Shown one piece after another: positions 1 to 64,000 of a stretch of DNA of 64,000 bases. The position numbers and the translations under genes are program-made. The stretch covers positions 124,001 through 188,000 of the forward strand of contig NZ_MVDE01000007.1 of NCBI RefSeq assembly GCF_002843385.1, read 5' to 3'. The notes under the pieces are model-generated. The model was not told where the DNA came from and did not search any database. It worked only from the letters and a program-made list of their open reading frames with translations. Positions within the stretch are counted from its first letter, which is position 1. The number at the start of each line of letters is the position of its first letter. The DNA comes from Labilibaculum manganireducens (GTDB lineage Bacteria; Bacteroidota; Bacteroidia; Bacteroidales; Marinifilaceae).

Positions 1-1917
1 AACAGAGCTTTTGAACAGTTTAAAACCTTCATTGTATCTACCTGCCTGCCAATAAGAAAGTGCGGTATGAGCCACCTCAGCAAAGGCCACATTATTAATT
101 GACCATGAATACGGAAACCAATGCGTTGTTGAAATGATTTCATAATTGATTCCATCATTCAATCCCTTGGCTTTAACAGGAATGTGAGGAATTTCAGTAT
201 CGATATACCTTGTGGCCTGATAAGCCTGAAATATATCTGATACATCAGAATCCAAAGCATGATAAATTGTCCAAACACCTGCATTGGGATGAACATTTTT
301 ATTCCCCATTAAATCAACGTATTCTGCCCACCATCCTTTCTCAGTCAACCAAAGTTTTGAGTTAAGTGCTTTCATTATTTTTTCAGATTCAACAATGTAA
401 GCTTGCGGATCGTCTCCAATTTTTGAAGCTATTAATGCTGCCATTTTATTTGCCCTGTAATTGTATGCCGAAGAATGAGTAACTGCACCACTGTTGTAAT
501 AAAGAGCATCACTTGCCCAAATGCTTGCATAAGCATCATATAGGCCATCGTTATCGGGATCAAAATTTAATTTTTCCCATTTCAGATGGCGCTTGATAAC
601 CGGCCAAACTATTTTAGCATATTCCCAATCGCCTGTCCAGTTCAAATGCCAAAGCAACTCATCAATATAACACAGGTTCATGTCGTAATGATGCATTTTT
701 GTTGTCTGATTTGGATTTCGGCAAATGTAACCATTGCTATACATTGGCGTCCCCCATTTTTTTTCAGCTCTTGCCAAATTCAAAGAGGAATCCTGAGCCG
801 GATGAGGAATTGATGGTTCTATATCGGTTATTTGCGATGCTGCATAATTATCGAAATGCTGCCTGGCTTTGTGATGCCAGCCAACACAATCTCCAACATA
901 AGCAGCCCGCCAGCCATTAAGCGGCATCCTCCAACCAATGGCTCCATGCATCCAGCAATTGTCCCAAATGGCATCGGCAGCAGTACTCAATACACCGCCC
1001 AATGGATTAATAAAAGAATCCGGCGTTTCTATTTGAACTGCATTTGCAATTTCTTTTCTTCTTCCTTCTGCCTGATCGTACCATTCCGTTAAATCACTAT
1101 AATTTAAAGACTTATCACTCTTCAACTGAATACACACAAACTTTTTTACCGAATTTTCCAACGGTATTTTTGCCACCAAAACAGATTTATTATCAGATAC
1201 TTTAGAGTTCCAAACCTGCATGGGAGAATCTAAAGAGAACGGAGATCCTGTTTTTAGCTTTGAATCTGCAGGAAAACAAGCTTCAATAGATCTGGGGTTT
1301 TTAGTGTTCTGTCCATAGTCCAACGAAAAACAGTTCTTGTAAATGCTATAATCATTACCTAAACAATCATCGGCATGCAAATCAAAACAGTCCGGTTTAT
1401 CCACACCAAGATCCCCATTTCGCGAAAACCGTTTATTGCTTGCCCCGCCATACATCAATAAAAGTTCAATACCTTCAGGGATGTTCTCAGTTTCAATTTT
1501 CATGATCATCCCATCAGAATCTGCCAAAGCCAATACCGCAAGTTTTATAATACCATTACTGATAAAAGAATCCTGTATTTCGTAAATTCGACATCCCGGA
1601 TAATAAGTACTTTTAATTTGAGAAGCACTATTTAACCAGACGCTGTTTTGCCCGTTCACAAAACCCAATTGAAGATTTCCACCCATATTTGGCATAAAAA
1701 AACCAAACTCAGGCACATCTCCGGTCTCTACACGAAATGCACTGTGTCCTCCATAAAGTGCCCGATTAAATTTTTTATTCCCGTTAAGGATAACAAAACC
1801 ATCATTGTCCGGTTGGTATCGAAGGTCCCGTTCCAATTTATTATTTGCATCAGATTTATACTGAGCTGTTGCACAGATAAATGAAAGGGATAATATTGCT
1901 GTTAAGAATAATCTCAT
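1..1917 (-). CDS. Secreted (alpha/alpha)-toroid glycosidase-like protein with DUF4450-like N-terminal domain, partial at window edge
   Basis: The reading frame is open from an ATG at 1917 to the window edge (about 639 residues, C-terminus missing). It begins with a signal peptide (MRLFLTAILSLSFICATAQ). Residues about 35-230 form a beta-rich domain with the segment MYGGASN near residue 155; I assign this to the DUF4450 type from memory. The rest has the aromatic-rich helical look of an (alpha/alpha)6 toroid glycosidase (for example GWRMPLNGWRAAYVGDCVGW, and later DNDGLYDAYASIWASDALYY). It is the last visible gene of a leftward operon behind susC, susD and a GH65-like gene, with a 27 bp gap, so it probably trims imported or surface-bound oligosaccharide. 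The substrate cannot be read from the sequence. A separate gene at 22577-23320 carries only the N-terminal domain. Confidence 0.72.
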   Translation of the reverse strand, partial: MRLFLTAILSLSFICATAQYKSDANNKLERDLRYQPDNDGFVILNGNKKFNRALYGGHSAFRVETGDVPEFGFFMPNMGGNLQLGFVNGQNSVWLNSASQIKSTYYPGCRIYEIQDSFISNGIIKLAVLALADSDGMIMKIETENIPEGIELLLMYGGASNKRFSRNGDLGVDKPDCFDLHADDCLGNDYSIYKNCFSLDYGQNTKNPRSIEACFPADSKLKTGSPFSLDSPMQVWNSKVSDNKSVLVAKIPLENSVKKFVCIQLKSDKSLNYSDLTEWYDQAEGRRKEIANAVQIETPDSFINPLGGVLSTAADAIWDNCWMHGAIGWRMPLNGWRAAYVGDCVGWHHKARQHFDNYAASQITDIEPSIPHPAQDSSLNLARAEKKWGTPMYSNGYICRNPNQTTKMHHYDMNLCYIDELLWHLNWTGDWEYAKIVWPVIKRHLKWEKLNFDPDNDGLYDAYASIWASDALYYNSGAVTHSSAYNYRANKMAALIASKIGDDPQAYIVESEKIMKALNSKLWLTEKGWWAEYVDLMGNKNVHPNAGVWTIYHALDSDVSDIFQAYQATRYIDTEIPHIPVKAKGLNDGINYEIISTTHWFPYSWSINNVAFAEVAHTALSYWQAGRYNEGFKLFKSSV

Positions 1918-1944
1918 TTAATTTTTTTTGTTTTTCATTCCTGA

Positions 1945-4074
1945 TTAAGGCATTACAGCCAAATCCTCCCATACCACATTCCAGGTTCCATCCTTAGGAA
2001 ATCCGGGAGTGCCAATCGTATTGTTATCCCATCCTGCACACATCATGGAAACAGCAGTTAACAAACCACCATTACCAGGCAGATAAACCCTTAAACGATC
2101 ATCCTGATAATTATGGCCATTGATTAAATAAGTGTTGGTTCGTTTGTCCATTAATAAAGCTTCCACTGCTTTTTCAGATTCACCCAATCTGGCCGCGCAC
2201 ATTGCTGTCATTGGATAATCCCATCCCCATGTTTTGTCCCAATTCCAGTTTTGTAAAATCCAATTAAGGGTGTTTTTCATATCATCCGGTCTTGCCAATT
2301 TACATTGAGGCAAAATCCCCAAAGCACCCAATACGGCTGGATGATCGGAAGTAAAACGGATATCTTGGTAAGTATCCAGAGCATCTTCTGCTGCCAGATA
2401 CAAACCATCCTTTTCGGCTAACGGCGATAATTTATTGATTATATCATCCCATCTTTCATTTCTTTTTTCGCCTAATCGTTCGCGCCAATTTTGGGCAACT
2501 GACAAGGCATAATGCCAATAAGACAACTCGAATGGCGGATTAATAGTTTCTGCTGCCCTTAATGATTCCTGTGCAGGAATAATTCCTTTCAGAACATACC
2601 TGTCTCCCGTCTCATCATAAGTGGCAAACGACGCCATAAATTCAGCTGTTGCATTCACCAGATCCTTGTACTTGGTAAGGACTTCTTTCGAAGGATGACT
2701 GCGGTATACAAGCTCGCTCATGTAAATAAAATGAGGTTGCTGCCAAATTAAAAACGAACCTACCGAAGAAGGTGCTTCGGTGGCCGAAGGATCGGTCATT
2801 TTCATCCAGCGAACACCATCAAAGCCTTGTCGTTCGGCTATTTCTTTTGCAACAGGATAAGCTGTAGAATACCAATCCAGACTTCTCTCCAATAAATCAG
2901 TACGGTTCCATAATGCAAATTGAACTGCATGCCACCAATGCATTTCCAAATGAAATTTACCGAACCAACTGTTGTAGGTTAAACCTGTTTCCTGTGGAGG
3001 AATGGATCCGGCACATTGTATCGCCATTAAATATTGAGATAAAATTACGCGTCGTTCCAATTCGCTCGCTCGTTTATCGGTACATTTCGAAAAATCAATG
3101 GCACCACCATTTTTCCAAAATGATTGCCAATATTCCGATGATTTCGCAAGAACATTGTCTAAAGTATCTGTATTATCATCAGGTTTCTCTTTCGAATAGG
3201 CACAGGTAAAAGAAAATTGATTACTGTTTGGCGATAAAACAAAATAATGAGGAGCTTTTTCATCCATCTGCGCCTTTCCTTCCCATTTAATTTTCACAAA
3301 ATAACAGTCATTATCCAATGTTCGTTTCAACAGACAAAATCCATCACCTTGAGAAACGACCTCCGTTTTGTGTTTTTCGGGTACATCGCAATTGCTGGCA
3401 TCATCCGAATGGTTTCCTGTTGGGTAAGGAAATTTAAAATTGATTTTTAACTGAGCCTTGCCAATAAGTGCTGATGATATTTGTGCCTGCACTTCGTCTA
3501 TAGATGGATGACATGCTGTCTTCACCAAAACAGAATCAGAATCCAATTTAAATTGACTAAGCAGTAAACCATCCCACAATTTCAATTCCTGATGAATATC
3601 AGTGATATCATCAGAATTAACCGTACTCCCATCTTGATGACTTAATTCCAATCCTATATAGCCTAAATGCAAACGATGCGGATTTTTCCTAAACCAGTTG
3701 GCTGCATCATGCGCTCTTCCCGGAGTTTTACTTTGCACAGCATACAACTCATCTTTTCCTCTAAAATTGTAGGTTTTTAAAGCTTCTTCCGGCTTATAAT
3801 TATTGGGATTAAGAAAACTATGCCATCCCCATTGTGACTGAGTTCCTAAAGGAACACCTTTTTTATAGTTGGTTGGAAAAGTTTGCAATCCTGTGGCATC
3901 TGCCGTAAAAGCAAAATTTCCATTCCCAACCGATAAAGAACTTAATTCGTCAATTTTGGTTACGACCGGATTATTTCGCGTTACTAATTCGTACCTGTTT
4001 ATTTTTTCAGGCACTTTGTTTTGACAGGCGAATAAGGCCAAACAGGCTATTCCAATTAGTAAGAATTGTTTCAT
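1945..4074 (-). CDS. Lipoprotein with GH65/GH95-like (alpha/alpha)6 catalytic domain
   Basis: 709 residues from the ATG at 4074. This start is chosen because it opens a lipoprotein signal (MKQFLLIGIACLALFAC) with a lipobox Cys; the frame stays open to 4158, but that stretch is repeat sequence. An N-terminal beta-sandwich (residues about 25-290, starting near LSVGNGNFAFTADATGLQTF) is followed by a helical toroid with FHLEMHWWHAVQFALWNR (about residue 395) and KTWGWDYPMTAMCAARLG, features shared with GH65, GH95 and related retaining or inverting toroid enzymes. Exact GH family and substrate are not recognisable to me. It follows susD in the operon after a 0.8 kb gap holding repeats and a stem-loop. 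The start codon is the terminal ATGAAA of a dispersed repeat unit. Confidence 0.72.
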   Translation of the reverse strand: MKQFLLIGIACLALFACQNKVPEKINRYELVTRNNPVVTKIDELSSLSVGNGNFAFTADATGLQTFPTNYKKGVPLGTQSQWGWHSFLNPNNYKPEEALKTYNFRGKDELYAVQSKTPGRAHDAANWFRKNPHRLHLGYIGLELSHQDGSTVNSDDITDIHQELKLWDGLLLSQFKLDSDSVLVKTACHPSIDEVQAQISSALIGKAQLKINFKFPYPTGNHSDDASNCDVPEKHKTEVVSQGDGFCLLKRTLDNDCYFVKIKWEGKAQMDEKAPHYFVLSPNSNQFSFTCAYSKEKPDDNTDTLDNVLAKSSEYWQSFWKNGGAIDFSKCTDKRASELERRVILSQYLMAIQCAGSIPPQETGLTYNSWFGKFHLEMHWWHAVQFALWNRTDLLERSLDWYSTAYPVAKEIAERQGFDGVRWMKMTDPSATEAPSSVGSFLIWQQPHFIYMSELVYRSHPSKEVLTKYKDLVNATAEFMASFATYDETGDRYVLKGIIPAQESLRAAETINPPFELSYWHYALSVAQNWRERLGEKRNERWDDIINKLSPLAEKDGLYLAAEDALDTYQDIRFTSDHPAVLGALGILPQCKLARPDDMKNTLNWILQNWNWDKTWGWDYPMTAMCAARLGESEKAVEALLMDKRTNTYLINGHNYQDDRLRVYLPGNGGLLTAVSMMCAGWDNNTIGTPGFPKDGTWNVVWEDLAVMP

Positions 4075-4169
4075 ATGATTATAATTTGTTTTCATTTGCC
4101 ATATGGAACTTACCATGCTGAAATAATCATCTCCCTGTGTGTAGAAAGCTTTATACATGGACGTTTCAT
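4075..4169 (-). repeat. Dispersed ATGAAA-bounded repeat, copy A (short form, no hairpin)
   Basis: Read on the minus strand, the unit begins ATGAAACGTCCATG, continues through ACACAGGGAGATGATTAT and a CATGGTAAGTTC core, and ends in a T/A-rich stretch directly before the ATGAAA that starts the GH65-like gene. It lacks the inverted repeat TCCCGAA/TTCGGGA found in copy B. It is in frame with the gene, giving a spurious N-terminal extension. Confidence 0.9.
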
Positions 4170-4291
4170 ATGTTTATTATTTGTTTTTCAGTTGCCATAT
4201 AGCCTGTCCCGAACTTGTTTCGGGAGAACTTACCATGCCGGGAATAATCATCTCCTGTGTGTCAAAAAATGTTTTGGCATGGACGTTTCAT
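4170..4291 (-). repeat. Dispersed ATGAAA-bounded repeat, copy B (long form with hairpin)
   Basis: Tandem with copy A and in the same orientation. It contains the palindromic module CTCCCGAAACAAGTTCGGGA, which can fold as a hairpin, between the CATGGTAAGTT core and the GCTATATGGCAA tail. The unit ends at the ATGAAA that opens copy A. Confidence 0.9.
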
Positions 4292-4410
4292 AATAGGATA
4301 AATTCTATATTATTTATGGATTTAATTTTCGTCATTTACTAAAAAAACAGACTTTGATTTTGAAATAGATATGGAAACTCAAATCTAAGACATGAAGATA
4401 ATGCATCGTA

Positions 4411-4442
4411 TGAAGGATTGTACAAATCTATGGAATATTGTA
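4411..4442 (-). promoter_or_regulatory. Possible HTCS-type regulator site between susD and the GH65-like gene
   Basis: Two elements resembling the motif upstream of susC lie 5-6 bp apart: GATTGTACAAA and GGAATATTGTAC on the plus strand. The second shares GTACAATATT (minus strand) with the site at 10299-10308. The region 4292-4523 holds no credible gene apart from a 20-codon reading frame that starts at the ATGAAA after repeat copy C. Function is inferred from motif similarity only. Confidence 0.3.
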
Positions 4443-4523
4443 CGGGCTCATACTGCAGATCTAAATGGTTGATTTTACTGCATTTCTTAAATAATCAGGC
4501 TTATACTGGAAAATGATTTTCAT

Positions 4524-4635
4524 ATGATTATAACTGTATGTTTTTGCCATGTAGCCTGTCCCGAACTTGTTTCGGGAGAACTTACCATATAATCATCTCC
4601 CTGTGTGTAGAAAGCTTTATACATGGACGTTTCAT
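4524..4635 (-). repeat. Dispersed ATGAAA-bounded repeat, copy C (hairpin form)
   Basis: A single unit, same orientation as A and B, with the TCCCGAA/TTCGGGA hairpin and the ACATGGACGTTTCAT boundary (plus-strand reading). It ends at an ATGAAA that starts only a 20-codon frame (MKIIFQYKPDYLRNAVKSTI then stop), unlike copies A, D and G, which end at real genes. This suggests a lost or truncated gene at this position. Confidence 0.88.
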
Positions 4636-4781
4636 AACAGAAGAAGAAATAACACTCTTATTAGTAATTGGTATTTTAACCAATAGCACACAATCCACTC
4701 AAAACATTAATTATCAATAATTTACAAACAACCAACAACCCATTGTCAATATTGTTTTAACCAAAAACTATTTAAGACAAA

Positions 4782-4816
4782 TACCACTGCCAGGCGCTGA
4801 TTGCCCAGCAATGGTA
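4782..4816 (-). terminator. Intercistronic stem-loop downstream of susD
   Basis: On the minus strand TACCATTGCTGGG pairs with CCTGGCAGTGGTA (13 pairs, three of them G-U) around a short loop, 63 nt after the susD stop. Only a weak T-run follows (TTTGTCTT), so it may be an mRNA-stabilising or attenuating hairpin rather than a full terminator. Such placement would let susC/susD be expressed more than the downstream enzymes. That role is inferred. Confidence 0.45.
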
Positions 4817-4878
4817 ATTTTGTTATTTTCCTAAACTAATTTTATATCAGGTAATTTAAAAACAAGAACCAATTATCA

Positions 4879-6705
4879 TTAATAAAGAGGATGTTGCTGC
4901 CCTTCTAATCCTGAATTCACATCAATCATATTTTGATTTAATGGTAATAGTTCTACTTTATTTTTTTCTAATCCTCTAAATAGAGATTCAATCCATATTT
5001 CATCTGCATTTAAAGTTTTTGAATTGGATAAATCATCATTTCCAAACATGTCAAGTACGGTATATCCCTGGGTTTTCAAATCTGCTATTTCAGTATCAGA
5101 TAATTCATTTTTATAACTCAAATAATTTACGGCAACAAGTGGATCTTCAAATTCTGTTGCTTTAATAGAATTATATGCTCTATACATGTCAGCATCATGA
5201 TAAGATCCTGTATGGTTAGCTAATTTTATTAAATTTTGCTTCGTTTCTGTTAATGTTTCAAAAAGAATACCCCAGCGAATCAGATCCGTTCTTCTTAAAC
5301 TTTCAAATCCTAATTCCAGTTTTCGCTCATTTATAATCGCTTTTTTAAATTCATTGTAAGTAGAGGGAATATCACCAATTTTAGACTCATCATTGTTAAA
5401 TGCTCTCATACGTACAGCCTTTAAGGCTTTTTCAGCTTCAGTTCCAGGTGAACTATGCAACTCATTTTCTGCTTCAGCATACATTAACAAAACATCTGCA
5501 TAACGTAACATAGGCCAATTAATATCACGCTTATTCACCGCAACACCAATCTCAGCTTTCCAGTCTACCCTAAATTTGCCTATGGTACATCCCGCATATG
5601 TACTTAGTTTACGCTCATCATCTGAATTAATATCATAATTGCAAATCGTTACATCTCTTCTGGTATCCCCATCGTTAAAATCGAACCAGTAGGTGGGAAT
5701 AGCATGCATAGCTGGTTTTACCTTTGAATACATGCTATTAGGGTGAGAATAAATACCATTCGTATAACCTATAGAATATCCATTCACGTTAGATCCATAT
5801 TGACCTATTTCAAGCAAAGATTCAGAGTTATACCGGCCATTAACTAAGTCCCGAAAAACATCTGCATAGCTATTCTCCAATTCATTTTCCCCTTTTTGAA
5901 TAACTTCATAACAAGCTTCGGAAGCTATCTCATAAAGCTCATTAATTCTTTCTTTATCAGCCCTTTGAGCCAAAGTAACCGATCCTGAAGAATACGATTC
6001 CAGATCCCATCTTAATGAATATCCTGCCCCATATAAAGCGGCTCTGGCCAGTATGCCATAAGCCGCATTTTTTGAAAATCGTTCAGGGGTTGGATATACA
6101 CCCTGGCTTTTCCAGGGAAGTAATTCTGCTGCTTTTTGAAGATCCGAAATAACTCCGTCCATAATAGTATCGCGGCTTACTCTTGATGAGGTAAACGTAT
6201 CCATATCTTCAACAGGTTTTGTTGGATATGGCACATCACCAAAAAATCTAACAATATTCATAAAATTCATACCTCGTATGGCATATACTTCGCCCAACAA
6301 ATAATCAATATTTTTTTGATCGGAAACAGAGCTCCCCTCTCGCATCGCTGTAAGCTTCTTTATACAAACATTAGCATATTCAATACCTGCATATAAGGCT
6401 GTATATGTTGATGAAGGAATGTTTGAGGTGGTGTAAACGTAGTTTCCAATTTGATTTTTTGAATTGGTATCACCTTCGCTTGATATGCACTCGTCGGTAC
6501 CCATACCCAATTGGTAATACAATTCACGGTTAAAAGTATTTGGATAACAGGCTAAAACCGCCATTTCAGCTCTGCTGACAGATTCAAAAACTGAACTACT
6601 ATCGAATTTCGATTCCGAAGGCATATCTAACCAGTCTTCGCAGGAACTAAGTGTAAAACTCAGCAACAAAAGAATCATTATATAACTTATATTTATTTTT
6701 TTCAT
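4879..6705 (-). CDS. susD-like: SusD-like glycan-binding lipoprotein (first PUL)
   Basis: 608 residues from the ATG at 6705, chosen because it opens a lipoprotein signal (ISYIMILLLLSFTLSSC followed by EDWLDMPSES). The mature N-terminus, the TPR-like helices with LLGEVYAIRGMNFMNIVRFFGDVP, and the C-terminal RADLI-type segment (FESLRRTDLIRWGILFETL) are typical of the SusD/RagB family. It sits on the cell surface over the SusC channel and captures oligosaccharides. It lies 236 bp downstream of susC, with two repeat units in the gap. The start codon is the terminal ATGAAA of repeat copy D, and the upstream repeat is in frame, which makes the naive reading frame 40 codons longer. Confidence 0.93.
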   Translation of the reverse strand: MKKINISYIMILLLLSFTLSSCEDWLDMPSESKFDSSSVFESVSRAEMAVLACYPNTFNRELYYQLGMGTDECISSEGDTNSKNQIGNYVYTTSNIPSSTYTALYAGIEYANVCIKKLTAMREGSSVSDQKNIDYLLGEVYAIRGMNFMNIVRFFGDVPYPTKPVEDMDTFTSSRVSRDTIMDGVISDLQKAAELLPWKSQGVYPTPERFSKNAAYGILARAALYGAGYSLRWDLESYSSGSVTLAQRADKERINELYEIASEACYEVIQKGENELENSYADVFRDLVNGRYNSESLLEIGQYGSNVNGYSIGYTNGIYSHPNSMYSKVKPAMHAIPTYWFDFNDGDTRRDVTICNYDINSDDERKLSTYAGCTIGKFRVDWKAEIGVAVNKRDINWPMLRYADVLLMYAEAENELHSSPGTEAEKALKAVRMRAFNNDESKIGDIPSTYNEFKKAIINERKLELGFESLRRTDLIRWGILFETLTETKQNLIKLANHTGSYHDADMYRAYNSIKATEFEDPLVAVNYLSYKNELSDTEIADLKTQGYTVLDMFGNDDLSNSKTLNADEIWIESLFRGLEKNKVELLPLNQNMIDVNSGLEGQQHPLY

Positions 6706-6825
6706 CTGTTTATAATTTGTTTTGATTTGCCATATAGCCTGTCCCAAACTTGTTTCGGGAGAACTTACCATGCTGAAATAATCATCTCCTTGTGTGTCAA
6801 AATTGCTTTGGCATGGACGTTTCAT
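6706..6825 (-). repeat. Dispersed ATGAAA-bounded repeat, copy D (hairpin form)
   Basis: Located immediately before the susD start. It contains CTCCCGAAACAAGTTTGGGA, one base off the perfect hairpin, plus the ACACAAGGAGATGATTATTTCAGC core. Open in frame into susD. Confidence 0.92.
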
Positions 6826-6937
6826 ATGTTTATAATTTTAAGTTTTTGTCATATAGCCTGTCCCGAACTTGTTTCGGGAGAACTTACCATATAATCATCT
6901 CCCTGTGTGTAGAAAGCTTTATACATGGACCTTTCAT
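6826..6937 (-). repeat. Dispersed ATGAAA-bounded repeat, copy E (hairpin form)
   Basis: Tandem with copy D. It begins four bases after the susC stop codon (TAA at 6944-6942), so the repeat pair occupies almost the whole susC-susD gap. The left boundary reads ATGAAAGGTCC, one change from the consensus. Confidence 0.9.
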
Positions 6938-6941
6938 ATGA

Positions 6942-9900
6942 TTAGAAAGTAAGATTTAAACCCAAAACACAACTTTTTGCTCTTGGGTAAGCAGAATTAT
7001 CAATACCTCTTGTTAACAAATTCGAAGTAGCAGATACTTCAGGATCGTATCCTGAGTATTTCGTGAACGTATGAACATTATTTAAAGTGCAATAAAACCT
7101 AAGGCTATTCACTTTCATTCGTTTTAGGATCTTGGTGGGTAAGGTATATCCCAATGTAATGTTGTTTATCCGCAAAAAGGATCCATCTTCAATATAATAA
7201 TCCAATGCATCGGTGATGGCTATTTTATTACTTGAGTTTAAACTCCACATAGCATCGCTATTGTGCTGCTGAGGATTAAGTCCTGCCAATTGCTGCAAAT
7301 TTGTTGTTTCTTTTCCTGTTGTAGGATCCACCAATACAAAGCGGTCTGCCATAACAGATAATGAATTTTGATTTGGCAGATAAGGACCGATGAATCGCTG
7401 CGAATTCATATTAAACACATCATTTCCGTAGGAGAAACTCATAAATGCTGAAAAATCAAACCCTTTGTATTTAAAGGTATTTACTATACCTCCAGTAAAA
7501 AGAGGCTCAGCATTACCAATTACTTTTCTATCATCTGTAGACCAAACAGGGTTTCCATCATCATCCGTATTGCCTTCTGTAGTTTTATATTTTACATCTC
7601 CAGGTTTTATTGAACTTCTTATTTTTCCCTTCAAACTAGGTACACCATCATTTAAAGAATAAGATCCATCTGAATTTTGAGAAAAGTCATCTGTAGTATA
7701 TACACCATCATACTGATAACCATAGAACTGACCTAAGGGTTTACCAACTTCTATTAGAAAATCAATACGAGAGTCATAATTTTGCTTAAAATAATCATCC
7801 TTATCATCACCGTATATTGCCAATACTTTTGATTTATTAAATGAAATATTGAAATCGGTAGTCCATTTAAAATTATCATTCTTAATATTAGTCGTATTTA
7901 GCACAAACTCATATCCTCTGTTTCGAATTGATCCAATATTTTGATATTGATAACTATAACCTGTTGATGTTGGTATTTTATTTTTTATCAGAAGATCATT
8001 TGACTTGTTATTATAGAACTCTGCAGTTAAATTTACTCTGCTATTAAAAAAAGAAACATCCAGACCAATATTTGTAGATTTTGTGGTTTCCCATTTTAAA
8101 TTTGGATTCCCTACTGTATTTCCGGGCTTTAAACTTACAACCTGCTTGTTGTCAACGGCATAAAAACCAGACTGATAATCGGTAGCATACATATTATTGC
8201 TAATATTGCAATTACCGGTAGTTCCATAACCGATGCGCAGTTTTAAATTGTTAAGCACATCCATATTACTCATAAAAGACTCCTCTGAAACCCGCCATGC
8301 TGCGGATACAGATGGGAAATATCCCCATTGTTTCCCTTTTGAAAATTTAGAAGAACCATCTCCTCGAATTGTTGCGGTTACTAAATACCTTTCATCAAAA
8401 TTGTAGTTTAACCGGCTAAAAGCTGACACAAGTCCATTTGAACTTTTCCCGGATGAATATGAATATACCTGACCAGCCATGCTGACATCATTTAATCCAA
8501 AGTTATTTTCAGGAAATTCATAGTACGTGTTTTTTAAATCCATCGACTCGGAATAGTATGTTTCCTGTCCCAGTAACACATTGAATTTGTGAGCACCTGT
8601 TTCTCCTTTCCATGTTAGAGTGTTGGTAACCTGCCAACTATATTTTTCGCTGTTGTCCCTATTCCCATAAGGTCCTTTATTGTTTTGGGCTGTTTTTGTA
8701 CGTCCGTCATCCCAAGATTCGGATCTTACCTGCTGCCACAAATAACTACCTGCTGTTCTGAATTTAATATTCTTATTAATGTCAATATCCAATGAGGCAT
8801 TGGTGGTATACAAGCGCGTATACTTTGTCTTGGTAACCGCATCATTTGTAATTAAAGGATTGTAAATGTCGTATTGAGAATCAATATCCTGCATTTCATC
8901 ACTAATATCTGTATTAATTAATTGATCATCGGTATACAATACACCTCCAGTTACAGGCTGCAAAATTGACATTTTCAATAAACCTCCTAAAGAACCTCCT
9001 CCTTCTAATTTTGTTCCTAAAAAGCTTGAACTAAATGTAAGGTTAATTCCTTTTCGTAACTCGTGGTTGATTTTAGCCCTTATTCCATTTCGGGTATAAC
9101 CTGATTTATCAACCAAACCATCCTGACCCGTATAATTGTAACTCAACATATATTGGGTTTTTTCGCCACTACCGGTAATGTTCAGATTGTGATTTGTCAT
9201 TTTTGCAGTACCACCAAAAACAACATCCTGCCAATTGATACCAGGGACAGAACCATATTGACTTTGAATGCGGTCGTAAGCACCGGTATAAAAATTACTA
9301 TTGGAGATATCGCCTCCATAAACATTAGCCCAGTTATTAATTTGTCCGTTTAATGTTTGAAATTCATATTGATACTCAACATATTCTTGTGTATTCAACA
9401 GATTTAACTCGGAACCCAGCTTTTCAAAACTAACGTAAGCATTGTAATTAACTTCTGTTTTTCCTTTTTTACCAGATTTGGTGGTAATAATAACTACTCC
9501 ATTCGAACCTCTTGCTCCATATATCGCTGTTGCAGAAGCATCCTTCATTACATCAATCGATTCAATATCGTTAATATCGATATTTTTTAAACCATCATCC
9601 ATTTGGAAACCATCCACAATATATAATGGAGAAGAGCCTTGAGTAATAGACGTACCACCTCGTACAACAATATTTATATCTGCTCCGGGAGCACCACTTT
9701 GAGTAATCACACTCACCCCAGCTATTTTTCCTGTAATGGCTTGCGCTGCAGTAGTTACCGGAACCTGAACAAGCTCCTTCCCTCCCACAGAACTTACAGC
9801 GCCGGTTAAATCTTTTTTTCTAGCCGTTCCGTAACCAATAACAACGACTTCATCCAATTCTGAAATCTCTTCTTTTAATTGAATATTAATGGTGGTGGCA

Positions 9901-10181
9901 TCATTAACTACAATCGTTTGTGTAATTAAGCCAACAAATGAAAAAGTAATTTTTGAATTTTTACCAGCAACCGTTATAGAATAATTACCATCAATATCAG
10001 AAAGAGTTCCGTTTGACGTCCCCTCCTCAATAATAGTCACGCCCGGTATGGTAGTAACTCCGTCTGTAACGTTTCCGGAAACAGTAATTTGAGAGATGGC
10101 ATTAAAACTAAATCCATACAAGATGATAATTAAAACCAACCACCGTTTCACGATACGTGTTTTGTTTGTGTGCTTTTTCAT
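6942..10181 (-). CDS. susC-like: SusC-like TonB-dependent outer-membrane transporter (first PUL)
   Basis: 1079 residues. After a signal peptide (to about residue 30) comes a carboxypeptidase-D-like regulatory domain (VSGNVTDGVTTIPGVTIIEE), a TonB box region (ELDEVVVIGYGTARKKDLTG), the plug (VQVPVTTAAQAITGKIAGV, GGTSITQGSSPLYIVDGFQM, ATAIYGARGSNGVVIITTKS) and a 22-stranded barrel ending SCVLGLNLTF with a terminal Phe. No STN domain is present, so anti-sigma signalling is not expected. With the SusD at 4879-6705 it forms the importer of this PUL. First gene of the leftward operon, with a recognisable promoter at 10245-10275. Confidence 0.96.
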   Translation of the reverse strand: MKKHTNKTRIVKRWLVLIIILYGFSFNAISQITVSGNVTDGVTTIPGVTIIEEGTSNGTLSDIDGNYSITVAGKNSKITFSFVGLITQTIVVNDATTINIQLKEEISELDEVVVIGYGTARKKDLTGAVSSVGGKELVQVPVTTAAQAITGKIAGVSVITQSGAPGADINIVVRGGTSITQGSSPLYIVDGFQMDDGLKNIDINDIESIDVMKDASATAIYGARGSNGVVIITTKSGKKGKTEVNYNAYVSFEKLGSELNLLNTQEYVEYQYEFQTLNGQINNWANVYGGDISNSNFYTGAYDRIQSQYGSVPGINWQDVVFGGTAKMTNHNLNITGSGEKTQYMLSYNYTGQDGLVDKSGYTRNGIRAKINHELRKGINLTFSSSFLGTKLEGGGSLGGLLKMSILQPVTGGVLYTDDQLINTDISDEMQDIDSQYDIYNPLITNDAVTKTKYTRLYTTNASLDIDINKNIKFRTAGSYLWQQVRSESWDDGRTKTAQNNKGPYGNRDNSEKYSWQVTNTLTWKGETGAHKFNVLLGQETYYSESMDLKNTYYEFPENNFGLNDVSMAGQVYSYSSGKSSNGLVSAFSRLNYNFDERYLVTATIRGDGSSKFSKGKQWGYFPSVSAAWRVSEESFMSNMDVLNNLKLRIGYGTTGNCNISNNMYATDYQSGFYAVDNKQVVSLKPGNTVGNPNLKWETTKSTNIGLDVSFFNSRVNLTAEFYNNKSNDLLIKNKIPTSTGYSYQYQNIGSIRNRGYEFVLNTTNIKNDNFKWTTDFNISFNKSKVLAIYGDDKDDYFKQNYDSRIDFLIEVGKPLGQFYGYQYDGVYTTDDFSQNSDGSYSLNDGVPSLKGKIRSSIKPGDVKYKTTEGNTDDDGNPVWSTDDRKVIGNAEPLFTGGIVNTFKYKGFDFSAFMSFSYGNDVFNMNSQRFIGPYLPNQNSLSVMADRFVLVDPTTGKETTNLQQLAGLNPQQHNSDAMWSLNSSNKIAITDALDYYIEDGSFLRINNITLGYTLPTKILKRMKVNSLRFYCTLNNVHTFTKYSGYDPEVSATSNLLTRGIDNSAYPRAKSCVLGLNLTF

Positions 10182-10244
10182 AGAAATACTATTTTATAAA
10201 CTTATTTTTAAGTGGATAAAAAATTATCTGTTATTTATATCCGC

Positions 10245-10275
10245 TAAAACTACGGTCAGGAGTATTCGTATCAAA
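10245..10275 (-). promoter_or_regulatory. Bacteroidota-type promoter of the susC operon
   Basis: On the minus strand TTTG (10275-10272) is followed after exactly 19 bases by TAGTTTTA (10252-10245), close to the TTTG-N19-TAnnTTTG consensus. The expected transcript start near 10238 leaves a 5' leader of about 55 nt. The candidate activator motifs lie directly upstream. Confidence 0.6.
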
Positions 10276-10276
10276 T

Positions 10277-10383
10277 ACACTATTGTCCAAATCACTACAA
10301 TATTGTACATCTCAACCCGTACACAAAAGCACAATAGTCTACATACATGCAACTTACAAAACAATACATTCACTATTGTACAT
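10277..10383. promoter_or_regulatory. Cluster of ACTATTGT-type motifs, probable HTCS operator
   Basis: Within about 107 bp there are CACTATTGTCCA (from 10278), ACAATATTGTACA (from 10297), an inverted ACAATAGTCT (10331-10340) and CACTATTGTACA (from 10371). The first abuts the -33 element of the susC promoter. The intergenic region 10182-10754 lies between susC and the HTCS gene, so this is the natural place for autogenous and operon control. The rest of the interval shows no gene or convincing HTCS promoter. Confidence 0.5.
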
Positions 10384-10754
10384 GAATGATTAAGAACAAA
10401 CAAAACATAAAAAGCAGGGTGGATAGGATGAATCTACAGAAGTATCTCCATCAAAATAATGATAAGTATGTGTATTTTTTGCATCAACAGATTAGCTTAA
10501 ACCCAAAACATGACTATTTTTACAAGCCTATATAAATATCAATCAGCGAATACTCATTCAATCCAATTATTTTTTTTATAATCGTTTTATAGAACCTATT
10601 TGTAAACGCAATATTTACATTCCGTTTGTTACGATACAAACCTTTCTCTTGAACTTTATAAACTGGAATCCAACTCGTATCAATAAAAACGAATAAGAGA
10701 TCATACGTTTACCAGAAGCGTATAAATTGAAGATTTAGCCAAAAATGAAAACAA

Positions 10755-13700
10755 ATGAACATTAAGTATTTTTTTCTTAGTTGCTTTTTATTTATCTATC
10801 TAAATGTAAGTGCTGAAAAATCTTTCAGAATACAAAACTTAACCACTAAAGATGGTTTATCACAAAACACCATTAGTTGCATTCTGCAGGATAAACAAGG
10901 ATTTTTATGGTTTGGATCATTAAATGGTTTAAATAAGTACGATGGAGATGAGTTTACGGCTCTTCAGCCGAGCTATGGACAAACCACCACATTATCCGAC
11001 AGCAGAATAAAAAACATTCGCGAAGACAAATTTGGGTATTTATGGATCCAAACCAATATAGATCATATAAATTGCTATAATCCTCAATCAGAAAGCTTTA
11101 TTAGCCTTAATTCTGCAAATAATCAATATGCAAATATTTACTTTGCTCAATCAGGAGATGTTTGGCTTTGGGGAAATAAAAACGATTGCCTCAAGCTTAC
11201 TCACACCCCAAAAGGACTGGAATCAGAGTCTTTTGGAAATAATTCATTAGGCTCTGGTACGGTTAATTTTATTTCAGAAGTGAAATCCGGAGAAATATGG
11301 ATTGGGACACATAACAAACTATTCTGCTTTAAAGACAAGCAATTGAAGCTACTCATTGAAAATTCCAATTTTCATTCCATCATTGAAAATGGTGCTTTTG
11401 TTTATGTTTTTACCGATAACAACAAAATGTACAAAATAGATAAAGAATCGCATAAAATTACCAATGAGGTAAAGCTTCACTTTCCTATTCACAGTTTGCT
11501 GCACAGCACAGCACTTCTTTCCTTAAACAACATACTTATCACCACCCATGAAGAAAGCTATGTTTTGAATACGCAAACGTTACAAATTCACTTGGCAAAT
11601 TCACTTTTTAAAGGTCAATCGCTTAAAAATGCCTATACTCAAATGGATAACAAAAATCATATCTGGGTTTATAACAAAAGCGGTGTTATTTGGCAATACA
11701 ATTCTGAGCAACATAGCTTTAAGTCCTTTGAATTAATACCACCATCAATTATTTCCAATATTGACATGGAGCGTTATTCAATTTATCACGATTCAAAAGA
11801 TATGATTTGGATATCAACCTATGGAAACGGTTTGTTCGTTATTCAACAAAAAAACAATGAAATATTTCATTTAAAACATCATAAAAATGAGTTTGATGGA
11901 CTTCGGACAAATTTTTTACTATCCATAACTGAAGACCGCAGTGGAAATATCTGGTTAGGAACAGAATATGCCGGGATATCAAAAATAAATTTAATTGAAA
12001 ACAAATACCAATCATTTTATCCCGGGCACAAATCATCAAGTGATGAGGACAATATAGTGAGGCTGATTTATGAAGATGAAAAAGAGAATGTTTGGCTGGG
12101 CACCAAAAGCGGACAATTATATATCTACGACAAATTTTTTTCGTTGATAGCCAAACATCAGATTAAAGGCGGAATGCCTTATATCCTTGCAGCAGATACC
12201 AAAGGAAATAAATGGATCGGAACAAAAGGAAATGGGTTATTAATATTTGATAATAACTGCTTTACAAGCTATAAGACTTACAAGAAAGAGCTTATTAATT
12301 TAGATCTGCAAGCAGATAAAATATATGCTGTCTGCAAAGACTCTAAAGGAAGAATGTGGCTGGGAACATTTGGATTTGGCCTTCTTTTAGCCAAAGAGCA
12401 CAATGGCACATTGGAACTAATCGATTTTCCGGAGTTAAGAAAGAAACAAACCAGAATCCGAACCATTATTCAGGATAAAAACGGTCAAATGTGGCTGGGT
12501 GGAAATAACGGCTTACTTACCTTTGATCCTGATTCCATACTACAAGATAAATCAAAATTTAGTCATTATCAGTTTAACAACAGAGATGATGCTTCACTGA
12601 GTAATAATGAAGTAAAAACAATATTTGAAGACAGCAAAGGCACCTTATGGATCGGCACATCAGGAGGTGGCTTAAATAAAATCATCAAAAGAGAAAATAA
12701 GCATTTGCATTTTGAGCATTTTACAACAAAGCAAGGACTCGTAAATGATATCATACAAGGGATTCAGGAAGATGAAAACCAAAACCTGTGGATTAGTACC
12801 GAAAGTGGTATTTCATTATTCTTTCCTAAAGAAAATCATTTCGAAAATTATTCTTTGTCATCCAAATGGGAAGGAGACCTGTTTTGTGAATCGGCCATTT
12901 GCAAAAACAAAAACGGAGCAATCTATTTAGGCAGTTATGATGGTTTTTATACCATTCAGCCCGACAGTATTAAAAATCATTCAAATTCAGAACCAATTAT
13001 TCTTACCGAACTTTTTATTAACGGAACTAAAATGTTACCTGAAGGTAAAATATCTCCCTTATCCCAATCCATATCTTCAACCAAAGAAATCAATCTTAAG
13101 CACAATCAACATTCTTTTACCATTCAATTTGCGATATTAAATTATCAGAATACGAACAGATACACCTATATATTAGATGGTTTTGAAACACAATGGAACC
13201 CATCAACACAACACAACCAGGCAACCTACCGAAATATACCACCTGGTACATATACATTTAGGGTAAAAGGAAGTAACCACATGGGGACGTGGGGTGAAAA
13301 TGAAACAAAACTTTTAATTACCATCGAACAACCCATCTGGCGTTCAACTAAAGCCATCATACTCTATTTTATTTTGGTGATTGTTATTGGTGCAATTGCT
13401 CTCAAAATAAACAGAAAAATATATCATTTGAATGCCGCCATTCAATTCGAACATCAATTAAGCGAATATAAAATTCGGTTCATTACAAATATTTCGCATG
13501 AATTTCGTACGCCTTTAACCATTATTCGAAGCACAATTGAAAATTTAATGGCACAAAAAGATATGGCGGAAAATATCAAAAAACACTTGCTTTTCCTCGA
13601 TAAAAGCTCAAGAAGACTATTAAGACTGACCAACCAATTTCTTGAATACAGGAAGATACAGAACGAGCAGGCTAAACTTGAATGCGAACCAACCGAAGTT

Positions 13701-15023
13701 GTCGCTTTTTTTGAAGATATTTTTTCCACCTTTGAAGAACTGGCCGAAAGAAAAATATTGTCTTTTGATTTTGCATCCAATCTTCCCTCATTTGTTATGC
13801 AATTGGATAAAGAGAAAATGGAAAAAGTAGCCTACAACTTATTATCCAATGCATTTAAATTTGTTAACAGAAAAGGAAAAATAAGCTTCCTTCTCAATAT
13901 TAATCAAGAAATAAATACCCTTTGCATTAGTGTTTCGGATAACGGCAAAGGAGTACCAAAAAAAGAACAAGGATTGTTGTTTACACGATTTAAACAGATT
14001 TCACCATCCGAACCTGGCATTGGTATCGGTTTAAATTTATCCTACGAAATAATAAAACTACATGATGGCAGCATTCAATATACCGAAACTCCCGGTGGAG
14101 GAGCAACTTTTATTGCCTCTATACCTATTCTTACTAATACCGAAACAAAAGTAATCCGTCATCAGCAACAGGTTTTGCTGCCAACCAATCCTGAAATAAT
14201 AGAATTGGAAAGCAATCCCTTAACTACTTTGTCAGAAAAAGAATTAGAGCGGTATAAGAATTTTAAAGTATTAGTGATTGAAGATGATCCTGATGTTTCC
14301 GATTATTTAAATGACTTTTTGCAACAATATTTTAAAGTAATTGTTGCTGTAAACGGTCTTGATGGAATAAATAAATGTAGTCTGGTGAATCCTCAATTAA
14401 TTATTTGCGACGCGATGATGCCTAAGATGGATGGTTTTCAAGTTATTAAACGAATAAAATCCGATTTTCAAACCTGTCATATTCCCATTGTGATGTTAAC
14501 AGCTTATGTTAGTTCTCCTTACCAACTTAAGGGAATTACAGCTGGAGCTGATGCCTATATCACGAAACCTTTTAGTTCTCAGTATTTGATCATGCGTATG
14601 GTGAAATTATTAGAACAAAGACATACCTTGCAACAAAAATACGCCATGGAACCTGGTGTAAGCTCCTTACCCAATTTTACTGTTAATAAGGACAATGAAT
14701 TTATAAAAGAACTGAATTTGATCATAAAACAAAACATTTCTAATACTGATTTTTCTATTAATGAATTTCACGAGAAAATGTCGATGGGGAGAACCATATT
14801 TTACAAAAAGGTAAAAGGTCTAACCGGTTTTACACCCAATGATTACATCAGAGTTATTCGAATGAAAGAAGCTGCAAAATTATTAACTACCACTAAGCTT
14901 AATGTGTCGGAGGTAGCCTATAAAGTAGGAAGTAGTAATCCTTTTTATTTTAGTAAATGTTTTAAACAACAATTTGGGGTATCTCCTTCTGTTTATATTA
15001 AAAATGGAAGTGCTAAAAGTTAG
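10755..15023 (+). CDS. Hybrid two-component system sensor/regulator (HTCS 1)
   Basis: 1422 residues in one chain. A signal peptide (to about residue 20) is followed by a periplasmic two-propeller region built of repeated DxxGxxWxGT-type blades (residues about 30-760), a Y_Y_Y domain (about 780-855) and a membrane segment (about 865-885). Then come HisKA with His about 915 in ISHEFRTPL, HATPase (NLLSNAFKF, DNGKGVP, GIGIGLNLS), a receiver with Asp about 1219 in LIICDAMMPKMDG, and an AraC-type DNA-binding domain (SEVAYKVGSSNPFYFSKCF). HTCS proteins bind a specific oligosaccharide in the periplasm and activate their own PUL. Divergent from the susC operon, it is the likely user of the motifs at 10277-10383. 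Confidence 0.96.
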   Translation: MNIKYFFLSCFLFIYLNVSAEKSFRIQNLTTKDGLSQNTISCILQDKQGFLWFGSLNGLNKYDGDEFTALQPSYGQTTTLSDSRIKNIREDKFGYLWIQTNIDHINCYNPQSESFISLNSANNQYANIYFAQSGDVWLWGNKNDCLKLTHTPKGLESESFGNNSLGSGTVNFISEVKSGEIWIGTHNKLFCFKDKQLKLLIENSNFHSIIENGAFVYVFTDNNKMYKIDKESHKITNEVKLHFPIHSLLHSTALLSLNNILITTHEESYVLNTQTLQIHLANSLFKGQSLKNAYTQMDNKNHIWVYNKSGVIWQYNSEQHSFKSFELIPPSIISNIDMERYSIYHDSKDMIWISTYGNGLFVIQQKNNEIFHLKHHKNEFDGLRTNFLLSITEDRSGNIWLGTEYAGISKINLIENKYQSFYPGHKSSSDEDNIVRLIYEDEKENVWLGTKSGQLYIYDKFFSLIAKHQIKGGMPYILAADTKGNKWIGTKGNGLLIFDNNCFTSYKTYKKELINLDLQADKIYAVCKDSKGRMWLGTFGFGLLLAKEHNGTLELIDFPELRKKQTRIRTIIQDKNGQMWLGGNNGLLTFDPDSILQDKSKFSHYQFNNRDDASLSNNEVKTIFEDSKGTLWIGTSGGGLNKIIKRENKHLHFEHFTTKQGLVNDIIQGIQEDENQNLWISTESGISLFFPKENHFENYSLSSKWEGDLFCESAICKNKNGAIYLGSYDGFYTIQPDSIKNHSNSEPIILTELFINGTKMLPEGKISPLSQSISSTKEINLKHNQHSFTIQFAILNYQNTNRYTYILDGFETQWNPSTQHNQATYRNIPPGTYTFRVKGSNHMGTWGENETKLLITIEQPIWRSTKAIILYFILVIVIGAIALKINRKIYHLNAAIQFEHQLSEYKIRFITNISHEFRTPLTIIRSTIENLMAQKDMAENIKKHLLFLDKSSRRLLRLTNQFLEYRKIQNEQAKLECEPTEVVAFFEDIFSTFEELAERKILSFDFASNLPSFVMQLDKEKMEKVAYNLLSNAFKFVNRKGKISFLLNINQEINTLCISVSDNGKGVPKKEQGLLFTRFKQISPSEPGIGIGLNLSYEIIKLHDGSIQYTETPGGGATFIASIPILTNTETKVIRHQQQVLLPTNPEIIELESNPLTTLSEKELERYKNFKVLVIEDDPDVSDYLNDFLQQYFKVIVAVNGLDGINKCSLVNPQLIICDAMMPKMDGFQVIKRIKSDFQTCHIPIVMLTAYVSSPYQLKGITAGADAYITKPFSSQYLIMRMVKLLEQRHTLQQKYAMEPGVSSLPNFTVNKDNEFIKELNLIIKQNISNTDFSINEFHEKMSMGRTIFYKKVKGLTGFTPNDYIRVIRMKEAAKLLTTTKLNVSEVAYKVGSSNPFYFSKCFKQQFGVSPSVYIKNGSAKS

Positions 15024-15234
15024 TTTTAGAATAATAACTGAGCATAAACACACTTAGTATTGAGCCAGCAAAATATGCTTGATAATGTTATTTTGATGCT
15101 CTTTTTATATTAGTAGTTCCAAGGCAGCACCAAAAATAATTAGTAATTTTAGTAGCTCATAATTTAGGATCTTTTATTAAAAAATTGATTCAATTTTATT
15201 AAAATGTATTTTTTTAATCACAACATAATTTCAT

Positions 15235-15355
15235 ATGAAACGTCCATGCCAAATCGATTTTGACACACAGGGAGATGATTATTTCAGCATGGTAAGTTCT
15301 CCCGAAACAAGTTCGGGACAGGCTATATGGCAAATCAAAAACAAATTATAATCAT
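15235..15355 (+). repeat. Dispersed ATGAAA-bounded repeat, copy F (hairpin form)
   Basis: Plus-strand copy with ACACAGGGAGATGATTATTT, the hairpin CTCCCGAAACAAGTTCGGGA and the tail GCTATATGGCAAATC. Translation from its own ATG runs into a stop at the end of the unit, so the peptide reading frame is not conserved between copies. It lies 212 bp after the HTCS gene; the intervening sequence holds no recognisable gene. Confidence 0.92.
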
Positions 15356-15443
15356 ATGAAACGTCCATGTATAAAGCTTTCTACACACAGGGAGATGATT
15401 ATATGGTAAGTTCCATATGACAAAAACTTAAAATTATAAACAT
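15356..15443 (+). repeat. Dispersed ATGAAA-bounded repeat, copy G (short form)
   Basis: Tandem with copy F, without the hairpin module, and ending at the ATGAAA start codon of the next gene. The variable segment matches copies A, C and E (TATAAAGCTTTCTACACAC) rather than copy F. Confidence 0.92.
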
Positions 15444-16313
15444 ATGAAATCAACAATCTTATCCATTGTATTATTTGCAATGATCAGCTGTTCTGTAATA
15501 GGACAAAACCTTACCGATGCCAGCTTATTTCTTAGAAGCGACTCTGTTTACACCAATATGATTCAGGAAGAATCCGGTGACTTATACAAAACAATAGGAC
15601 ATCACGGACCTGCTGTTGAAAATGAATGGTTGGCACTTCGCTTGTATTTTAATAATAAAGCTACTTCGATTGATGTTTACAACAAACAAAAAAAAGGTCT
15701 CGAATTAAAGAATGCCAAATGGTATCCTTCCGAAAAAGAACAGAAAAAAGGTCTGGGTGCTGATTATTATAAAGTAGGATCTACAGTTGGACTTGGAGGT
15801 GTTCGCCTTTGGGATGGAGAAAATGTAGTGCTTTTAGCTCCTGTTTCGAATCGTATCGCCACCGTTAAAAAGGAAGCCACTTATTCTCAAATGGAAATGT
15901 TATCAAAAGATGTTCCATATAAAGGAAAAAAGATAGATGTATTGGTTCGTGTAACCGCTTACACCGGAATTCGGGAAATGAGAGTGGAAGCTTTTGCTTT
16001 AACAGATGAGGATGTTCAGTTTGTTACCGGAATTAACTACCACAAAGGACAAAAAGTTGAAAAAGCCGATAATTATATGATTGCATGGGGTTATCATCCT
16101 GAAGATGTAGCTGCAGAGAAAATTCAAGTTGGAGCTGCAATAATGATTAATCCAGATGATTATCTGGACAGAAAAGATGATGGCAAACAACAACTTTACA
16201 TCTCAAAACCAACAAAATATTTAAGCTCTTGGGTAACCTCCACTATTGAAAAAGATAAAAAGATGGGAACCTTTGAAAAATTTAAAGCATACGTTGTTAA
16301 AACTGCAAAATAA
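15444..16313 (+). CDS. Secreted DUF4861-like protein
   Basis: 289 residues with a signal peptide (MKSTILSIVLFAMISCSVIG). The body is beta-rich, with HHGPAVENEWLALRLYFNN near residue 54, GLGADYYKVGSTVGLGGVRL near 104 and an acidic middle region. This pattern matches, from memory, DUF4861, a domain that often accompanies GH105 enzymes in pectin or glucuronan PULs; the reaction is not established here. The start codon is the end of repeat copy G. It is followed by a strong terminator, so this is a single-gene unit or the end of an HTCS transcript. Confidence 0.6.
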   Translation: MKSTILSIVLFAMISCSVIGQNLTDASLFLRSDSVYTNMIQEESGDLYKTIGHHGPAVENEWLALRLYFNNKATSIDVYNKQKKGLELKNAKWYPSEKEQKKGLGADYYKVGSTVGLGGVRLWDGENVVLLAPVSNRIATVKKEATYSQMEMLSKDVPYKGKKIDVLVRVTAYTGIREMRVEAFALTDEDVQFVTGINYHKGQKVEKADNYMIAWGYHPEDVAAEKIQVGAAIMINPDDYLDRKDDGKQQLYISKPTKYLSSWVTSTIEKDKKMGTFEKFKAYVVKTAK

Positions 16314-16322
16314 ATTCTACAA

Positions 16323-16358
16323 GTAAGGGGCCATAAAGCCCCTTACCTTTTTCCTTTT
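16323..16358 (+). terminator. Rho-independent terminator after the DUF4861-like gene
   Basis: A 9-bp stem GTAAGGGGC/GCCCCTTAC with a 6-base loop is followed by CTTTTTCCTTTT. It lies between two convergent genes. Confidence 0.8.
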
Positions 16359-16373
16359 AAAACAAAAAGATTG

Positions 16374-18623
16374 TTATTCCTTTTCAAGTATCGATTTTAT
16401 CGTATCTGCCCAAATTTGATATCCTTTCTCGGTCGGATGACAATAATCTCCAGCTATTTCTCTTGTCAGAATTCCCTCCTGCGTTACTAATCGCGGACCA
16501 ATATCCACTAGTTTAATGTTGTTTTTCCGTGCAAACTGCTCCAATTTGATATTGATTTTATTAATTAGCTGTCGTCTCGGATGATCAGGTTTTTCTTCCC
16601 TTGGAAAAACAGACATTAAGATGATTTTAGCTCCTGGAACTTTAGATCGAACACGTGAGTAGACGGCCATAATTCCCTCTACAATTTCATCAGCCGTATT
16701 TGCCCGGGCATTAGGTGTCTGACTGGTATTATTCGTACCGATATGAATGATTACTGTCCGGGGATGCAAACCATCCAATTCTCCATGATCCAAACGCCAC
16801 AAAACATTCTGTGTGCGATCCCAGCCAAATCCCAAATTTAAAACCCGGTATTTTCTAAACAGATTGTTCCATGAAATAAGACCATTGGCTTTTCGTGCTC
16901 TGCCATCAGCGTATTTTAAATCAGGTGTGCCTCCCCAAAAATGAGTGATCGAATTACCGATTAAAACAATTTCGGGATTGATTGAGTCTTTAATTGCCAT
17001 CACATCATTGTGTCTGTCCCACCAATTGTAACTGTCTTGTTCTAATTTTGAAACTGGTACAACTGCAGTATTACTGTTAATTTCAGTATCCAATACCTTG
17101 TCGTTCATCAATTGCGACAACAATGGTTCCATTGATTGAGCCCACAATTTTGCTCCCAGAGGCGTAGGATGCAACCAGTCAGACATCAACTCATGCTTTA
17201 TTGAACCATCTAAATTTAGAAACAGATGGTTTACATCACAATAGAATACATACTTCCGGTCACTTAATTTGGAAATCAGATCAGCTGATCTGTCGAGAAT
17301 GGCACGATGAGAAGTTGGATTGGGACCATCGTAACTACCAGGAAATGGTCTCAAAAGCACAATCTTGGTTTCGGGCAAACGAGATCTAATCTCTTTTACA
17401 ATTGCTTCAATACCTCCTGCAACCTGCGATGCCGTATGCCGGGTAGGATAATGCTTTTCATCCACATTATTTGTGCCTACTTCGAGTATGATAGCCTTGG
17501 GAGATTGTCCATTAAGAATTCCTTTTTGAATATTCCATAAAATATTTTCGGTTCGGTACCCGCTAAACCCCAGATTTATGGCATTTCTTGGAGCAAAAAA
17601 CTGATTCCACACCTCTTGGTATTGTGTCTTTTCAAAATTGTTAATGATGGAATTACCCATCAATATCAAATCATATTTATTATGAGCGATAAGTTTCAGT
17701 TTTTCAGCCAAGCGCCCGCTGTTATAGCCCTCGGTTGGTATTGTTGCCGGATTAACATCAGTGTTAACCAATATTTTACCGGTTTCAAGAGAGTTTTGAA
17801 TAAAATGCCTCAATTGAAATTCTTCGGCTGTTGGATTGATGTTTTTTCCCGCCAGGTAAATACTGTCTTTTACGACTTTCAACACGGCATGCCCGTCATA
17901 ACCAATCCATGTTTTGTAATAATCGATACAGCTTGTTTTGTTTTCTACTCGATCGTTTTCATTTACCAGCATAAACAATTCAGATTCAGGATTCGTGGGA
18001 GGCATAATTGTTGGATACACAGAACCATTCATGCATTCATCCATATCGACTGGTGAAATAAGAATTAACTTTTCGGGTTGCTCGCCCTTATTCAATCTCT
18101 CCACTGCCTTTGCTGCAAGATTAGCTCCGGCAGAAAAACCAATAAGAACATTGGGAGAGTTGCTAAAACCAAGCTTCTCAAAATTGTTTTTTAAATATTG
18201 ATAAGTACTTAACAAATCATTCTCAGCAAGATTTTGAATGCTTGATTCTGTTCCGATATGATAATCAAGTACTACAACATCATACCCATTTTCAGTAAGG
18301 AAACGAGCCACCTTGATACCTTCTTGTTTGGTATGTATGAAACTAAAATCGCCTCCTGGTACGACTAAAACTGTTCCGTTAGATATTTTTGAACGTGTCC
18401 GAAAAAGTCGGAGCATCGGGTTGTTCAGATGATGAATAATTCCATCCTTCTCAATTTTATTTACTTGTAAAACTTTCTCGCCTGATATCAATAGAAATTT
18501 AGTATTCCCTGTATTCGCTCCTACTTCCTGAGCCATAATCCCCTCTCCTGTAAATAGAAGAACAGTCATTAAAACAAGAATACAAAAGCATGGGTAAGTG
18601 CTATTTATACATTTTTTCATCAA
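16374..18623 (-). CDS. Three-domain esterase: alpha/beta hydrolase plus two SGNH domains
   Basis: 749 residues with a signal peptide. Residues about 30-275 are an alpha/beta hydrolase of the acetylesterase kind, with the nucleophile in LIGFSAGANLAAKAV and a candidate His in YDGHAVLKVV. Residues about 305-500 and 520-745 are two SGNH/GDSL domains of the PAF-acetylhydrolase-like type: blocks MGNSI, EVGTNN and DWLHPTPLGAKLW in the first, IGNSITHFWG, HIGTNN and DYCHPTEKGYQIW in the second. Each domain keeps its apparent Ser, Asn and His. The protein should remove acetyl or similar esters from the polysaccharide so that lyase and hydrolases can act. Last gene of the leftward RG-I operon, 170 bp after PL11. 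Confidence 0.8.
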   Translation of the reverse strand: MMKKCINSTYPCFCILVLMTVLLFTGEGIMAQEVGANTGNTKFLLISGEKVLQVNKIEKDGIIHHLNNPMLRLFRTRSKISNGTVLVVPGGDFSFIHTKQEGIKVARFLTENGYDVVVLDYHIGTESSIQNLAENDLLSTYQYLKNNFEKLGFSNSPNVLIGFSAGANLAAKAVERLNKGEQPEKLILISPVDMDECMNGSVYPTIMPPTNPESELFMLVNENDRVENKTSCIDYYKTWIGYDGHAVLKVVKDSIYLAGKNINPTAEEFQLRHFIQNSLETGKILVNTDVNPATIPTEGYNSGRLAEKLKLIAHNKYDLILMGNSIINNFEKTQYQEVWNQFFAPRNAINLGFSGYRTENILWNIQKGILNGQSPKAIILEVGTNNVDEKHYPTRHTASQVAGGIEAIVKEIRSRLPETKIVLLRPFPGSYDGPNPTSHRAILDRSADLISKLSDRKYVFYCDVNHLFLNLDGSIKHELMSDWLHPTPLGAKLWAQSMEPLLSQLMNDKVLDTEINSNTAVVPVSKLEQDSYNWWDRHNDVMAIKDSINPEIVLIGNSITHFWGGTPDLKYADGRARKANGLISWNNLFRKYRVLNLGFGWDRTQNVLWRLDHGELDGLHPRTVIIHIGTNNTSQTPNARANTADEIVEGIMAVYSRVRSKVPGAKIILMSVFPREEKPDHPRRQLINKINIKLEQFARKNNIKLVDIGPRLVTQEGILTREIAGDYCHPTEKGYQIWADTIKSILEKE

Positions 18624-18793
18624 TCAATTATTTAATTGTATTTGAAAGTTTTACAAAAAATGCTCTGGTTGCAGATCATGCCAGTTTTTTTCTATTTAAA
18701 ACGAACAAACCACCTCTTCAAACATTCTTTGTGAAAGTATATTTATCGAAATTAATTAAGATCTTTTGTAGTAAGGCATCCCCACAGGAATTA

Positions 18794-21058
18794 TTAAAGC
18801 GTATTATTTTCTCCAGTGAATCTCACATGAATACTATCCGCAAATACACATCCTTTATAAAGAACCTGCAGCTTAACTTTAATTGGTTGATCTGCTGAAT
18901 AATCTTTCGACTTAAGAGTAAGCGACCTGTCTGAATTTATCTCTGCCCCGTTTACTGTCCAAATATACTTATCGTAATCGTAGCCGGCATCTAATGTGTA
19001 AGTTTCCTGCGAACACGCAATTGTATCAAGAATAATTCTTTGAGCTTCATGGTAACGGGTATTCATGCCATTGGCTTTTCCATCCTTGGCTTTACCCGAT
19101 TTAGAATGTGCTCCTCTTTGAAGCCGGTATTTATTGTTCCAAAATTTCCCTAAATCAGATCCCAAATAGAAACCTGGCTGTGTAGGTTGGTTGTAGCTTA
19201 TGTTTTGATCAGCCACGCTAAGCCGGTAGATATGATCACTCAGCAAGGTGTTAAAACGATAAGAAGTACTGTAATTGGTCATGTACAAGCGAAGTTCTTT
19301 GTTATCTTTTGTTCGAACCAAAATTTCTTCACGCCAATCTCCCACCAAGTCAGCTTGCAGACAAGGGTTCCCTTTCGTCCAGTTATTGGCAGTTAAGTCT
19401 TCACTAAACGGGATCGGTAAATTTATTACACCATCACCAGTCCATTTTGTGATACCAACAAATTCGCGGCCGGTAACACTCGATCCATCCAACAATTCAC
19501 GGTTTAAATCACCATCCCACCAAATGCCCATATTAATTGACGGAGTGTTTGCGGTAATAAATTTTCCATTGGCGGTATATACTCCTCCTGAATGAGTTGT
19601 CCATAATTCGCAGCCTTTAAATCGCGGATCGATATCAGCAGCCATAGCTCTTCCAACATCTTCGAAAGATGGAATGCCCCAAATATACTCACCTGTACAG
19701 GCATCACGTAATTCCGATCCGGCCTTAGTCGGAACATGTTCATGACAATCCCAAATTTCCAGTCCCGGTCGTTCAATATCAATATCCGTTAAATGCAAGG
19801 CATCGCCATGCCCCAACTGTGTATTGTAACCACCTGTTCCATCTGCATTAATCAAACAAGCACCATAGGTAATTTCATCTTTCCCGTCTCCATTTACATC
19901 ACCAATACTTAATTGATGATTTCCTTGTCCTTCGAAACTTTTGTATTCGCCATTGTTATCGGTTGTGCTAAAATGCCAGCGCTGCGTTAGCTTCCCATCT
20001 CTGTAATCCCAGGCTTCCAGTACTGTTTTTTCGTAATAGCCTCTGCATATTAGAATACTCGGACGCATTCCGTCAAAAAACCCCACTCCTCCTAAAAAAC
20101 GATCTACCCGATTACCGGTAATGTCACCAAACTCATCAGGAGCTCCTCTCGAAATGTAATTCGCTCTTGCCAATTCTTTGCCGGTTGCCCCTTCTATTAC
20201 AGAAAAAAATTCGGGCCCGGTAATTATTTTACCATAAGTCCGGGACGAAGGATCTCTATCTACATAATCACTTACTCCATCCTTATTTACGTCACCAATT
20301 ACCTGACCATCTCCAAATTGAGTTCCTTCAGCGGTTTTAACTGCAATCTCAGCCTTTCCATCCCCATCAAAATCGTATGCCATCATTTGTGTATAATGAG
20401 CACCTTGTCTGATATTAATTCCCAAATTAACGCGCCATAAAAAAGTCCCGTCAAGCTTGTAAGCTTCGAGCAACGTGCCTCCGTTACACACTCCGTTGTG
20501 CGAATTATCATGACCGCTATTTTCACGTTTTAGTACAATGTCCAATTCTCCGTCTCCATCCAAATCGGCCACAGTTGCATCATTGGGACTGTATTGCCAT
20601 AAACTGTCGCCGGGAAATGCTTGTATTGGAATTGATAAGTATGGATGATCGGCCATTTGCGGAGTAAGTACATAAGAAGCCAGCACATGATGTGTTTTAG
20701 CATCTTTTAAAACATAGGTTGTTGATGTTTTTGTATTTGCTAAGCTATCTTTAATAAAGGTACTTGCAGCTATTGGAGTTGCATTGAGCTTACGCTCTTT
20801 TTCATTCTTATTAATGCGATAAACATCAAACTGTGTTTCGGCTTTATCTTTTGGAAGAAATCTCCAGCTTACCGCTGCAATTCCATTTCCCTGATGAATG
20901 GCAACTAATCCTCTCCCTAAATTTTCCTTTTGAATAGATGGAGCATAATTTGGTCCTTTTACTATTTGGGAAGGTGTTTTTGTGCAACAGGATTGCAGTA
21001 CACCACAAAGAATTAGAACCAGAATTTTATCTGCAAACGAACCTAATGAATTAAACAT
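18794..21058 (-). CDS. Rhamnogalacturonan endolyase, polysaccharide lyase family 11
   Basis: 754 residues with a lipoprotein-like signal (VLILCGVLQSC). The N-terminal fibronectin-like region (GRGLVAIHQGNGIAAVSWR) and the eight-bladed propeller with Ca-binding repeats (DATVADLDGDGELDIVLKR, MMAYDFDGDGKAEIAVKTAE, QLSIGDVNGDGKDEITYG) match PL11/YesW. The enzyme cleaves GalA-Rha backbone bonds of RG-I by beta-elimination, probably on the cell surface. After about residue 670 it carries an extra Ig/PKD-like domain (TYTLDAGYDYDKYIWTVNG) that standard YesW lacks. It lies between GH28 and the triple esterase in one operon. Confidence 0.93.
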   Translation of the reverse strand: MFNSLGSFADKILVLILCGVLQSCCTKTPSQIVKGPNYAPSIQKENLGRGLVAIHQGNGIAAVSWRFLPKDKAETQFDVYRINKNEKERKLNATPIAASTFIKDSLANTKTSTTYVLKDAKTHHVLASYVLTPQMADHPYLSIPIQAFPGDSLWQYSPNDATVADLDGDGELDIVLKRENSGHDNSHNGVCNGGTLLEAYKLDGTFLWRVNLGINIRQGAHYTQMMAYDFDGDGKAEIAVKTAEGTQFGDGQVIGDVNKDGVSDYVDRDPSSRTYGKIITGPEFFSVIEGATGKELARANYISRGAPDEFGDITGNRVDRFLGGVGFFDGMRPSILICRGYYEKTVLEAWDYRDGKLTQRWHFSTTDNNGEYKSFEGQGNHQLSIGDVNGDGKDEITYGACLINADGTGGYNTQLGHGDALHLTDIDIERPGLEIWDCHEHVPTKAGSELRDACTGEYIWGIPSFEDVGRAMAADIDPRFKGCELWTTHSGGVYTANGKFITANTPSINMGIWWDGDLNRELLDGSSVTGREFVGITKWTGDGVINLPIPFSEDLTANNWTKGNPCLQADLVGDWREEILVRTKDNKELRLYMTNYSTSYRFNTLLSDHIYRLSVADQNISYNQPTQPGFYLGSDLGKFWNNKYRLQRGAHSKSGKAKDGKANGMNTRYHEAQRIILDTIACSQETYTLDAGYDYDKYIWTVNGAEINSDRSLTLKSKDYSADQPIKVKLQVLYKGCVFADSIHVRFTGENNTL

Positions 21059-21130
21059 GTTGTATCAAATTATATTGCAACTGCTTACCAAAGGGCTGCA
21101 ATGGTGTTTACGATTATCGAAATATCATTT

Positions 21131-22564
21131 TTAGTGAGCTTCGAATGGTTTTTCTACCAATTTTCCATCTACTCTTACGCGATCAACATCGCAATTTTCT
21201 ACATCATCCAACACAAATAAGGGACGTGCATCCTTTTGCTCAAAATAAAATCTGATATTCTCGAAAAATATATTTTTAGCATGCCTCACATAAAAACCTG
21301 AGGCTGGAATTGTTCCAAACATCCATGGTTCAGGATATGTTTTCTCGCTTTCAGGAGGTACAATTTTTCCATCTTCTGCAGTATAACCTCCTTTAAAATG
21401 AATATTGATATTTGAAAAAGAAACCTCTTCAACCTGGTGACCAGGCACACCACTTATGATGTTTGAAAATTGCGAATCAGCATTAAACACATTCACATTA
21501 CTGATTTGAACTCTTCGTAGTTTTCCTACGGGAGTTCCTTTCGGACTACGCTGACGTGCTCCCAAGCGAATGAAAAACGGCGAATTGCCCACATTGCGCA
21601 TGGTAATATTCGAAACCACCACATCTTCGAGCCAACCTCCGTCAACAGCTTCAATGGCCAAACCTCTGCTTCGTTCGAAAATACAATTGGTGATGGCAAT
21701 ATTTTTAAAGCCTCCACTTGACTCAGTTCCTAATTTAATACGTCCGGTATTTGACCCGTGATCAGGTGCTACAGCCTCGTCGGTTTCCCACTTCGCCGTC
21801 AATACAGATCCTTTGTCGTAACCAGAAACAAAACAACCATTTATGGTTACGTTCTCTGTATCTTTAAAATATCCCAAAGCATAACTCGATTTTAGAACAA
21901 TGGCATCGTCCCATGGACAATTTACACTGCAATCGGAAATACGTACGTTTTTACAGCAATCAATATCAAAACCATCGCGGTTCGTATCTACTTTAAGATT
22001 GAGTACGTGCAAATTATCTACTCCTGTTGCTAAAATGGCAAAATGACCGCAGTTTAGCATCGCTGCATCCTTCACGGTAATGTTATGACACTCCTTAAAT
22101 GACAGCGCTTTGTTGCCCACTCCCGGTAATCGGCTTTCTTCTCTTGTTAAGCCTTGTCCATTAATTAATCCATTACCGCAGATCGTTATATCGTGCTCAT
22201 TAACAGCCCAAAATAAGGAATTTTCCCAGTGGCTGTGTCCAAAGTCCTGAAAAGGATTATCCGGATTTGGTTCTGCAATATCATAACCTTCCTTTTCAGA
22301 AGGGAAAGCCGCTAAAACTGTAGCTCCAGATTCAATTTGAATAGTAATATTACTTTTTAAACGAATGGAATAGCAGGCATATGTTCCGGCAGGAATATAA
22401 ATTGTTCCTCCTCCATTTTGAACCGCCTCTTCAATAGCGCTGTTAATAGCGGGAGAATCAATGGTAACACCATCTCCCTTAGCTCCAAAATCTTTAATAT
22501 TATAAGTTTCGGCCTTTAAAGAGATACCGTATAGTAATGCTATAAACAGGAATAATTGTCGCAT
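21131..22564 (-). CDS. Glycoside hydrolase family 28 (polygalacturonase-like)
   Basis: 477 residues with a signal peptide ending near LKAETYNI. It is a right-handed beta-helix with the opening NIKDFGAKGDGVTIDSPAIN. The catalytic-region motifs are NRDGFDID and PWDDAIVLKSS, and GTESSGG follows further on. GH28 enzymes hydrolyse alpha-linked galacturonic acid; in RG-I loci they usually act as exo-galacturonosidases or rhamnogalacturonan hydrolases. It starts 12 bp after the DUF4450-like gene and precedes PL11. Confidence 0.92.
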   Translation of the reverse strand: MRQLFLFIALLYGISLKAETYNIKDFGAKGDGVTIDSPAINSAIEEAVQNGGGTIYIPAGTYACYSIRLKSNITIQIESGATVLAAFPSEKEGYDIAEPNPDNPFQDFGHSHWENSLFWAVNEHDITICGNGLINGQGLTREESRLPGVGNKALSFKECHNITVKDAAMLNCGHFAILATGVDNLHVLNLKVDTNRDGFDIDCCKNVRISDCSVNCPWDDAIVLKSSYALGYFKDTENVTINGCFVSGYDKGSVLTAKWETDEAVAPDHGSNTGRIKLGTESSGGFKNIAITNCIFERSRGLAIEAVDGGWLEDVVVSNITMRNVGNSPFFIRLGARQRSPKGTPVGKLRRVQISNVNVFNADSQFSNIISGVPGHQVEEVSFSNINIHFKGGYTAEDGKIVPPESEKTYPEPWMFGTIPASGFYVRHAKNIFFENIRFYFEQKDARPLFVLDDVENCDVDRVRVDGKLVEKPFEAH

Positions 22565-22576
22565 ATTTTTTTGTTT

Positions 22577-23320
22577 TTAATCTGGTGTCGATTTCATCCA
22601 TTCTGTTTCTTTATTTACCCTGTAACTTCCTTCTTCAAAAAGCTTTGGAATCATAAAATAATTGTAGTCGGCCGTAGGATTCAGAAAGTAGAAGCAAAAA
22701 TAGTAATTCTGTTCATCCACCATTTTAAGATCAGCAGTCAACACTTGCGCCACAGTTTTCTTTCCGGATTTCAACAATTGAATTGGATTTGTTTGTTGAT
22801 TCGCATCTGCCAATCTCAATGTCCCTCCAGCAGGTGTTAATCCTTCCAGAATTTTAAGCTTACGGCTGTTTCCATAATAAAGAGTAAATGAATTCCCCTC
22901 AATACTAAAAACATTCTGATAACAATCCTTTGGTAAAATCACAGGCTTCCACATTTCAATATCCACCTTATTGTTTGAAGCTCCTCCATATGTCCATATC
23001 AGTTGTAAATCTTTAGGGAGATTTTCACCACATAGTTTCATTACAGCCCCTTTGCTGTCAGCCAAAGGACGAATTAAAAATTCAATAGCACCCTTCGCCA
23101 ATATCTCGTCCTTCAAAATGTATTTTATTTCCTTTTCGGATGATTTCTGCTTTATGCTTTTAAACTCGGAAAACCACTTACTTGTACCTTGAGTGGCAAC
23201 TCCAATTCGCAGCGTTCCTGCTAATTCTGGTGTAATTAGAGACCAATCCGGATTTTGAGCTTTTACAAAACCCAAACATAAAAAAGCCAGTAAAAAGGCA
23301 ACTGTTTTTTTCAACATCAT
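22577..23320 (-). CDS. Stand-alone DUF4450-like domain protein
   Basis: 247 residues from the ATG at 23320, chosen because it opens a signal peptide (MMLKKTVAFLLAFLCLGFVKAQ) 7 bp after the CE12 stop; the frame is open further upstream inside that gene. The body aligns by eye with residues about 75-265 of the gene at 1-1917: PELAGTLRIGV versus PNMGGNLQLGF, GENLPKDLQLIWTYGGASN versus TENIPEGIELLLMYGGASN. It stops at STPD, where the longer protein continues (ETPDSFINP) into its toroid. It therefore lacks the presumed catalytic part. It could be a binding protein or a truncated enzyme; the clean spacing on both sides argues that it is still expressed. Confidence 0.65.
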   Translation of the reverse strand: MMLKKTVAFLLAFLCLGFVKAQNPDWSLITPELAGTLRIGVATQGTSKWFSEFKSIKQKSSEKEIKYILKDEILAKGAIEFLIRPLADSKGAVMKLCGENLPKDLQLIWTYGGASNNKVDIEMWKPVILPKDCYQNVFSIEGNSFTLYYGNSRKLKILEGLTPAGGTLRLADANQQTNPIQLLKSGKKTVAQVLTADLKMVDEQNYYFCFYFLNPTADYNYFMIPKLFEEGSYRVNKETEWMKSTPD

Positions 23321-23327
23321 AAATTGT

Positions 23328-24539
23328 TTAGTTTCCGTCTGGTTTTTGAATTTCAGCAAAAGGTGTTGGATACCATTTAAAATTCTTGAAATCGTCAGGT
23401 GCAGCGGGGTTAAAATCCTTTACATCATCTCTTAAATACTGTACCAAAGGCAAATGAATTTGTTTCATTCCATAAACAACACATTTCGCAATTTGATTAG
23501 CACCAAAAGGATTAAAGTGAGTATTATCTTTCAAAGGCGTCTCCTGATTTGGAAACGTATTGGCCGGATAGTGAACAAATGCATTCACTGAATTTTCTAC
23601 CCCCATGGCTTCATAAAGAGTGCGTGTATAGGAATGAAGATCAATCAAAGAAACATTTTCTTCGGCAGCCAGTTTTCTCATCGCATCCGGATAATCCCCA
23701 TGAGTGTCAACAATTTTCCCTTCCCCGTTAAAACTTCTGCGTTGCGTTGGGGTAACAAAAACAGGATTTGCTCCTTTTTCCCGAGCTGCAACAATAAAAT
23801 CTTTTAATCGATCCGTAAAATTCAGATAGGCTCCTTTCCCCTCTCCTCTTTCCTTCTGATCATTATGTCCAAACTCTACAAATATGTAATCTCCCGGTTT
23901 AATCAGCGTTAACAATTTCTCCAACCTTCGTCTGGCAATAAAACCACTTGTAGTTTCTCCGGATTCAGCATAATTAGCAAAACAAACATCATCATTAAAA
24001 AAACAAGGAATGATCTGTCCCCAGGAACACCAAGGTTCGTTTTCCTGATCAACAACAGTTGAATCTCCACATAAAAAAACAGTAAGAGCAGAATCTGAAG
24101 GTGTTATTTCAATAGAAACCACCTGTGGAGACTCGCCGTTAAATTCAAAAGTCAAGTTGCTATCCCAATTTAATTTGCTCTTTTCTCTTTTTTTGATTTT
24201 AACATTTCTTCCCGCTGTTATAATCGTATCTCTTTTATTGATATAGAAATAAACATCTTTGATTTCTCCTTTTCCTGTGGATATTCCGTCAAAAAACAGT
24301 CTTCTGGATTCCCCTCTGATTACGGTATGTCCTGCACTATTTTCAGATCCGACTCTCACATGTACTTTGTAATTTCCATCCGGAACATTTGTAAAAGTAA
24401 CAAAACCATTATCAGCTTTACTTAAAGGATCCATAATCTTAAACTGGGTGTCTTTTTCAGTGCACGAAAAAAATACAATGATTAAAGTGGCAGCAATCAA
24501 GCAAGCGGAAACCTTTCTGTTTATATTTCTAAAACTCAT
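23328..24539 (-). CDS. Rhamnogalacturonan acetylesterase (CE12, SGNH) lipoprotein
   Basis: 403 residues with a lipoprotein signal (LIAATLIIVFFSC). An N-terminal beta-sandwich (about 35-150) precedes the SGNH catalytic domain: FLCGDSTVVDQ (Ser), SGETTSGF (Gly block), FVEFGHNDQ (Asn) and DNTHFNPFGANQI (Asp/His). This is the CE12 arrangement of rhamnogalacturonan acetylesterases, which remove acetyl groups from GalA of RG-I. It follows GH105 by 11 bp and precedes the lone DUF4450-like gene by 7 bp. Confidence 0.9.
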   Translation of the reverse strand: MSFRNINRKVSACLIAATLIIVFFSCTEKDTQFKIMDPLSKADNGFVTFTNVPDGNYKVHVRVGSENSAGHTVIRGESRRLFFDGISTGKGEIKDVYFYINKRDTIITAGRNVKIKKREKSKLNWDSNLTFEFNGESPQVVSIEITPSDSALTVFLCGDSTVVDQENEPWCSWGQIIPCFFNDDVCFANYAESGETTSGFIARRRLEKLLTLIKPGDYIFVEFGHNDQKERGEGKGAYLNFTDRLKDFIVAAREKGANPVFVTPTQRRSFNGEGKIVDTHGDYPDAMRKLAAEENVSLIDLHSYTRTLYEAMGVENSVNAFVHYPANTFPNQETPLKDNTHFNPFGANQIAKCVVYGMKQIHLPLVQYLRDDVKDFNPAAPDDFKNFKWYPTPFAEIQKPDGN

Positions 24540-24550
24540 TAAAAAAAATA

Positions 24551-25705
24551 TTATTTTGATTCTTGTAATTTATATACTTCTACTCCACCTAATAAAAAAC
24601 AACCAATACCATAATCTTCAAAATCAGGCATACTATCATAGGTTACCGGCTGACCGTCTTTAGGTTCTTTTCCAGTTCCCTGCACATAACCTAAAAATCC
24701 ATTTTCATGAATGGCATCCTTCACAACAGCATTCCAGGCTTTTGCAACAACAGGCATGTATTTTTCCTTTGACAAGAATCCGTTATTGATTCCCCATGCC
24801 ATACCATATACAAATAAAGAAGTACCGGTCACCTCTTTTCCACCGTAATTTTTAGGATCGTGTAAACTCGCATTCCAAAATCCATCTTTTCTCTGACATT
24901 TTACCAATGCCTTTGTCATGGACATAAAATCATTCACATAATCCTTATAATGCTTTTCGTCTTTCGGTATTTCGCTTAATACTCTTACCAAAGCAGCATA
25001 TACCCATCCGTTGCCTCTTGACCAATAACAATCTTCACCGTTTGGTTCTTTATAAGGAGGAACAAAATCGGCATCGCGCCACCATAAACCATCTTCTTTG
25101 TTATAAAGACCACCTCCAATATCATTTCTGCTGCAGGCATACATATCCCACATTTTATCAAAATATTTCGTGTCATTCATTGTGACACCATACTTCGCAA
25201 AAACCGGCATTCCCATCTGAATAGCATCTATCCATGTCCAATCATCATTTTGCGGCGTATTTACCAACATGTCTAAGTTTGCTTTTACCTTTCTAATTTG
25301 TTTAGGCTCTTTAGACAGTCGGTACAAATCGATATAAGTTTGACCGGCACAATAATTGTCTGCATTTCTTGTGCTTGCTCCGTTTCGATATCCCCAGTTA
25401 TGAAATTCGGACCACTGATAGGCATAATCGTATATTTTTTCTTGAGGCAATATAGAATACAAAGCCATTAATCCTTCATAGTACACACCTCTTGTCCATA
25501 TATTACTTGGCCTTTCCCGCCCCACATTCGATGGTGCTTTACAATCACTGTATTTTTCCATGAAATAATCATTCACTTTAATTATTTCTTTCAAAGTTTG
25601 TTCATGATCAATCAATTCTTGTCCCCACACCGGAGAAAAATTCATTGATGTCGTAACAATTAGTAATATAAACTGCAATAAATACATTCTGCTCAATAAT
25701 CCCAT
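24551..25705 (-). CDS. Unsaturated rhamnogalacturonyl hydrolase, GH105
   Basis: 384 residues from the ATG at 25705 (the signal peptide begins MGLLSRMYLLQF; an ATG at 25687 is an alternative). The (alpha/alpha)6 toroid carries YYEGLMALYSI, NADNYCAGQTYIDLYRL with a probable catalytic Asp, WSRGNGWVYAALVRVL and the family C-terminus GIGCFLLGGVEVYKL. GH105 removes the delta-4,5-unsaturated GalA left at the non-reducing end by PL11. It is the first gene of the leftward RG-I operon, divergent from susC 2. Confidence 0.92.
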   Translation of the reverse strand: MGLLSRMYLLQFILLIVTTSMNFSPVWGQELIDHEQTLKEIIKVNDYFMEKYSDCKAPSNVGRERPSNIWTRGVYYEGLMALYSILPQEKIYDYAYQWSEFHNWGYRNGASTRNADNYCAGQTYIDLYRLSKEPKQIRKVKANLDMLVNTPQNDDWTWIDAIQMGMPVFAKYGVTMNDTKYFDKMWDMYACSRNDIGGGLYNKEDGLWWRDADFVPPYKEPNGEDCYWSRGNGWVYAALVRVLSEIPKDEKHYKDYVNDFMSMTKALVKCQRKDGFWNASLHDPKNYGGKEVTGTSLFVYGMAWGINNGFLSKEKYMPVVAKAWNAVVKDAIHENGFLGYVQGTGKEPKDGQPVTYDSMPDFEDYGIGCFLLGGVEVYKLQESK

Positions 25706-25846
25706 TTCATATAGTGTTTTAGAAATTTTTATCACCAAATGTATCACATAGCATATCTGAAAAAAAGGAAAATTATACACAAACCTAGAATATCATCCAC
25801 AACAACAAAGCATCAAAATAAATACATGTTTTAGTACTATTTTCCA

Positions 25847-25877
25847 TTTTCTATCGTGTACGCACACCTTATTTTTA
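25847..25877 (+). promoter_or_regulatory. Candidate promoter of the rightward RG-I operon
   Basis: TTTT at 25847-25850 and TATTTTTA at 25870-25877 are separated by 19 bases, a near match to the TTTG-N19-TAnnTTTG consensus. The leader to the susC start would be about 85 nt. A nearby AGTACTATTTTCCA resembles, in the opposite orientation, the motif upstream of the first susC. Confidence 0.42.
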
Positions 25878-25969
25878 CAGCCATTGAAAAAGCTAGTTGG
25901 TAACTCAAGTTTCAATCTATGTTTAATCTATTAAAAAGTTTTTATGAACCTAATTAAATCTAGTGTAGT

Positions 25970-28900
25970 ATGAATTTATTTAAATCAAAAAGAAAACAAT
26001 TTAAAGTGTTTTTCATAACACTGCTTACAAGTTGTTTTTTTATGGCTGGAAACGTCAACGTTTGCGCACAAGGACAAACGATTTCCGTTACAGGTAGTGT
26101 TAAAGATCAAACTGGTCTGTCCATAATCGGAGCCACTATCGTAGAAAAGGGATCGGTAACAAATGGTACTATAACCGATATTGATGGAAATTACCATATT
26201 AAAGTACCTGAAAATGCAACAATAACCGTAAGTTTTATTGGTTTTTCAACTCAGGAAGTACCCGTTACCGGAAAATCAGTAATTAATTTCACCTTAGCTG
26301 AAGAAACCACAAATCTTGATGAATTAATTGTAGTTGGTTACGGTGTACAAAAAAAGAGCGATGTAACAGGTGCTGTAACAAGGGTTAGTGCTGAAGATAT
26401 TGTAGCAATGCCTGTTAAGGATGCTGTGCAAGCCATGCAGGGAAAAACTGCCGGGGTTGACATCACCTCAAACCAGAGACCAGGAGAGACTGGAAGTATT
26501 ACAATTAGAGGTATCCGTTCTTTAAATGCCAGCCAGAGTCCATTATATGTGGTAGATGGAATGGTTGTTCAAAGTGGAGGAATAGACAATATTAATCCTA
26601 ACGACATTGAAAGCATTGACATTCTAAAGGATGCTTCTGCCACAGCTGTTTATGGATCTCGAGGTGCAAACGGTGTAGTATTGGTAACTACTAAAAAAGG
26701 AAAAACAGGTGAAGTAAGTTTTAATTACTCCGGTTCGGTTACCATCGAAAAAATGTACGACGTAACTGAGATGATGGATGCTGCTGAATGGTTGGATTAC
26801 GCTAGACTGGCAAAGTACAATATGGGTAGTTATGCATCAGCTACACCTTCTTATGCTGCTGATTTAGCTACCTGGGGGTCTGTTGGAGCTTCATTCGCAA
26901 ATATTGAAAAAGGATGGGTAGATGGAGCTTGGGATGCTAGTAAAGTAGGTAATTACAATTGGGGTGACCATGGTAAACGAACTGCTGTTTCAACGGAACA
27001 CACCATTAGTGCATCAGGTGGTACAGAAAAGTTCAAGGGCTATGGTTCATTCGGATATTTACGTCAGGAAGGAACGCAACCCGATCAACTTTATCAGCGA
27101 TATACTGCTAAAACAAATTTTGAAGTATCTCCTACAAAATGGTTCAAGTTCGGAACAACTATGAATCTTAGCTACGGAGAACAAGACTATGGTTATAGCT
27201 TTACAAAATCAAGTACAGGTCCCGGGGATTACTATTCTGCTTTAAAATCTATGTTGCCATGGACAGTTCCTTATGATGAAAATGGCGATTATATTAGAAA
27301 TCCTGCAGCAGGAGATGTTAATATTATTAACCCCATCAAAGAGTTGGATTACAATACAAACAATCGCCAATCATTGCGTGCAACCGGAAGTTTTTATTCT
27401 CAATTGGATTTTGGGAATATGTGGAAACCTTTAGATGGTTTGAGTTACCGCATTCAATTTGGCCCGGAATTTAAGTACTATCGTTTGGGTGTATTTAATG
27501 CTGCTGAAGGTATTAATGGAGATGGTAACAATGCGGCCAAATACAATACTAACAATACACGAGCCTATACATTAGACAATTTATTGTATTATAATAAAAC
27601 CTTTGCAAACCTTCACAAAGTTGGTTTAACCGCAATGCAGTCTTTCTCAAAGTATCATTTTGAAAATGGAGATATGAAAGCAACAGATGTTGCTTCAACT
27701 TCCGAATTATGGTACAACCTTGCTTCAGGAGGTGATGCATATAGTCTTGGAACAGGCTTGGCAGAGAAACAAATGGAGTCGTATATGCTTAGAGGTAATT
27801 ACACTTTTAACGATAAATACATGTTGACTGCATCTATGCGTTGGGATGGTGCTTCCCAATTGGCTGAAGGCAATAAATGGGCAAGTTTCCCATCCTTGGC
27901 ATTAGGCTGGCGTATTGATCAGGAAGATTTTATGAACAATGCCTCGTGGATTGATGGATTAAAGGCCCGTTTTGGTTTTGGTATAACAGGTAACGCTGCA
28001 ATCGATGCATATGATACTAAAGGTGCAGTAGCTTCTTTATACTACAATTGGGGTACTACCTCCTCTGATTTAGGATATGTAGCATCAGATCCATCGGTTA
28101 AATATCCACCAAAAATGGCGAACACTGATCTTAGTTGGGAAAAAACTGCCCAGTATAATGTAGGTGTAGACTATGTATTTTTTAACGGCCGATTAAGTGG
28201 TAGTATTGATGCATACAAAACAAAAACTTCCGATCTATTAATGATCATGTCAATACCAAGTTTAACTGGCTATACTTCAACCTGGGCAAACATTGGTGAA
28301 ACAAAAGGTTCCGGTATTGATCTGCAAATCAACACAGTCAACATAAAGTCAAATGATTTCAACTGGGAAACCAGTATCACATGGTCCAAAGATCAGAGTG
28401 AAATCTCAAAATTAAATAATGGTCTAACAGAAGTACCTAATAATGCATGGTTTGTAGGCGAAGACATAGGTGTTTATTACGACTATGTATATGATGGTAT
28501 CTGGAAAACTTCCGAAACTGCTGAAGCTGCAGTATATGGACGTAAACCAGGTCAGATAAAAATTAAAGACCTAAACAACGACGGTACTATTGATGCCAAC
28601 GAGGATAGACAAATTGTTGGAAATAAACGTCCGGACTGGTCTGGAGGTATGACGAATACATTTAGATACAAGAATTTTGATTTATCATTCTTCATATACT
28701 CTCGTTGGGGGAATACTTTCAGAAGCGGAAAAGAAACACTGGATGGTCGCTTTACGATGCGTAAAATTGATTATTGGGTTGCTGGAGTAAATGAAGATGC
28801 AGAATATTATTCTCCTGGTTCAAATGGAGAAGCTGCTGATACTTATGCCAGTTCTATGAATTATCAAGACGGATCTTTTGTGAAAATGCGTAACATCAGT

Positions 28901-29107
28901 TTAGGTTATAACTTTACTCCTAAACAGTTAAAAAAACTTGGAATCAGCAAACTTAAAGTGTATGCTCAATGTATGAATCCATTTACAATCTATTCTAAAT
29001 GTGATTATTTAGATACCGACCTTTCGGGGTACAATAACAACACAACATCTACTGGTTCATCAACCACTCTTAAAAGTTTCGTATTTGGTTTGAATCTTGG
29101 ATTCTAA
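25970..29107 (+). CDS. susC-like: SusC-like TonB-dependent outer-membrane transporter (RG-I PUL)
   Basis: 1045 residues. After the signal peptide (to about 34) it shows the carboxypeptidase-D-like domain (VTGSVKDQTGLSIIGATIVE), the TonB box region (NLDELIVVGYGVQKKSDVTG), the plug (AVQAMQGKTAGVDITSNQRP, ATAVYGSRGANGVVLVTTKK) and the barrel ending LKSFVFGLNLGF. It pairs with the SusD 17 bp downstream. Head of a seven-gene operon for RG-I use. Confidence 0.96.
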   Translation: MNLFKSKRKQFKVFFITLLTSCFFMAGNVNVCAQGQTISVTGSVKDQTGLSIIGATIVEKGSVTNGTITDIDGNYHIKVPENATITVSFIGFSTQEVPVTGKSVINFTLAEETTNLDELIVVGYGVQKKSDVTGAVTRVSAEDIVAMPVKDAVQAMQGKTAGVDITSNQRPGETGSITIRGIRSLNASQSPLYVVDGMVVQSGGIDNINPNDIESIDILKDASATAVYGSRGANGVVLVTTKKGKTGEVSFNYSGSVTIEKMYDVTEMMDAAEWLDYARLAKYNMGSYASATPSYAADLATWGSVGASFANIEKGWVDGAWDASKVGNYNWGDHGKRTAVSTEHTISASGGTEKFKGYGSFGYLRQEGTQPDQLYQRYTAKTNFEVSPTKWFKFGTTMNLSYGEQDYGYSFTKSSTGPGDYYSALKSMLPWTVPYDENGDYIRNPAAGDVNIINPIKELDYNTNNRQSLRATGSFYSQLDFGNMWKPLDGLSYRIQFGPEFKYYRLGVFNAAEGINGDGNNAAKYNTNNTRAYTLDNLLYYNKTFANLHKVGLTAMQSFSKYHFENGDMKATDVASTSELWYNLASGGDAYSLGTGLAEKQMESYMLRGNYTFNDKYMLTASMRWDGASQLAEGNKWASFPSLALGWRIDQEDFMNNASWIDGLKARFGFGITGNAAIDAYDTKGAVASLYYNWGTTSSDLGYVASDPSVKYPPKMANTDLSWEKTAQYNVGVDYVFFNGRLSGSIDAYKTKTSDLLMIMSIPSLTGYTSTWANIGETKGSGIDLQINTVNIKSNDFNWETSITWSKDQSEISKLNNGLTEVPNNAWFVGEDIGVYYDYVYDGIWKTSETAEAAVYGRKPGQIKIKDLNNDGTIDANEDRQIVGNKRPDWSGGMTNTFRYKNFDLSFFIYSRWGNTFRSGKETLDGRFTMRKIDYWVAGVNEDAEYYSPGSNGEAADTYASSMNYQDGSFVKMRNISLGYNFTPKQLKKLGISKLKVYAQCMNPFTIYSKCDYLDTDLSGYNNNTTSTGSSTTLKSFVFGLNLGF

Positions 29108-29124
29108 TTTTAAAAAAGTTAATT

Positions 29125-31191
29125 ATGAAAAAAAATAAAATATTATTACTGTTTGGGTTGATAAGTATCTTAACTTTTTCTGTATCATCCTGCAAAGATG
29201 ATTTCTTGGACGAAGAACTTACAACAACCTATAGTACTCAGACATTTGAAACACAGGAAGGACTGGATCAGCTGGTTACCGGAACCTACCAGAAGCTAAA
29301 ATTTAAATTCAACTATACCTGGGGGATTAAGATGTTTAACGTGGGTGTAGATGAATTTACAGATGCAAATAACGCAATTCCTGACTTCAACTGTTATAGT
29401 ACCGATTTAAGCTCAGAAGAGGGAGGAAACAACAAGCCTATGTGGCAAAATATGTATGCCGGTATTGAATCTGCAAACACAATTATTCAAAATATGCCTC
29501 TTTATTACGATAAAGAAAATGCAAATTATAACACTCGACTGGGTGAAGGTTATTTTTTACGAGGCTATTTTTATTTAACGCTGGTAACTCAGTATGGAGG
29601 TGTGCCATTAAAATTACAACCCTCAACAGCTGTTGAAACTTATTTTACACGAGCTACAGAAGAAGAGTGTTTTGCACAAATCACTGCTGATTTTAAGTCT
29701 GCATATGATTTATTACCTGTAAGTCCTGAAGCAACTGGTCGTATCACACAATCCGCAGCAGCTCATTTTTTGGCAAAATCAAAATTAACACGGGCAAGCG
29801 AATTATATAGTTCATGGAACTCAAGCTATATAAGTGATGATTTAGATGATGTTATTAAATACGGAACAGAAGTTTATAATGCTCATCCTTTATGTACAAA
29901 CTATGTGCAATTATGGGATTATCAAGCAGCTAACGGTGCCAATGAGAGTGTTTCTGAAGTAGTTTTGGCTGCTCAATTCTCTGACGATCAATCTACCTGG
30001 GGTAGATATGGAAATCAGATGCATCTTTATTATCCATCTGTTTATCAAGACATTTCCGGTACAAAAAGAGATATTTCAGGAGATAGGGAATTCTGTTATG
30101 CCCGGGCAACTAATTATACAATGGATGTGTTTGACCGTGTTAACGACTCACGCTTCTGGAAATCATTTATTACTACTTACGGATGCAACTCTACAGAAAA
30201 TGCTCCAAAATGGACTGAAGATAATGCAGCCTTAGGACCAGTTGGAACCGTAGCAGGATCGAAACGTTTTGTAGGCGGAGATCTGGCTGTTAAGTACATT
30301 GTTAATAATGCTGGTGATACGAGATATAATCCTGTAACCAATGATGTAACCGGTGTTTTAAAAGATGGCGTTATGCAGAACACACACACCTTTGTACGTT
30401 ATTTCGATGGAGAAAACCAGGAATGGGTTGGACAACACGGTAATGAAGGGTATTATGGCGTTCAGAAACGTTCTGTAGCCTTATCTAAATTTCGAGATGG
30501 TTACAGAGTAGCAATTGCATCTCAATTTGGAACCCGCGATGTCATTCTTGCCCGTTCTGCAGATGATGTTTTAATGGTTGCCGAAGCCTATATACGAAAA
30601 GGCGAATCGGAATATGCTAATGCTATTACATGGATTAATAAATTAAGAGACCGGGCTGCATTTTTAGCTGGAGAAGACCGGGCTGTTCACGTTGATGGAG
30701 GACAAGCCTATAAGAACAATAGCTATTGTAATGGTAAAGGCGGAGGATATTCTTCTGATGGTGCTATTTATTACGATAAAAACACTTATTATGAATCAAA
30801 TGGAGATTTGACAGAAACAACTGCTGCTACAATCAATGAAATGCATATCAACTCAGTAAGTGATATCTACAGATCTTCGGTTGATGCACCAATTTATACA
30901 AAGCTTGAATGTTCAAGCAATGCAGAAAAGATGATGTGTTTCTTGCTAAATGAAAGAACTCGGGAACTTTGCGGAGAAACAGTACGTTGGGAAGATTTAG
31001 CCCGTACCAAAAGGCTTGAAGCCCGCTTTAAGGCATTTAATGATGGTTGGGTTAGAGGTAACTCTACGTTTAGTGCAAACAAACATTATTACCGACCAAT
31101 TCCTCAATCTTTTCTTGATGCCATTACCAATGAAAATGGCCAGGCATTAAGTTCTGAAGAGAAACAAGCAATGCAAAATCCAGGATACTAA
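29125..31191 (+). CDS. susD-like: SusD-like glycan-binding lipoprotein (RG-I PUL)
   Basis: 688 residues with a lipoprotein signal (LLFGLISILTFSVSSC, then KDDFLDEEL). The longer insertions relative to the first SusD (the region around GGQAYKNNSYCNGKGGGYSS) suggest a different ligand surface. Conserved SusD/RagB features include MWQNMYAGIESANTIIQNMP, GEGYFLRGYFYLTLVTQYGG and the C-terminal ERTRELCGETVRWEDLARTK. It binds oligosaccharides at the surface together with the preceding SusC. Confidence 0.95.
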   Translation: MKKNKILLLFGLISILTFSVSSCKDDFLDEELTTTYSTQTFETQEGLDQLVTGTYQKLKFKFNYTWGIKMFNVGVDEFTDANNAIPDFNCYSTDLSSEEGGNNKPMWQNMYAGIESANTIIQNMPLYYDKENANYNTRLGEGYFLRGYFYLTLVTQYGGVPLKLQPSTAVETYFTRATEEECFAQITADFKSAYDLLPVSPEATGRITQSAAAHFLAKSKLTRASELYSSWNSSYISDDLDDVIKYGTEVYNAHPLCTNYVQLWDYQAANGANESVSEVVLAAQFSDDQSTWGRYGNQMHLYYPSVYQDISGTKRDISGDREFCYARATNYTMDVFDRVNDSRFWKSFITTYGCNSTENAPKWTEDNAALGPVGTVAGSKRFVGGDLAVKYIVNNAGDTRYNPVTNDVTGVLKDGVMQNTHTFVRYFDGENQEWVGQHGNEGYYGVQKRSVALSKFRDGYRVAIASQFGTRDVILARSADDVLMVAEAYIRKGESEYANAITWINKLRDRAAFLAGEDRAVHVDGGQAYKNNSYCNGKGGGYSSDGAIYYDKNTYYESNGDLTETTAATINEMHINSVSDIYRSSVDAPIYTKLECSSNAEKMMCFLLNERTRELCGETVRWEDLARTKRLEARFKAFNDGWVRGNSTFSANKHYYRPIPQSFLDAITNENGQALSSEEKQAMQNPGY

Positions 31192-31206
31192 TAAATCCTA
31201 AACTAT

Positions 31207-31257
31207 TAAAATCACTAAACCGGTTCAAATCTGTTCCCGTTTAGTGATTTTTTTTTA
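31207..31257 (+). terminator. Terminator/attenuator after susD 2
   Basis: A 12-bp stem AAATCACTAAAC/GTTTAGTGATTT with an 18-base loop is followed by a run of T. It separates susCD from the enzyme genes, which have their own 200 bp upstream interval, so it may set a higher transporter-to-enzyme ratio. Confidence 0.75.
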
Positions 31258-31455
31258 CTCTGATTATCCCAACAAAAATAAATTGCCAGGCTCTTCCGAA
31301 TAGCAATATCCACTATATTAAATACATTCTTGGCGAATACATCTCCAAATATGGATGATTTGACATGAATACGGAAAAATATACATCTGCTGCAATTTAT
31401 TCATTTCTACTTTTGATGTAAGTAATAACAGATAACAGCTTATAAAATATTCGCA

Positions 31456-34400
31456 ATGAAACTCTCATTTGGCAGTACACAACATCAGACTTTTTTAGCA
31501 CAATTTTTAATTGTCATTTTTATAATTTCGTTAAATTCTCTTTCCCATGCTCAGGAAAGGAAATCTAACTCTGGAAAAAATAGAAAATCCGACGTCACAA
31601 ATAAAACGGAATTTAATGATGCAAACACACCTCTTCATCTTTTACAACCTGATTACCCAATAAACTATCAGGCTTCAGACAAAGATCAAATTGAAAATCA
31701 ACTTAAAACAATTGTAAATTATCTGGAGCAGGTTACTCCGGCTGGTATAATTGATTCAAAAAGTCAAAAAGTTATTACTAAGTATGAAAACATCGACAGA
31801 TACAGTCAATTAAAAAAAGGAGATTTTAGATTAACCTCATACGAATGGGGAGTTACCTATGCGGCTATGCTGCGCATGACCCAGGTAACTGATAATGAAA
31901 CGTATTTGAATTATGCACGGAACCGATTTGCATTTTTAGCAGAAACAGCTCCTTTTTTCAAAAAACAATTGGATGAAGTTGGAACGATTGATCCTTTGAT
32001 GACAAAGGTTTTACAACCCAAAACCTTGGATGATGCCGGCGCCATCTGTGCAGCAATGATCAAAACATCAACATTCGACAAAGCCTCTTCAAAATTAGAT
32101 ACTTTAATCGGTAACTACATCGATTATATCATGTACCACCAATATCGCTTAAAAGATGGAACATTTGCACGCAAACGTCCGCTGTATAATACTGTTTGGT
32201 TAGATGATCTATTCATGAGTATTCCCGCTTTACTGCAAATGGGAAAATACAGGCATGATGACAAATACACTCAGGAAGCCGTTAAACAAATCAAACTGTT
32301 TAAAGATAAACTATTTGTTGAAAACAAAGGCCTTTTTCGTCACGGATGGGCTGAAGGTTTAGAACCCGAACCAACATTTTTCTGGGCACGTGCCAATGGC
32401 TGGGCTTTGCTAACCCTTTGCGAAGCTTTGGATGTTTTGCCTAAAGATAATGAAGATAGAAAATGGATCATGGATCTTTATCAACAGCAAATTGGTTCAT
32501 TGGTTCAGTATCAATCCGGACAAGGTTTATGGCACCAACTAATAGATAAAAACGATTCTTACCTGGAAACTTCAGCAAGTGCAATTTACGTATTTGCAAT
32601 TGCTCACGGTATCAATCAGGGATGGTTAAATGCACGAGTATACGGTCCTGTAGTTACTTTGGGATGGAATGCTCTTTCTCAAAAAATAAATTCGAAAGGA
32701 CAAGTTGAAGGTACTTGCGTAGGAACGGGAATGGGATTTGATCCGGCATTCTATTATCATCGTCCAACCAGTGCTTTTGCCGCTCATGGATACGGACCAA
32801 TGTTGCTCGCCGGTGCTGAAATGATCGAATTATGCAATCACTGGTTTCCTAAAATGAACGATAGTGCAATTCACTTTTACGGACAAACACTACCCTATTC
32901 GGAACCCATTTTTGAAGTTGGTGATCCAAGACATCCGCCATATAAAAAAGCAGGCAGCAGTCGAAAAGGGAAAAAACCGGTTGTGTTTGTAATTGGTGAT
33001 TCAACAGTAAAAAATGGCCGGGACAAAGGTGATTTAGGTCAATGGGGCTGGGCCAGTTTTTTCGATCGTTTTTTTGATACATCAAAAATTACAGTGGAAA
33101 ACCATGCATTAGGGGGTCGAAGCAGCAGAACATTCCTAACCGAAGGATTGTGGCAAAATGTGCTGGAAGGCCTGCAGGAAGGAGACTACCTGTTTATTCA
33201 GTTTGGTCACAATGATGGCGGTCCCTTTGATACCGGACGCGCCCGGGCTTCTATCAAAGGAGCTGGCGAAGAATCAAAAACTTATACCATGGAAGCTACC
33301 GGCGGACCGGAAACTGTATATACTTTTGGTCATTACATGCGTCATTATATTGAACAAGCTAAAGCTCATGGTGTAAAAGTAATTGCCTTGGCTCACACAC
33401 CACGCAACAACTGGGAAGATGGTAAAATGGTGCGTGTAACAGACACTTATGCCAAATGGACCAAGCAGGCCGCAGAAGACGAAGATGTTTGCTATATCGA
33501 TGCCAACGATCTTTGTGCAAAAGAATACGAAAAAATAGGTCAGGAGGCCACTAAACCCTACTATAAAGACAATGTACACACTTCATACATTGGAGCAATA
33601 ACGAACGGAAACACAATTGCCAAGGCCACATATAATCTCGAAAATTGCGACCTGAAAAAATATATGAAAAAAGAAGCCATCGACAATCCAACTAAAGTGG
33701 CATCAAAACCTTTGTACCGCGATCCCAAATTTGACGGAGCTGCAGATCCGGTTGTAATATGGAACAAAAAAGAACAAAAATGGTTCATGTTCTATACCAA
33801 CCGAAGAGCCAATCTAGAAAAAACAAATGGAGTTGACTGGGTACACGGAACGCCAATTGGTATTGCAGAATCAGAAGATGGAGGACTAAACTGGAAATAC
33901 CGCGCCGATGCAAACATTAATTATGGTGGTGACAGCACAACTTACTGGGCTCCGGAAGTAATAGAAGATGACGGGATTTATCACATGTACCTGACTGTTG
34001 TACCGGGAATTTTCAGCGATTGGAATCATCCACGTCATATCATTCATTTGACCAGCAGTAACCTGATTGACTGGAAATTTGAATCTCAGCTAAATTTAGC
34101 TTCCGATAAAGTAATTGATGCTGAAGTTGTAAAATCTCCAAACGGAAAATGGAGAATGTACTACAACAATGAGAAAAATAATAAATCCATTTACTATGCC
34201 GAAAGCAACGACCTGTACAATTGGGAGGACAAAGGATTGGCTGTAGGAAATAAACGCGGCGAAGGCCCTGTTGTCTTCTTCTGGCAAAACCAATATTTCA
34301 TGATAATTGATTCATGGGATGGATTATCTGTTTTCAGTTCCAAAAACATGCAAAACTGGCATCTTCAAAAGGAAAACATATTGGATAAACCCGGATGTTA

Positions 34401-34620
34401 TGAAGATGATCAGGTAAAAGGAGGTCATGCTGATGTAGTAATCAATAATGGCAGAGCTTACATTTTCTATTTTACTCATCCGGGAAGACTTGAAGGCGTA
34501 AATGATGACAATTATGAAACCAGAAGATCATCCATACAGGTTGGAGAATTAAAATTTGTAAATAATCAAATATCCTGTAATCGTAATTTACCGGTAGATA
34601 TTAAATTAGTGAATCCTTAA
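31456..34620 (+). CDS. Fusion enzyme: GH105 - CE12 (SGNH) - GH43-like propeller
   Basis: 1054 residues with a signal peptide. Residues about 75-465 are a GH105 toroid (LTSYEWGVTYAAML, FFWARANGWALLTLCEAL, GYGPMLLAGAEMIEL). Residues about 505-745 are a CE12-type SGNH domain (VFVIGDSTVKNG, GGRSSRTFLTEG, FIQFGHNDGG, DNVHTSYIGA). From about 755 a five-bladed propeller follows, with ADPVVIWNKK, YWAPEVIEDDG and IDAEVVKSPNG, resembling GH43-clan enzymes. One chain could thus remove the unsaturated uronic acid, the acetyl group and a side-chain sugar from the same oligosaccharide. The third domain's exact family is uncertain. First enzyme gene after susD. Confidence 0.85.
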   Translation: MKLSFGSTQHQTFLAQFLIVIFIISLNSLSHAQERKSNSGKNRKSDVTNKTEFNDANTPLHLLQPDYPINYQASDKDQIENQLKTIVNYLEQVTPAGIIDSKSQKVITKYENIDRYSQLKKGDFRLTSYEWGVTYAAMLRMTQVTDNETYLNYARNRFAFLAETAPFFKKQLDEVGTIDPLMTKVLQPKTLDDAGAICAAMIKTSTFDKASSKLDTLIGNYIDYIMYHQYRLKDGTFARKRPLYNTVWLDDLFMSIPALLQMGKYRHDDKYTQEAVKQIKLFKDKLFVENKGLFRHGWAEGLEPEPTFFWARANGWALLTLCEALDVLPKDNEDRKWIMDLYQQQIGSLVQYQSGQGLWHQLIDKNDSYLETSASAIYVFAIAHGINQGWLNARVYGPVVTLGWNALSQKINSKGQVEGTCVGTGMGFDPAFYYHRPTSAFAAHGYGPMLLAGAEMIELCNHWFPKMNDSAIHFYGQTLPYSEPIFEVGDPRHPPYKKAGSSRKGKKPVVFVIGDSTVKNGRDKGDLGQWGWASFFDRFFDTSKITVENHALGGRSSRTFLTEGLWQNVLEGLQEGDYLFIQFGHNDGGPFDTGRARASIKGAGEESKTYTMEATGGPETVYTFGHYMRHYIEQAKAHGVKVIALAHTPRNNWEDGKMVRVTDTYAKWTKQAAEDEDVCYIDANDLCAKEYEKIGQEATKPYYKDNVHTSYIGAITNGNTIAKATYNLENCDLKKYMKKEAIDNPTKVASKPLYRDPKFDGAADPVVIWNKKEQKWFMFYTNRRANLEKTNGVDWVHGTPIGIAESEDGGLNWKYRADANINYGGDSTTYWAPEVIEDDGIYHMYLTVVPGIFSDWNHPRHIIHLTSSNLIDWKFESQLNLASDKVIDAEVVKSPNGKWRMYYNNEKNNKSIYYAESNDLYNWEDKGLAVGNKRGEGPVVFFWQNQYFMIIDSWDGLSVFSSKNMQNWHLQKENILDKPGCYEDDQVKGGHADVVINNGRAYIFYFTHPGRLEGVNDDNYETRRSSIQVGELKFVNNQISCNRNLPVDIKLVNP

Positions 34621-34686
34621 GATCAGTAAGCTAATTCAAGAAGTTTTTTAAGCACATTCAAATCACGATAAAAAATCAGTAAAAAC

Positions 34687-35436
34687 ATGAAATTTAAAGC
34701 AATATCATTACTCACTATAAGCACATTCCTTTTGGTTTGCTGCTCACAAGAACCAAAAAACGTTCGTCTATTTATATCAGGCGATTCTACAGCTCAAAGC
34801 TACGACACAACAAAAACCGTAATGAGAGGCTGGGCACAGATGCTGCCCGGTTTTTTCGACGAACACGTTACTGTTGTTAACAAGGCAAAAGCAGGCAGAA
34901 GTACCAAAAGCTATCTGGCAGAAGGTAGATGGAAAGAAGTAGTTGATTCTCTTCAACCAAATGATTATGTGATCATACAATTTGGTCACAACGATGCATC
35001 ATCAAAACCGGAAAGACATGCCTCCTACCCTGATTACAAAAGAAATCTGATTACTATGGTGAAGGAAGCACAGGCAAAAAAAGCCCGCCCAATTCTGGCT
35101 ACATCAATTGTGATGAGAACCTTTAAAGACAATGGCTTACTTGATGATCGGTTAAAAGGATATCCAGCCATTACCCGTCAATTGGCCGATTCTTTAAACA
35201 TTCCTTTAATTGATACCTGGCTGAAATCAAGGGATTTGATTATCATGATGGGTGATGAACCCTCAAAAAAATTGTACATGTGGATAGAAGCTGGTGTTGA
35301 TTCAATCCGACCAAATGGTTCTCAGGATGATACACACCTGCAGGCTCCCGGAGCTGCAGCAATTGCAGAAATAGTAGCAGCAGAAATCAAAAAACAAAAC
35401 CTTAAAGACATAGCGAACCATGTTCTTATCCCGTAA
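34687..35436 (+). CDS. Rhamnogalacturonan acetylesterase, CE12
   Basis: 249 residues with a lipoprotein signal (LLTISTFLLVCC). A compact single-domain SGNH esterase with FISGDSTAQSYD (Ser), AGRSTKSYLAEGRW (Gly), IIQFGHNDAS (Asn) and DDTHLQAPGAAAI (Asp/His), the classic CE12/RGAE pattern. It overlaps the following GH106 gene by 17 bp, implying translational coupling. Confidence 0.92.
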   Translation: MKFKAISLLTISTFLLVCCSQEPKNVRLFISGDSTAQSYDTTKTVMRGWAQMLPGFFDEHVTVVNKAKAGRSTKSYLAEGRWKEVVDSLQPNDYVIIQFGHNDASSKPERHASYPDYKRNLITMVKEAQAKKARPILATSIVMRTFKDNGLLDDRLKGYPAITRQLADSLNIPLIDTWLKSRDLIIMMGDEPSKKLYMWIEAGVDSIRPNGSQDDTHLQAPGAAAIAEIVAAEIKKQNLKDIANHVLIP

Positions 35437-38200
35437 AAACACAGCTAAATTAGCGACTCTGCTTTTAATTCCTTTTCTAATTGTACGTTGCCAGTCGGAT
35501 GTTCAATGGCCCGAAGAATCTGTGAACACGAAACCCGGAACCCGATGGTGGTGGATGGGCAGTGCTGTTGATGAAGCAAACCTGTCGCGAAATCTGGAAT
35601 TGTATTCTGATGCCGGACTAGGTTCCCTGGAGATCACACCAATTTATGGTGTTCAGGGAAATGATTCCAATGAAGTTGACTTCTTATCCAACAGATGGAT
35701 GGAATTATATTCTCACACCCAAAAGGAGGCTGAAAAACTGGGGATAAATATCGATATGAATACCGGAACTGGTTGGCCTTTTGGCGGACCTGATGTTGGG
35801 CTAAAAGATGCTGCCGGTCGATTGTTAATCAAGGAATTTCAATTATCGACAGGACAACAATTCAATCAATTGATTGTTCCTGATGAGAAAAAGCAGGCAG
35901 AAACGGCAAGACTGGCAAGTTTAATGGCTTTTTCCGAAACAGGTGAAAAATTAGACCTGACAGATAAAGTGATCAACCAAAAGCTTGATTGGAAAGCACC
36001 TGTTGGTAAATGGACATTAATTGCTCTTTTCGAGGGAAACACATTCCAACAGGTTAAAAGAGCGGCTCCTGGTGGCAAAGGTTTGGTTTTGAATCATTTC
36101 TCGAAAGAAAGTACAGCGAAATACCTGAGTAAATTTACGAAAGCCTTTAACGAAAGCGGTGCGCCTGTTCCCAATTACTTTTTTAATGATAGTTATGAAG
36201 TATATAATGCAGACTGGACTCCAGGCTTTCTAACTGAATTTGAACAAATGCAGGGCTATAAACTGCAGGATTATCTTCCTCAATTTTTAGATACAGCACG
36301 AAACGAAACTACAGCAAGAATCGTTTCGGATTACAGAGAAACACTTTCGAAATTATTACTTGAAAATTTCACCAAGCCCTGGACTGAGTGGGCACACAAG
36401 CTGAATAGTAAAACCCGGAATCAGGCACACGGTTCGCCGGCTAACTTAATTGATATTTATGCCGCAGTAGATGTTCCCGAATGCGAAGGATTTGGATTGT
36501 CCGACTTTCACATTAAAGGTCTTCGTAAAGATTCTTTGACACGTCATAACGACTCCGATTTTTCCATGTTAAAGTACGCCTCGTCGGCAGCTCATATTTC
36601 AGGAAAAAAGTATACTTCATCAGAAACATTTACATGGCTTACCGAGCATTTCAGAACCTCTTTCTCTCAGTGTAAACCCGATTTGGATTTGATGTTTGTT
36701 TCAGGCGTTAATCACGTTTACTTTCACGGTACAACCTATAGTCCGGCTGAGGCTGCATGGCCGGGATGGAAATTTTATGCTTCGGTGGACATGAGTCCAA
36801 CCAACCCATTGTGGCGCGATGCAAAACCCTTTTTTAAATATATATCACGCGTACAATCGTTTTTACAAATGGGTAAACCCGATAATGATTTTCTGGTTTA
36901 TTTACCTGTTTACGATATGTGGCACAAAGTGGACGGTAAATTATTGCAGTTCGACATCCATAAAATGAAACAACGTGCTCCGGAATTTATTCATGTGGTC
37001 AACCAAATTAGTGATGCCGGCTATGACATGGACTATATTTCGGATTCATTTATCACCAGTACCGAATTTAAAGACGGACATCTAATTACATCAGGAGGAA
37101 CTTCGTACAAAGCTTTAATTGTTCCTGCCGTAGATAAAATGCCGGTAGAGGTTATTAAAAAACTGATCGATCTGGCCAAACAAGGCGCACAAATTGTGTT
37201 CATGGGTAATTACCCTAAAGATGTTCCCGGATATGGAAATCTGGAAAACCGAAGAAAACAATTTCTTACTTTCAGTGATCAGCTGCCTGATGTTGCCTTT
37301 AACGAAACCACAGTAAGCTCATTTTCGAAAGGAAAAATAATTACCGGAACGGATTATAAAAACACACTTGCAGCTACCGGAGTTGTTGCTGAAGAATTTA
37401 AAACAAAAGCGGATCTTAAATACATTCGCAGGAAAAACAGCAAGGGGTATCATTATTTTGTTTCTGCACTTAAAGCTGAGGATACAGATAGCTGGATTAC
37501 TTTGCCGAAGCAAGCTGAATCTGTCGTGTTTTTCAATCCAATCAATGGACAAAAAGGAAAAGCACAAATAAAACAAACCGATGATAAAACAAAAGTAAGG
37601 CTGCAGTTAAAATCCGGAGAATCATTGATACTCCAAACATTTTCGACAAACGTTACGGGTGAAAACTGGCCTTATCTTAAAGAAACAGGAAGTCCATTTG
37701 TGCTGAACAACAACTGGAAAATATTCTTTAAAGAGAGCATCCCTGCTGTCACCGACACCTTTGCTATTCCAAAATTAGTTCCCTGGACCGATCTAAAGAT
37801 TCCTGAGGTCAAAGAAAATATGGGTACAGCCGTATATTCAACAACATTTACGGTAAATAAAAAAACGGCTGATGACTGGATTCTTGATTTGGGTGATGTG
37901 AGAGAAACAGCCAGAGTAAGACTGAATAATGTTGATATTCAAACACTCTGGTCGGTACCCTACGAACTTTCTGTTGGCAAATACCTTAAAAACGGTCTTA
38001 ATGCAATAGAAATAGAGGTAACAGGTTTACCAGCCAATCATATCGCAAGTTTAGATCAAAAAGGAGTTCAATGGCGTATTTTCAAGGAAATTAATATCGT
38101 TGACCTTAATTACAAAAAAACAGGTTACGCAAATTGGAAAACAATGCCTGCCGGCTTAAACAGTGAAGTAAAATTAATACCCGTTAACTTTTCGAATTAA
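35420..38200 (+). CDS. Alpha-L-rhamnosidase, GH106
   Basis: 926 residues with a lipoprotein signal (LLLIPFLIVRC). The family opening KPGTRWWWMGSAVDEANLSR, the barrel segments MNTGTGWPFGGPDV and NDSYEVYNADWTPGF, and a C-terminal jelly-roll (WILDLGDVRETARVRLNN) are those of GH106. It releases rhamnose from RG-I oligosaccharides once GalA is removed, in alternation with GH28 and GH105. The start overlaps the preceding CE12 stop; the stop lies 14 bp before GH28. Confidence 0.92.
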   Translation: MFLSRKNTAKLATLLLIPFLIVRCQSDVQWPEESVNTKPGTRWWWMGSAVDEANLSRNLELYSDAGLGSLEITPIYGVQGNDSNEVDFLSNRWMELYSHTQKEAEKLGINIDMNTGTGWPFGGPDVGLKDAAGRLLIKEFQLSTGQQFNQLIVPDEKKQAETARLASLMAFSETGEKLDLTDKVINQKLDWKAPVGKWTLIALFEGNTFQQVKRAAPGGKGLVLNHFSKESTAKYLSKFTKAFNESGAPVPNYFFNDSYEVYNADWTPGFLTEFEQMQGYKLQDYLPQFLDTARNETTARIVSDYRETLSKLLLENFTKPWTEWAHKLNSKTRNQAHGSPANLIDIYAAVDVPECEGFGLSDFHIKGLRKDSLTRHNDSDFSMLKYASSAAHISGKKYTSSETFTWLTEHFRTSFSQCKPDLDLMFVSGVNHVYFHGTTYSPAEAAWPGWKFYASVDMSPTNPLWRDAKPFFKYISRVQSFLQMGKPDNDFLVYLPVYDMWHKVDGKLLQFDIHKMKQRAPEFIHVVNQISDAGYDMDYISDSFITSTEFKDGHLITSGGTSYKALIVPAVDKMPVEVIKKLIDLAKQGAQIVFMGNYPKDVPGYGNLENRRKQFLTFSDQLPDVAFNETTVSSFSKGKIITGTDYKNTLAATGVVAEEFKTKADLKYIRRKNSKGYHYFVSALKAEDTDSWITLPKQAESVVFFNPINGQKGKAQIKQTDDKTKVRLQLKSGESLILQTFSTNVTGENWPYLKETGSPFVLNNNWKIFFKESIPAVTDTFAIPKLVPWTDLKIPEVKENMGTAVYSTTFTVNKKTADDWILDLGDVRETARVRLNNVDIQTLWSVPYELSVGKYLKNGLNAIEIEVTGLPANHIASLDQKGVQWRIFKEINIVDLNYKKTGYANWKTMPAGLNSEVKLIPVNFSN

Positions 38201-38214
38201 AGTTTAAATACCCT

Positions 38215-39636
38215 ATGAAGTCATTACAATTTATCATACTCCTACTTTGCGGATTTGGCGCATTGGGGCAGAATAATTCTTCAATCCCTAAATTTACCTG
38301 GATGGAAAATGCAGGCAGCCATACTTTTCCGGATCAGAAAACCGTGTTTCGTGCTGAAGATTACGGGGCTGTTGGAGATGCACTTGTTTTAAACACCAAA
38401 GCCATTCAAAAAGCACTTGATGAAGCAGAAGCTGCCGGAGGAGGAACAGTAACGTTTAAACCCGGTGTTTATTTAACAGGATCGCTTTTTATCGGCAACA
38501 ACGTTAATTTCAACATTCCGAAAGGAACCATGCTGACCGGGAGTCAGAATCTGGAAGATTACAAACAAATTGATACCCGTGTTGCAGGAATTGAGATGAA
38601 ATGGCCGGCTGCACTCATTAATATTATTAACAAAAAGAATGCTGCCATTACAGGAAATGGAACAATTCACGGCAAAGGAAAAGTGTTTTGGGATAAATAC
38701 TGGAACATGCGCAGGGAATATGAACCCAAAGGACTTCGCTGGATTGTAGATTACGATTGTGAAAGACCTCGGGGAATACTAATATCTGATTCTGAAAACA
38801 TCACTATTGATGGGATTGTACTGTATCAGCCGGGCTTTTGGAGTCTTCATATTCTGTACTCGAAATACGTAACCGTTAATGATGTTACTATTAGTAACAA
38901 TATAGAGGGGCACGGACCAAGTACTGATGGTGTGGATATTGATTCCTCTTCGTTTATTTTGGTTCAAAACAGCAATATCAATTGCAATGATGATAACTTT
39001 TGTTTAAAAGCAGGACGCGACAGCGATGGTCTTCGGGTAAACCGGCCTTGTGAATACATTGTAATCAGAGATTGTTATGCAGGTATGGGAGCCGGACTTT
39101 TTACAATCGGGAGCGAAACATCAGGCAGCATCAGACATGTGGTTGCCTACAATTTAACAGCAGAAGGCACATCTTTTGGTTTACGTTTTAAGAGTACGAT
39201 TCAACGGGGAGGCAAAATCGAGGATATTCATTTGGCAAATATCACCATGAATAAGGTTAAATATCCTCTGTCTGTTGATTTGGACTGGAATCCGGCTTAC
39301 AGCACATCATTGCTTCCTGAAGAATACAAGAATAAAACACTGCCTGAGCATTGGAAAAAAATGCTGGCCTATGTTGATCCTAAGGATGGAACTCCAAAGT
39401 TCCAAAACATATCCTTCTCCAATATTAAAGCCACCGGAGCTAAACGCTGTATCAATGTTGTTGGAATTAAAAGCAGTACTATTGAAGACTTTAATTTCAG
39501 CAATGTAACAATACAAGGTGAAAATTCAGGTGCAATCAAATATGCCAAAAACTGGAAATGTGAACATTTTAAGATAAAATCAAACGATGATTTGCTCCTG
39601 GAAAACAACAAAAATATCAATCTTGAAAACAATTAA
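38215..39636 (+). CDS. Glycoside hydrolase family 28
   Basis: 473 residues with a signal peptide (MKSLQFIILLLCGFGALG). It is a beta-helix with FRAEDYGAVGDALVLNTKAI near the start and the GH28 active-site motifs STDGVDIDSS, NCNDDNFCLKAG and GSETSGSIRHV. The acidic residues expected for catalysis are present. In the RG-I pathway such enzymes remove terminal GalA. It differs clearly from the GH28 at 21131-22564, so the two probably have different linkage or chain-length preferences. Confidence 0.92.
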   Translation: MKSLQFIILLLCGFGALGQNNSSIPKFTWMENAGSHTFPDQKTVFRAEDYGAVGDALVLNTKAIQKALDEAEAAGGGTVTFKPGVYLTGSLFIGNNVNFNIPKGTMLTGSQNLEDYKQIDTRVAGIEMKWPAALINIINKKNAAITGNGTIHGKGKVFWDKYWNMRREYEPKGLRWIVDYDCERPRGILISDSENITIDGIVLYQPGFWSLHILYSKYVTVNDVTISNNIEGHGPSTDGVDIDSSSFILVQNSNINCNDDNFCLKAGRDSDGLRVNRPCEYIVIRDCYAGMGAGLFTIGSETSGSIRHVVAYNLTAEGTSFGLRFKSTIQRGGKIEDIHLANITMNKVKYPLSVDLDWNPAYSTSLLPEEYKNKTLPEHWKKMLAYVDPKDGTPKFQNISFSNIKATGAKRCINVVGIKSSTIEDFNFSNVTIQGENSGAIKYAKNWKCEHFKIKSNDDLLLENNKNINLENN

Positions 39637-39674
39637 ATTAGCTGAAAAGTTATATGTTGCAGGTTCTTGGGCAC

Positions 39675-39705
39675 AACTCATAACTCATAACTCATAACTC
39701 ATAAC
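39675..39705 (+). repeat. 7-bp microsatellite upstream of GH2
   Basis: AACTCAT occurs four times in perfect tandem, then AAC, about 43 bp before the GH2 start codon in the 111 bp gap after GH28. Copy number could vary by slippage and alter leader spacing. Confidence 0.9.
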
Positions 39706-39747
39706 ATTTCCAAGACAAGCTTAATATCAAACAATAATACATACCAC

Positions 39748-42576
39748 ATGAAACATCAACTCATTACCTACCTGCTTTTGTTAACCTGTTTCTGCGCAAC
39801 GGGACAGCAAACTGAACGGCAATATTTATCAGGAACTGGATTGGGAAATACTGTTACCTGGGATTTTTACTGCTCGGCTGGTCAAAACAGCCAAAAATGG
39901 AGTCAGATAGAAGTTCCTTCGCAATGGGAACTGCAGGGCTTTGGAGAATACACTTATGGCAGATGGTACAAGAAAAAGGGAGTTGAACCTTCGAAAGAAA
40001 CCGGCACCTACAAATACTCATTTAAGGTGCCAAAAAAATGGAGCGGACAACAAATTTCGATTGTTTTTGAAGGTGCCATGACGGATACCGAAGTATTCAT
40101 CAACGGAGAAAAAGCCGGAGATATGCACCAAGGCGAGTTTTATCGTTTTTCATACGATATTACCCATAAAATCACTACCGAAAAAAAGAATGATCTTAAG
40201 GTAATTGTTCACAAACACTCGGCAAACAACAGCATCAACAACGCCGAAAGAAAAGCCGATTGGTGGACTTTCGGCGGCATTTACCGTCCGGTTTATTTAG
40301 AGGCAAAACCTAAAACAGCAATGAATCATGTGGCATTGGATGCAAAAGCCGACGGGAGTTTACAGGCTGACATTGATTTGTCTGAGGAAATAAAATCAGG
40401 TAAAATTATTGCCAGCATTGAACCCTTAACAGGAAAAGGAAAATTTGCGTCTAAGACCATTCCATTGACTCAGAATGGCAAAAAACAACACATCAGCACA
40501 AAATGGGATGATGTTATCAGCTGGAATCCTGAGAATCCTCAACTTTACAAACTGCACCTAAAATTAATCGGCCAAAACAATAAAACTTTGCACGAGTGGT
40601 CGTCGAGAATTGGTTTTAGAACGGTTGAATTCAGGGCAAAAGATGGTATTTATGTGAATGATACCAAAATTGTAATGAAAGGGATCAACCGCCACTCATT
40701 TTATCCGGAAGGAGGACGAACCACCAATCGTGAAATCAGCAAAAGCGATGCTCTTTTACTAAAAGAAATGAACATTAATGCTGTTCGTTTTCACTACCCG
40801 CCGGATCAGCACTTTCTGGAAATGTGTGATTCAATCGGTTTGTTTGTGGTCGATGAATTGGCCGGATGGCAAAACTGTTACGACACCGAAGTGGGATCAA
40901 AACTGCAGAAAGAAATGCTGACACGCGATGTAAATCACCCATGTATTGTATTGTGGAGCAATGGCAATGAAGGAGGCTGGAACTACGATCTTGATCAGCA
41001 TTTTGCCGATTACGATCCTCAGAACCGACATGTAATTCACCCTTGGGCTGACTTTAATGGAATTGATGCCCACCACTACCCTGCCTACTTAACCGGGGTT
41101 GCACGATTGACCAACGGCTATAAAGTATTTATGCCAACCGAATTCATGCATGGAATGTATGATCAGGGACTTGGTGCAGGTTTAGAGGATTTTTGGGACA
41201 ACTGGACCTCTCACCCATTATTTGCAGGTGCTTTTATGTGGTCGTTTGCTGATAATGCTGTGAAACGTACTGATAAAAACGGCATTTTAGACTCTGACGA
41301 CTTTAGAGCTCCCGACGGTATTGTTGGGCCTTACCGGGAAAAAGAAGGCAGTGTATTTACCGTTCGTGAGGTTTGGGCTCCTATTCAGTTCAAAAAGCTA
41401 TACATCACCCCTTCGTTTAATGGTAAATTTACAGTATCGAACAAATTCCTTTATACCAATTTAAAGGACTGTAAAATGACTTATCAACTGTATAAAATTA
41501 ATTCTCCTTTAAAAGGATCTAAAAAAGAGATTTTAGGCAAGGGGATTGTTTCTCTTCCACAAATAGATCCTGGCGAAACAGGTTTTGCCAAAATGGAATT
41601 GCCGGCTGATTTCTTTGATGCAACGGTTTTAGAGATTGAAGCATTCGATCCTGCCGGGCATAAAATCTGCAACTGGAGCTGGCCTGTAAAATACGCCGGT
41701 GAATACTTCAAATTACAACATGCAGGTAAAACCGCAGATGGAGATGTAAAACTTACTGAAACGGACAGCATTACAACATTGGAAGCAAATGGAGTCTCTG
41801 TATCATTTAATCAGCAAAATGGTCAAATTTTACAGGTAAAAAACCAAAAAGGAATTGTTCCTTTTACCAATGGACCTGTTGCTGTAGGCATGAAAATTCA
41901 ATACAAAGAATGCTATGCAAAACAAAATCTGCACAGCGCTCAGTTTGTTGCCAAATATCTGGGTGGTATCGATTCTATTGTTTGGACAATGGATGCAAAA
42001 GGACTTTTAAATATGAATGCTGTTATGCTGAACAGAGCTGGCGGAGGCAAAGGCTTTGACGATGCATTTACCGACAATGAAATAAATAATTTTGGTTTGA
42101 CCTTCTCGTACCCCGAAAAAATAGTGAAAGGAATGAAATGGTTTGGCCGTGGTCCTTACCGGGTTTGGAAAAACAGAGTAAAAGGAACCAATTATGATCT
42201 TTGGCAAAAAGATTACAACAACACAATTACCGGAGAAAGTGAATACGGATTAACTTATCCTGAATTCAAAGGCTTTCATGCCAATTTATATTGGGCTGCC
42301 ATACAGTCTGATGAGGCTCCATTTACGGTATATTCTGAAAGCGACGGCGTATTCTTACGAATGCTGACCCCCGAAGAACCCAAAGGAAGAATGGAAGGAA
42401 GACACACAATGCCGGTCTTCCCGTTGGGTGATATCTCATTTTTATACGATATTCCAGCAATTCAATCTTTCAAACCAATATCCATGCAGGGACCTCACAG
42501 TCAGCCGGGAAATATCCGGATAAAAGTAGGTGACGAAGGAATTAGAATGATATTGGATTTTGATTTTAAAGAATAG
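39748..42576 (+). CDS. GH2 beta-galactosidase-like enzyme
   Basis: 942 residues with a signal peptide (LITYLLLLTCFCATG). It has the sugar-binding sandwich (WSQIEVPSQWELQGFGEYTY, GGIYRPVYLEAKP), the immunoglobulin-like domain, the TIM barrel with KGINRHSFYPEGGRTTNREI, the acid/base region LWSNGNEGGW and nucleophile candidate MPTEFMHGMYD, and a C-terminal galactosidase small-chain-like domain (GRGPYRVWKNRVKGTNYDLW). Expected activity is exo-beta-galactosidase on galactan or arabinogalactan side chains of RG-I; beta-glucuronidase is less likely. Last gene of the operon, followed by a terminator. Confidence 0.9.
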   Translation: MKHQLITYLLLLTCFCATGQQTERQYLSGTGLGNTVTWDFYCSAGQNSQKWSQIEVPSQWELQGFGEYTYGRWYKKKGVEPSKETGTYKYSFKVPKKWSGQQISIVFEGAMTDTEVFINGEKAGDMHQGEFYRFSYDITHKITTEKKNDLKVIVHKHSANNSINNAERKADWWTFGGIYRPVYLEAKPKTAMNHVALDAKADGSLQADIDLSEEIKSGKIIASIEPLTGKGKFASKTIPLTQNGKKQHISTKWDDVISWNPENPQLYKLHLKLIGQNNKTLHEWSSRIGFRTVEFRAKDGIYVNDTKIVMKGINRHSFYPEGGRTTNREISKSDALLLKEMNINAVRFHYPPDQHFLEMCDSIGLFVVDELAGWQNCYDTEVGSKLQKEMLTRDVNHPCIVLWSNGNEGGWNYDLDQHFADYDPQNRHVIHPWADFNGIDAHHYPAYLTGVARLTNGYKVFMPTEFMHGMYDQGLGAGLEDFWDNWTSHPLFAGAFMWSFADNAVKRTDKNGILDSDDFRAPDGIVGPYREKEGSVFTVREVWAPIQFKKLYITPSFNGKFTVSNKFLYTNLKDCKMTYQLYKINSPLKGSKKEILGKGIVSLPQIDPGETGFAKMELPADFFDATVLEIEAFDPAGHKICNWSWPVKYAGEYFKLQHAGKTADGDVKLTETDSITTLEANGVSVSFNQQNGQILQVKNQKGIVPFTNGPVAVGMKIQYKECYAKQNLHSAQFVAKYLGGIDSIVWTMDAKGLLNMNAVMLNRAGGGKGFDDAFTDNEINNFGLTFSYPEKIVKGMKWFGRGPYRVWKNRVKGTNYDLWQKDYNNTITGESEYGLTYPEFKGFHANLYWAAIQSDEAPFTVYSESDGVFLRMLTPEEPKGRMEGRHTMPVFPLGDISFLYDIPAIQSFKPISMQGPHSQPGNIRIKVGDEGIRMILDFDFKE

Positions 42577-42602
42577 TAGTCAATCCATTTTGTAATGTTT
42601 AT

Positions 42603-42638
42603 GAGGCTGTCTTATTAAAAGGCAGCCTCTTTTTTTAT
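42603..42638 (+). terminator. Rho-independent terminator of the RG-I operon
   Basis: GAGGCTGTC/GGCAGCCTC forms a stem (with one G-T pair) followed by TTTTTTTATAG, 26 bp after the GH2 stop. Confidence 0.82.
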
Positions 42639-42650
42639 AGTTTTTCCTTC

Positions 42651-42765
42651 GACAGTCATTGGTATAGTACCACGACTGTTGTTGGTACAGTACCACGACG
42701 GTTACCGGTATAGTACCACGACGGTTGTTGGTACAGTACCACGACGGTTACCGGTATAGTACTAC
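42651..42765. repeat. Five 23-bp tandem repeats with alternating variants
   Basis: Consecutive 23-bp units of the form GACNGTTNNNGGTANAGTACCAC. Units 3 and 5 share GTTACCGGTATAG and units 2 and 4 share GTTGTTGGTACAG, giving a superimposed 46-bp period. Each unit contains the near palindrome GGTACAGTACC. The rest of 42577-43235 holds no gene that I can support; a small palindrome CACACTTAAGTGTG lies at 42940-42953. Confidence 0.92.
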
Positions 42766-43111
42766 GACTGCAGCGGTCGTGGCAAATACTACCCCTTCTT
42801 TCTCTCCTCTTTACACAAATAGTTGCAGGGCTCGTTTTTATGCGCCATGCATTTTCGGCATTTTTTAAATAGCTTTTGTTTTAACTCGACGCTTTAGTAA
42901 GACCGGGAAGTTGAGAATTTGTTCGAAAATCGCCCTGCCACACTTAAGTGTGAGATAAATAAGGAAGTTATTTTAAAAGCATCCTTGATTTTTTTTATTC
43001 ACGATTTTAATTTTTAGGATGTTCTTGGTCTCACTTTGTTCGGCAGCTTCGCTTTTTAAATCAAGCAAAAAAAATGAAGTCGGGTTTGGGCGGATAGCTC
43101 AATACAAAAAA

Positions 43112-43153
43112 AAGAGCGACAGATCGGCTGTAAAAGCTGTAGTTCTGTCGCTT
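43112..43153 (-). terminator. Terminator downstream of the GH115 gene
   Basis: On the minus strand AGCGACAGA...TCTGTCGCT with inner pairing CTACAGC/GCCG-type bases forms a long hairpin followed directly by CTTTTTTTT. It lies about 85 bp after the GH115 stop. Confidence 0.78.
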
Positions 43154-43235
43154 AATTTTGCTGAGAAATAATTGATCCGTGCACGCATAGATTCATATGC
43201 TGTAAAAGACTTGCTGCTTCCTGTTTCGCTCAGAG

Positions 43236-45725
43236 TTAATTCGTCTTATTCGGAATTTCATAATAAGCAGGATAAGCTTCCTGCTTAACCGCCAATTGAT
43301 CGATCACGATACCCGTTTGATTTACAAATATCTTTACTTGATGCCTGCCTGTATTTGTTATATCAAGCTTACTTTTAACCGATACAAAGTTCCGCAATAC
43401 ATTTGTTTTCCATTCATTGCTGCGGCCTTTGGTATTTAACGGGTAAACTTCAGGCTTATTTTCATCAAACTGAACCCTTAACTCATGGTTGAAATTGTTA
43501 GAATGAGTTGGCAAACATCTAATTTCGATTTCATATTCTCCCGGCTGATCATTCTCAAACTCATATTCAACAAAGGGCAACTCCCCTTTAAAAGTATGAA
43601 TTGATAACGGATAAAGGGTAATTGCAGCATCGCTGCTGCCTAAACCATCAATGCTTTGCCAGTTATAATCATTCCTACCTCTGCAATTGGTATAATCCTT
43701 TGCCTGAATAAAAACAGGTTTTATATCTAACTGATAATGCATTGTGTCTTTCATAACTGTTTCAGCACTAAAATCAGGCATTGCAAAAACCGGTAAATTT
43801 CGTGGGGCAGCACTCATCATTCCGTTCCATTTCCCCGAAAGCATGCCTTTGTTATAATAATTTGTTAGTTCTTCAATTTTGTGATAAGCATCCTGCGACC
43901 TGCTCTGATATATTGCTTTATCATCTTCATCAGCAATGCAATCAGCCAGTTGTGCATACAAAAACTTGTGATTGATTAAAGCAGCACCTTTAACAGGATA
44001 TTCAACCAATTGGAAAAAGGCATCCAGCAGATTTGTACTGACGGACTGTTTTACACGATCTGCCTTATCAACCAATTGCTGATAATCATCAATTCGCCGC
44101 TGTAACTCATTATCATTGGCATCGGTACTGAAGGCTGACAAATGAGTTTTGGTGGTTGGTTCCGTTTGACTCCAGCCCATGAATTCGGGTTTGCGCAAAA
44201 ATGCCAAACGGTAATATTCCTGCATTACATCAGCAATACCATCCGCATTTTCAACGCCAAAATCGCGTGCACAACAAGCCCTTAAATGATCCTTAACGCC
44301 TGATGAATTGATACTGTTGATATCCCAGGCCAAATCAAGAAAAAATTCGGTGTTGTACTCTGCCGGTTTAATGTCACCTACATTTGCAATCCATATCTTT
44401 TTGGCTCCGTTTTGATAGGCACGGGTCATTTCGTACCAAATAAGACCTGGTTGTGTTGTGCTCAACCACAAATAATCATGAGGCCGTCCCCAGTAGCTAA
44501 GGTGATAATATACACCTGCTCCGCCGGAACGTTTTTGTTCCTCCCTGCTGCTCAATCTTCGGATGTAACCATAATTATCATCGCACCACATCAAACTAAT
44601 ATCGTCAGGCACCTGCAATCCGGCGTTATACAAATCCAGCACTTCTTTGTAAGGCACCAGTACCTGAGGAATCTCTTCCACTGATTTCTCTAAGGCAGTT
44701 GCTAACATATCTCTCTGATCCTTAATTATGGTATGCATCATATCAATCATTTCTTCCTGACTCGATGCGCCTTCCATTTTAGAATCATGAATTCCCCTCA
44801 TGCCCATTGAATACAGACATTCATTGCCCGCATTTTTTGTCTCTTTTACCCGATCCTGCCAATATTGCTGTACATTTTTACTATTGCTGAAATAATTAAA
44901 CGCCCCATTCTTTTGCTGATCCCATTCCCTGACATTATTCCGAAGCATTGGTTCCGCATGGCTCGAACCCAGTACAATATGGTATTTCCCAGCCATTTCT
45001 TTACTGCCTTCGGTGGCAAAGAATGGTTTTGTGCAATGATGCATCGCCGGCCAAATGGTATTTGCCTTTAAACGCAGCAGCAGCTGAAAAATCTTTTCAT
45101 ACGTTTTAGGCCCGATATCGCCGGTTTCCGGTTCAAATGTTTTTGCCGCCCAAGGCTGAAGTCCCCAGTCTTCATCGTTTAAAAAAATGCCCCTGAATTT
45201 CACCGACGGAGATTGCAAAATACCTTCCGAAGGCAAAGTAAGATTTACAACATCCCGTGGCAGCGGTTTTACATCAGCCCACCAATTCCATGGCGAAATA
45301 CCTATCCGTTCAGCCATATCAAAAAGTCCGTAAACCGTTCCCCGGATATCGCTTCCAACAATAAATAATTTTCCGCGGTCCTGCTTGATCAGAAACTGCT
45401 CCCAGACATCTTTCCAGTCTTTATCTTCAATAAACTTTTCATTTTTTAATAACTCATCAGTATACAAACCTACTATGATCGAATTCCCCCCTATTTCTGT
45501 TTCGGGAAGTTCATTCGCCTCTTTTATAAGCAATTTTGTTCCTGTAATACTTTCAACAGACTGAGCAACATCCTTAACAGCCCAGCGAAGTAAGGAATCG
45601 CATTGTCCGCTCACGTAGATAGTTGTTGTGGAGGAAGATCCTGCAATGGTGTAAAAGTCCGTCTTTTTTTGTTGACAGGATAGTACCGAAATCAGTACAA
45701 CTACCGCATATAAAATTTTATTCAT
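43236..45725 (-). CDS. GH115-like alpha-glucuronidase lipoprotein
   Basis: 829 residues from the ATG at 45725, chosen because it opens a lipoprotein signal (MNKILYAVVVLISVLSC). N-terminal domain, then KFRGIFLNDEDWGLQPWA, LLLRLKANTIWPAMHHCTKP, MWCDDNYGYIRRLSSREEQ and GVYYHLSYWGRPHDYLW, all characteristic of GH115, plus a C-terminal beta-sandwich. GH115 enzymes remove alpha-1,2-linked (4-O-methyl) glucuronic acid from xylan or related glucuronate from arabinogalactan. In an RG-I locus the target could be glucuronate on side chains. It is transcribed toward a strong terminator, 102 bp after HTCS 2. Confidence 0.92.
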   Translation of the reverse strand: MNKILYAVVVLISVLSCQQKKTDFYTIAGSSSTTTIYVSGQCDSLLRWAVKDVAQSVESITGTKLLIKEANELPETEIGGNSIIVGLYTDELLKNEKFIEDKDWKDVWEQFLIKQDRGKLFIVGSDIRGTVYGLFDMAERIGISPWNWWADVKPLPRDVVNLTLPSEGILQSPSVKFRGIFLNDEDWGLQPWAAKTFEPETGDIGPKTYEKIFQLLLRLKANTIWPAMHHCTKPFFATEGSKEMAGKYHIVLGSSHAEPMLRNNVREWDQQKNGAFNYFSNSKNVQQYWQDRVKETKNAGNECLYSMGMRGIHDSKMEGASSQEEMIDMMHTIIKDQRDMLATALEKSVEEIPQVLVPYKEVLDLYNAGLQVPDDISLMWCDDNYGYIRRLSSREEQKRSGGAGVYYHLSYWGRPHDYLWLSTTQPGLIWYEMTRAYQNGAKKIWIANVGDIKPAEYNTEFFLDLAWDINSINSSGVKDHLRACCARDFGVENADGIADVMQEYYRLAFLRKPEFMGWSQTEPTTKTHLSAFSTDANDNELQRRIDDYQQLVDKADRVKQSVSTNLLDAFFQLVEYPVKGAALINHKFLYAQLADCIADEDDKAIYQSRSQDAYHKIEELTNYYNKGMLSGKWNGMMSAAPRNLPVFAMPDFSAETVMKDTMHYQLDIKPVFIQAKDYTNCRGRNDYNWQSIDGLGSSDAAITLYPLSIHTFKGELPFVEYEFENDQPGEYEIEIRCLPTHSNNFNHELRVQFDENKPEVYPLNTKGRSNEWKTNVLRNFVSVKSKLDITNTGRHQVKIFVNQTGIVIDQLAVKQEAYPAYYEIPNKTN

Positions 45726-45826
45726 AAAGCATAAATATTGTATCAAAAGATTTTCCGAAGATAATTCTCACCCTATGGATTTACCAGTAAAATCGTACTC
45801 TAAGCATGTAATTTCAGCTATAATCT

Positions 45827-48800
45827 TTACTTTCCATATTTTGAAGGAGCACAGCCAAACTGTGCCTTAAAACACTTACTAAAATAGAATGGATCTTCAA
45901 TTCCTACCTGCCAGGAAACCTCAGATACATTGTACTTATCTTCAATGATTAGCTCGGCAGCTCTCTTCATTCTTTTTATTTTAATCAATTCATTAGGCGA
46001 ATACCCAGTGAGGCCTTTCACCTTTTTATAAAATATGGTTCGGGTTTGTCCTGCCAGTTCTGTAAACTCAGTTACAGTAAAGCTTGGCTCGGCAAGATGC
46101 TTATCGATAATTTCATTAATTAAATCGTAAAATGCCTGATCTTTATTCCCCTGACTTAACAATCCTTTTTTAACCTCAATATCAACAGAAAAACGTTTTC
46201 TAAGCCTCTCCCGCTGATCAATTAAAGAATACACCCGGGATAGTAAATATTTAAAACTAAAAGGTTTCATAATATACTCATCGGCACCACATTCGCTTCC
46301 TTGCAGCTTAATGGTATCTGAGGACATGGCAGTCAGTAAAATAATTGGAATGTGACTTGTTTCAAAATTATCTTTCAGCCTTCGGGTTACTTCCAAGCCA
46401 TCCATTTGCGGCATTTTTACATCGCAGATTATCAATGTTGGGTTCAATTCAATTGCTTTATCCAATCCTTCTTTACCATCTGCAGCCAACTCAATATCAA
46501 AATGATGCTGCAATTCGTCTTTCAAATACTCCCTAATATCATAATTGTCATCGATAACCAATATTTTCCAATGATGCGGATTAACGGGTCTTTGAATAAC
46601 GTGATCCTCATTGTGCTCCGCCTGAACCACTTCTTTATCAGCGGCATCTACAACATCTAAAAATTTAACATCGCTGTACACTTCTTTTTTAGAAGGTAAT
46701 TCAACCGTAAAAATAGAACCTCCCTCTGGATTTGGGCTGTATTTCACTTTGCCCTTGTGAGTTTCAGTGAATTCTTTCACCAACTCTAAACCAATTCCGG
46801 TTCCTTCTGCCGAAGTATTCAACTTCATAAAACGGCCAAAAAGAAACTCCCTTTTTTCCTTGGGAATACCAACTCCTGTATCAATCACACTTATTATGCA
46901 ATTCCCGCTATGAGCATCCCTAACTACTCTGCAGGTAATCTTTCCTTTTGCAGGAGTAAACTTAAAGGCGTTGGAAAGCAGATTAAACAATATTTTCTCA
47001 ACTTTATTTCTATCGATATAAAAATCCCATTTCCCATTGATCCCTTCGAACTGGTATTCTATATTTTTTTGAAACGCTATTTCTTTAAAAGCATAGTACG
47101 CATTACGGGTAAAATCTGAGATATCCGTCATCTCCAGATTTAGAGTCAATACATTGTTCTGCAGTTTGCGGAATTCCAACAGCTGATCAATCAATCGCGA
47201 CATTTGAGTCGTATTGCGATTAAGCAAGCTGACATTTTTAGAGACTTCGGCAGGAAGCTCTTTCATATCATTCATTCTTTCAACAGCTCCTTTAATTAAA
47301 GTAAGCGGCGTTCTGAATTCATGTGATATATTCGTGAAAAAGCGCAGTTTATAATCCGTTAACTGTTTTTCCATTTTAACAGCATTATTAAGCGAACTGA
47401 TTCGCAATAAAAAACGAATAATTACAAATGCTATTCCCAGAATTATTAGAATATACAAAGCTATTGCATAATTCGTTCTCCATACAGGAGGTAAAACAGT
47501 AATTTGAAACGTTCTTATCTCATTATTCCATTCGCCGTCAGCATTAGCTCCTTTTACCTGAAACTTATAATTGCCACTGGGCATATTTTTATAGGTAGCC
47601 CAATTGTTGCTGTTTGGAGAACTCCAATATTGATCGTAAGGCTCCAGATTGTATGTATATTTATTTCTTGAAGGGTCTGTTATATCTAAACAGGCAAAAT
47701 TAAGTGTAAAAGTATTTTGATCATGTTCCAGCACAATCTTATCTGTAATACTTATTGACTCTTTTAACGGTGAATCAGCCTGCCCCGCTTCAATTCGCTG
47801 ATCATTCACAAAAAAATCGGTGAACTGAACCAAAGGAACTGTTTGATTGACAACAATGCTGGCAGGATTCAGTACTAACATGCCATCTAAAGTTCCCCAC
47901 AGCATTTCGCCGTCTTCTTTTAATAAACAGGCATTCTCATTATAAAAATCGCCGTACGTACTGTTCGAAAACTGATAAGTTAAAAAGGCATTCTTCCCTT
48001 TTTCTATATGCGTTAAACCACTTTCTGTACTTACCCAAAGTACACTATCCTTACTTTCCAAAATGGAGGTAATAATATCTGACGGAAGTCCCTCCTTTTT
48101 TGTGTATTTTACGAAAGAACCCTGTTTATCAGGACTGTCAGCATCAAATAAATTCAATCCCCCGCCAGCAGTTCCAATCCACAATTCGCCTCTGCTATCT
48201 TCAAAAATCGCTTTTACGTCATTACAGTTTAAACCTTCCGGATGTCCTGGATTGTATGTATAAATTGTATATACATTCTGATCCTTAATGAATTCCTCCG
48301 GCTGGAAACAGATCAATCCTTCGTAAGTACCTACCCAAATAAGTCCCTTTTTATCCTCCAGTAAACATCTTACAAAACTGATATTCCCTTTGTTATTTAA
48401 ATAATGATTAAACCGAAAACGGTTCCCCGATTCCTCTACCAAATCAATACCTCCGCCAAAGGATGCAATCCAAATTCTTTTCTCTGAGTCTTGTATGATA
48501 TCAAATATGGAATTACTGCACAAACTATTGACTTTTTCTTCCTCATTAACAAAATGTTGATATTGCTGATACGATTTTTTATCGTATATATACACACCAT
48601 TTCCTTTGGTACCTACCCAAATCCGTCCTTTGTCATCTTCAACTATGGTATAGGGATTAATGTTTTTCTCAATTCGTTTCTGATTTTTTAGCTGATCATC
48701 ATATATATACAGACTGCCATTTTTTGTACCCAACCATATCTTACCGTCTGAGTCTTTAAAAATCACCTTCACATTGTTACTTGCAACAATAGATTCATCC

Positions 48801-50110
48801 TTTTCCGGCATAATATATTTTACATCAAATTTTTCTCTGGTAACCTTAATAACACCTGCATATTCACTGCCAATCCACAAATTTCCAAAACGATCTTCAT
48901 CAATAGATAATAAATAATCTGAAGCCGGGCTGTTTTCTACTTTATCATACAAATAATTGGTTAATACATCATTCTCCACATTATACTGATACAACCCATT
49001 TCCATAGGTGGTTATCCAGTAAATTCCTTCCGAATCAATTAAAACATTATATCTTCCATCATCAATAACACTGGCTACCTCCGGTGATATCAACTGCATC
49101 TCTTTGGTTTTGCCTGTAATAGGATTAGTATAAATCATCCGTCCTGAATCATCATACACCCAAATGCCTTTTCCGGCATCAACAATTATACGCGGAGCCA
49201 CAATAATAGGGTTTGAGCTACCTAAAGGATTTTTAGAAAATACACCCGTATTTACGTCAACTTTATACAATCCTTTTTCCAATGATGAAACAATCAAATT
49301 ATCTTTGTTCAGCTGTGCCATATCCCGAAGAGAACATCGCTCCGAAGATTTAAATGCCTCTAAAAACAGATGTTTCTTCAAATCATAACGACAAATCACA
49401 TCATCGGACATAAAATAAACAATTGAATTTAACTGCATCGCCTTTCGGAAAGCACCAAGATTCTCCTGATTGTAAAACTCATCTGCATTGCCCAATGAAT
49501 CAATTCTATTTAATCCCGAATCGCGGCCAACCCATACATTGTTTAAAGAATCTGCAAACACAAAATTCACTTTATTATCTGATAGTTTGCTTGAATTTGA
49601 TCCAGCATGAAAAGCAATAACAGGTGTCCCCGCCATATTTTTTTCGATTTTAACACAACCACTATCGCCCCATAACCAAACCTCCCCTTTTTGGGTTTCC
49701 AAATAATTAGTGAACAAAAGCGGTACTGTATTTCCTTCGTAACTAAATTCGATAAAACGTTCCAATTTGGGATTGTAACAATTAAATGAATTATCATAAG
49801 TTTTAATCCACAAAAAACCGTCCTTGTCTTCATGAATACTTCTGATTCTTTGATCGGTAATATTTTTGGGTCTTCCGGGTTCTGGTTTGTAGGTTATAAA
49901 CCGGGTTCCGTCATACCGCACCAAACCATCCAGAGTACCAACCCACAAAAAACCCATATTATCAACAACAATGCTTCGGGCTGTATTTTGAGGCAATCCG
50001 TCTTTGGTACTAATCTGACTAAATAGTATGGATTCCTGGGCACATAGCATGGAAGAAAAGAAAAGAGAAATTGTAAATATTCCAATGAAAATATTTTGCC
50101 TTTTATTCAT
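45827..50110 (-). CDS. Hybrid two-component system sensor/regulator (HTCS 2)
   Basis: 1427 residues from the ATG at 50110 (signal peptide MNKRQNIFIGIFTISLFFSS; an in-frame ATG at 50131 is less likely). The architecture is that of HTCS 1: repeated propeller blades (GFLWVGTLDGLVRYDG, GKIWLGTKNGSLYIYD), a Y_Y_Y domain, one membrane segment (ALYILIILGIAFVIIRFLL), HisKA with His about 930 in ISHEFRTPL, HATPase (NLLSNAFKF, DTGVGIPK, GTGIGLELV), a receiver (LIICDVKMPQMDG) and AraC helix-turn-helix (SEVSWQVGIEDPFYFSKCF). It is the probable sensor for the RG-I operons on both sides. Divergent from the GH43-like gene. Confidence 0.96.
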   Translation of the reverse strand: MNKRQNIFIGIFTISLFFSSMLCAQESILFSQISTKDGLPQNTARSIVVDNMGFLWVGTLDGLVRYDGTRFITYKPEPGRPKNITDQRIRSIHEDKDGFLWIKTYDNSFNCYNPKLERFIEFSYEGNTVPLLFTNYLETQKGEVWLWGDSGCVKIEKNMAGTPVIAFHAGSNSSKLSDNKVNFVFADSLNNVWVGRDSGLNRIDSLGNADEFYNQENLGAFRKAMQLNSIVYFMSDDVICRYDLKKHLFLEAFKSSERCSLRDMAQLNKDNLIVSSLEKGLYKVDVNTGVFSKNPLGSSNPIIVAPRIIVDAGKGIWVYDDSGRMIYTNPITGKTKEMQLISPEVASVIDDGRYNVLIDSEGIYWITTYGNGLYQYNVENDVLTNYLYDKVENSPASDYLLSIDEDRFGNLWIGSEYAGVIKVTREKFDVKYIMPEKDESIVASNNVKVIFKDSDGKIWLGTKNGSLYIYDDQLKNQKRIEKNINPYTIVEDDKGRIWVGTKGNGVYIYDKKSYQQYQHFVNEEEKVNSLCSNSIFDIIQDSEKRIWIASFGGGIDLVEESGNRFRFNHYLNNKGNISFVRCLLEDKKGLIWVGTYEGLICFQPEEFIKDQNVYTIYTYNPGHPEGLNCNDVKAIFEDSRGELWIGTAGGGLNLFDADSPDKQGSFVKYTKKEGLPSDIITSILESKDSVLWVSTESGLTHIEKGKNAFLTYQFSNSTYGDFYNENACLLKEDGEMLWGTLDGMLVLNPASIVVNQTVPLVQFTDFFVNDQRIEAGQADSPLKESISITDKIVLEHDQNTFTLNFACLDITDPSRNKYTYNLEPYDQYWSSPNSNNWATYKNMPSGNYKFQVKGANADGEWNNEIRTFQITVLPPVWRTNYAIALYILIILGIAFVIIRFLLRISSLNNAVKMEKQLTDYKLRFFTNISHEFRTPLTLIKGAVERMNDMKELPAEVSKNVSLLNRNTTQMSRLIDQLLEFRKLQNNVLTLNLEMTDISDFTRNAYYAFKEIAFQKNIEYQFEGINGKWDFYIDRNKVEKILFNLLSNAFKFTPAKGKITCRVVRDAHSGNCIISVIDTGVGIPKEKREFLFGRFMKLNTSAEGTGIGLELVKEFTETHKGKVKYSPNPEGGSIFTVELPSKKEVYSDVKFLDVVDAADKEVVQAEHNEDHVIQRPVNPHHWKILVIDDNYDIREYLKDELQHHFDIELAADGKEGLDKAIELNPTLIICDVKMPQMDGLEVTRRLKDNFETSHIPIILLTAMSSDTIKLQGSECGADEYIMKPFSFKYLLSRVYSLIDQRERLRKRFSVDIEVKKGLLSQGNKDQAFYDLINEIIDKHLAEPSFTVTEFTELAGQTRTIFYKKVKGLTGYSPNELIKIKRMKRAAELIIEDKYNVSEVSWQVGIEDPFYFSKCFKAQFGCAPSKYGK

Positions 50111-50298
50111 TTTATCATCCCTTAAGAACATACTGTTTTCTTTGATTTAGCAACAACTGTACTACAAAAATTAAAAATAGACAATTAAATAAAAATACCA
50201 TCTAAAACGGCATTTTTTACAGGAGTTTGTATGATAATCCATGATTATAATTATCCTTACATTTATCTTGTAATAAATTTTTTATAACTATATTTTTC

Positions 50299-51273
50299 AT
50301 GATCAATTTTAATTTCTTCAAACTAATCATCTGTCTTTTAATCCTTTTGCCTGGATGTTCTGAAAATCACAAAGACGTTTACTTATTTTCCTATTTCACA
50401 AACAATGGTCAGGATGGGCTTCATCTGGCCTATAGTTACGATGGCCATCAATGGGAAACAGTAAAGGATGGTAAATCATTATTAAAACCGGTTGTTGGTA
50501 AAGATCGTTTAATGCGCGACCCAAGCATCACCCAAGGGAAGGATGGAATATTTCGTCTTGTTTGGACAACAGGATGGTGGGATCAAGGAATTGGATACGC
50601 TTCCTCAAAAGATTTAATTCACTGGTCGGAACAAAAAAACATCCCTGTAATGGAGCATTTAAAAGAAACCAGAAACACCTGGGCTCCCGAAGTATTTTTT
50701 GATGATGCATCCCATTTATTTTATATTGTTTGGGCATCGACAATTCCCGGACAATTCCCGGAAATTGAAACCACAAGCAATGAAAAAGGGCTAAATCACC
50801 GACTATATTGCACAACTACAACTGATTTTAAAACTTTCTCTCCCACATCTCTCTTTTATGATCCGGGGTTTAGTGTCATCGATGGAGCCATTCTTAAAAC
50901 CGATTCAACCTACATGATGGTTATTAAAAATGAAATGTCGGTTCCTAAAGAGAAAAATTTACGCATTGTTTTCACAAAAAATCTGGCCGATGGGTTCCCA
51001 ACAAAGGTTTCTGATAATATTTCGGGGAACTCCTGGGTAGAGGGACCAACTCCATTAAAAATTGGGAAATACATTTACATCTACTTCGATAAATACAGAG
51101 ACAAAAAATATGGTGCCATACGTTCACTTGATGGAAAAAATTGGGAAGACATTTCAGAATCAATTAATTTACCAAGAGGCATTCGACACGGCACTGCATT
51201 TAAAGTATCTGAGAAAATACTGCATAATCTTCTGGACAATACTTCCGGTAAATCATTATATCCTTTTGAATAA
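50299..51273 (+). CDS. GH43-like five-bladed propeller lipoprotein
   Basis: 324 residues with a lipoprotein signal (LIICLLILLPGC). Propeller motifs are LMRDPSITQGKDGIFRLVWT (Asp), RNTWAPEVFFDD and FSVIDGAILKTDSTYMMVIK, consistent with a GH43-clan glycosidase such as arabinofuranosidase or galactosidase, but I do not see the usual subfamily signature clearly; the third position reads DGAI rather than the usual acid. It precedes rhaM by 31 bp in a two-gene unit tied to rhamnose or side-chain use. Confidence 0.72.
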   Translation: MINFNFFKLIICLLILLPGCSENHKDVYLFSYFTNNGQDGLHLAYSYDGHQWETVKDGKSLLKPVVGKDRLMRDPSITQGKDGIFRLVWTTGWWDQGIGYASSKDLIHWSEQKNIPVMEHLKETRNTWAPEVFFDDASHLFYIVWASTIPGQFPEIETTSNEKGLNHRLYCTTTTDFKTFSPTSLFYDPGFSVIDGAILKTDSTYMMVIKNEMSVPKEKNLRIVFTKNLADGFPTKVSDNISGNSWVEGPTPLKIGKYIYIYFDKYRDKKYGAIRSLDGKNWEDISESINLPRGIRHGTAFKVSEKILHNLLDNTSGKSLYPFE

Positions 51274-51304
51274 ATTAATTTCCAAATACAAAACTCCATA
51301 AAAA

Positions 51305-51619
51305 ATGAAACGATTAGCCTTTAAAATGCACCTCAACGAAGGTCAGAAAGAAGAATATAAAAAACGCCATAGTGAATTGTGGCCAGAGCTTAAACAATTA
51401 CTAAAAGAGGCTGGAGTAAATGAATACTCCATTTTTATAGATGAAGAAACAAATACTTTATTTGCATTTCAAAAGCTAAGCAGCAACGGAGGCTCGCAGG
51501 ATTTAGGACAAACTGAAGTTGTTAAAAAATGGTGGAAATTTATGGCAGATATAATGAAAACCAATGCAGACAACTCCCCCGTTTCAATTCCTTTAGAGGA
51601 AGTATTTTATCTGGAGTAA
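51305..51619 (+). CDS. rhaM: L-rhamnose mutarotase
   Basis: 104 residues, the normal length for the family. The alpha/beta ferredoxin-like fold shows MKRLAFKMHLNEGQKEEYKK, the active-site RHSELWPELK and WWKFMADIMKTN. It interconverts alpha- and beta-L-rhamnopyranose in the cytoplasm so that rhamnose released by GH106 can enter isomerase metabolism. No rhamnose isomerase, kinase or aldolase gene is in the window, so catabolism is encoded elsewhere. Confidence 0.93.
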   Translation: MKRLAFKMHLNEGQKEEYKKRHSELWPELKQLLKEAGVNEYSIFIDEETNTLFAFQKLSSNGGSQDLGQTEVVKKWWKFMADIMKTNADNSPVSIPLEEVFYLE

Positions 51620-51705
51620 AACACCCGAATCTTAAAAGAAAATTGGCCGCTAATAATTTATTGCGTGAACTCGCCGGAGCCCCATAAACATCCACTCACT
51701 AAAAA

Positions 51706-51733
51706 AACACTTTTCACAAGTAAAAAGTGTTTC
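51706..51733 (+). terminator. Probable terminator hairpin after rhaM
   Basis: AAACACTTTTCAC pairs with GTAAAAAGTGTTT across a two-base loop (one C-A mismatch). It is followed by a weak T-rich stretch. The 300 bp between rhaM and the ABC gene shows nothing else. Confidence 0.5.
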
Positions 51734-51920
51734 ATTCATTTAAAACTTTCGTTTTATGTGCTAAATTTTAAAACAGGAAAAGGAACAGATAAAATTTACT
51801 GCCTGTTGAATTTCATCTTTCAATATTAAAATCCTAAAAAGATAAATTATCTTTACTTCGATAAAAATTGAATGACTCCAAAGTTACCACTTGCAGAAAA
51901 TTTGCCCGGACAAACTTCTT

Positions 51921-53456
51921 ATGACCAATCAAACCATTATTTCTTTTGAGAATGTAAGAGTACAGTATCTTAATCAGATTCTTCTTGAAAACATTAATCT
52001 TTCGGTGAAAACAGGGCAACACTGGGCGATAATCGGAGCAAGTGGTTCGGGAAAAAGTGCTCTTCTAAAAACAATTGCAGGTAAATTTCATATCTCGCAA
52101 GGAGAATTCAGACATCCATTGCTGGATGAAAAAACAAAAAAACGAGATGGAAATCAAATTCTTTTTACCTGGAAGAGTTTAATCAGTCAGGTCTCAACAA
52201 AGCATAATTTTACAAATTTATCCAACACCACCAGTTTTTATTATCAGCAACGCTTTAACTCTGCAGATTCGGAGGACACTCAAACCGTTGAGCAGTATCT
52301 TTCAAAAATTGAAGCATCTGCACCCCCCGAAACGTGGACACTCAATAAGGTACTGGATCGCTTACATCTTCGAAACTTAAAAAATAAACACCTTATCAAG
52401 CTATCAAATGGGGAAACAAAAAGACTGCTTATAGCTAAGGCGCTGCTGAAAAATCCCACGCTGCTCCTATTGGACAATCCGCTTACAGGGCTCGATATTG
52501 CTATGAGAACAGACATTAATAATCTGATAACTGAAATATCTGATTCAGGTATTAGTATTGTTATGACTACCTCGCCCAACGAAATTCCGGAAGCAATTAC
52601 TCATGTTGCTGTTCTGAGCGAAGGAAGAATTACAAGCAGTCTCACCCGATCTGAATTTAAGCCTGAAAAAGTTAGTTTTTCAGCCATTTCTGAAATTGAC
52701 TCTCAGGAACTTAAAATGCTGCTGGCAACAAGCAAACAAGAGAATTTCGAAAACATTGTTGAAATGAAAGATGTAGTGATTAAATATGGTGAACACACCA
52801 TTCTTGATCATGTGAACTGGACTATAAAGCAAGGTGAGCGTTGGGCATTACTTGGTCATAACGGTGCCGGGAAATCAACTTTATTAAGCTTAATTAACGC
52901 AGATAATCCTCAGGCATATGCTAACAACATATCTCTTTTTGGTGTGAAAAGAGGAAGCGGAGAAAGCATTTGGGATATTAAAAAGAAAATTGGTTTCGTC
53001 TCTCCTGAATTCTTTCAATATTTCCCAAATGGAAATTCGTGCCTTCAGGTAATTGAATCGGGATTTCACAACACTTTAGGTCTCTTCCGAAAATCAAATC
53101 CTGCTAAAGCTGAAATTGCTAAACGTTGGATGCGGCTTCTTGAAATTGAGAGTTCTGCCACTCAAGGATTCAAAAATGTATCGGCAAGCACTCAACGCTT
53201 GTGCCTCCTTGCCAGAGCACTGGTAAAAAATCCACCATTACTGATATTTGATGAACCCACTCAAGGATTAGACCTTCACCAACAAAATAATTTCAAACGC
53301 ATTATTGAAAAAATATGCAGACACAGCAATGTAAGTCTTATATATGTAAGTCATTACAAATATGAAATACCGGAAAGTGTTCAATATACATTGAAATTAG
53401 AAAAAGGGAAACAAATTGAAGATGCAGAAAAAGCCGACTCTCAACTGCAAAATTAA
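51921..53456 (+). CDS. ModF/PhrA-like protein with two ABC ATPase domains
   Basis: 511 residues from the ATG at 51921, chosen because it starts the first ABC domain cleanly (MTNQTIISFENVRVQYLNQI). Domain 1 has Walker A IGASGSGKSALL, signature LSNGETKRLLIAKAL and Walker B LLLLDNP; domain 2 (from about residue 275) has LGHNGAGKSTLL, VSASTQRLCLLARAL and LLIFDEP. No membrane segments are present. This is the layout of ModF, named for molybdate and also called PhrA; the true function is unclear. In domain 1 the catalytic Glu after Walker B is Asn, so that site may bind but not efficiently hydrolyse ATP. A stand-alone gene. Confidence 0.85.
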   Translation: MTNQTIISFENVRVQYLNQILLENINLSVKTGQHWAIIGASGSGKSALLKTIAGKFHISQGEFRHPLLDEKTKKRDGNQILFTWKSLISQVSTKHNFTNLSNTTSFYYQQRFNSADSEDTQTVEQYLSKIEASAPPETWTLNKVLDRLHLRNLKNKHLIKLSNGETKRLLIAKALLKNPTLLLLDNPLTGLDIAMRTDINNLITEISDSGISIVMTTSPNEIPEAITHVAVLSEGRITSSLTRSEFKPEKVSFSAISEIDSQELKMLLATSKQENFENIVEMKDVVIKYGEHTILDHVNWTIKQGERWALLGHNGAGKSTLLSLINADNPQAYANNISLFGVKRGSGESIWDIKKKIGFVSPEFFQYFPNGNSCLQVIESGFHNTLGLFRKSNPAKAEIAKRWMRLLEIESSATQGFKNVSASTQRLCLLARALVKNPPLLIFDEPTQGLDLHQQNNFKRIIEKICRHSNVSLIYVSHYKYEIPESVQYTLKLEKGKQIEDAEKADSQLQN

Positions 53457-53576
53457 AAGAAGCAGAATCATTGTACTTTTTCCCAATAAAAACCACATAT
53501 ACAGCTATTTCCAAAAAACAATTGATGACCTGTAAAATTCGATTGACTGCTCTAAATCATTTTTCGTATAATATCT

Positions 53577-53606
53577 TTTGTAATCCGCTATTTTGTTTTA
53601 CTTTTG
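53577..53606 (+). promoter_or_regulatory. Bacteroidota-type promoter of tRNA-Ser
   Basis: TTTG (53577-53580) and the perfect -7 element TACTTTTG (53599-53606) are separated by 18 bases. The tRNA begins about 32 bp downstream. Confidence 0.7.
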
Positions 53607-53637
53607 TCCCGCACAATTATCCTAACAGATATTGCTT

Positions 53638-53722
53638 GGAGGGATGACAGAGTGGCCGATTGTGCATGCTTGGAAAGCATGTGTACCGCAAGGTACCGGG
53701 GGTTCGAATCCCTCTCTCTCCG
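53638..53722 (+). tRNA. tRNA-Ser (anticodon GGA)
   Basis: 85 nt. Acceptor GGAGGGA pairs with TCTCTCC (one G-T) plus discriminator G. The anticodon stem CATGC/GCATG encloses TTGGAAA, so the anticodon is GGA (serine). The long variable arm GTACCGCAAGGTAC and the T-loop GGTTCGAATCC are typical of type II tRNAs. CCA is not encoded. Confidence 0.97.
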
Positions 53723-53730
53723 CAAAAAAA

Positions 53731-53758
53731 AAAGCAGCTAATAAATAGCTGCTTTTTT
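53731..53758 (+). terminator. Terminator of tRNA-Ser
   Basis: AAAGCAGCTA/TAGCTGCTTT stem with a short ATAAA loop followed by TTT, directly after the tRNA. Confidence 0.85.
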
Positions 53759-54011
53759 CATGCACTAAACTCTCATATTTAATGGGATGCAGATGAAGTC
53801 ACGAAAAATTAATACCAAAGCTTAAAAGCTTTGCCTCCTAAAACACCAAACTAAAGTTAGGTAAATACCTGAAAATTCTTTTTGCTTGTGCCACTACTTC
53901 TTTAAAGACATAGAGCCCATTTGGAAAACAAACAGCACAAATAATCCCTATTATGGGGAGAAACACCTGGCAGACTTTTTGCCAATGCCCGGGGAGAGAA
54001 CACCATACTTT

Positions 54012-54971
54012 CTATTCAATTTTTAAATTCAACCTACGGGCGCGATCTTGAATCAAGGCGGTATAGGCTTCTTTCATTTTGAGAGGAAGGAAACTGCTTT
54101 CAATCAGATCAAACCAAGACGGGATCGTTTTTTCAAATTTTGCAAAGATATTATCCTGTGTTTTTTTCGGAATCTCAAACAGATTAAAGGCTGAAATGAA
54201 ATCTGTTCGTTTTATCTTTTTCTTTTTCGCATTCAGCGTTAGAGCCAGATCTTCATCATCATTTTCCATCACCAGTGCTGTTGAAAGCATATCGTATGCT
54301 GGTGTTAAAATATACCCCAGCGCAGGATTATTAATCAAAGAAAAGTTTTTTAAATGCATGTCGGCATTTCCGGTGAGAAAAGAGAAAAGAACCTGTTCGA
54401 AGAAATTCACCAAATCCAAACCTGGATTGGCAGAATATTTTGCAATTGCTTTTCCTATCTGCTCATAGGATCCCCGATATTTGAATTCTGTAAGTCTTTC
54501 GGTGAGCTGGCACATGTCTTCCATATGAATTTTCCTGCCTTCTACCCGATCGATTCTTTTGGTGATATAGGCAAGTCTGCCGTTTTTCAAACGAATTAAA
54601 GAATGAGGTACGGTTTCGATTTTAGAAAGCGTGGCCAAATTCATGGTTAGATCTTCCAATTCAGGCAAATTCGGGAATTGTTTTGTTGGTGGCTTTAAGA
54701 TATAGCCCCCCCATAAACCCACAATTGTAAAACGTCTTTCTTTATGATTTTCGGGATTCTTTGCAATTTCCAAAGAGAGTTTTGGCTGTACTCCAGTTAC
54801 TGCAATTTGACTTTTAATGACCTGATCAGCCAATTCCAGCATTTGCTCTTCAGTATATTCCAATTGAGGCACGAGCCTGGTGTTGAATATTTTTTTACAA
54901 CAGGCAGGGTGCAAATCAATTTGTCCTTCCTGTAAGGGTTTGTAGCAATATAGACAGGTGTTTGTTTGCAT
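54012..54971 (-). CDS. hipT: HipT/HipA-like serine kinase toxin (large subunit)
   Basis: 319 residues. A short Cys-rich N-terminus (CLYCYKPLQEGQIDLHPACC) precedes the HipA kinase fold: glycine-rich segment VTGVQPKLSLEI (about residue 58), GGYILKPP, catalytic loop LTGNADMHLKNFSLI and metal site YILTPAYDML. It lacks the HipA N-subdomain 1, which is encoded separately just upstream. This is the organisation of tripartite HipBST systems, where HipT phosphorylates an aminoacyl-tRNA synthetase (TrpS in the E. coli O127 example); the target here is unknown. At the position of the SxS autophosphorylation motif it reads AVT. Confidence 0.88.
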   Translation of the reverse strand: MQTNTCLYCYKPLQEGQIDLHPACCKKIFNTRLVPQLEYTEEQMLELADQVIKSQIAVTGVQPKLSLEIAKNPENHKERRFTIVGLWGGYILKPPTKQFPNLPELEDLTMNLATLSKIETVPHSLIRLKNGRLAYITKRIDRVEGRKIHMEDMCQLTERLTEFKYRGSYEQIGKAIAKYSANPGLDLVNFFEQVLFSFLTGNADMHLKNFSLINNPALGYILTPAYDMLSTALVMENDDEDLALTLNAKKKKIKRTDFISAFNLFEIPKKTQDNIFAKFEKTIPSWFDLIESSFLPLKMKEAYTALIQDRARRLNLKIE

Positions 54972-55029
54972 TGGATGTGAGATTTGAGATAAAAGATGAA
55001 TTACGGTTCCATTATAGTTCAGATGTCTG

Positions 55030-55356
55030 TTATCCGTTGTTGGTTACAGCAATGATGCTGACAGCACCAATGCAATCTTTACAACAGGCTAGTAAGAGAC
55101 CCATGCGATCGGTTTCGCGCAGTTTCCAGTTTTTTTCTGCGATATCAAGCAACCACCCTTCGGGAATCAGTCCATCGAAAAAAGGAAACATACTTGTGCT
55201 CCTGTATGGTTTATCACTTACGGGCAAGCTTAGGCTCACCGATTCCGGATTTTCCAACTGGAGATAATCCTCCTCATACGCAAAAACAAATCCCTCTTCA
55301 TTTTCGATGATGGTGCCTGCCCACTGATCGTGCATATAAACTTTTGCTTTTCGCAT
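55030..55356 (-). CDS. hipS: HipS-like antitoxin (HipA N-terminal subdomain)
   Basis: 108 residues corresponding to the HipA N-subdomain 1: KVYMHDQWAGTIIENEEGFV, SLSLPVSDKPY, FPFFDGLIPEGWLLDI and DRMGLLLACCKDCIGAVSI. In HipBST systems this separate small protein is the antitoxin that neutralises HipT. It starts 3 bp after hipB and ends 58 bp before hipT. The start at 55356 gives the typical family N-terminus. Confidence 0.88.
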   Translation of the reverse strand: MRKAKVYMHDQWAGTIIENEEGFVFAYEEDYLQLENPESVSLSLPVSDKPYRSTSMFPFFDGLIPEGWLLDIAEKNWKLRETDRMGLLLACCKDCIGAVSIIAVTNNG

Positions 55357-55359
55357 GAC

Positions 55360-55563
55360 TTAGATTTTTTTACTTACAGGAACCGGCCCCAACTCCTGAC
55401 CAAACAAGTTTAAGACCTGATTGACTTTGTCCATGCGCAAAGATTCTTTGCCTTGCTCCAGGTCGCGAATAAAACGTATTCCTACTCCAGCTTTATCCGC
55501 CAAATCCTGTTGAGTCAGGTTCAGTAATTTTCTTTTCTCTTTTGTGAAAACAGATAATGACAT
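55360..55563 (-). CDS. hipB: HipB-like Xre-family DNA-binding protein
   Basis: 67 residues, a single helix-turn-helix domain: RKLLNLTQQDLADKAGVGIRF then FIRDLEQGKESLRMDKVNQV. It should bind the three inverted repeats upstream and autorepress the operon. First gene of hipBST. Confidence 0.9.
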   Translation of the reverse strand: MSLSVFTKEKRKLLNLTQQDLADKAGVGIRFIRDLEQGKESLRMDKVNQVLNLFGQELGPVPVSKKI

Positions 55564-55581
55564 GTGCGAGATATTTAATTA

Positions 55582-55684
55582 TTTATACCTTATCGGGTAT
55601 AAATATACAACATTCTACAAAACTATACCTTATCGGGTATAAAATAATATCTACAGGAGTGATTTATACCTTTTCGGGTATAGT
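55582..55684. promoter_or_regulatory. Three evenly spaced operators of the hipBST operon
   Basis: TATACCttatcGGGTATA occurs at 55584-55601 and 55624-55641, and TATACCttttcGGGTATA at 55665-55682. The start-to-start distances are 40 and 41 bp, about four helical turns, so bound dimers would lie on the same DNA face. They begin 21 bp upstream of the hipB start. The remaining sequence up to 55987 shows no gene or other signal that I can support. Confidence 0.85.
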
Positions 55685-55987
55685 TTTAAATAAATCAATA
55701 AGAAGTTGATTTATTTTAAAGGCTGTTAGATCTGAAAAAAGACGTTGACAGATTGGTTTTTGTATTTTTATTGAAATTGTTAAGTGTCCCATGCCAGACG
55801 GGCTGTTCTTTTATTCATTCGTAAATTTTACGGGTATTCTATGAGCTCGAAAAGCTTAGTTATCAGTAACTCAAAAGAAACAAAAAATCAAGGCTGCGGC
55901 GCTCTGTGCCTCATTACGTTTTAAAATCTGTAAAAAATAATGCTCTTATCTGGAATGAAAGCATCAAGATGTTAAAATCTCTTCCTG

Positions 55988-57232
55988 CTACAGGTCTGCT
56001 TCATCAGCGATCTCCTCTAAATCATCTTCTAACAGCGCTTTTCCTTTTCTCATGTATTCATTAAATGCATCCCAATTATAGGTGTCTTTTTCGTTTCTGT
56101 TGATGTGTTTCGCCACATCAAAAAGATAATCCAAACCACATTCTTTAAAAAGGGTAAAAATTCCTTGTTCAGGATTCATTTCGCTGGAAGCAAACACTTC
56201 CAGTTTGGCAATGTTCCAATAAGTAATTTCCTCTTTGCTTAAGCCTGATAATTTTTCCAGCTTATCACCTTCGGGAGTGCCACGCTGTGTCACGAAAAGA
56301 AAAGTGCTGATAACAAGCTTGTCACCCACCGGCCCGGCAATAAAATACCCCAACTTAAAATCTTTGTAACAAATCGGAAACAATACATTTCTACGATAAA
56401 TAAAAGGCTCTTTATTCCTCATACTAATACCGATGTAACTTTGTGCAGCATCCTCTCCAATGGGTGCAGTCCGGCTTAGATATCTTATCAGTGCATGATT
56501 TTGAATGCAGACAGGAAGTTCTTCCTCATCTCCTTTGTATAAGCCGGATAACTTCGCAGCCGAAATGCTGATCCATTGAGGTTCATCATTTACACTTTGG
56601 CAGCCTATCTGATAAACAATTCTTTTGATCCCATTTATTTTCACTTTACTAACCCGTGGTTCAACGCTACATATCTTTAGAGTATGATACAAGCCATGCA
56701 CATCATCTTTTCTGTATTCATATGAAGTTTTGAAAGTGTGCATGGTTGTCGTAAATGGATTTGAAACAATAAGTATCCTGTTGTAATTCCAATACAAATC
56801 CGATATTGGGTTTTCAATTTTAGCAAAATGCCTAAATAATACATGCAAAGACTTTTTGATTTCAGCAGCTCTTGTTTCAGGAACATAGGAGTGCCATGCT
56901 ATGAACCGCTCAACGGCCACCATAGCAATCACCGAAACCGGATTTTGTCCTTCTACCAAAACGGATTTTTCCTGCTGGCAAAACAACTGACAGAAATGCT
57001 TGTAGTATTTCATTTTCTCTCTACTGATCTTATGCCCTGCCATCAATTTCGGCTCCATAAAATGCATGCGAAGCCTGTAAATTTCTTTTATCTCCTGCTG
57101 ACTTAGTATGCATAAAGCATCGGCACAACCAAGTAATTGGCACACTTGTTTTATCCGATTAAAATTGACATTTATGGCCACACTTTCGTTGTACTTTACA
57201 GCGGGTGTTTTCCTTTTTCCTTTCTTACTCAT
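55988..57232 (-). CDS. Protein of unknown function, paralogue B of a two-gene pair
   Basis: 414 residues from the ATG at 57232, chosen because it matches the start of its neighbour (MSKKGKRK versus MSKKRKK) and overlaps the neighbour's stop by 8 bp (ATGAGTAA). No family recognised. Landmarks shared with paralogue A are GLYKGDEEELPVCIQNHALI (about residue 250), GTPEGDKLEKLSGLSKEEIT (about 325) and an acidic C-terminal tail. Predicted soluble, with no signal peptide or membrane segment. The HALxRxxxR-like motif slightly resembles small nuclease toxins, but this is not enough for a call. It lies between hipBST and the CRISPR-cas operon, transcribed away from the latter. Confidence 0.75.
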   Translation of the reverse strand: MSKKGKRKTPAVKYNESVAINVNFNRIKQVCQLLGCADALCILSQQEIKEIYRLRMHFMEPKLMAGHKISREKMKYYKHFCQLFCQQEKSVLVEGQNPVSVIAMVAVERFIAWHSYVPETRAAEIKKSLHVLFRHFAKIENPISDLYWNYNRILIVSNPFTTTMHTFKTSYEYRKDDVHGLYHTLKICSVEPRVSKVKINGIKRIVYQIGCQSVNDEPQWISISAAKLSGLYKGDEEELPVCIQNHALIRYLSRTAPIGEDAAQSYIGISMRNKEPFIYRRNVLFPICYKDFKLGYFIAGPVGDKLVISTFLFVTQRGTPEGDKLEKLSGLSKEEITYWNIAKLEVFASSEMNPEQGIFTLFKECGLDYLFDVAKHINRNEKDTYNWDAFNEYMRKGKALLEDDLEEIADEADL

Positions 57233-58517
57233 CAAGCCCCTCCTCAACCAATTCTTCAAGCATTTCATCTTCTGCTCCCTCATCAAATAGTTCTGTTTTC
57301 CCCTGATTGATGTATGCGTTTAAAGCTTCCCAATTGTAATTTCTCTGCTCCTTTTCACAGCCTATTGATTGTACAGTAAATAAATGACTTATTCCTGCAT
57401 CCTCAAATGCTTTCCTCATTTCATGATTAGTCTCCAAATTTGAACCGAAGAAATTTTCAAGGCTGCCAATTTTCCAGTACGATATTTCTTCTTTACTCAA
57501 ACCCAATACTTTTTCCAGCTTATCACCTTCGGGCGTATAATGATGAGTTAAAAATAAAAATGTCTTAATGATCAATCTATCTTTATTAATTACGCCTAAG
57601 AAATAACCACATTTTAGATTTATATGAAAATACGGAATCAAGATATTTCCCTTGTAGATTTCAATCTTAAGAGAAGTTTGTAAAGTATAACTAAGCTGAT
57701 GGATAATATCCATACCAGATAGAGGTTTTAATCGCTCCAACAACCGATTATAGGCGTGATTTTGAATACACAGCGGCAATTCCTTTTTATCACCACGGTA
57801 TACTCCCTGAAGGCTTTTTACAGGTACAGACACCCAATTCATAGTAAAGCCATAATCCAAATACCCTAACTGAAATACTTTCCTGAGTTTACCATTTTCG
57901 ATATAATTACCCGAACGGCACGGAACAGCCTCTAAAGTTGAAAAATAATGCATCCCGAGTGTTGGATATTCCTTCACCTTAAAATCAAACTTCAGATTGT
58001 ATAAGGTATCGTTAAAAATGTTGGTCCCATTGGCAGTAATCGTATAATGAAAAATAATTGTCTTAATCGCTTCCTGCAAAGTCCCCAATTTTAACCGCAT
58101 AGGAGTAAAGGCAATCTGCAATTGATTTTTTCTTTCACCTGTCAAGTTGTCAAACGAAGTTAAAAATTGCAATCCTGCAAGAATTTCAAAATTGGTGAGT
58201 TCTACTTCCCTATCCGGCTGCAGTTTGTAAATACTGTCAGCATAAAAATCCTGCACATACTTCGTAAAGAATTCTAATGCATCTTTTGAAACAGCCTTTT
58301 TGTTCTTAAACTTAATAGATCCTATATAAACTCTATGTCCGAAGGCATTACTTTTTTCATCTTTTGAAAGAAGTTTAAATGCAGTTTCACAATCGGTCTG
58401 GTAACATATACGTTCTAAAATTTTTAAATATTTTTTTTTAAGTACAGGATTGTTATGAGGACTGTTATCCCGTTTTCTTACTTGCGAAGTATTTGTTTTC
58501 TTTCTCTTTTTGGACAT
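57225..58517 (-). CDS. Protein of unknown function, paralogue A of a two-gene pair
   Basis: 430 residues with a very basic N-terminus (MSKKRKKTNTSQVRKR) and an acidic C-terminal tail (DEGAEDEMLEELVEEGLDE). It shares GVYRGDKKELPLCIQNHAYN (about 240), YTPEGDKLEKVLGLSKEEIS (about 340) and YNWEALNAYINQGK with paralogue B, so the pair arose by tandem duplication. No catalytic motif recognised. It starts the two-gene unit and is divergent from cas6 across a 400 bp interval. Confidence 0.75.
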   Translation of the reverse strand: MSKKRKKTNTSQVRKRDNSPHNNPVLKKKYLKILERICYQTDCETAFKLLSKDEKSNAFGHRVYIGSIKFKNKKAVSKDALEFFTKYVQDFYADSIYKLQPDREVELTNFEILAGLQFLTSFDNLTGERKNQLQIAFTPMRLKLGTLQEAIKTIIFHYTITANGTNIFNDTLYNLKFDFKVKEYPTLGMHYFSTLEAVPCRSGNYIENGKLRKVFQLGYLDYGFTMNWVSVPVKSLQGVYRGDKKELPLCIQNHAYNRLLERLKPLSGMDIIHQLSYTLQTSLKIEIYKGNILIPYFHINLKCGYFLGVINKDRLIIKTFLFLTHHYTPEGDKLEKVLGLSKEEISYWKIGSLENFFGSNLETNHEMRKAFEDAGISHLFTVQSIGCEKEQRNYNWEALNAYINQGKTELFDEGAEDEMLEELVEEGLDE

Positions 58518-58919
58518 CGAACATCTGATTTAAAATGCAGGTGTTAAATTAACAATATACCCGCAAATAAAAATAAAAACCTCTTATTTTATATAACAAT
58601 TTTATTATTATTTGTCAGGTGTTATTTAAATACTGTCCGATCTTAGCCTCTGACAGGTTCGATTTAAAGGGATTGAAAACCCTTTACCCGCAAATTACAC
58701 ATCTACGAAAGCAGGGAGAAAACCCTGATGAATTTTTTGCCGAAACCTGGGGGACAGAACGCCATATTTCCTCTTTTCATAAACTTGGCACATTTGACAC
58801 ATCGAAATTATTATAAATTTACTTAACTTTCTAAACTTACAACGAGAAAATTACACAAATCACTGCAAAACAACACACTAACACAACAACAGAACAAAAC
58901 AGTAGAATAAATTTATACT

Positions 58920-59711
58920 ATGAGATTTGAATTGACATTGAACCGTACCACAAAGCAACGCATGTTGCCTATGGATTACCAGTATTACATTAGTGCCTGG
59001 ATTTACAAGGTGCTGAAACAAGCCGATAAAGACTTTGCCTCTTTTTTGCACGAGAAAGGCTACGGCCAAAGTGAAACAAAACTTTACAAACTTTTTTGTT
59101 TCTCACAAATGAATTTTGGAAAACCAAAACTATGGAAAGAGAAAAAACTTTTCGAAATATCAGCTCATGAAATCAAGCTGCAAATTTCATTTGATGTAAA
59201 CGAAGCGGCCTCCACTTTTATAAAAGGCTTGTTTATGCAACAGGAATTTTATCTGGGTGATAAATTTAATGGAATCGATTTTAAAGTTGCTAATGCTGCA
59301 GTTTTGCCCGAACCCGAGTTTACTGAAAATATGCACTACCATTTACAAACGCCATGGGTGGTAAGCTGCCAAACTGAAAATAATAAATACCCTCAATACC
59401 TTTCGCCTAAGGATGAAAGTTTTGAAACTTTTGCAGTAAAACACCTGATTGAGAAATACAATAATACAAGGAATCAGGAATCCGTTTCTTCAAAACAAAT
59501 AACATTAAAGCAAACAAGCGGTTTTAAACGTGCCGGTTTTGTAATGAAACCAGATACCAAAGAACAGTCGAGGATAGTAGGGAATTTGTTTGAGTTTAAA
59601 CTAACAGCACCTGTTGCTGTGCAAAAAATGATTTGGAATGCCGGATGCAGCGAGAAAAGTTCGAGTGGTTTTGGTTGGCTTGAGAAAATTGAAAGAAATT
59701 GCGAAAGGTGA
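58920..59711 (+). CDS. cas6: Cas6 CRISPR-RNA processing endoribonuclease (first copy)
   Basis: 263 residues. The N-terminal RAMP fold (MRFELTLNRTTKQRMLPMDY, then YYISAWIYKVLKQADKDFA), KLFCFSQMNFGKPKLW, and the C-terminal glycine-rich loop NAGCSEKSSSGFGWLEKI are typical of Cas6. It cuts pre-crRNA within the repeat. First gene of the visible cas operon. The 403 bp upstream hold no supported gene; a lone GATTTAAAGGGATTGAAAAC at 58661-58680 resembles a type I repeat end but occurs once. Confidence 0.9.
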   Translation: MRFELTLNRTTKQRMLPMDYQYYISAWIYKVLKQADKDFASFLHEKGYGQSETKLYKLFCFSQMNFGKPKLWKEKKLFEISAHEIKLQISFDVNEAASTFIKGLFMQQEFYLGDKFNGIDFKVANAAVLPEPEFTENMHYHLQTPWVVSCQTENNKYPQYLSPKDESFETFAVKHLIEKYNNTRNQESVSSKQITLKQTSGFKRAGFVMKPDTKEQSRIVGNLFEFKLTAPVAVQKMIWNAGCSEKSSSGFGWLEKIERNCER

Positions 59712-59894
59712 TTGAGGAAATGAGTTTACGAAACACCTGCCTGCAGCAAAGAAATAAGCGCTTACAGTGAAACGGAAAGCATTTACAGACAAGAAACAGG
59801 TGCTGACAAGAAAGAAACATGTACTTACACGAAAGAAATGGATGCTTACAATAAGGAAATAGGCAAATGCAACAAAGAAATGCCTGTACGCAAC
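59711..59894. repeat. Degenerate 21-bp tandem repeats after cas6
   Basis: At least seven consecutive 21-bp units of the form (C/G)AAAGAAATGGNTGCTTACAA run from about 59746 to 59893, with one more outlying unit (ATTGAGGAAATGAGTTTACGA) at 59711-59731. Examples are GAAAGAAACATGTACTTACAC and GAAAGAAATGGATGCTTACAA. They fill most of the gap between cas6 and the next gene and do not form a credible protein. Confidence 0.8.
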
Positions 59895-59968
59895 TACGAA
59901 TTAACTCCTCTCTTTATGGAATTTTCCATCCGTGGGGACAAATAAATAATTTTAAATTATACAATGTT

Positions 59969-60616
59969 ATGAATCAACGACAAATGAACAGCAAGCACAT
60001 GTTAGATGTCTCGCTATCCTATCTCAACGCAAATTCTGCTGTTTGGCAAAGCATTGCCAAAATCGGCGAAGTAAAAAACCAACTTGATGCCATTAGTCTG
60101 GCCGTAGACAATGCTGCCGACGAGCAGGAACAATCGCAGGTGGCGATTGGGAAAATTAAACTGACACTTAAACACACAATCTGTGAAAAGGCCGATATTT
60201 TAAACGACATTGTTGAAGTGTTTGCCCTGATGAACGATAACCAGATACTGGCTGACAAAATGAGCGATAGTGCTACCGACTTGTTTAAAATGAAAAACGA
60301 AGACAGCTTGCGCCGTGTGAAACAAATTATTACTGCGGCCAGCGAAAACCAAGAGGTACTAATTGCAGGTTACGGACTTACTGCCGAACAAATTACCGAT
60401 CTGCAAGCCGACTGCGACCACTTTCTGGAACTGAACGGACAACCGCGCGAATACCAAATTAAATCGGGCATGGCTACAAAAAGCCTCGAAGAACTTTTTA
60501 ACGAAACAAAAAACCTGCTCGATAATCAGCTCGATAACCTGATGAAAATTTTTAAACGCCGCAACTCTTCCTTCTACAACGGATACCTAAAAGCCCGTAT
60601 GGTGGTGGATTATTAG
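59969..60616 (+). CDS. Helical protein of unknown function inside the cas operon
   Basis: 215 residues from the ATG at 59969 (MNQRQMNSKHMLDVSLSYL); the frame is open upstream only through the tandem repeats and intergenic sequence. All-helical and acidic, with QVAIGKIKLTLKHTICEKAD, YGLTAEQITDLQADCDHFLE and a C-terminal KRRNSSFYNGYLKARMVVDY. This resembles a function-unknown family that I recall in many Bacteroidota genomes, unrelated to Cas7, Cas8 or Cas11 as far as I can see. It separates the two cas6 genes, so it is more likely an insertion than an effector subunit. Confidence 0.75.
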   Translation: MNQRQMNSKHMLDVSLSYLNANSAVWQSIAKIGEVKNQLDAISLAVDNAADEQEQSQVAIGKIKLTLKHTICEKADILNDIVEVFALMNDNQILADKMSDSATDLFKMKNEDSLRRVKQIITAASENQEVLIAGYGLTAEQITDLQADCDHFLELNGQPREYQIKSGMATKSLEELFNETKNLLDNQLDNLMKIFKRRNSSFYNGYLKARMVVDY

Positions 60617-60638
60617 GCTGAAAAATAAATTAAATGAT

Positions 60639-60671
60639 AAACCTTCAAGGTTTTTAAAACCTTGAAGGTTT
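60639..60671. repeat. AAACCTTCAAGGTTT palindromic element
   Basis: AAACCTTCAAGGTTTT and AAAACCTTGAAGGTTT form a 16-bp perfect inverted repeat; each arm is itself nearly palindromic. No T-run follows, so it is more a REP-like element or mRNA hairpin than a terminator. It lies 19 bp before the second cas6-like gene. Confidence 0.8.
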
Positions 60672-60689
60672 GGAAAAAAAAATAAACAG

Positions 60690-61364
60690 ATGAGAATACA
60701 CATCACAACTACACCTTCAAAACAAACTATTGATTTTAATCATTTGCACCTATTAACAGGTACAATCCACAAATGGTTTGGAAAAAACGAATTTCACGAT
60801 TCCATTTCACTTTACTCATTCTCTAATTTAACGGGAGCTAAAGCTTCAAAAAAAGGATTAGACTTCCCGAACGGAGCCAGTTTCTTTATTAGTTGCTGGA
60901 ATAATGAACAAGCCAAACTGCTAATAACAGGAATTCAAAACGATCCAGAAATGTTTTTTGGCATGAAAGCAAGTGAAATTATCTTGCAGGAGAATCCGGA
61001 ATTTTCAACAAAATCAGATTTTCAGATTGGAAGTCCAATTTATATTCAGCGCAATCTGGAAAATGGCAGAAAAAAATTCTACTATTTCGATGATAAAGAA
61101 TCTCCAGACCTTCTTGCAGAAACACTTACCGCAAAAATGATAAATGCTGGTTTAGCTGAAGACAAAACATTAAGAATAACTTTCGATCAAAACTACCACA
61201 GAAAAAGCACTAAAAAAATCGATTACAAAAAAGGCAGTCAAATCATAAAAATTCGTGCCAGTTGGTGCCCGATAATTATTCAAGGCAAGCCCGAAACCAA
61301 AGAATTTGCTTGGAATGTAGGTATTGGAAATAGTACTGGAATTGGATTTGGTGCTTTAAAATAA
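60690..61364 (+). CDS. Second Cas6-like RAMP endoribonuclease
   Basis: 224 residues. The RAMP N-terminus (MRIHITTTPSKQTIDFNHLH), ISLYSFSNLTGAKASKKGL, IGSPIYIQRNLENGRK and the terminal glycine-rich loop VGIGNSTGIGFGALK mark a Cas6-family fold, but it differs strongly from the Cas6 at 58920-59711. It ends 5 bp before cas5, so the two are coupled. It is either the Cas6 native to this cas5-cas3 unit, with the first copy acquired, or a specialised duplicate. Confidence 0.8.
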   Translation: MRIHITTTPSKQTIDFNHLHLLTGTIHKWFGKNEFHDSISLYSFSNLTGAKASKKGLDFPNGASFFISCWNNEQAKLLITGIQNDPEMFFGMKASEIILQENPEFSTKSDFQIGSPIYIQRNLENGRKKFYYFDDKESPDLLAETLTAKMINAGLAEDKTLRITFDQNYHRKSTKKIDYKKGSQIIKIRASWCPIIIQGKPETKEFAWNVGIGNSTGIGFGALK

Positions 61365-61369
61365 ATCAT

Positions 61370-61984
61370 ATGGAAAAGATATATGTAGTAAAATACACAG
61401 GTCCATTTGGTTTTATTAAACCATGGACAGCAGTAAGAGATAGCGAAACTTACTCTCAACAATTTCTTACGCCTTCGATTGTTGCAGGAATAGAACGTAA
61501 ATTATTTCCTGAATTATTACACCAAAATAACGGCAAAGATGATGGCGATATTAAAAAAATAACAGGGCATAGATTAAGCTACAAACAAATTTCGCAACAA
61601 CAAGAGCAAACACAGCCGCGAGGATGGAACGAGAAAGGAAGAGGAACAAATAAGGAGTACTCTAGACCTTATGCTATTCTTGTTCGTGGCGTGATGCTTG
61701 AACCAACGCTATTTCTTGCTTTTAAGAATTTTGCAGATGCCGAAATAGCTAGCAGACAACACATCTGCTTATGTAGAAACGAAGATATTCTATATCCAAC
61801 AGAAGAGATTATTAAGGTTTCAAAAGAGGAATTTGATACCGATGAAGAATTATTTGCAGGTTTTGAACTGGTTTTTGAAAAAGACAATAAATCGTTTTTG
61901 GTTGGATACAATAGGTTTAAAGAGAGTGAACCGATGTATGGCAGCCTTAAAGTGGTTGGCACACCTGTGAAAAGCAATTATTAA
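61370..61984 (+). CDS. cas5: Cas5-like Cascade subunit
   Basis: 204 residues. The N-terminus KYTGPFGFIKPWTAVRDSET followed by TPSIVAGIERKLFPELL mirrors the Cas5 opening that grips the crRNA 5' handle, and YAILVRGVMLEPTLFLAF plus PMYGSLKVVG match the later Cas5 strands. Cas5 caps the crRNA in type I Cascade. It is coupled to the second cas6-like gene. The cas7 and cas8 genes expected beside it are absent upstream; a transposase gene follows after 19 bp. Confidence 0.78.
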   Translation: MEKIYVVKYTGPFGFIKPWTAVRDSETYSQQFLTPSIVAGIERKLFPELLHQNNGKDDGDIKKITGHRLSYKQISQQQEQTQPRGWNEKGRGTNKEYSRPYAILVRGVMLEPTLFLAFKNFADAEIASRQHICLCRNEDILYPTEEIIKVSKEEFDTDEELFAGFELVFEKDNKSFLVGYNRFKESEPMYGSLKVVGTPVKSNY

Positions 61985-62003
61985 ACGGCAAAAATAACGC
62001 AAA

Positions 62004-62459
62004 ATGAGTCAATCCTTATCTCAAATATATGTTCATATTGTTTTTCATATTAAAAACACATCTGTAGATATTAGGCAATGCGACAAGGAACATTTGTATG
62101 CTTATATGGGCTCTGTTATTAATAGTAATCAATCGATTCCCATATTAATTAATGGAACCGAAAATCATGTTCATATTTTGTGTGTATTGTCAAAAAACAT
62201 TGCAGTAGCTAAGCTTGTTGAGAACATTAAAAGACACAGCAGCAGATGGATAAAGACGTTAGACGATTACTATTTAGACTTTGCTTGGCAGGGTGGTTAT
62301 GGGGCTTTTTCGGTTAGTCCTTCTGTCCACGATCGCACTGTAAAATATATTGCCAATCAGGAGGAACATCATAAAACACAAACATTTAAAGATGAGCACA
62401 TACGGTTCTTAAAAATGTATAATGTTGAATATGATGAGCGATATTTATGGAACGATTAA
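62004..62459 (+). CDS. REP-associated tyrosine (Y1, HUH) transposase, IS200/RAYT type
   Basis: 151 residues, the normal length for TnpA/RAYT. It has the opening MSQSLSQIYVHIVFHIKNT, the HUH motif in NGTENHVHILCVLSKN, KRHSSRWIKTL, and the catalytic Tyr candidate in TVKYIANQEEHHKTQTF. Such proteins nick single-stranded hairpins and mobilise or maintain REP-like palindromes. It is in the same orientation as the cas genes, intact, and directly followed by a palindrome array, its probable substrate. It separates cas5 from cas3. Confidence 0.92.
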   Translation: MSQSLSQIYVHIVFHIKNTSVDIRQCDKEHLYAYMGSVINSNQSIPILINGTENHVHILCVLSKNIAVAKLVENIKRHSSRWIKTLDDYYLDFAWQGGYGAFSVSPSVHDRTVKYIANQEEHHKTQTFKDEHIRFLKMYNVEYDERYLWND

Positions 62460-62460
62460 T

Positions 62461-62797
62461 CTGCCCTTTCAGGGTGTTGCCATGGGTTGTATTTATCCTA
62501 TTCCCAAGGCGTTGCCTTGGGCTGAATTAAAGAAGGCTTTCAGCCTTAATGTATGCCTGAAAGGCATAATAAATTCAGCCTAGGGTTTATCCCTAGGTAT
62601 TAATGATAATAAAAACACCGCCTGAAAGGCGTAATTAATTCAGCCCAAGGTTTATCCTTGGGAATTGATAAAAACAAAAACATTGCCTGAAAGGCATAAT
62701 AAATTCAGCCCAAGGTTTATCCTTGGGAATTGATAAAAACAAAAACATTGCCTGAAAGGCATAATAAATTCAACCTAGGGTTTATCCCTAGGAAAAC
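62461..62797. repeat. REP-like array: four 65-bp units of paired palindromes
   Basis: GCCTGAAAGGC occurs at 62555, 62620, 62685 and 62750, exactly 65 bp apart. Each is followed 13-14 bp later by a stem-loop: CCTAGGG-TTTAT-CCCTAGG in units 1 and 4, CCCAAGG-TTTAT-CCTTGGG in units 2 and 3. Arms change together, keeping base pairing. The leading part (62464-62547) has older, diverged palindromes, including CCCAAGGCGTTGCCTTGGG. The array ends 14 bp before the cas3 start. Confidence 0.92.
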
Positions 62798-62806
62798 AAA
62801 AATACA

Positions 62807-64000
62807 ATGAAACAAATCTGCACACTTATTAAGGCAAAAGGATTACCCGAACAGACAACTCTGTACGAGCATCTATATTTAGTAGCGTTGGTAGCCGAAA
62901 AAATTGCACCACATTTTAATCTAGATCCACATATTGCCAGATTAGGTGCAATATTACACGATATTGGAAAAGCAAGTACAGTTTTTCAGACACGATTAAC
63001 AAGTAACAAAAAACCAGATACACCTTTCCGACACGAGATTGCCTCTTGCTTTTTTATATCTCTTTTTAATGAGAATATACATCCACAGCTAATAGAGATG
63101 GTTATTGCTCACCATAAATCGGTTGTTAATGATGCCAGAGATAAGGGCCTACTAGATTTAGAAGAACAGCAATCAAATCCTTTTGGGTTACATATAAAAG
63201 AGTGGGAGAAATGGAAAGACGACGCATTAACTATTCTACAATCGTTTGGTGTTGAAACACGAGACATAACCATTAAAGAGGCAGAGGATAATTATTCAAA
63301 AGTTGTTGAATACTGCGAAGATAAAGTAAAAGAACAGGGTTATTCGGAGTGGCGTGGATTACTTATGGCAGCCGACCATTTTGCATCTGCATTATCGGGT
63401 AAAACAGATGAATACCTAGGCAGACTATTTAATAAACCAAATCTCGATTTCTTTAAACGTACTAGCAAGCTATATCCATTATCTCTAATAAGCGCCGATT
63501 CTGCTAAAAAGCACACGATGGTTGTGGCATGTACAGGAGCAGGAAAAACCGACTATCTTTTTAGACGCTGCAAGGGCAGAGTATTCTACACGCTTCCTTT
63601 TCAGGCATCAATTAATGCCATGTACAAAAGGGTAAAGAACGATTTATTGAAGGACAATCCCGATTTAGACATCCGTCTGTTGCACTCGGCTTCGTCAATA
63701 GTTTTAAATGGTAAATCGCACGAAGAGAAAATAATTCAAGGTCATGTTGGAGCATCAATTAAAGTGCTTACACCACATCAGATTGCAGCCATAGCTTTTG
63801 GAACAAACGGCTACGAGGCAATGCTTATGGACATAAAGGGCTGCGATGTAATTCTGGACGAGATACACTCATATACCAATGTAACCAGAGCCATTGTTCT
63901 GAAAATTGTAGAGATTCTACATCACTTAAACTGCAATATTCACATTGGAACAGCCACAATGCCATCGGTTTTGTACAATAAAATTATTGGCATACTGGGT
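62807..64000 (+). CDS. cas3: Cas3 HD nuclease/helicase, N-terminal part
   Basis: 398 codons are open from the ATG at 62807 to the window edge. The HD nuclease shows YEHLYLVA, ILHDIGKASTVFQ, FRHEIAS, IAHHKSV and MAADHFAS. The helicase shows Walker A ACTGAGKTDY, the DEIH box in VILDEIHSY, and motif III TATMP. Cas3 is recruited by Cascade to unwind and degrade target DNA in type I systems; the HD-helicase fusion order fits I-B and relatives. The start follows the RAYT palindrome array by 14 bp, so transcription must read through the array or start inside it. Confidence 0.93.
   Translation, partial: MKQICTLIKAKGLPEQTTLYEHLYLVALVAEKIAPHFNLDPHIARLGAILHDIGKASTVFQTRLTSNKKPDTPFRHEIASCFFISLFNENIHPQLIEMVIAHHKSVVNDARDKGLLDLEEQQSNPFGLHIKEWEKWKDDALTILQSFGVETRDITIKEAEDNYSKVVEYCEDKVKEQGYSEWRGLLMAADHFASALSGKTDEYLGRLFNKPNLDFFKRTSKLYPLSLISADSAKKHTMVVACTGAGKTDYLFRRCKGRVFYTLPFQASINAMYKRVKNDLLKDNPDLDIRLLHSASSIVLNGKSHEEKIIQGHVGASIKVLTPHQIAAIAFGTNGYEAMLMDIKGCDVILDEIHSYTNVTRAIVLKIVEILHHLNCNIHIGTATMPSVLYNKIIGILG

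Follow-up and report, generated by a model that had tools for sequence, protein, structure and literature searches.

Seven copies of a short structured unit lie in the 64-kb stretch of Labilibaculum manganireducens DNA analysed here (the window), and they belong to a family whose members insert exactly 3' of the sequence ATGAA, on one strand, each ending in its own ..CNNATGAA. The unit, about 88-125 bp in length, is probably a non-autonomous, structured mobile DNA element that is mobilised in trans by a Y1 transposase and settles at ATGAA start codons.

The units of the window and their family

The initial annotation had described seven repeats bounded by ATGAAA, and all seven are present where it placed them, with left ends at 15235 and 15356 on the plus strand and at 4169, 4291, 4635, 6825 and 6937 on the minus strand. 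The left end reads ATGAAA(C/G)GTCCATG in 7/7 units, a 14-mer that is confined to these seven unit starts within the 64 kb, and the other end of each unit directly abuts a further ATGAAA (7/7). A genome-wide model search returned the same seven units in the window and no additional ones. The hairpin TCCCGAA..TTCGGGA, referred to here as hairpin II, is found in five of the seven. The features are as follows.

1945..4074, minus: 709-aa ORF, no family assigned; its start lies inside a unit's right end
4075..4169, minus: unit lacking hairpin II; the 709-aa ORF begins at its right-end ATG, 4074-4072
4170..4291, minus: tandem unit with hairpin II; right end shared with the left end of unit 4075-4169
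4524..4635, minus: unit with hairpin II; right end without a gene (20-codon ORF)
4879..6705, minus: susD-like gene, 608 aa (SusD_RagB, SusD-like_3); start inside a unit's right end
6706..6825, minus: unit with hairpin II; susD begins at its right-end ATG, 6705-6703
6826..6937, minus: unit with hairpin II, ATGAAAG variant, in tandem with unit 6706-6825
15235..15355, plus: unit with hairpin II, in tandem with unit 15356-15443
15300..15318, plus: hairpin II TCCCGAAACAAGTTCGGGA of unit 15235, an optional module, from sequence
15356..15443, plus: unit lacking hairpin II; right-end ATG 15444-15446 is the DUF4861 gene start
15414..15419, plus: internal guide CATATG of unit 15356 (CATNNG in other copies), which by fold and covariation pairs with the right end
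15441..15446, plus: right end CATATG(AA) of unit 15356, the guide's partner; includes the DUF4861 start codon
15444..16313, plus: DUF4861 gene, 289 aa; start inside a unit's right end

Gene starts had been assigned to three right ends, and these stand for susD, the DUF4861 gene and the 709-aa ORF; the GH65-like label given to the last is not supported, this ORF having no match in Pfam, NCBIfam or PDB sequences. The right end of unit 4524-4635 opens a 20-codon ORF and no gene. In the case of unit 6706-6825, the unit's own 40-codon frame continues into susD, creating a 648-aa ORF (4879-6825).

The family is large. The genome of L. manganireducens holds 135 model matches to the unit, and BLAST with a unit query returned 61 matches there, the best non-self match (98% identity over 127 nt, E 3.2e-57) being in the same genome. 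Family members were identified in 82/344 sampled genomes of the order and in 8/395 of the phylum, self included in both. Plasmid and phage collections held no match to a 103-nt unit query, and a full-text literature search found no description of the unit. A known RNA family was considered and rejected: at the gathering score Rfam matched only a tRNA in the window, with nothing over the units, and at E<=5 gave three matches on six unit loci, none of which covers the unit.

Insertion at start codons

The suggestion that the unit is mobile is borne out by empty sites, where congeners carry the same genes without it. For instance, the fabD site is filled in L. manganireducens and empty in 8/8 congeners among the matches listed. 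A LOG-family gene (ATGAAT) carries two tandem units in L. manganireducens and none in the six congeners with full flanks, a seventh being cut by a contig end; the host T that follows ATGAA is retained in the filled allele. The rpiB site is empty in three congeners and filled in three, whereas the cupin gene site is empty in one, filled in four and unplaced in two. Hairpin II is itself variably present or absent at orthologous sites of other genes.

The junctions are (A)TGAA almost without exception, and they are precise, such that removal of the unit would restore ATGAA. An alternative reading of the ATGAA at both edges is a target duplication fixed at 5 bp. Host sequence on both flanks is ordinary, and an earlier proposal that the units serve as homology for shuffling enzyme genes is not supported. 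Where a new copy lands in the ATGAA that borders an older one, head-to-tail arrays result.

The unit was also said to supply the translation start, and 196/243 array right ends do lead into ORFs of 60 codons or more, as compared with 19-25% of other ATGAA sites; the remaining 47, about a fifth, have no 60-codon ORF behind them. By set, right ends lie at gene starts in 34/44 cases in the own genome, 37/44 in the genus, 54/69 in the order and 21/26 in the phylum; a further own-genome set gave 50/60. Of non-coding TATGAA or ATGAAA sites, 29-44% lie at starts, and the own-genome share exceeds this with P of 1.3e-7 (at 38%) or 7e-6 (at 44%), values that do not come from independent events because orthologous copies in several species are counted repeatedly. 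Random orientation of most genomic copies, at a distance from start codons, would have spoken against the unit as a start-codon leader; the copies were examined for this, and the reading was not refuted. Some copies, L032, L038 and L056, are antisense to both neighbours.

These counts depend on a number of rules. Only hits of at least 20 bits that span the profile were taken, and the genus set is limited to loci L097-L136. The first count excluded 20 own, 18 genus and 3 phylum right ends internal to tandems, 1 genus and 3 order duplicates and 2 short open frames in the order, scored right ends without TGAA as misses, and left six own-genome copies out of A4/A5 as they were already in the own sets. 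In at least five of the 14 order misses (L202, L223, L227, L229 and L237) another unit follows whose tandem position went unrecognised. In the second own set, 2/62 were dropped as tandem, while 8 misses and 2 right ends without TGAA were kept. Misses reclassified by eye (L039, L107, L114 and L126, and the leader peptides L036/L111) do not enter the counts.

The association with polysaccharide utilisation and surface-protein genes is not supported, as fabD, rpiB, lpxB, dnaN, murI and response regulators carry units too, and the genes behind units share no common function. On the other hand, the statement that selection does not act on an encoded peptide is upheld, the distance from left to right ATG being spread over the three frames (70/61/56 among 187 unique units). 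A conserved leader peptide was rejected on this spread and on the finding that 11/187 unique units read through into the gene; the unit's upstream ORF has a median of 17 codons. Insertion at a gene's ATGAA gives that gene a new, element-borne start codon preceded by an A/T-rich stretch.

A guide that pairs with the ends

Structure was derived from single-sequence folds and from pair counts on model-fitted alignments. Covariation shows that the unit has a left stem, P1, some alignment rows being unpaired. It likewise shows an internal guide, GTTC-CATNNG, in which TTC pairs with GAA at the left junction, and CATNNG with the right end, CN'N'ATG. The guide CATNNG is complementary to the right end in 202/229 copies, where 84.8 are expected by shuffling, and double-changed pair cells number 54 and 32, against 15.2 and 12.4 after shuffling. 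Pair counts on model-fitted alignments lean towards the model, and the raw guide/right-end count serves as a check outside it; that count dropped copies with a left end other than TGAA or TGTA or a flank shorter than 12 nt, and 6/235 copies had no parsable guide. RNAalifold returned no pairs on alignment A2, probably owing to its mixture of hairpin II and length variants. For the inner hairpin P1a support is moderate, a stem of at least 6 being present in 56/246 units as compared with 16 after shuffling.

In the folds, the right end forms a 6-bp pairing that closes a long A-rich loop, and the guide pairing has the start codon in its 3' arm. In one copy the right end CAGAAGAA replaces CAGATGAA and the start codon is gone, with a guide, CTTCTG, that matches the changed end; its neighbour has the guide CCTCTG, with one mismatch. 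Retention of the match despite loss of the start codon suggests that it serves the element and not translation.

At the position preceding the target ATG the base fits the guide for A-guides only (51/61 T in the own genome). For non-A guides the test, from which 53 tandem-like left flanks were excluded, was not significant (P 0.057 in the own genome, P 0.39 overall), and a guide-to-target match is for this reason not claimed in general. The ends of the unit are not inverted repeats, the 12 terminal bases having a mean of 1.9 and a maximum of 5 identical (246 units). A MITE of DDE type was discarded on this absence of terminal inverted repeats and on the nearly invariant (A)TGAA junction.

Mobilisation and alternative explanations

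Y1_Tnp is encoded in 9/9 genus genomes and 20/20 unit-rich genomes (29/29 unit-bearing genomes), L. manganireducens having five Y1 proteins, co-occurrence that is weak evidence because Y1 genes are common. A Y1 or RAYT gene in cis was rejected: none of 82 Y1 loci (62 and a further 20) is bounded by complete units, and no autonomous copy was found among them. Of the first 62, only L278 and L140 contain a clear unit (E<=0.01), at the edges of the gene in neither case. Weak partial matches occur at L281 (E 0.017) and L141 (E 0.025), the latter a possible right-end remnant at the Y1 gene's start codon, and also at L277 and L460. Among the 20 further loci the one exception is L459, in which clear units are inserted within decayed tnpA-like genes. 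With no Y1 gene bounded by unit ends, the unit is not filed as a member of the IS200/IS605 family. PATEs are non-autonomous derivatives of that family (Y1 HUH transposase).

The guide logic of IS200/IS605 elements is described in PMC6006769. As in those elements, the unit has a short invariant sequence next to its left end, 3' of which it inserts, has no terminal inverted repeats, is fixed in orientation and carries an internal guide complementary to an end. Unlike them, it has no tnpA and does not clearly show, at each end, a compact hairpin preceded on the 5' side by a tetranucleotide guide; its target ATGAA equals its right end, a single guide serves both junctions, the right-end loop is long and A-rich, and the unit lands on start codons. 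The same source describes, for REPs and REP-associated TnpA (RAYT), a Bacteroidetes subclass 2.6 with 'atypical secondary structures', and places REPs largely between genes. The unit resembles REPs in its many small, structured copies, single or clustered, in Bacteroidota, and in the proposed mobilisation in trans, but sits at gene starts and contains GT[AG]G anywhere in just 32/246 unique units. Unit copies flanking a cognate tnpA_REP were found neither at L068, the own-genome gene resembling subclass 2.6, nor at 20 loci fetched for weak Y1 matches; by eye, L068 is flanked by a different hairpin, CGAGCTTGCAGCTCG.

Other resemblances are to elements of different types. HEARO / IscB-omega RNA elements insert after ATGA or GTGA, and the unit likewise has a structured, RNA-like end directly behind ATGA; in contrast to HEARO, Rfam at E<=5 covered the unit in none of six loci, and TnpB/omega RNA was rejected, PF07282 being found in 0/9 genus genomes. 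Some integrative elements restore the tRNA gene they enter, and the unit's end similarly replaces the displaced piece of the gene, although the unit is only 88-125 bp, lacks an integrase gene and acts at a gene start rather than at a tRNA 3' end.

Several alternative explanations were weighed. An RNA leader that regulates in cis (as a riboswitch, attenuator or translation switch), retained for its control of the downstream genes and with the mRNA's start codon hidden by the guide, would account for the covarying structure, for the start codon lying within the 3' arm and for units being mostly sense and directly 5' of ORFs. It is nevertheless rather unlikely, as downstream genes have no common function, the same gene is unit-free in sister species, the pairing is retained in the copy that lost its ATG, hairpin II comes and goes at one orthologous site, and besides the copies antisense to both neighbours others lie inside a decayed gene. 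Copying at the RNA level, by reverse splicing or by reverse transcription of unit RNA into DNA, could explain the sense orientation at most sites, the RNA-like covarying structure, the intron-like pairing of GAA with TTC over the left junction and the precise junctions that leave ATGAA on removal; antisense and intragenic antisense copies exist, however, Rfam matched no ribozyme family, and group I and II introns are much larger than the unit, making this route quite improbable.

An IS110/IS1111-type element with a bridge RNA or seekRNA, moved in trans by a DEDD transposase, would likewise be an RNA-sized, structured unit with a guide complementary to its own end and a core common to both junctions. 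This was rejected as very improbable, since PF02371 is matched in 11/26 unit-bearing genomes and unmatched in the own genome and 14 others, which argues strongly against it. A further possibility concerns targeting, namely that start codons are actively sought, through open single-stranded DNA or the translation machinery, and are not enriched by selection alone. The own-genome start share, set against the 29-44% predicted, favours this, yet loss of harmful intergenic insertions would leave the same pattern, and T is preferred before the target ATG, unlike at unit-free ATGAA starts; active seeking is unlikely.

For the favoured reading, a Y1-mobilised element, the guide would draw both junctions together on single-stranded DNA, as in IS200/IS605 elements and REPs, where they would be cut and joined by a Y1 (HUH) transposase supplied in trans. 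Insertions at start codons would be nearly harmless, while most intragenic insertions would be lost, such that start codons may dominate mainly because the element rebuilds what it strikes. Such a safe-harbour strategy would be akin to that of elements restoring the 3' end of a tRNA gene. More tentatively, and with the balance somewhat against it, the units may represent a distinct, phylum-wide class of nucleic-acid-guided mobile elements, in which an 'anti-start' CAT in the guide serves for homing to, and rebuilding, start codons.

As regards single-strand or RNA-guided transposition, the covariation of guide and right end makes a concrete prediction that can be tested. Through its insertion specificity combined with its end sequence the element spares the genes that are hit, with start codon and leader replaced. 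In unit-rich genomes such as that of L. manganireducens the native 5' leaders of many genes are thereby displaced, affecting start-codon annotation, 5'-UTR and expression work in Bacteroidota. If the units do form a class of their own, gene starts of Bacteroidota would represent a safe harbour, and many 5' ends, including those of essential-type genes, would have been rewritten.

Units of the window and their distribution

All seven repeat units recorded in the initial annotation were confirmed, and none further was found in the 64-kb window. The units group into four arrays (head-to-tail runs), and hairpin II, the TCCCGAA..TTCGGGA module, is present in five units and absent from two.

Unit arrays and a transposase-associated cluster (window positions)
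4075-4291: array of two units; right end is the start of a 709-aa ORF
4524-4635: array of one unit; no gene at the right end
6706-6937: array of two units; right end is the susD start
15235-15443: array of two units; right end is the DUF4861 start
58920-59711, 60690-61364, 62004-62459: small, odd cluster beside a Y1 transposase gene (domain matches)

The 709-aa ORF had been labelled GH65-like, a label left unconfirmed by the lack of any match in Pfam, NCBIfam or PDB sequences. Positions 10755-25780, encoding a hybrid two-component regulator, GDSL esterases, rhamnogalacturonan lyase 11, GH28 and GH88, look like a pectin (RG-I) utilisation locus.

The phenomenon proved larger than the window had indicated. 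In the L. manganireducens genome, BLAST gave at least 61 unit matches (the 40 best of 142 first-look candidates being scored), and a covariance model derived from 40 hairpin-less copies gave at least 135 at E<=0.001 (150 of 4976 candidates scored; possibly a lower bound). By BLAST at E<=0.001, the unit is found in 19 of 59 genomes (the present one and relatives), including 9/9 genus members. Model scans recovered it in 82/344 genomes and 58/195 genera of the order (E<=1e-4), and in 8/395 genomes of the phylum (E<=1e-6), the present genome included and two others lying outside its class. The 59 stretches that a 20-nt core pattern retrieved from named genomes belong almost entirely to Labilibaculum or Marinifilaceae; one comes from Salegentibacter echinorum, which matches the model weakly (E 0.006). 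Plasmid and phage records held no match to the unit, Rfam no matching family, and literature searches found no published description of the element.

Filled and empty sites at gene starts

Mobility, as the initial annotation had proposed, is borne out by filled and empty alleles of four unit-carrying genes whose 5' ends were compared across eight congeners. In the case of fabD, the site is filled in L. manganireducens and empty in 8/8 congeners (gaagaagaat-ATGAAAGCA or close). The LOG-family gene carries two tandem units, behind which the host T after ATGAA is retained; the site is empty in the six congeners whose flanks are complete (aaaat-ATGAATATT or close), as it apparently is in a seventh, cut by its contig end. 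For rpiB, the site is filled in L. manganireducens and the congeners G006 and G007 (decayed in the latter), and empty in congeners G002, G003 and G004. The cupin gene has two units in L. manganireducens, one each in G006, G007 and G008, and none in G002; for G003 and G004, whose gene starts are different, the insertion site is not placeable. In all four genes insertion is between ATGAA and the following host base, leaving the old ATGAA to the left of the unit and the unit's own ATGAA to its right, although the left copy at fabD is now TTGAA by later change. At rpiB and at the cupin gene, alleles of a single site differ in having or lacking hairpin II, which thus is a separate, optional module.

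The claim that the unit brings a start codon was also upheld. Scoring each array by whether its right-end ATG opens at least 60 codons, with tandem-internal ends set aside, gave 34/44 in the genome itself, 37/44 in the genus, 54/69 in the order, 21/26 in the phylum sample and 50/60 in a second own-genome set of loci not used before, or 196/243 overall, where some insertions are shared by descent and rows are not fully independent. All other ATGAA sites of the same loci open such a frame in 22.6, 20.1, 24.5 and 19.3% of cases (own, genus, order, phylum). Under a stricter null, the non-coding sites that are starts number 27-40 of 93-106 for TATGAA and 55-79 of 156-180 for ATGAAA; the own-genome start share gives P 1.3e-7 against 38% and 7e-6 against 44%, again with species-shared, not fully independent insertions. 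Taken at face value, this excess means that the ATGAA motif and loss of intragenic insertions explain part of the start preference, not all of it.

The suggested tie to PUL genes is unsupported, as is enzyme-gene shuffling. The genes behind units have general functions: fabD, rpiB, lpxB, murI and dnaN score above NCBIfam cut-offs, argG narrowly misses its own, and an arsC-like gene stays well short. metG (locus L085) passes, but is preceded by a right-end-like remnant only. Some off-start copies stand upstream of genes in the sense direction, those at loci L032, L038 and L056 are antisense to both neighbours, and at locus L459 two decayed tnpA-like genes, their frames read by eye, contain diverged units in antisense (1354-1446 and 4067-4159, minus strand). 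The antisense and intragenic copies show that the element acts on DNA and needs no start codon.

Among 187 unique units, the left ATG opens a frame of 17 codons in the median, the left and right ATGs use all three relative frames (70, 61 and 56), 11 units read through into the gene, and nothing points to a conserved peptide. Window unit 6706-6825 is an in-frame case, in which the old start would lengthen SusD by 40 residues. At locus L039 (5988-6034, minus strand), a decayed second unit forms the in-frame N-terminal part of an 82-codon ORF, and the element may in this way add coding sequence to a host ORF. Loci L036 (5969-6091) and L111 (2414-2627, minus strand) each have a unit where a conserved, Phe-rich ORF of 26 codons begins (MKTVFFNNWFFIFFFF../MKTVFFKSWFFIFFFF..); the ORF may encode an attenuation leader peptide.

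Guide pairing and the mobilising enzyme

Single-strand folding and pair counts show a left stem, P1 (CATCCA/TGGATG, CGAGCC/GGCGAG with tandem GA, GCAC/GTGC and others; some rows unpaired), with a variable inner hairpin, P1a, drawn by eye; a stem of at least 6 occurs in 56/246 units versus 16 after shuffling. There follow a conserved ACACA..GATGATTAT, the GTTC-CATNNG guide, an A-rich stretch and the right end CN'N'ATGAA. The guide TTC pairs with GAA of the left junction, and CATNNG with CN'N'ATG of the right end. In model-fitted alignments, double-changed cells number 54 versus 15.2 shuffled (69 distinct rows) and 32 versus 12.4 (37 rows). Independently of the model, the base after CAT is complementary to the base before the right-end ATG in 202/229 copies (84.8 expected from shuffling), with A/T (103), C/G (66) and G/C (33) all common. 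Both L459 copies end in CAGAAGAA, without ATG, and their guides are CTTCTG (matching) and CCTCTG (one mismatch), probably from one ancestral event; that pairing was kept without any ATG favours a role in mobility over one in translation. Hairpin II (TCCCGAA..TTCGGGACAGGC; window 15300-15318, with loci L079, L125, L371 and L385) is found outside units as well, and a similar form occupies the corresponding internal position of units from another family of the class; it may be a REP-like repeat in its own right, nested in the unit.

Insertion on one strand, 3' of a short sequence that does not vary, the lack of inverted repeats, structured ends, an end-complementary guide and head-to-tail arrays make the unit resemble a product of single-strand transposition by Y1 enzymes. 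PMC6006769 describes guide sequences whose interaction partners are the target beside the left end and the final bases of the right end. Among 87 left flanks, a set that may include some old units, 85% have T before the target ATG, as do 51/61 own A-guide copies with old-unit flanks left out, versus 28% of 75 unit-free ATGAA starts. This preference fits A-guides; other guides have no significant match to the base before the target ATG.

Y1 genes occur in 9/9 genus genomes and 20/20 unit-rich genomes, but are common anyway, and none of 82 Y1 loci inspected is bounded by complete units. At loci L278 and L140, units lie about 1 kb from a Y1 gene. At L141 (1457-1515), the start codon of a Y1 gene (MKPGSYTQ..) lies in a possible remnant of a unit's right end (TTCATATGG..GTCATATGAAA), a weak match (E 0.025, and 0.39 on the opposite strand). 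The one subclass-2.6-like TnpA gene inspected in this genome (L068, C15:121341), with a YIHNNP motif, lies by eye between CGAGCTTGCAGCTCG-type hairpins, a repeat different from the unit. Thus, the unit works like an IS200/IS605 or REP element, yet is not classed as a member of either, since none of these Y1 loci has complete units at its borders, Y1 genes are widespread and L068 has other hairpins. Absence rules out TnpB- and IS110-type enzymes as common mobilisers: PF07282 (TnpB-type) has no match in 9/9 genus genomes, and PF02371 (IS110-type) none in 15 of 26 unit-bearing genomes, the present one included. In the window, two Cas6-like genes (Cas_Cas6_C) and two ORFs without family are closely followed by the Y1 (IS200-like) gene at 62004-62459.

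Consequences for the host gene

We regard a non-autonomous mobile element that follows Y1-like logic and rebuilds start codons as the probable explanation, with confidence tempered by the reading of ATGAA as a fixed duplication and by rows shared by descent. A filled gene would start at the unit's ATG, behind an A/T-rich stretch supplied by the unit. That essential-type genes carry the unit suggests that genes behind units remain expressed, and the spread of the element may be attributable to repair of what it hits.
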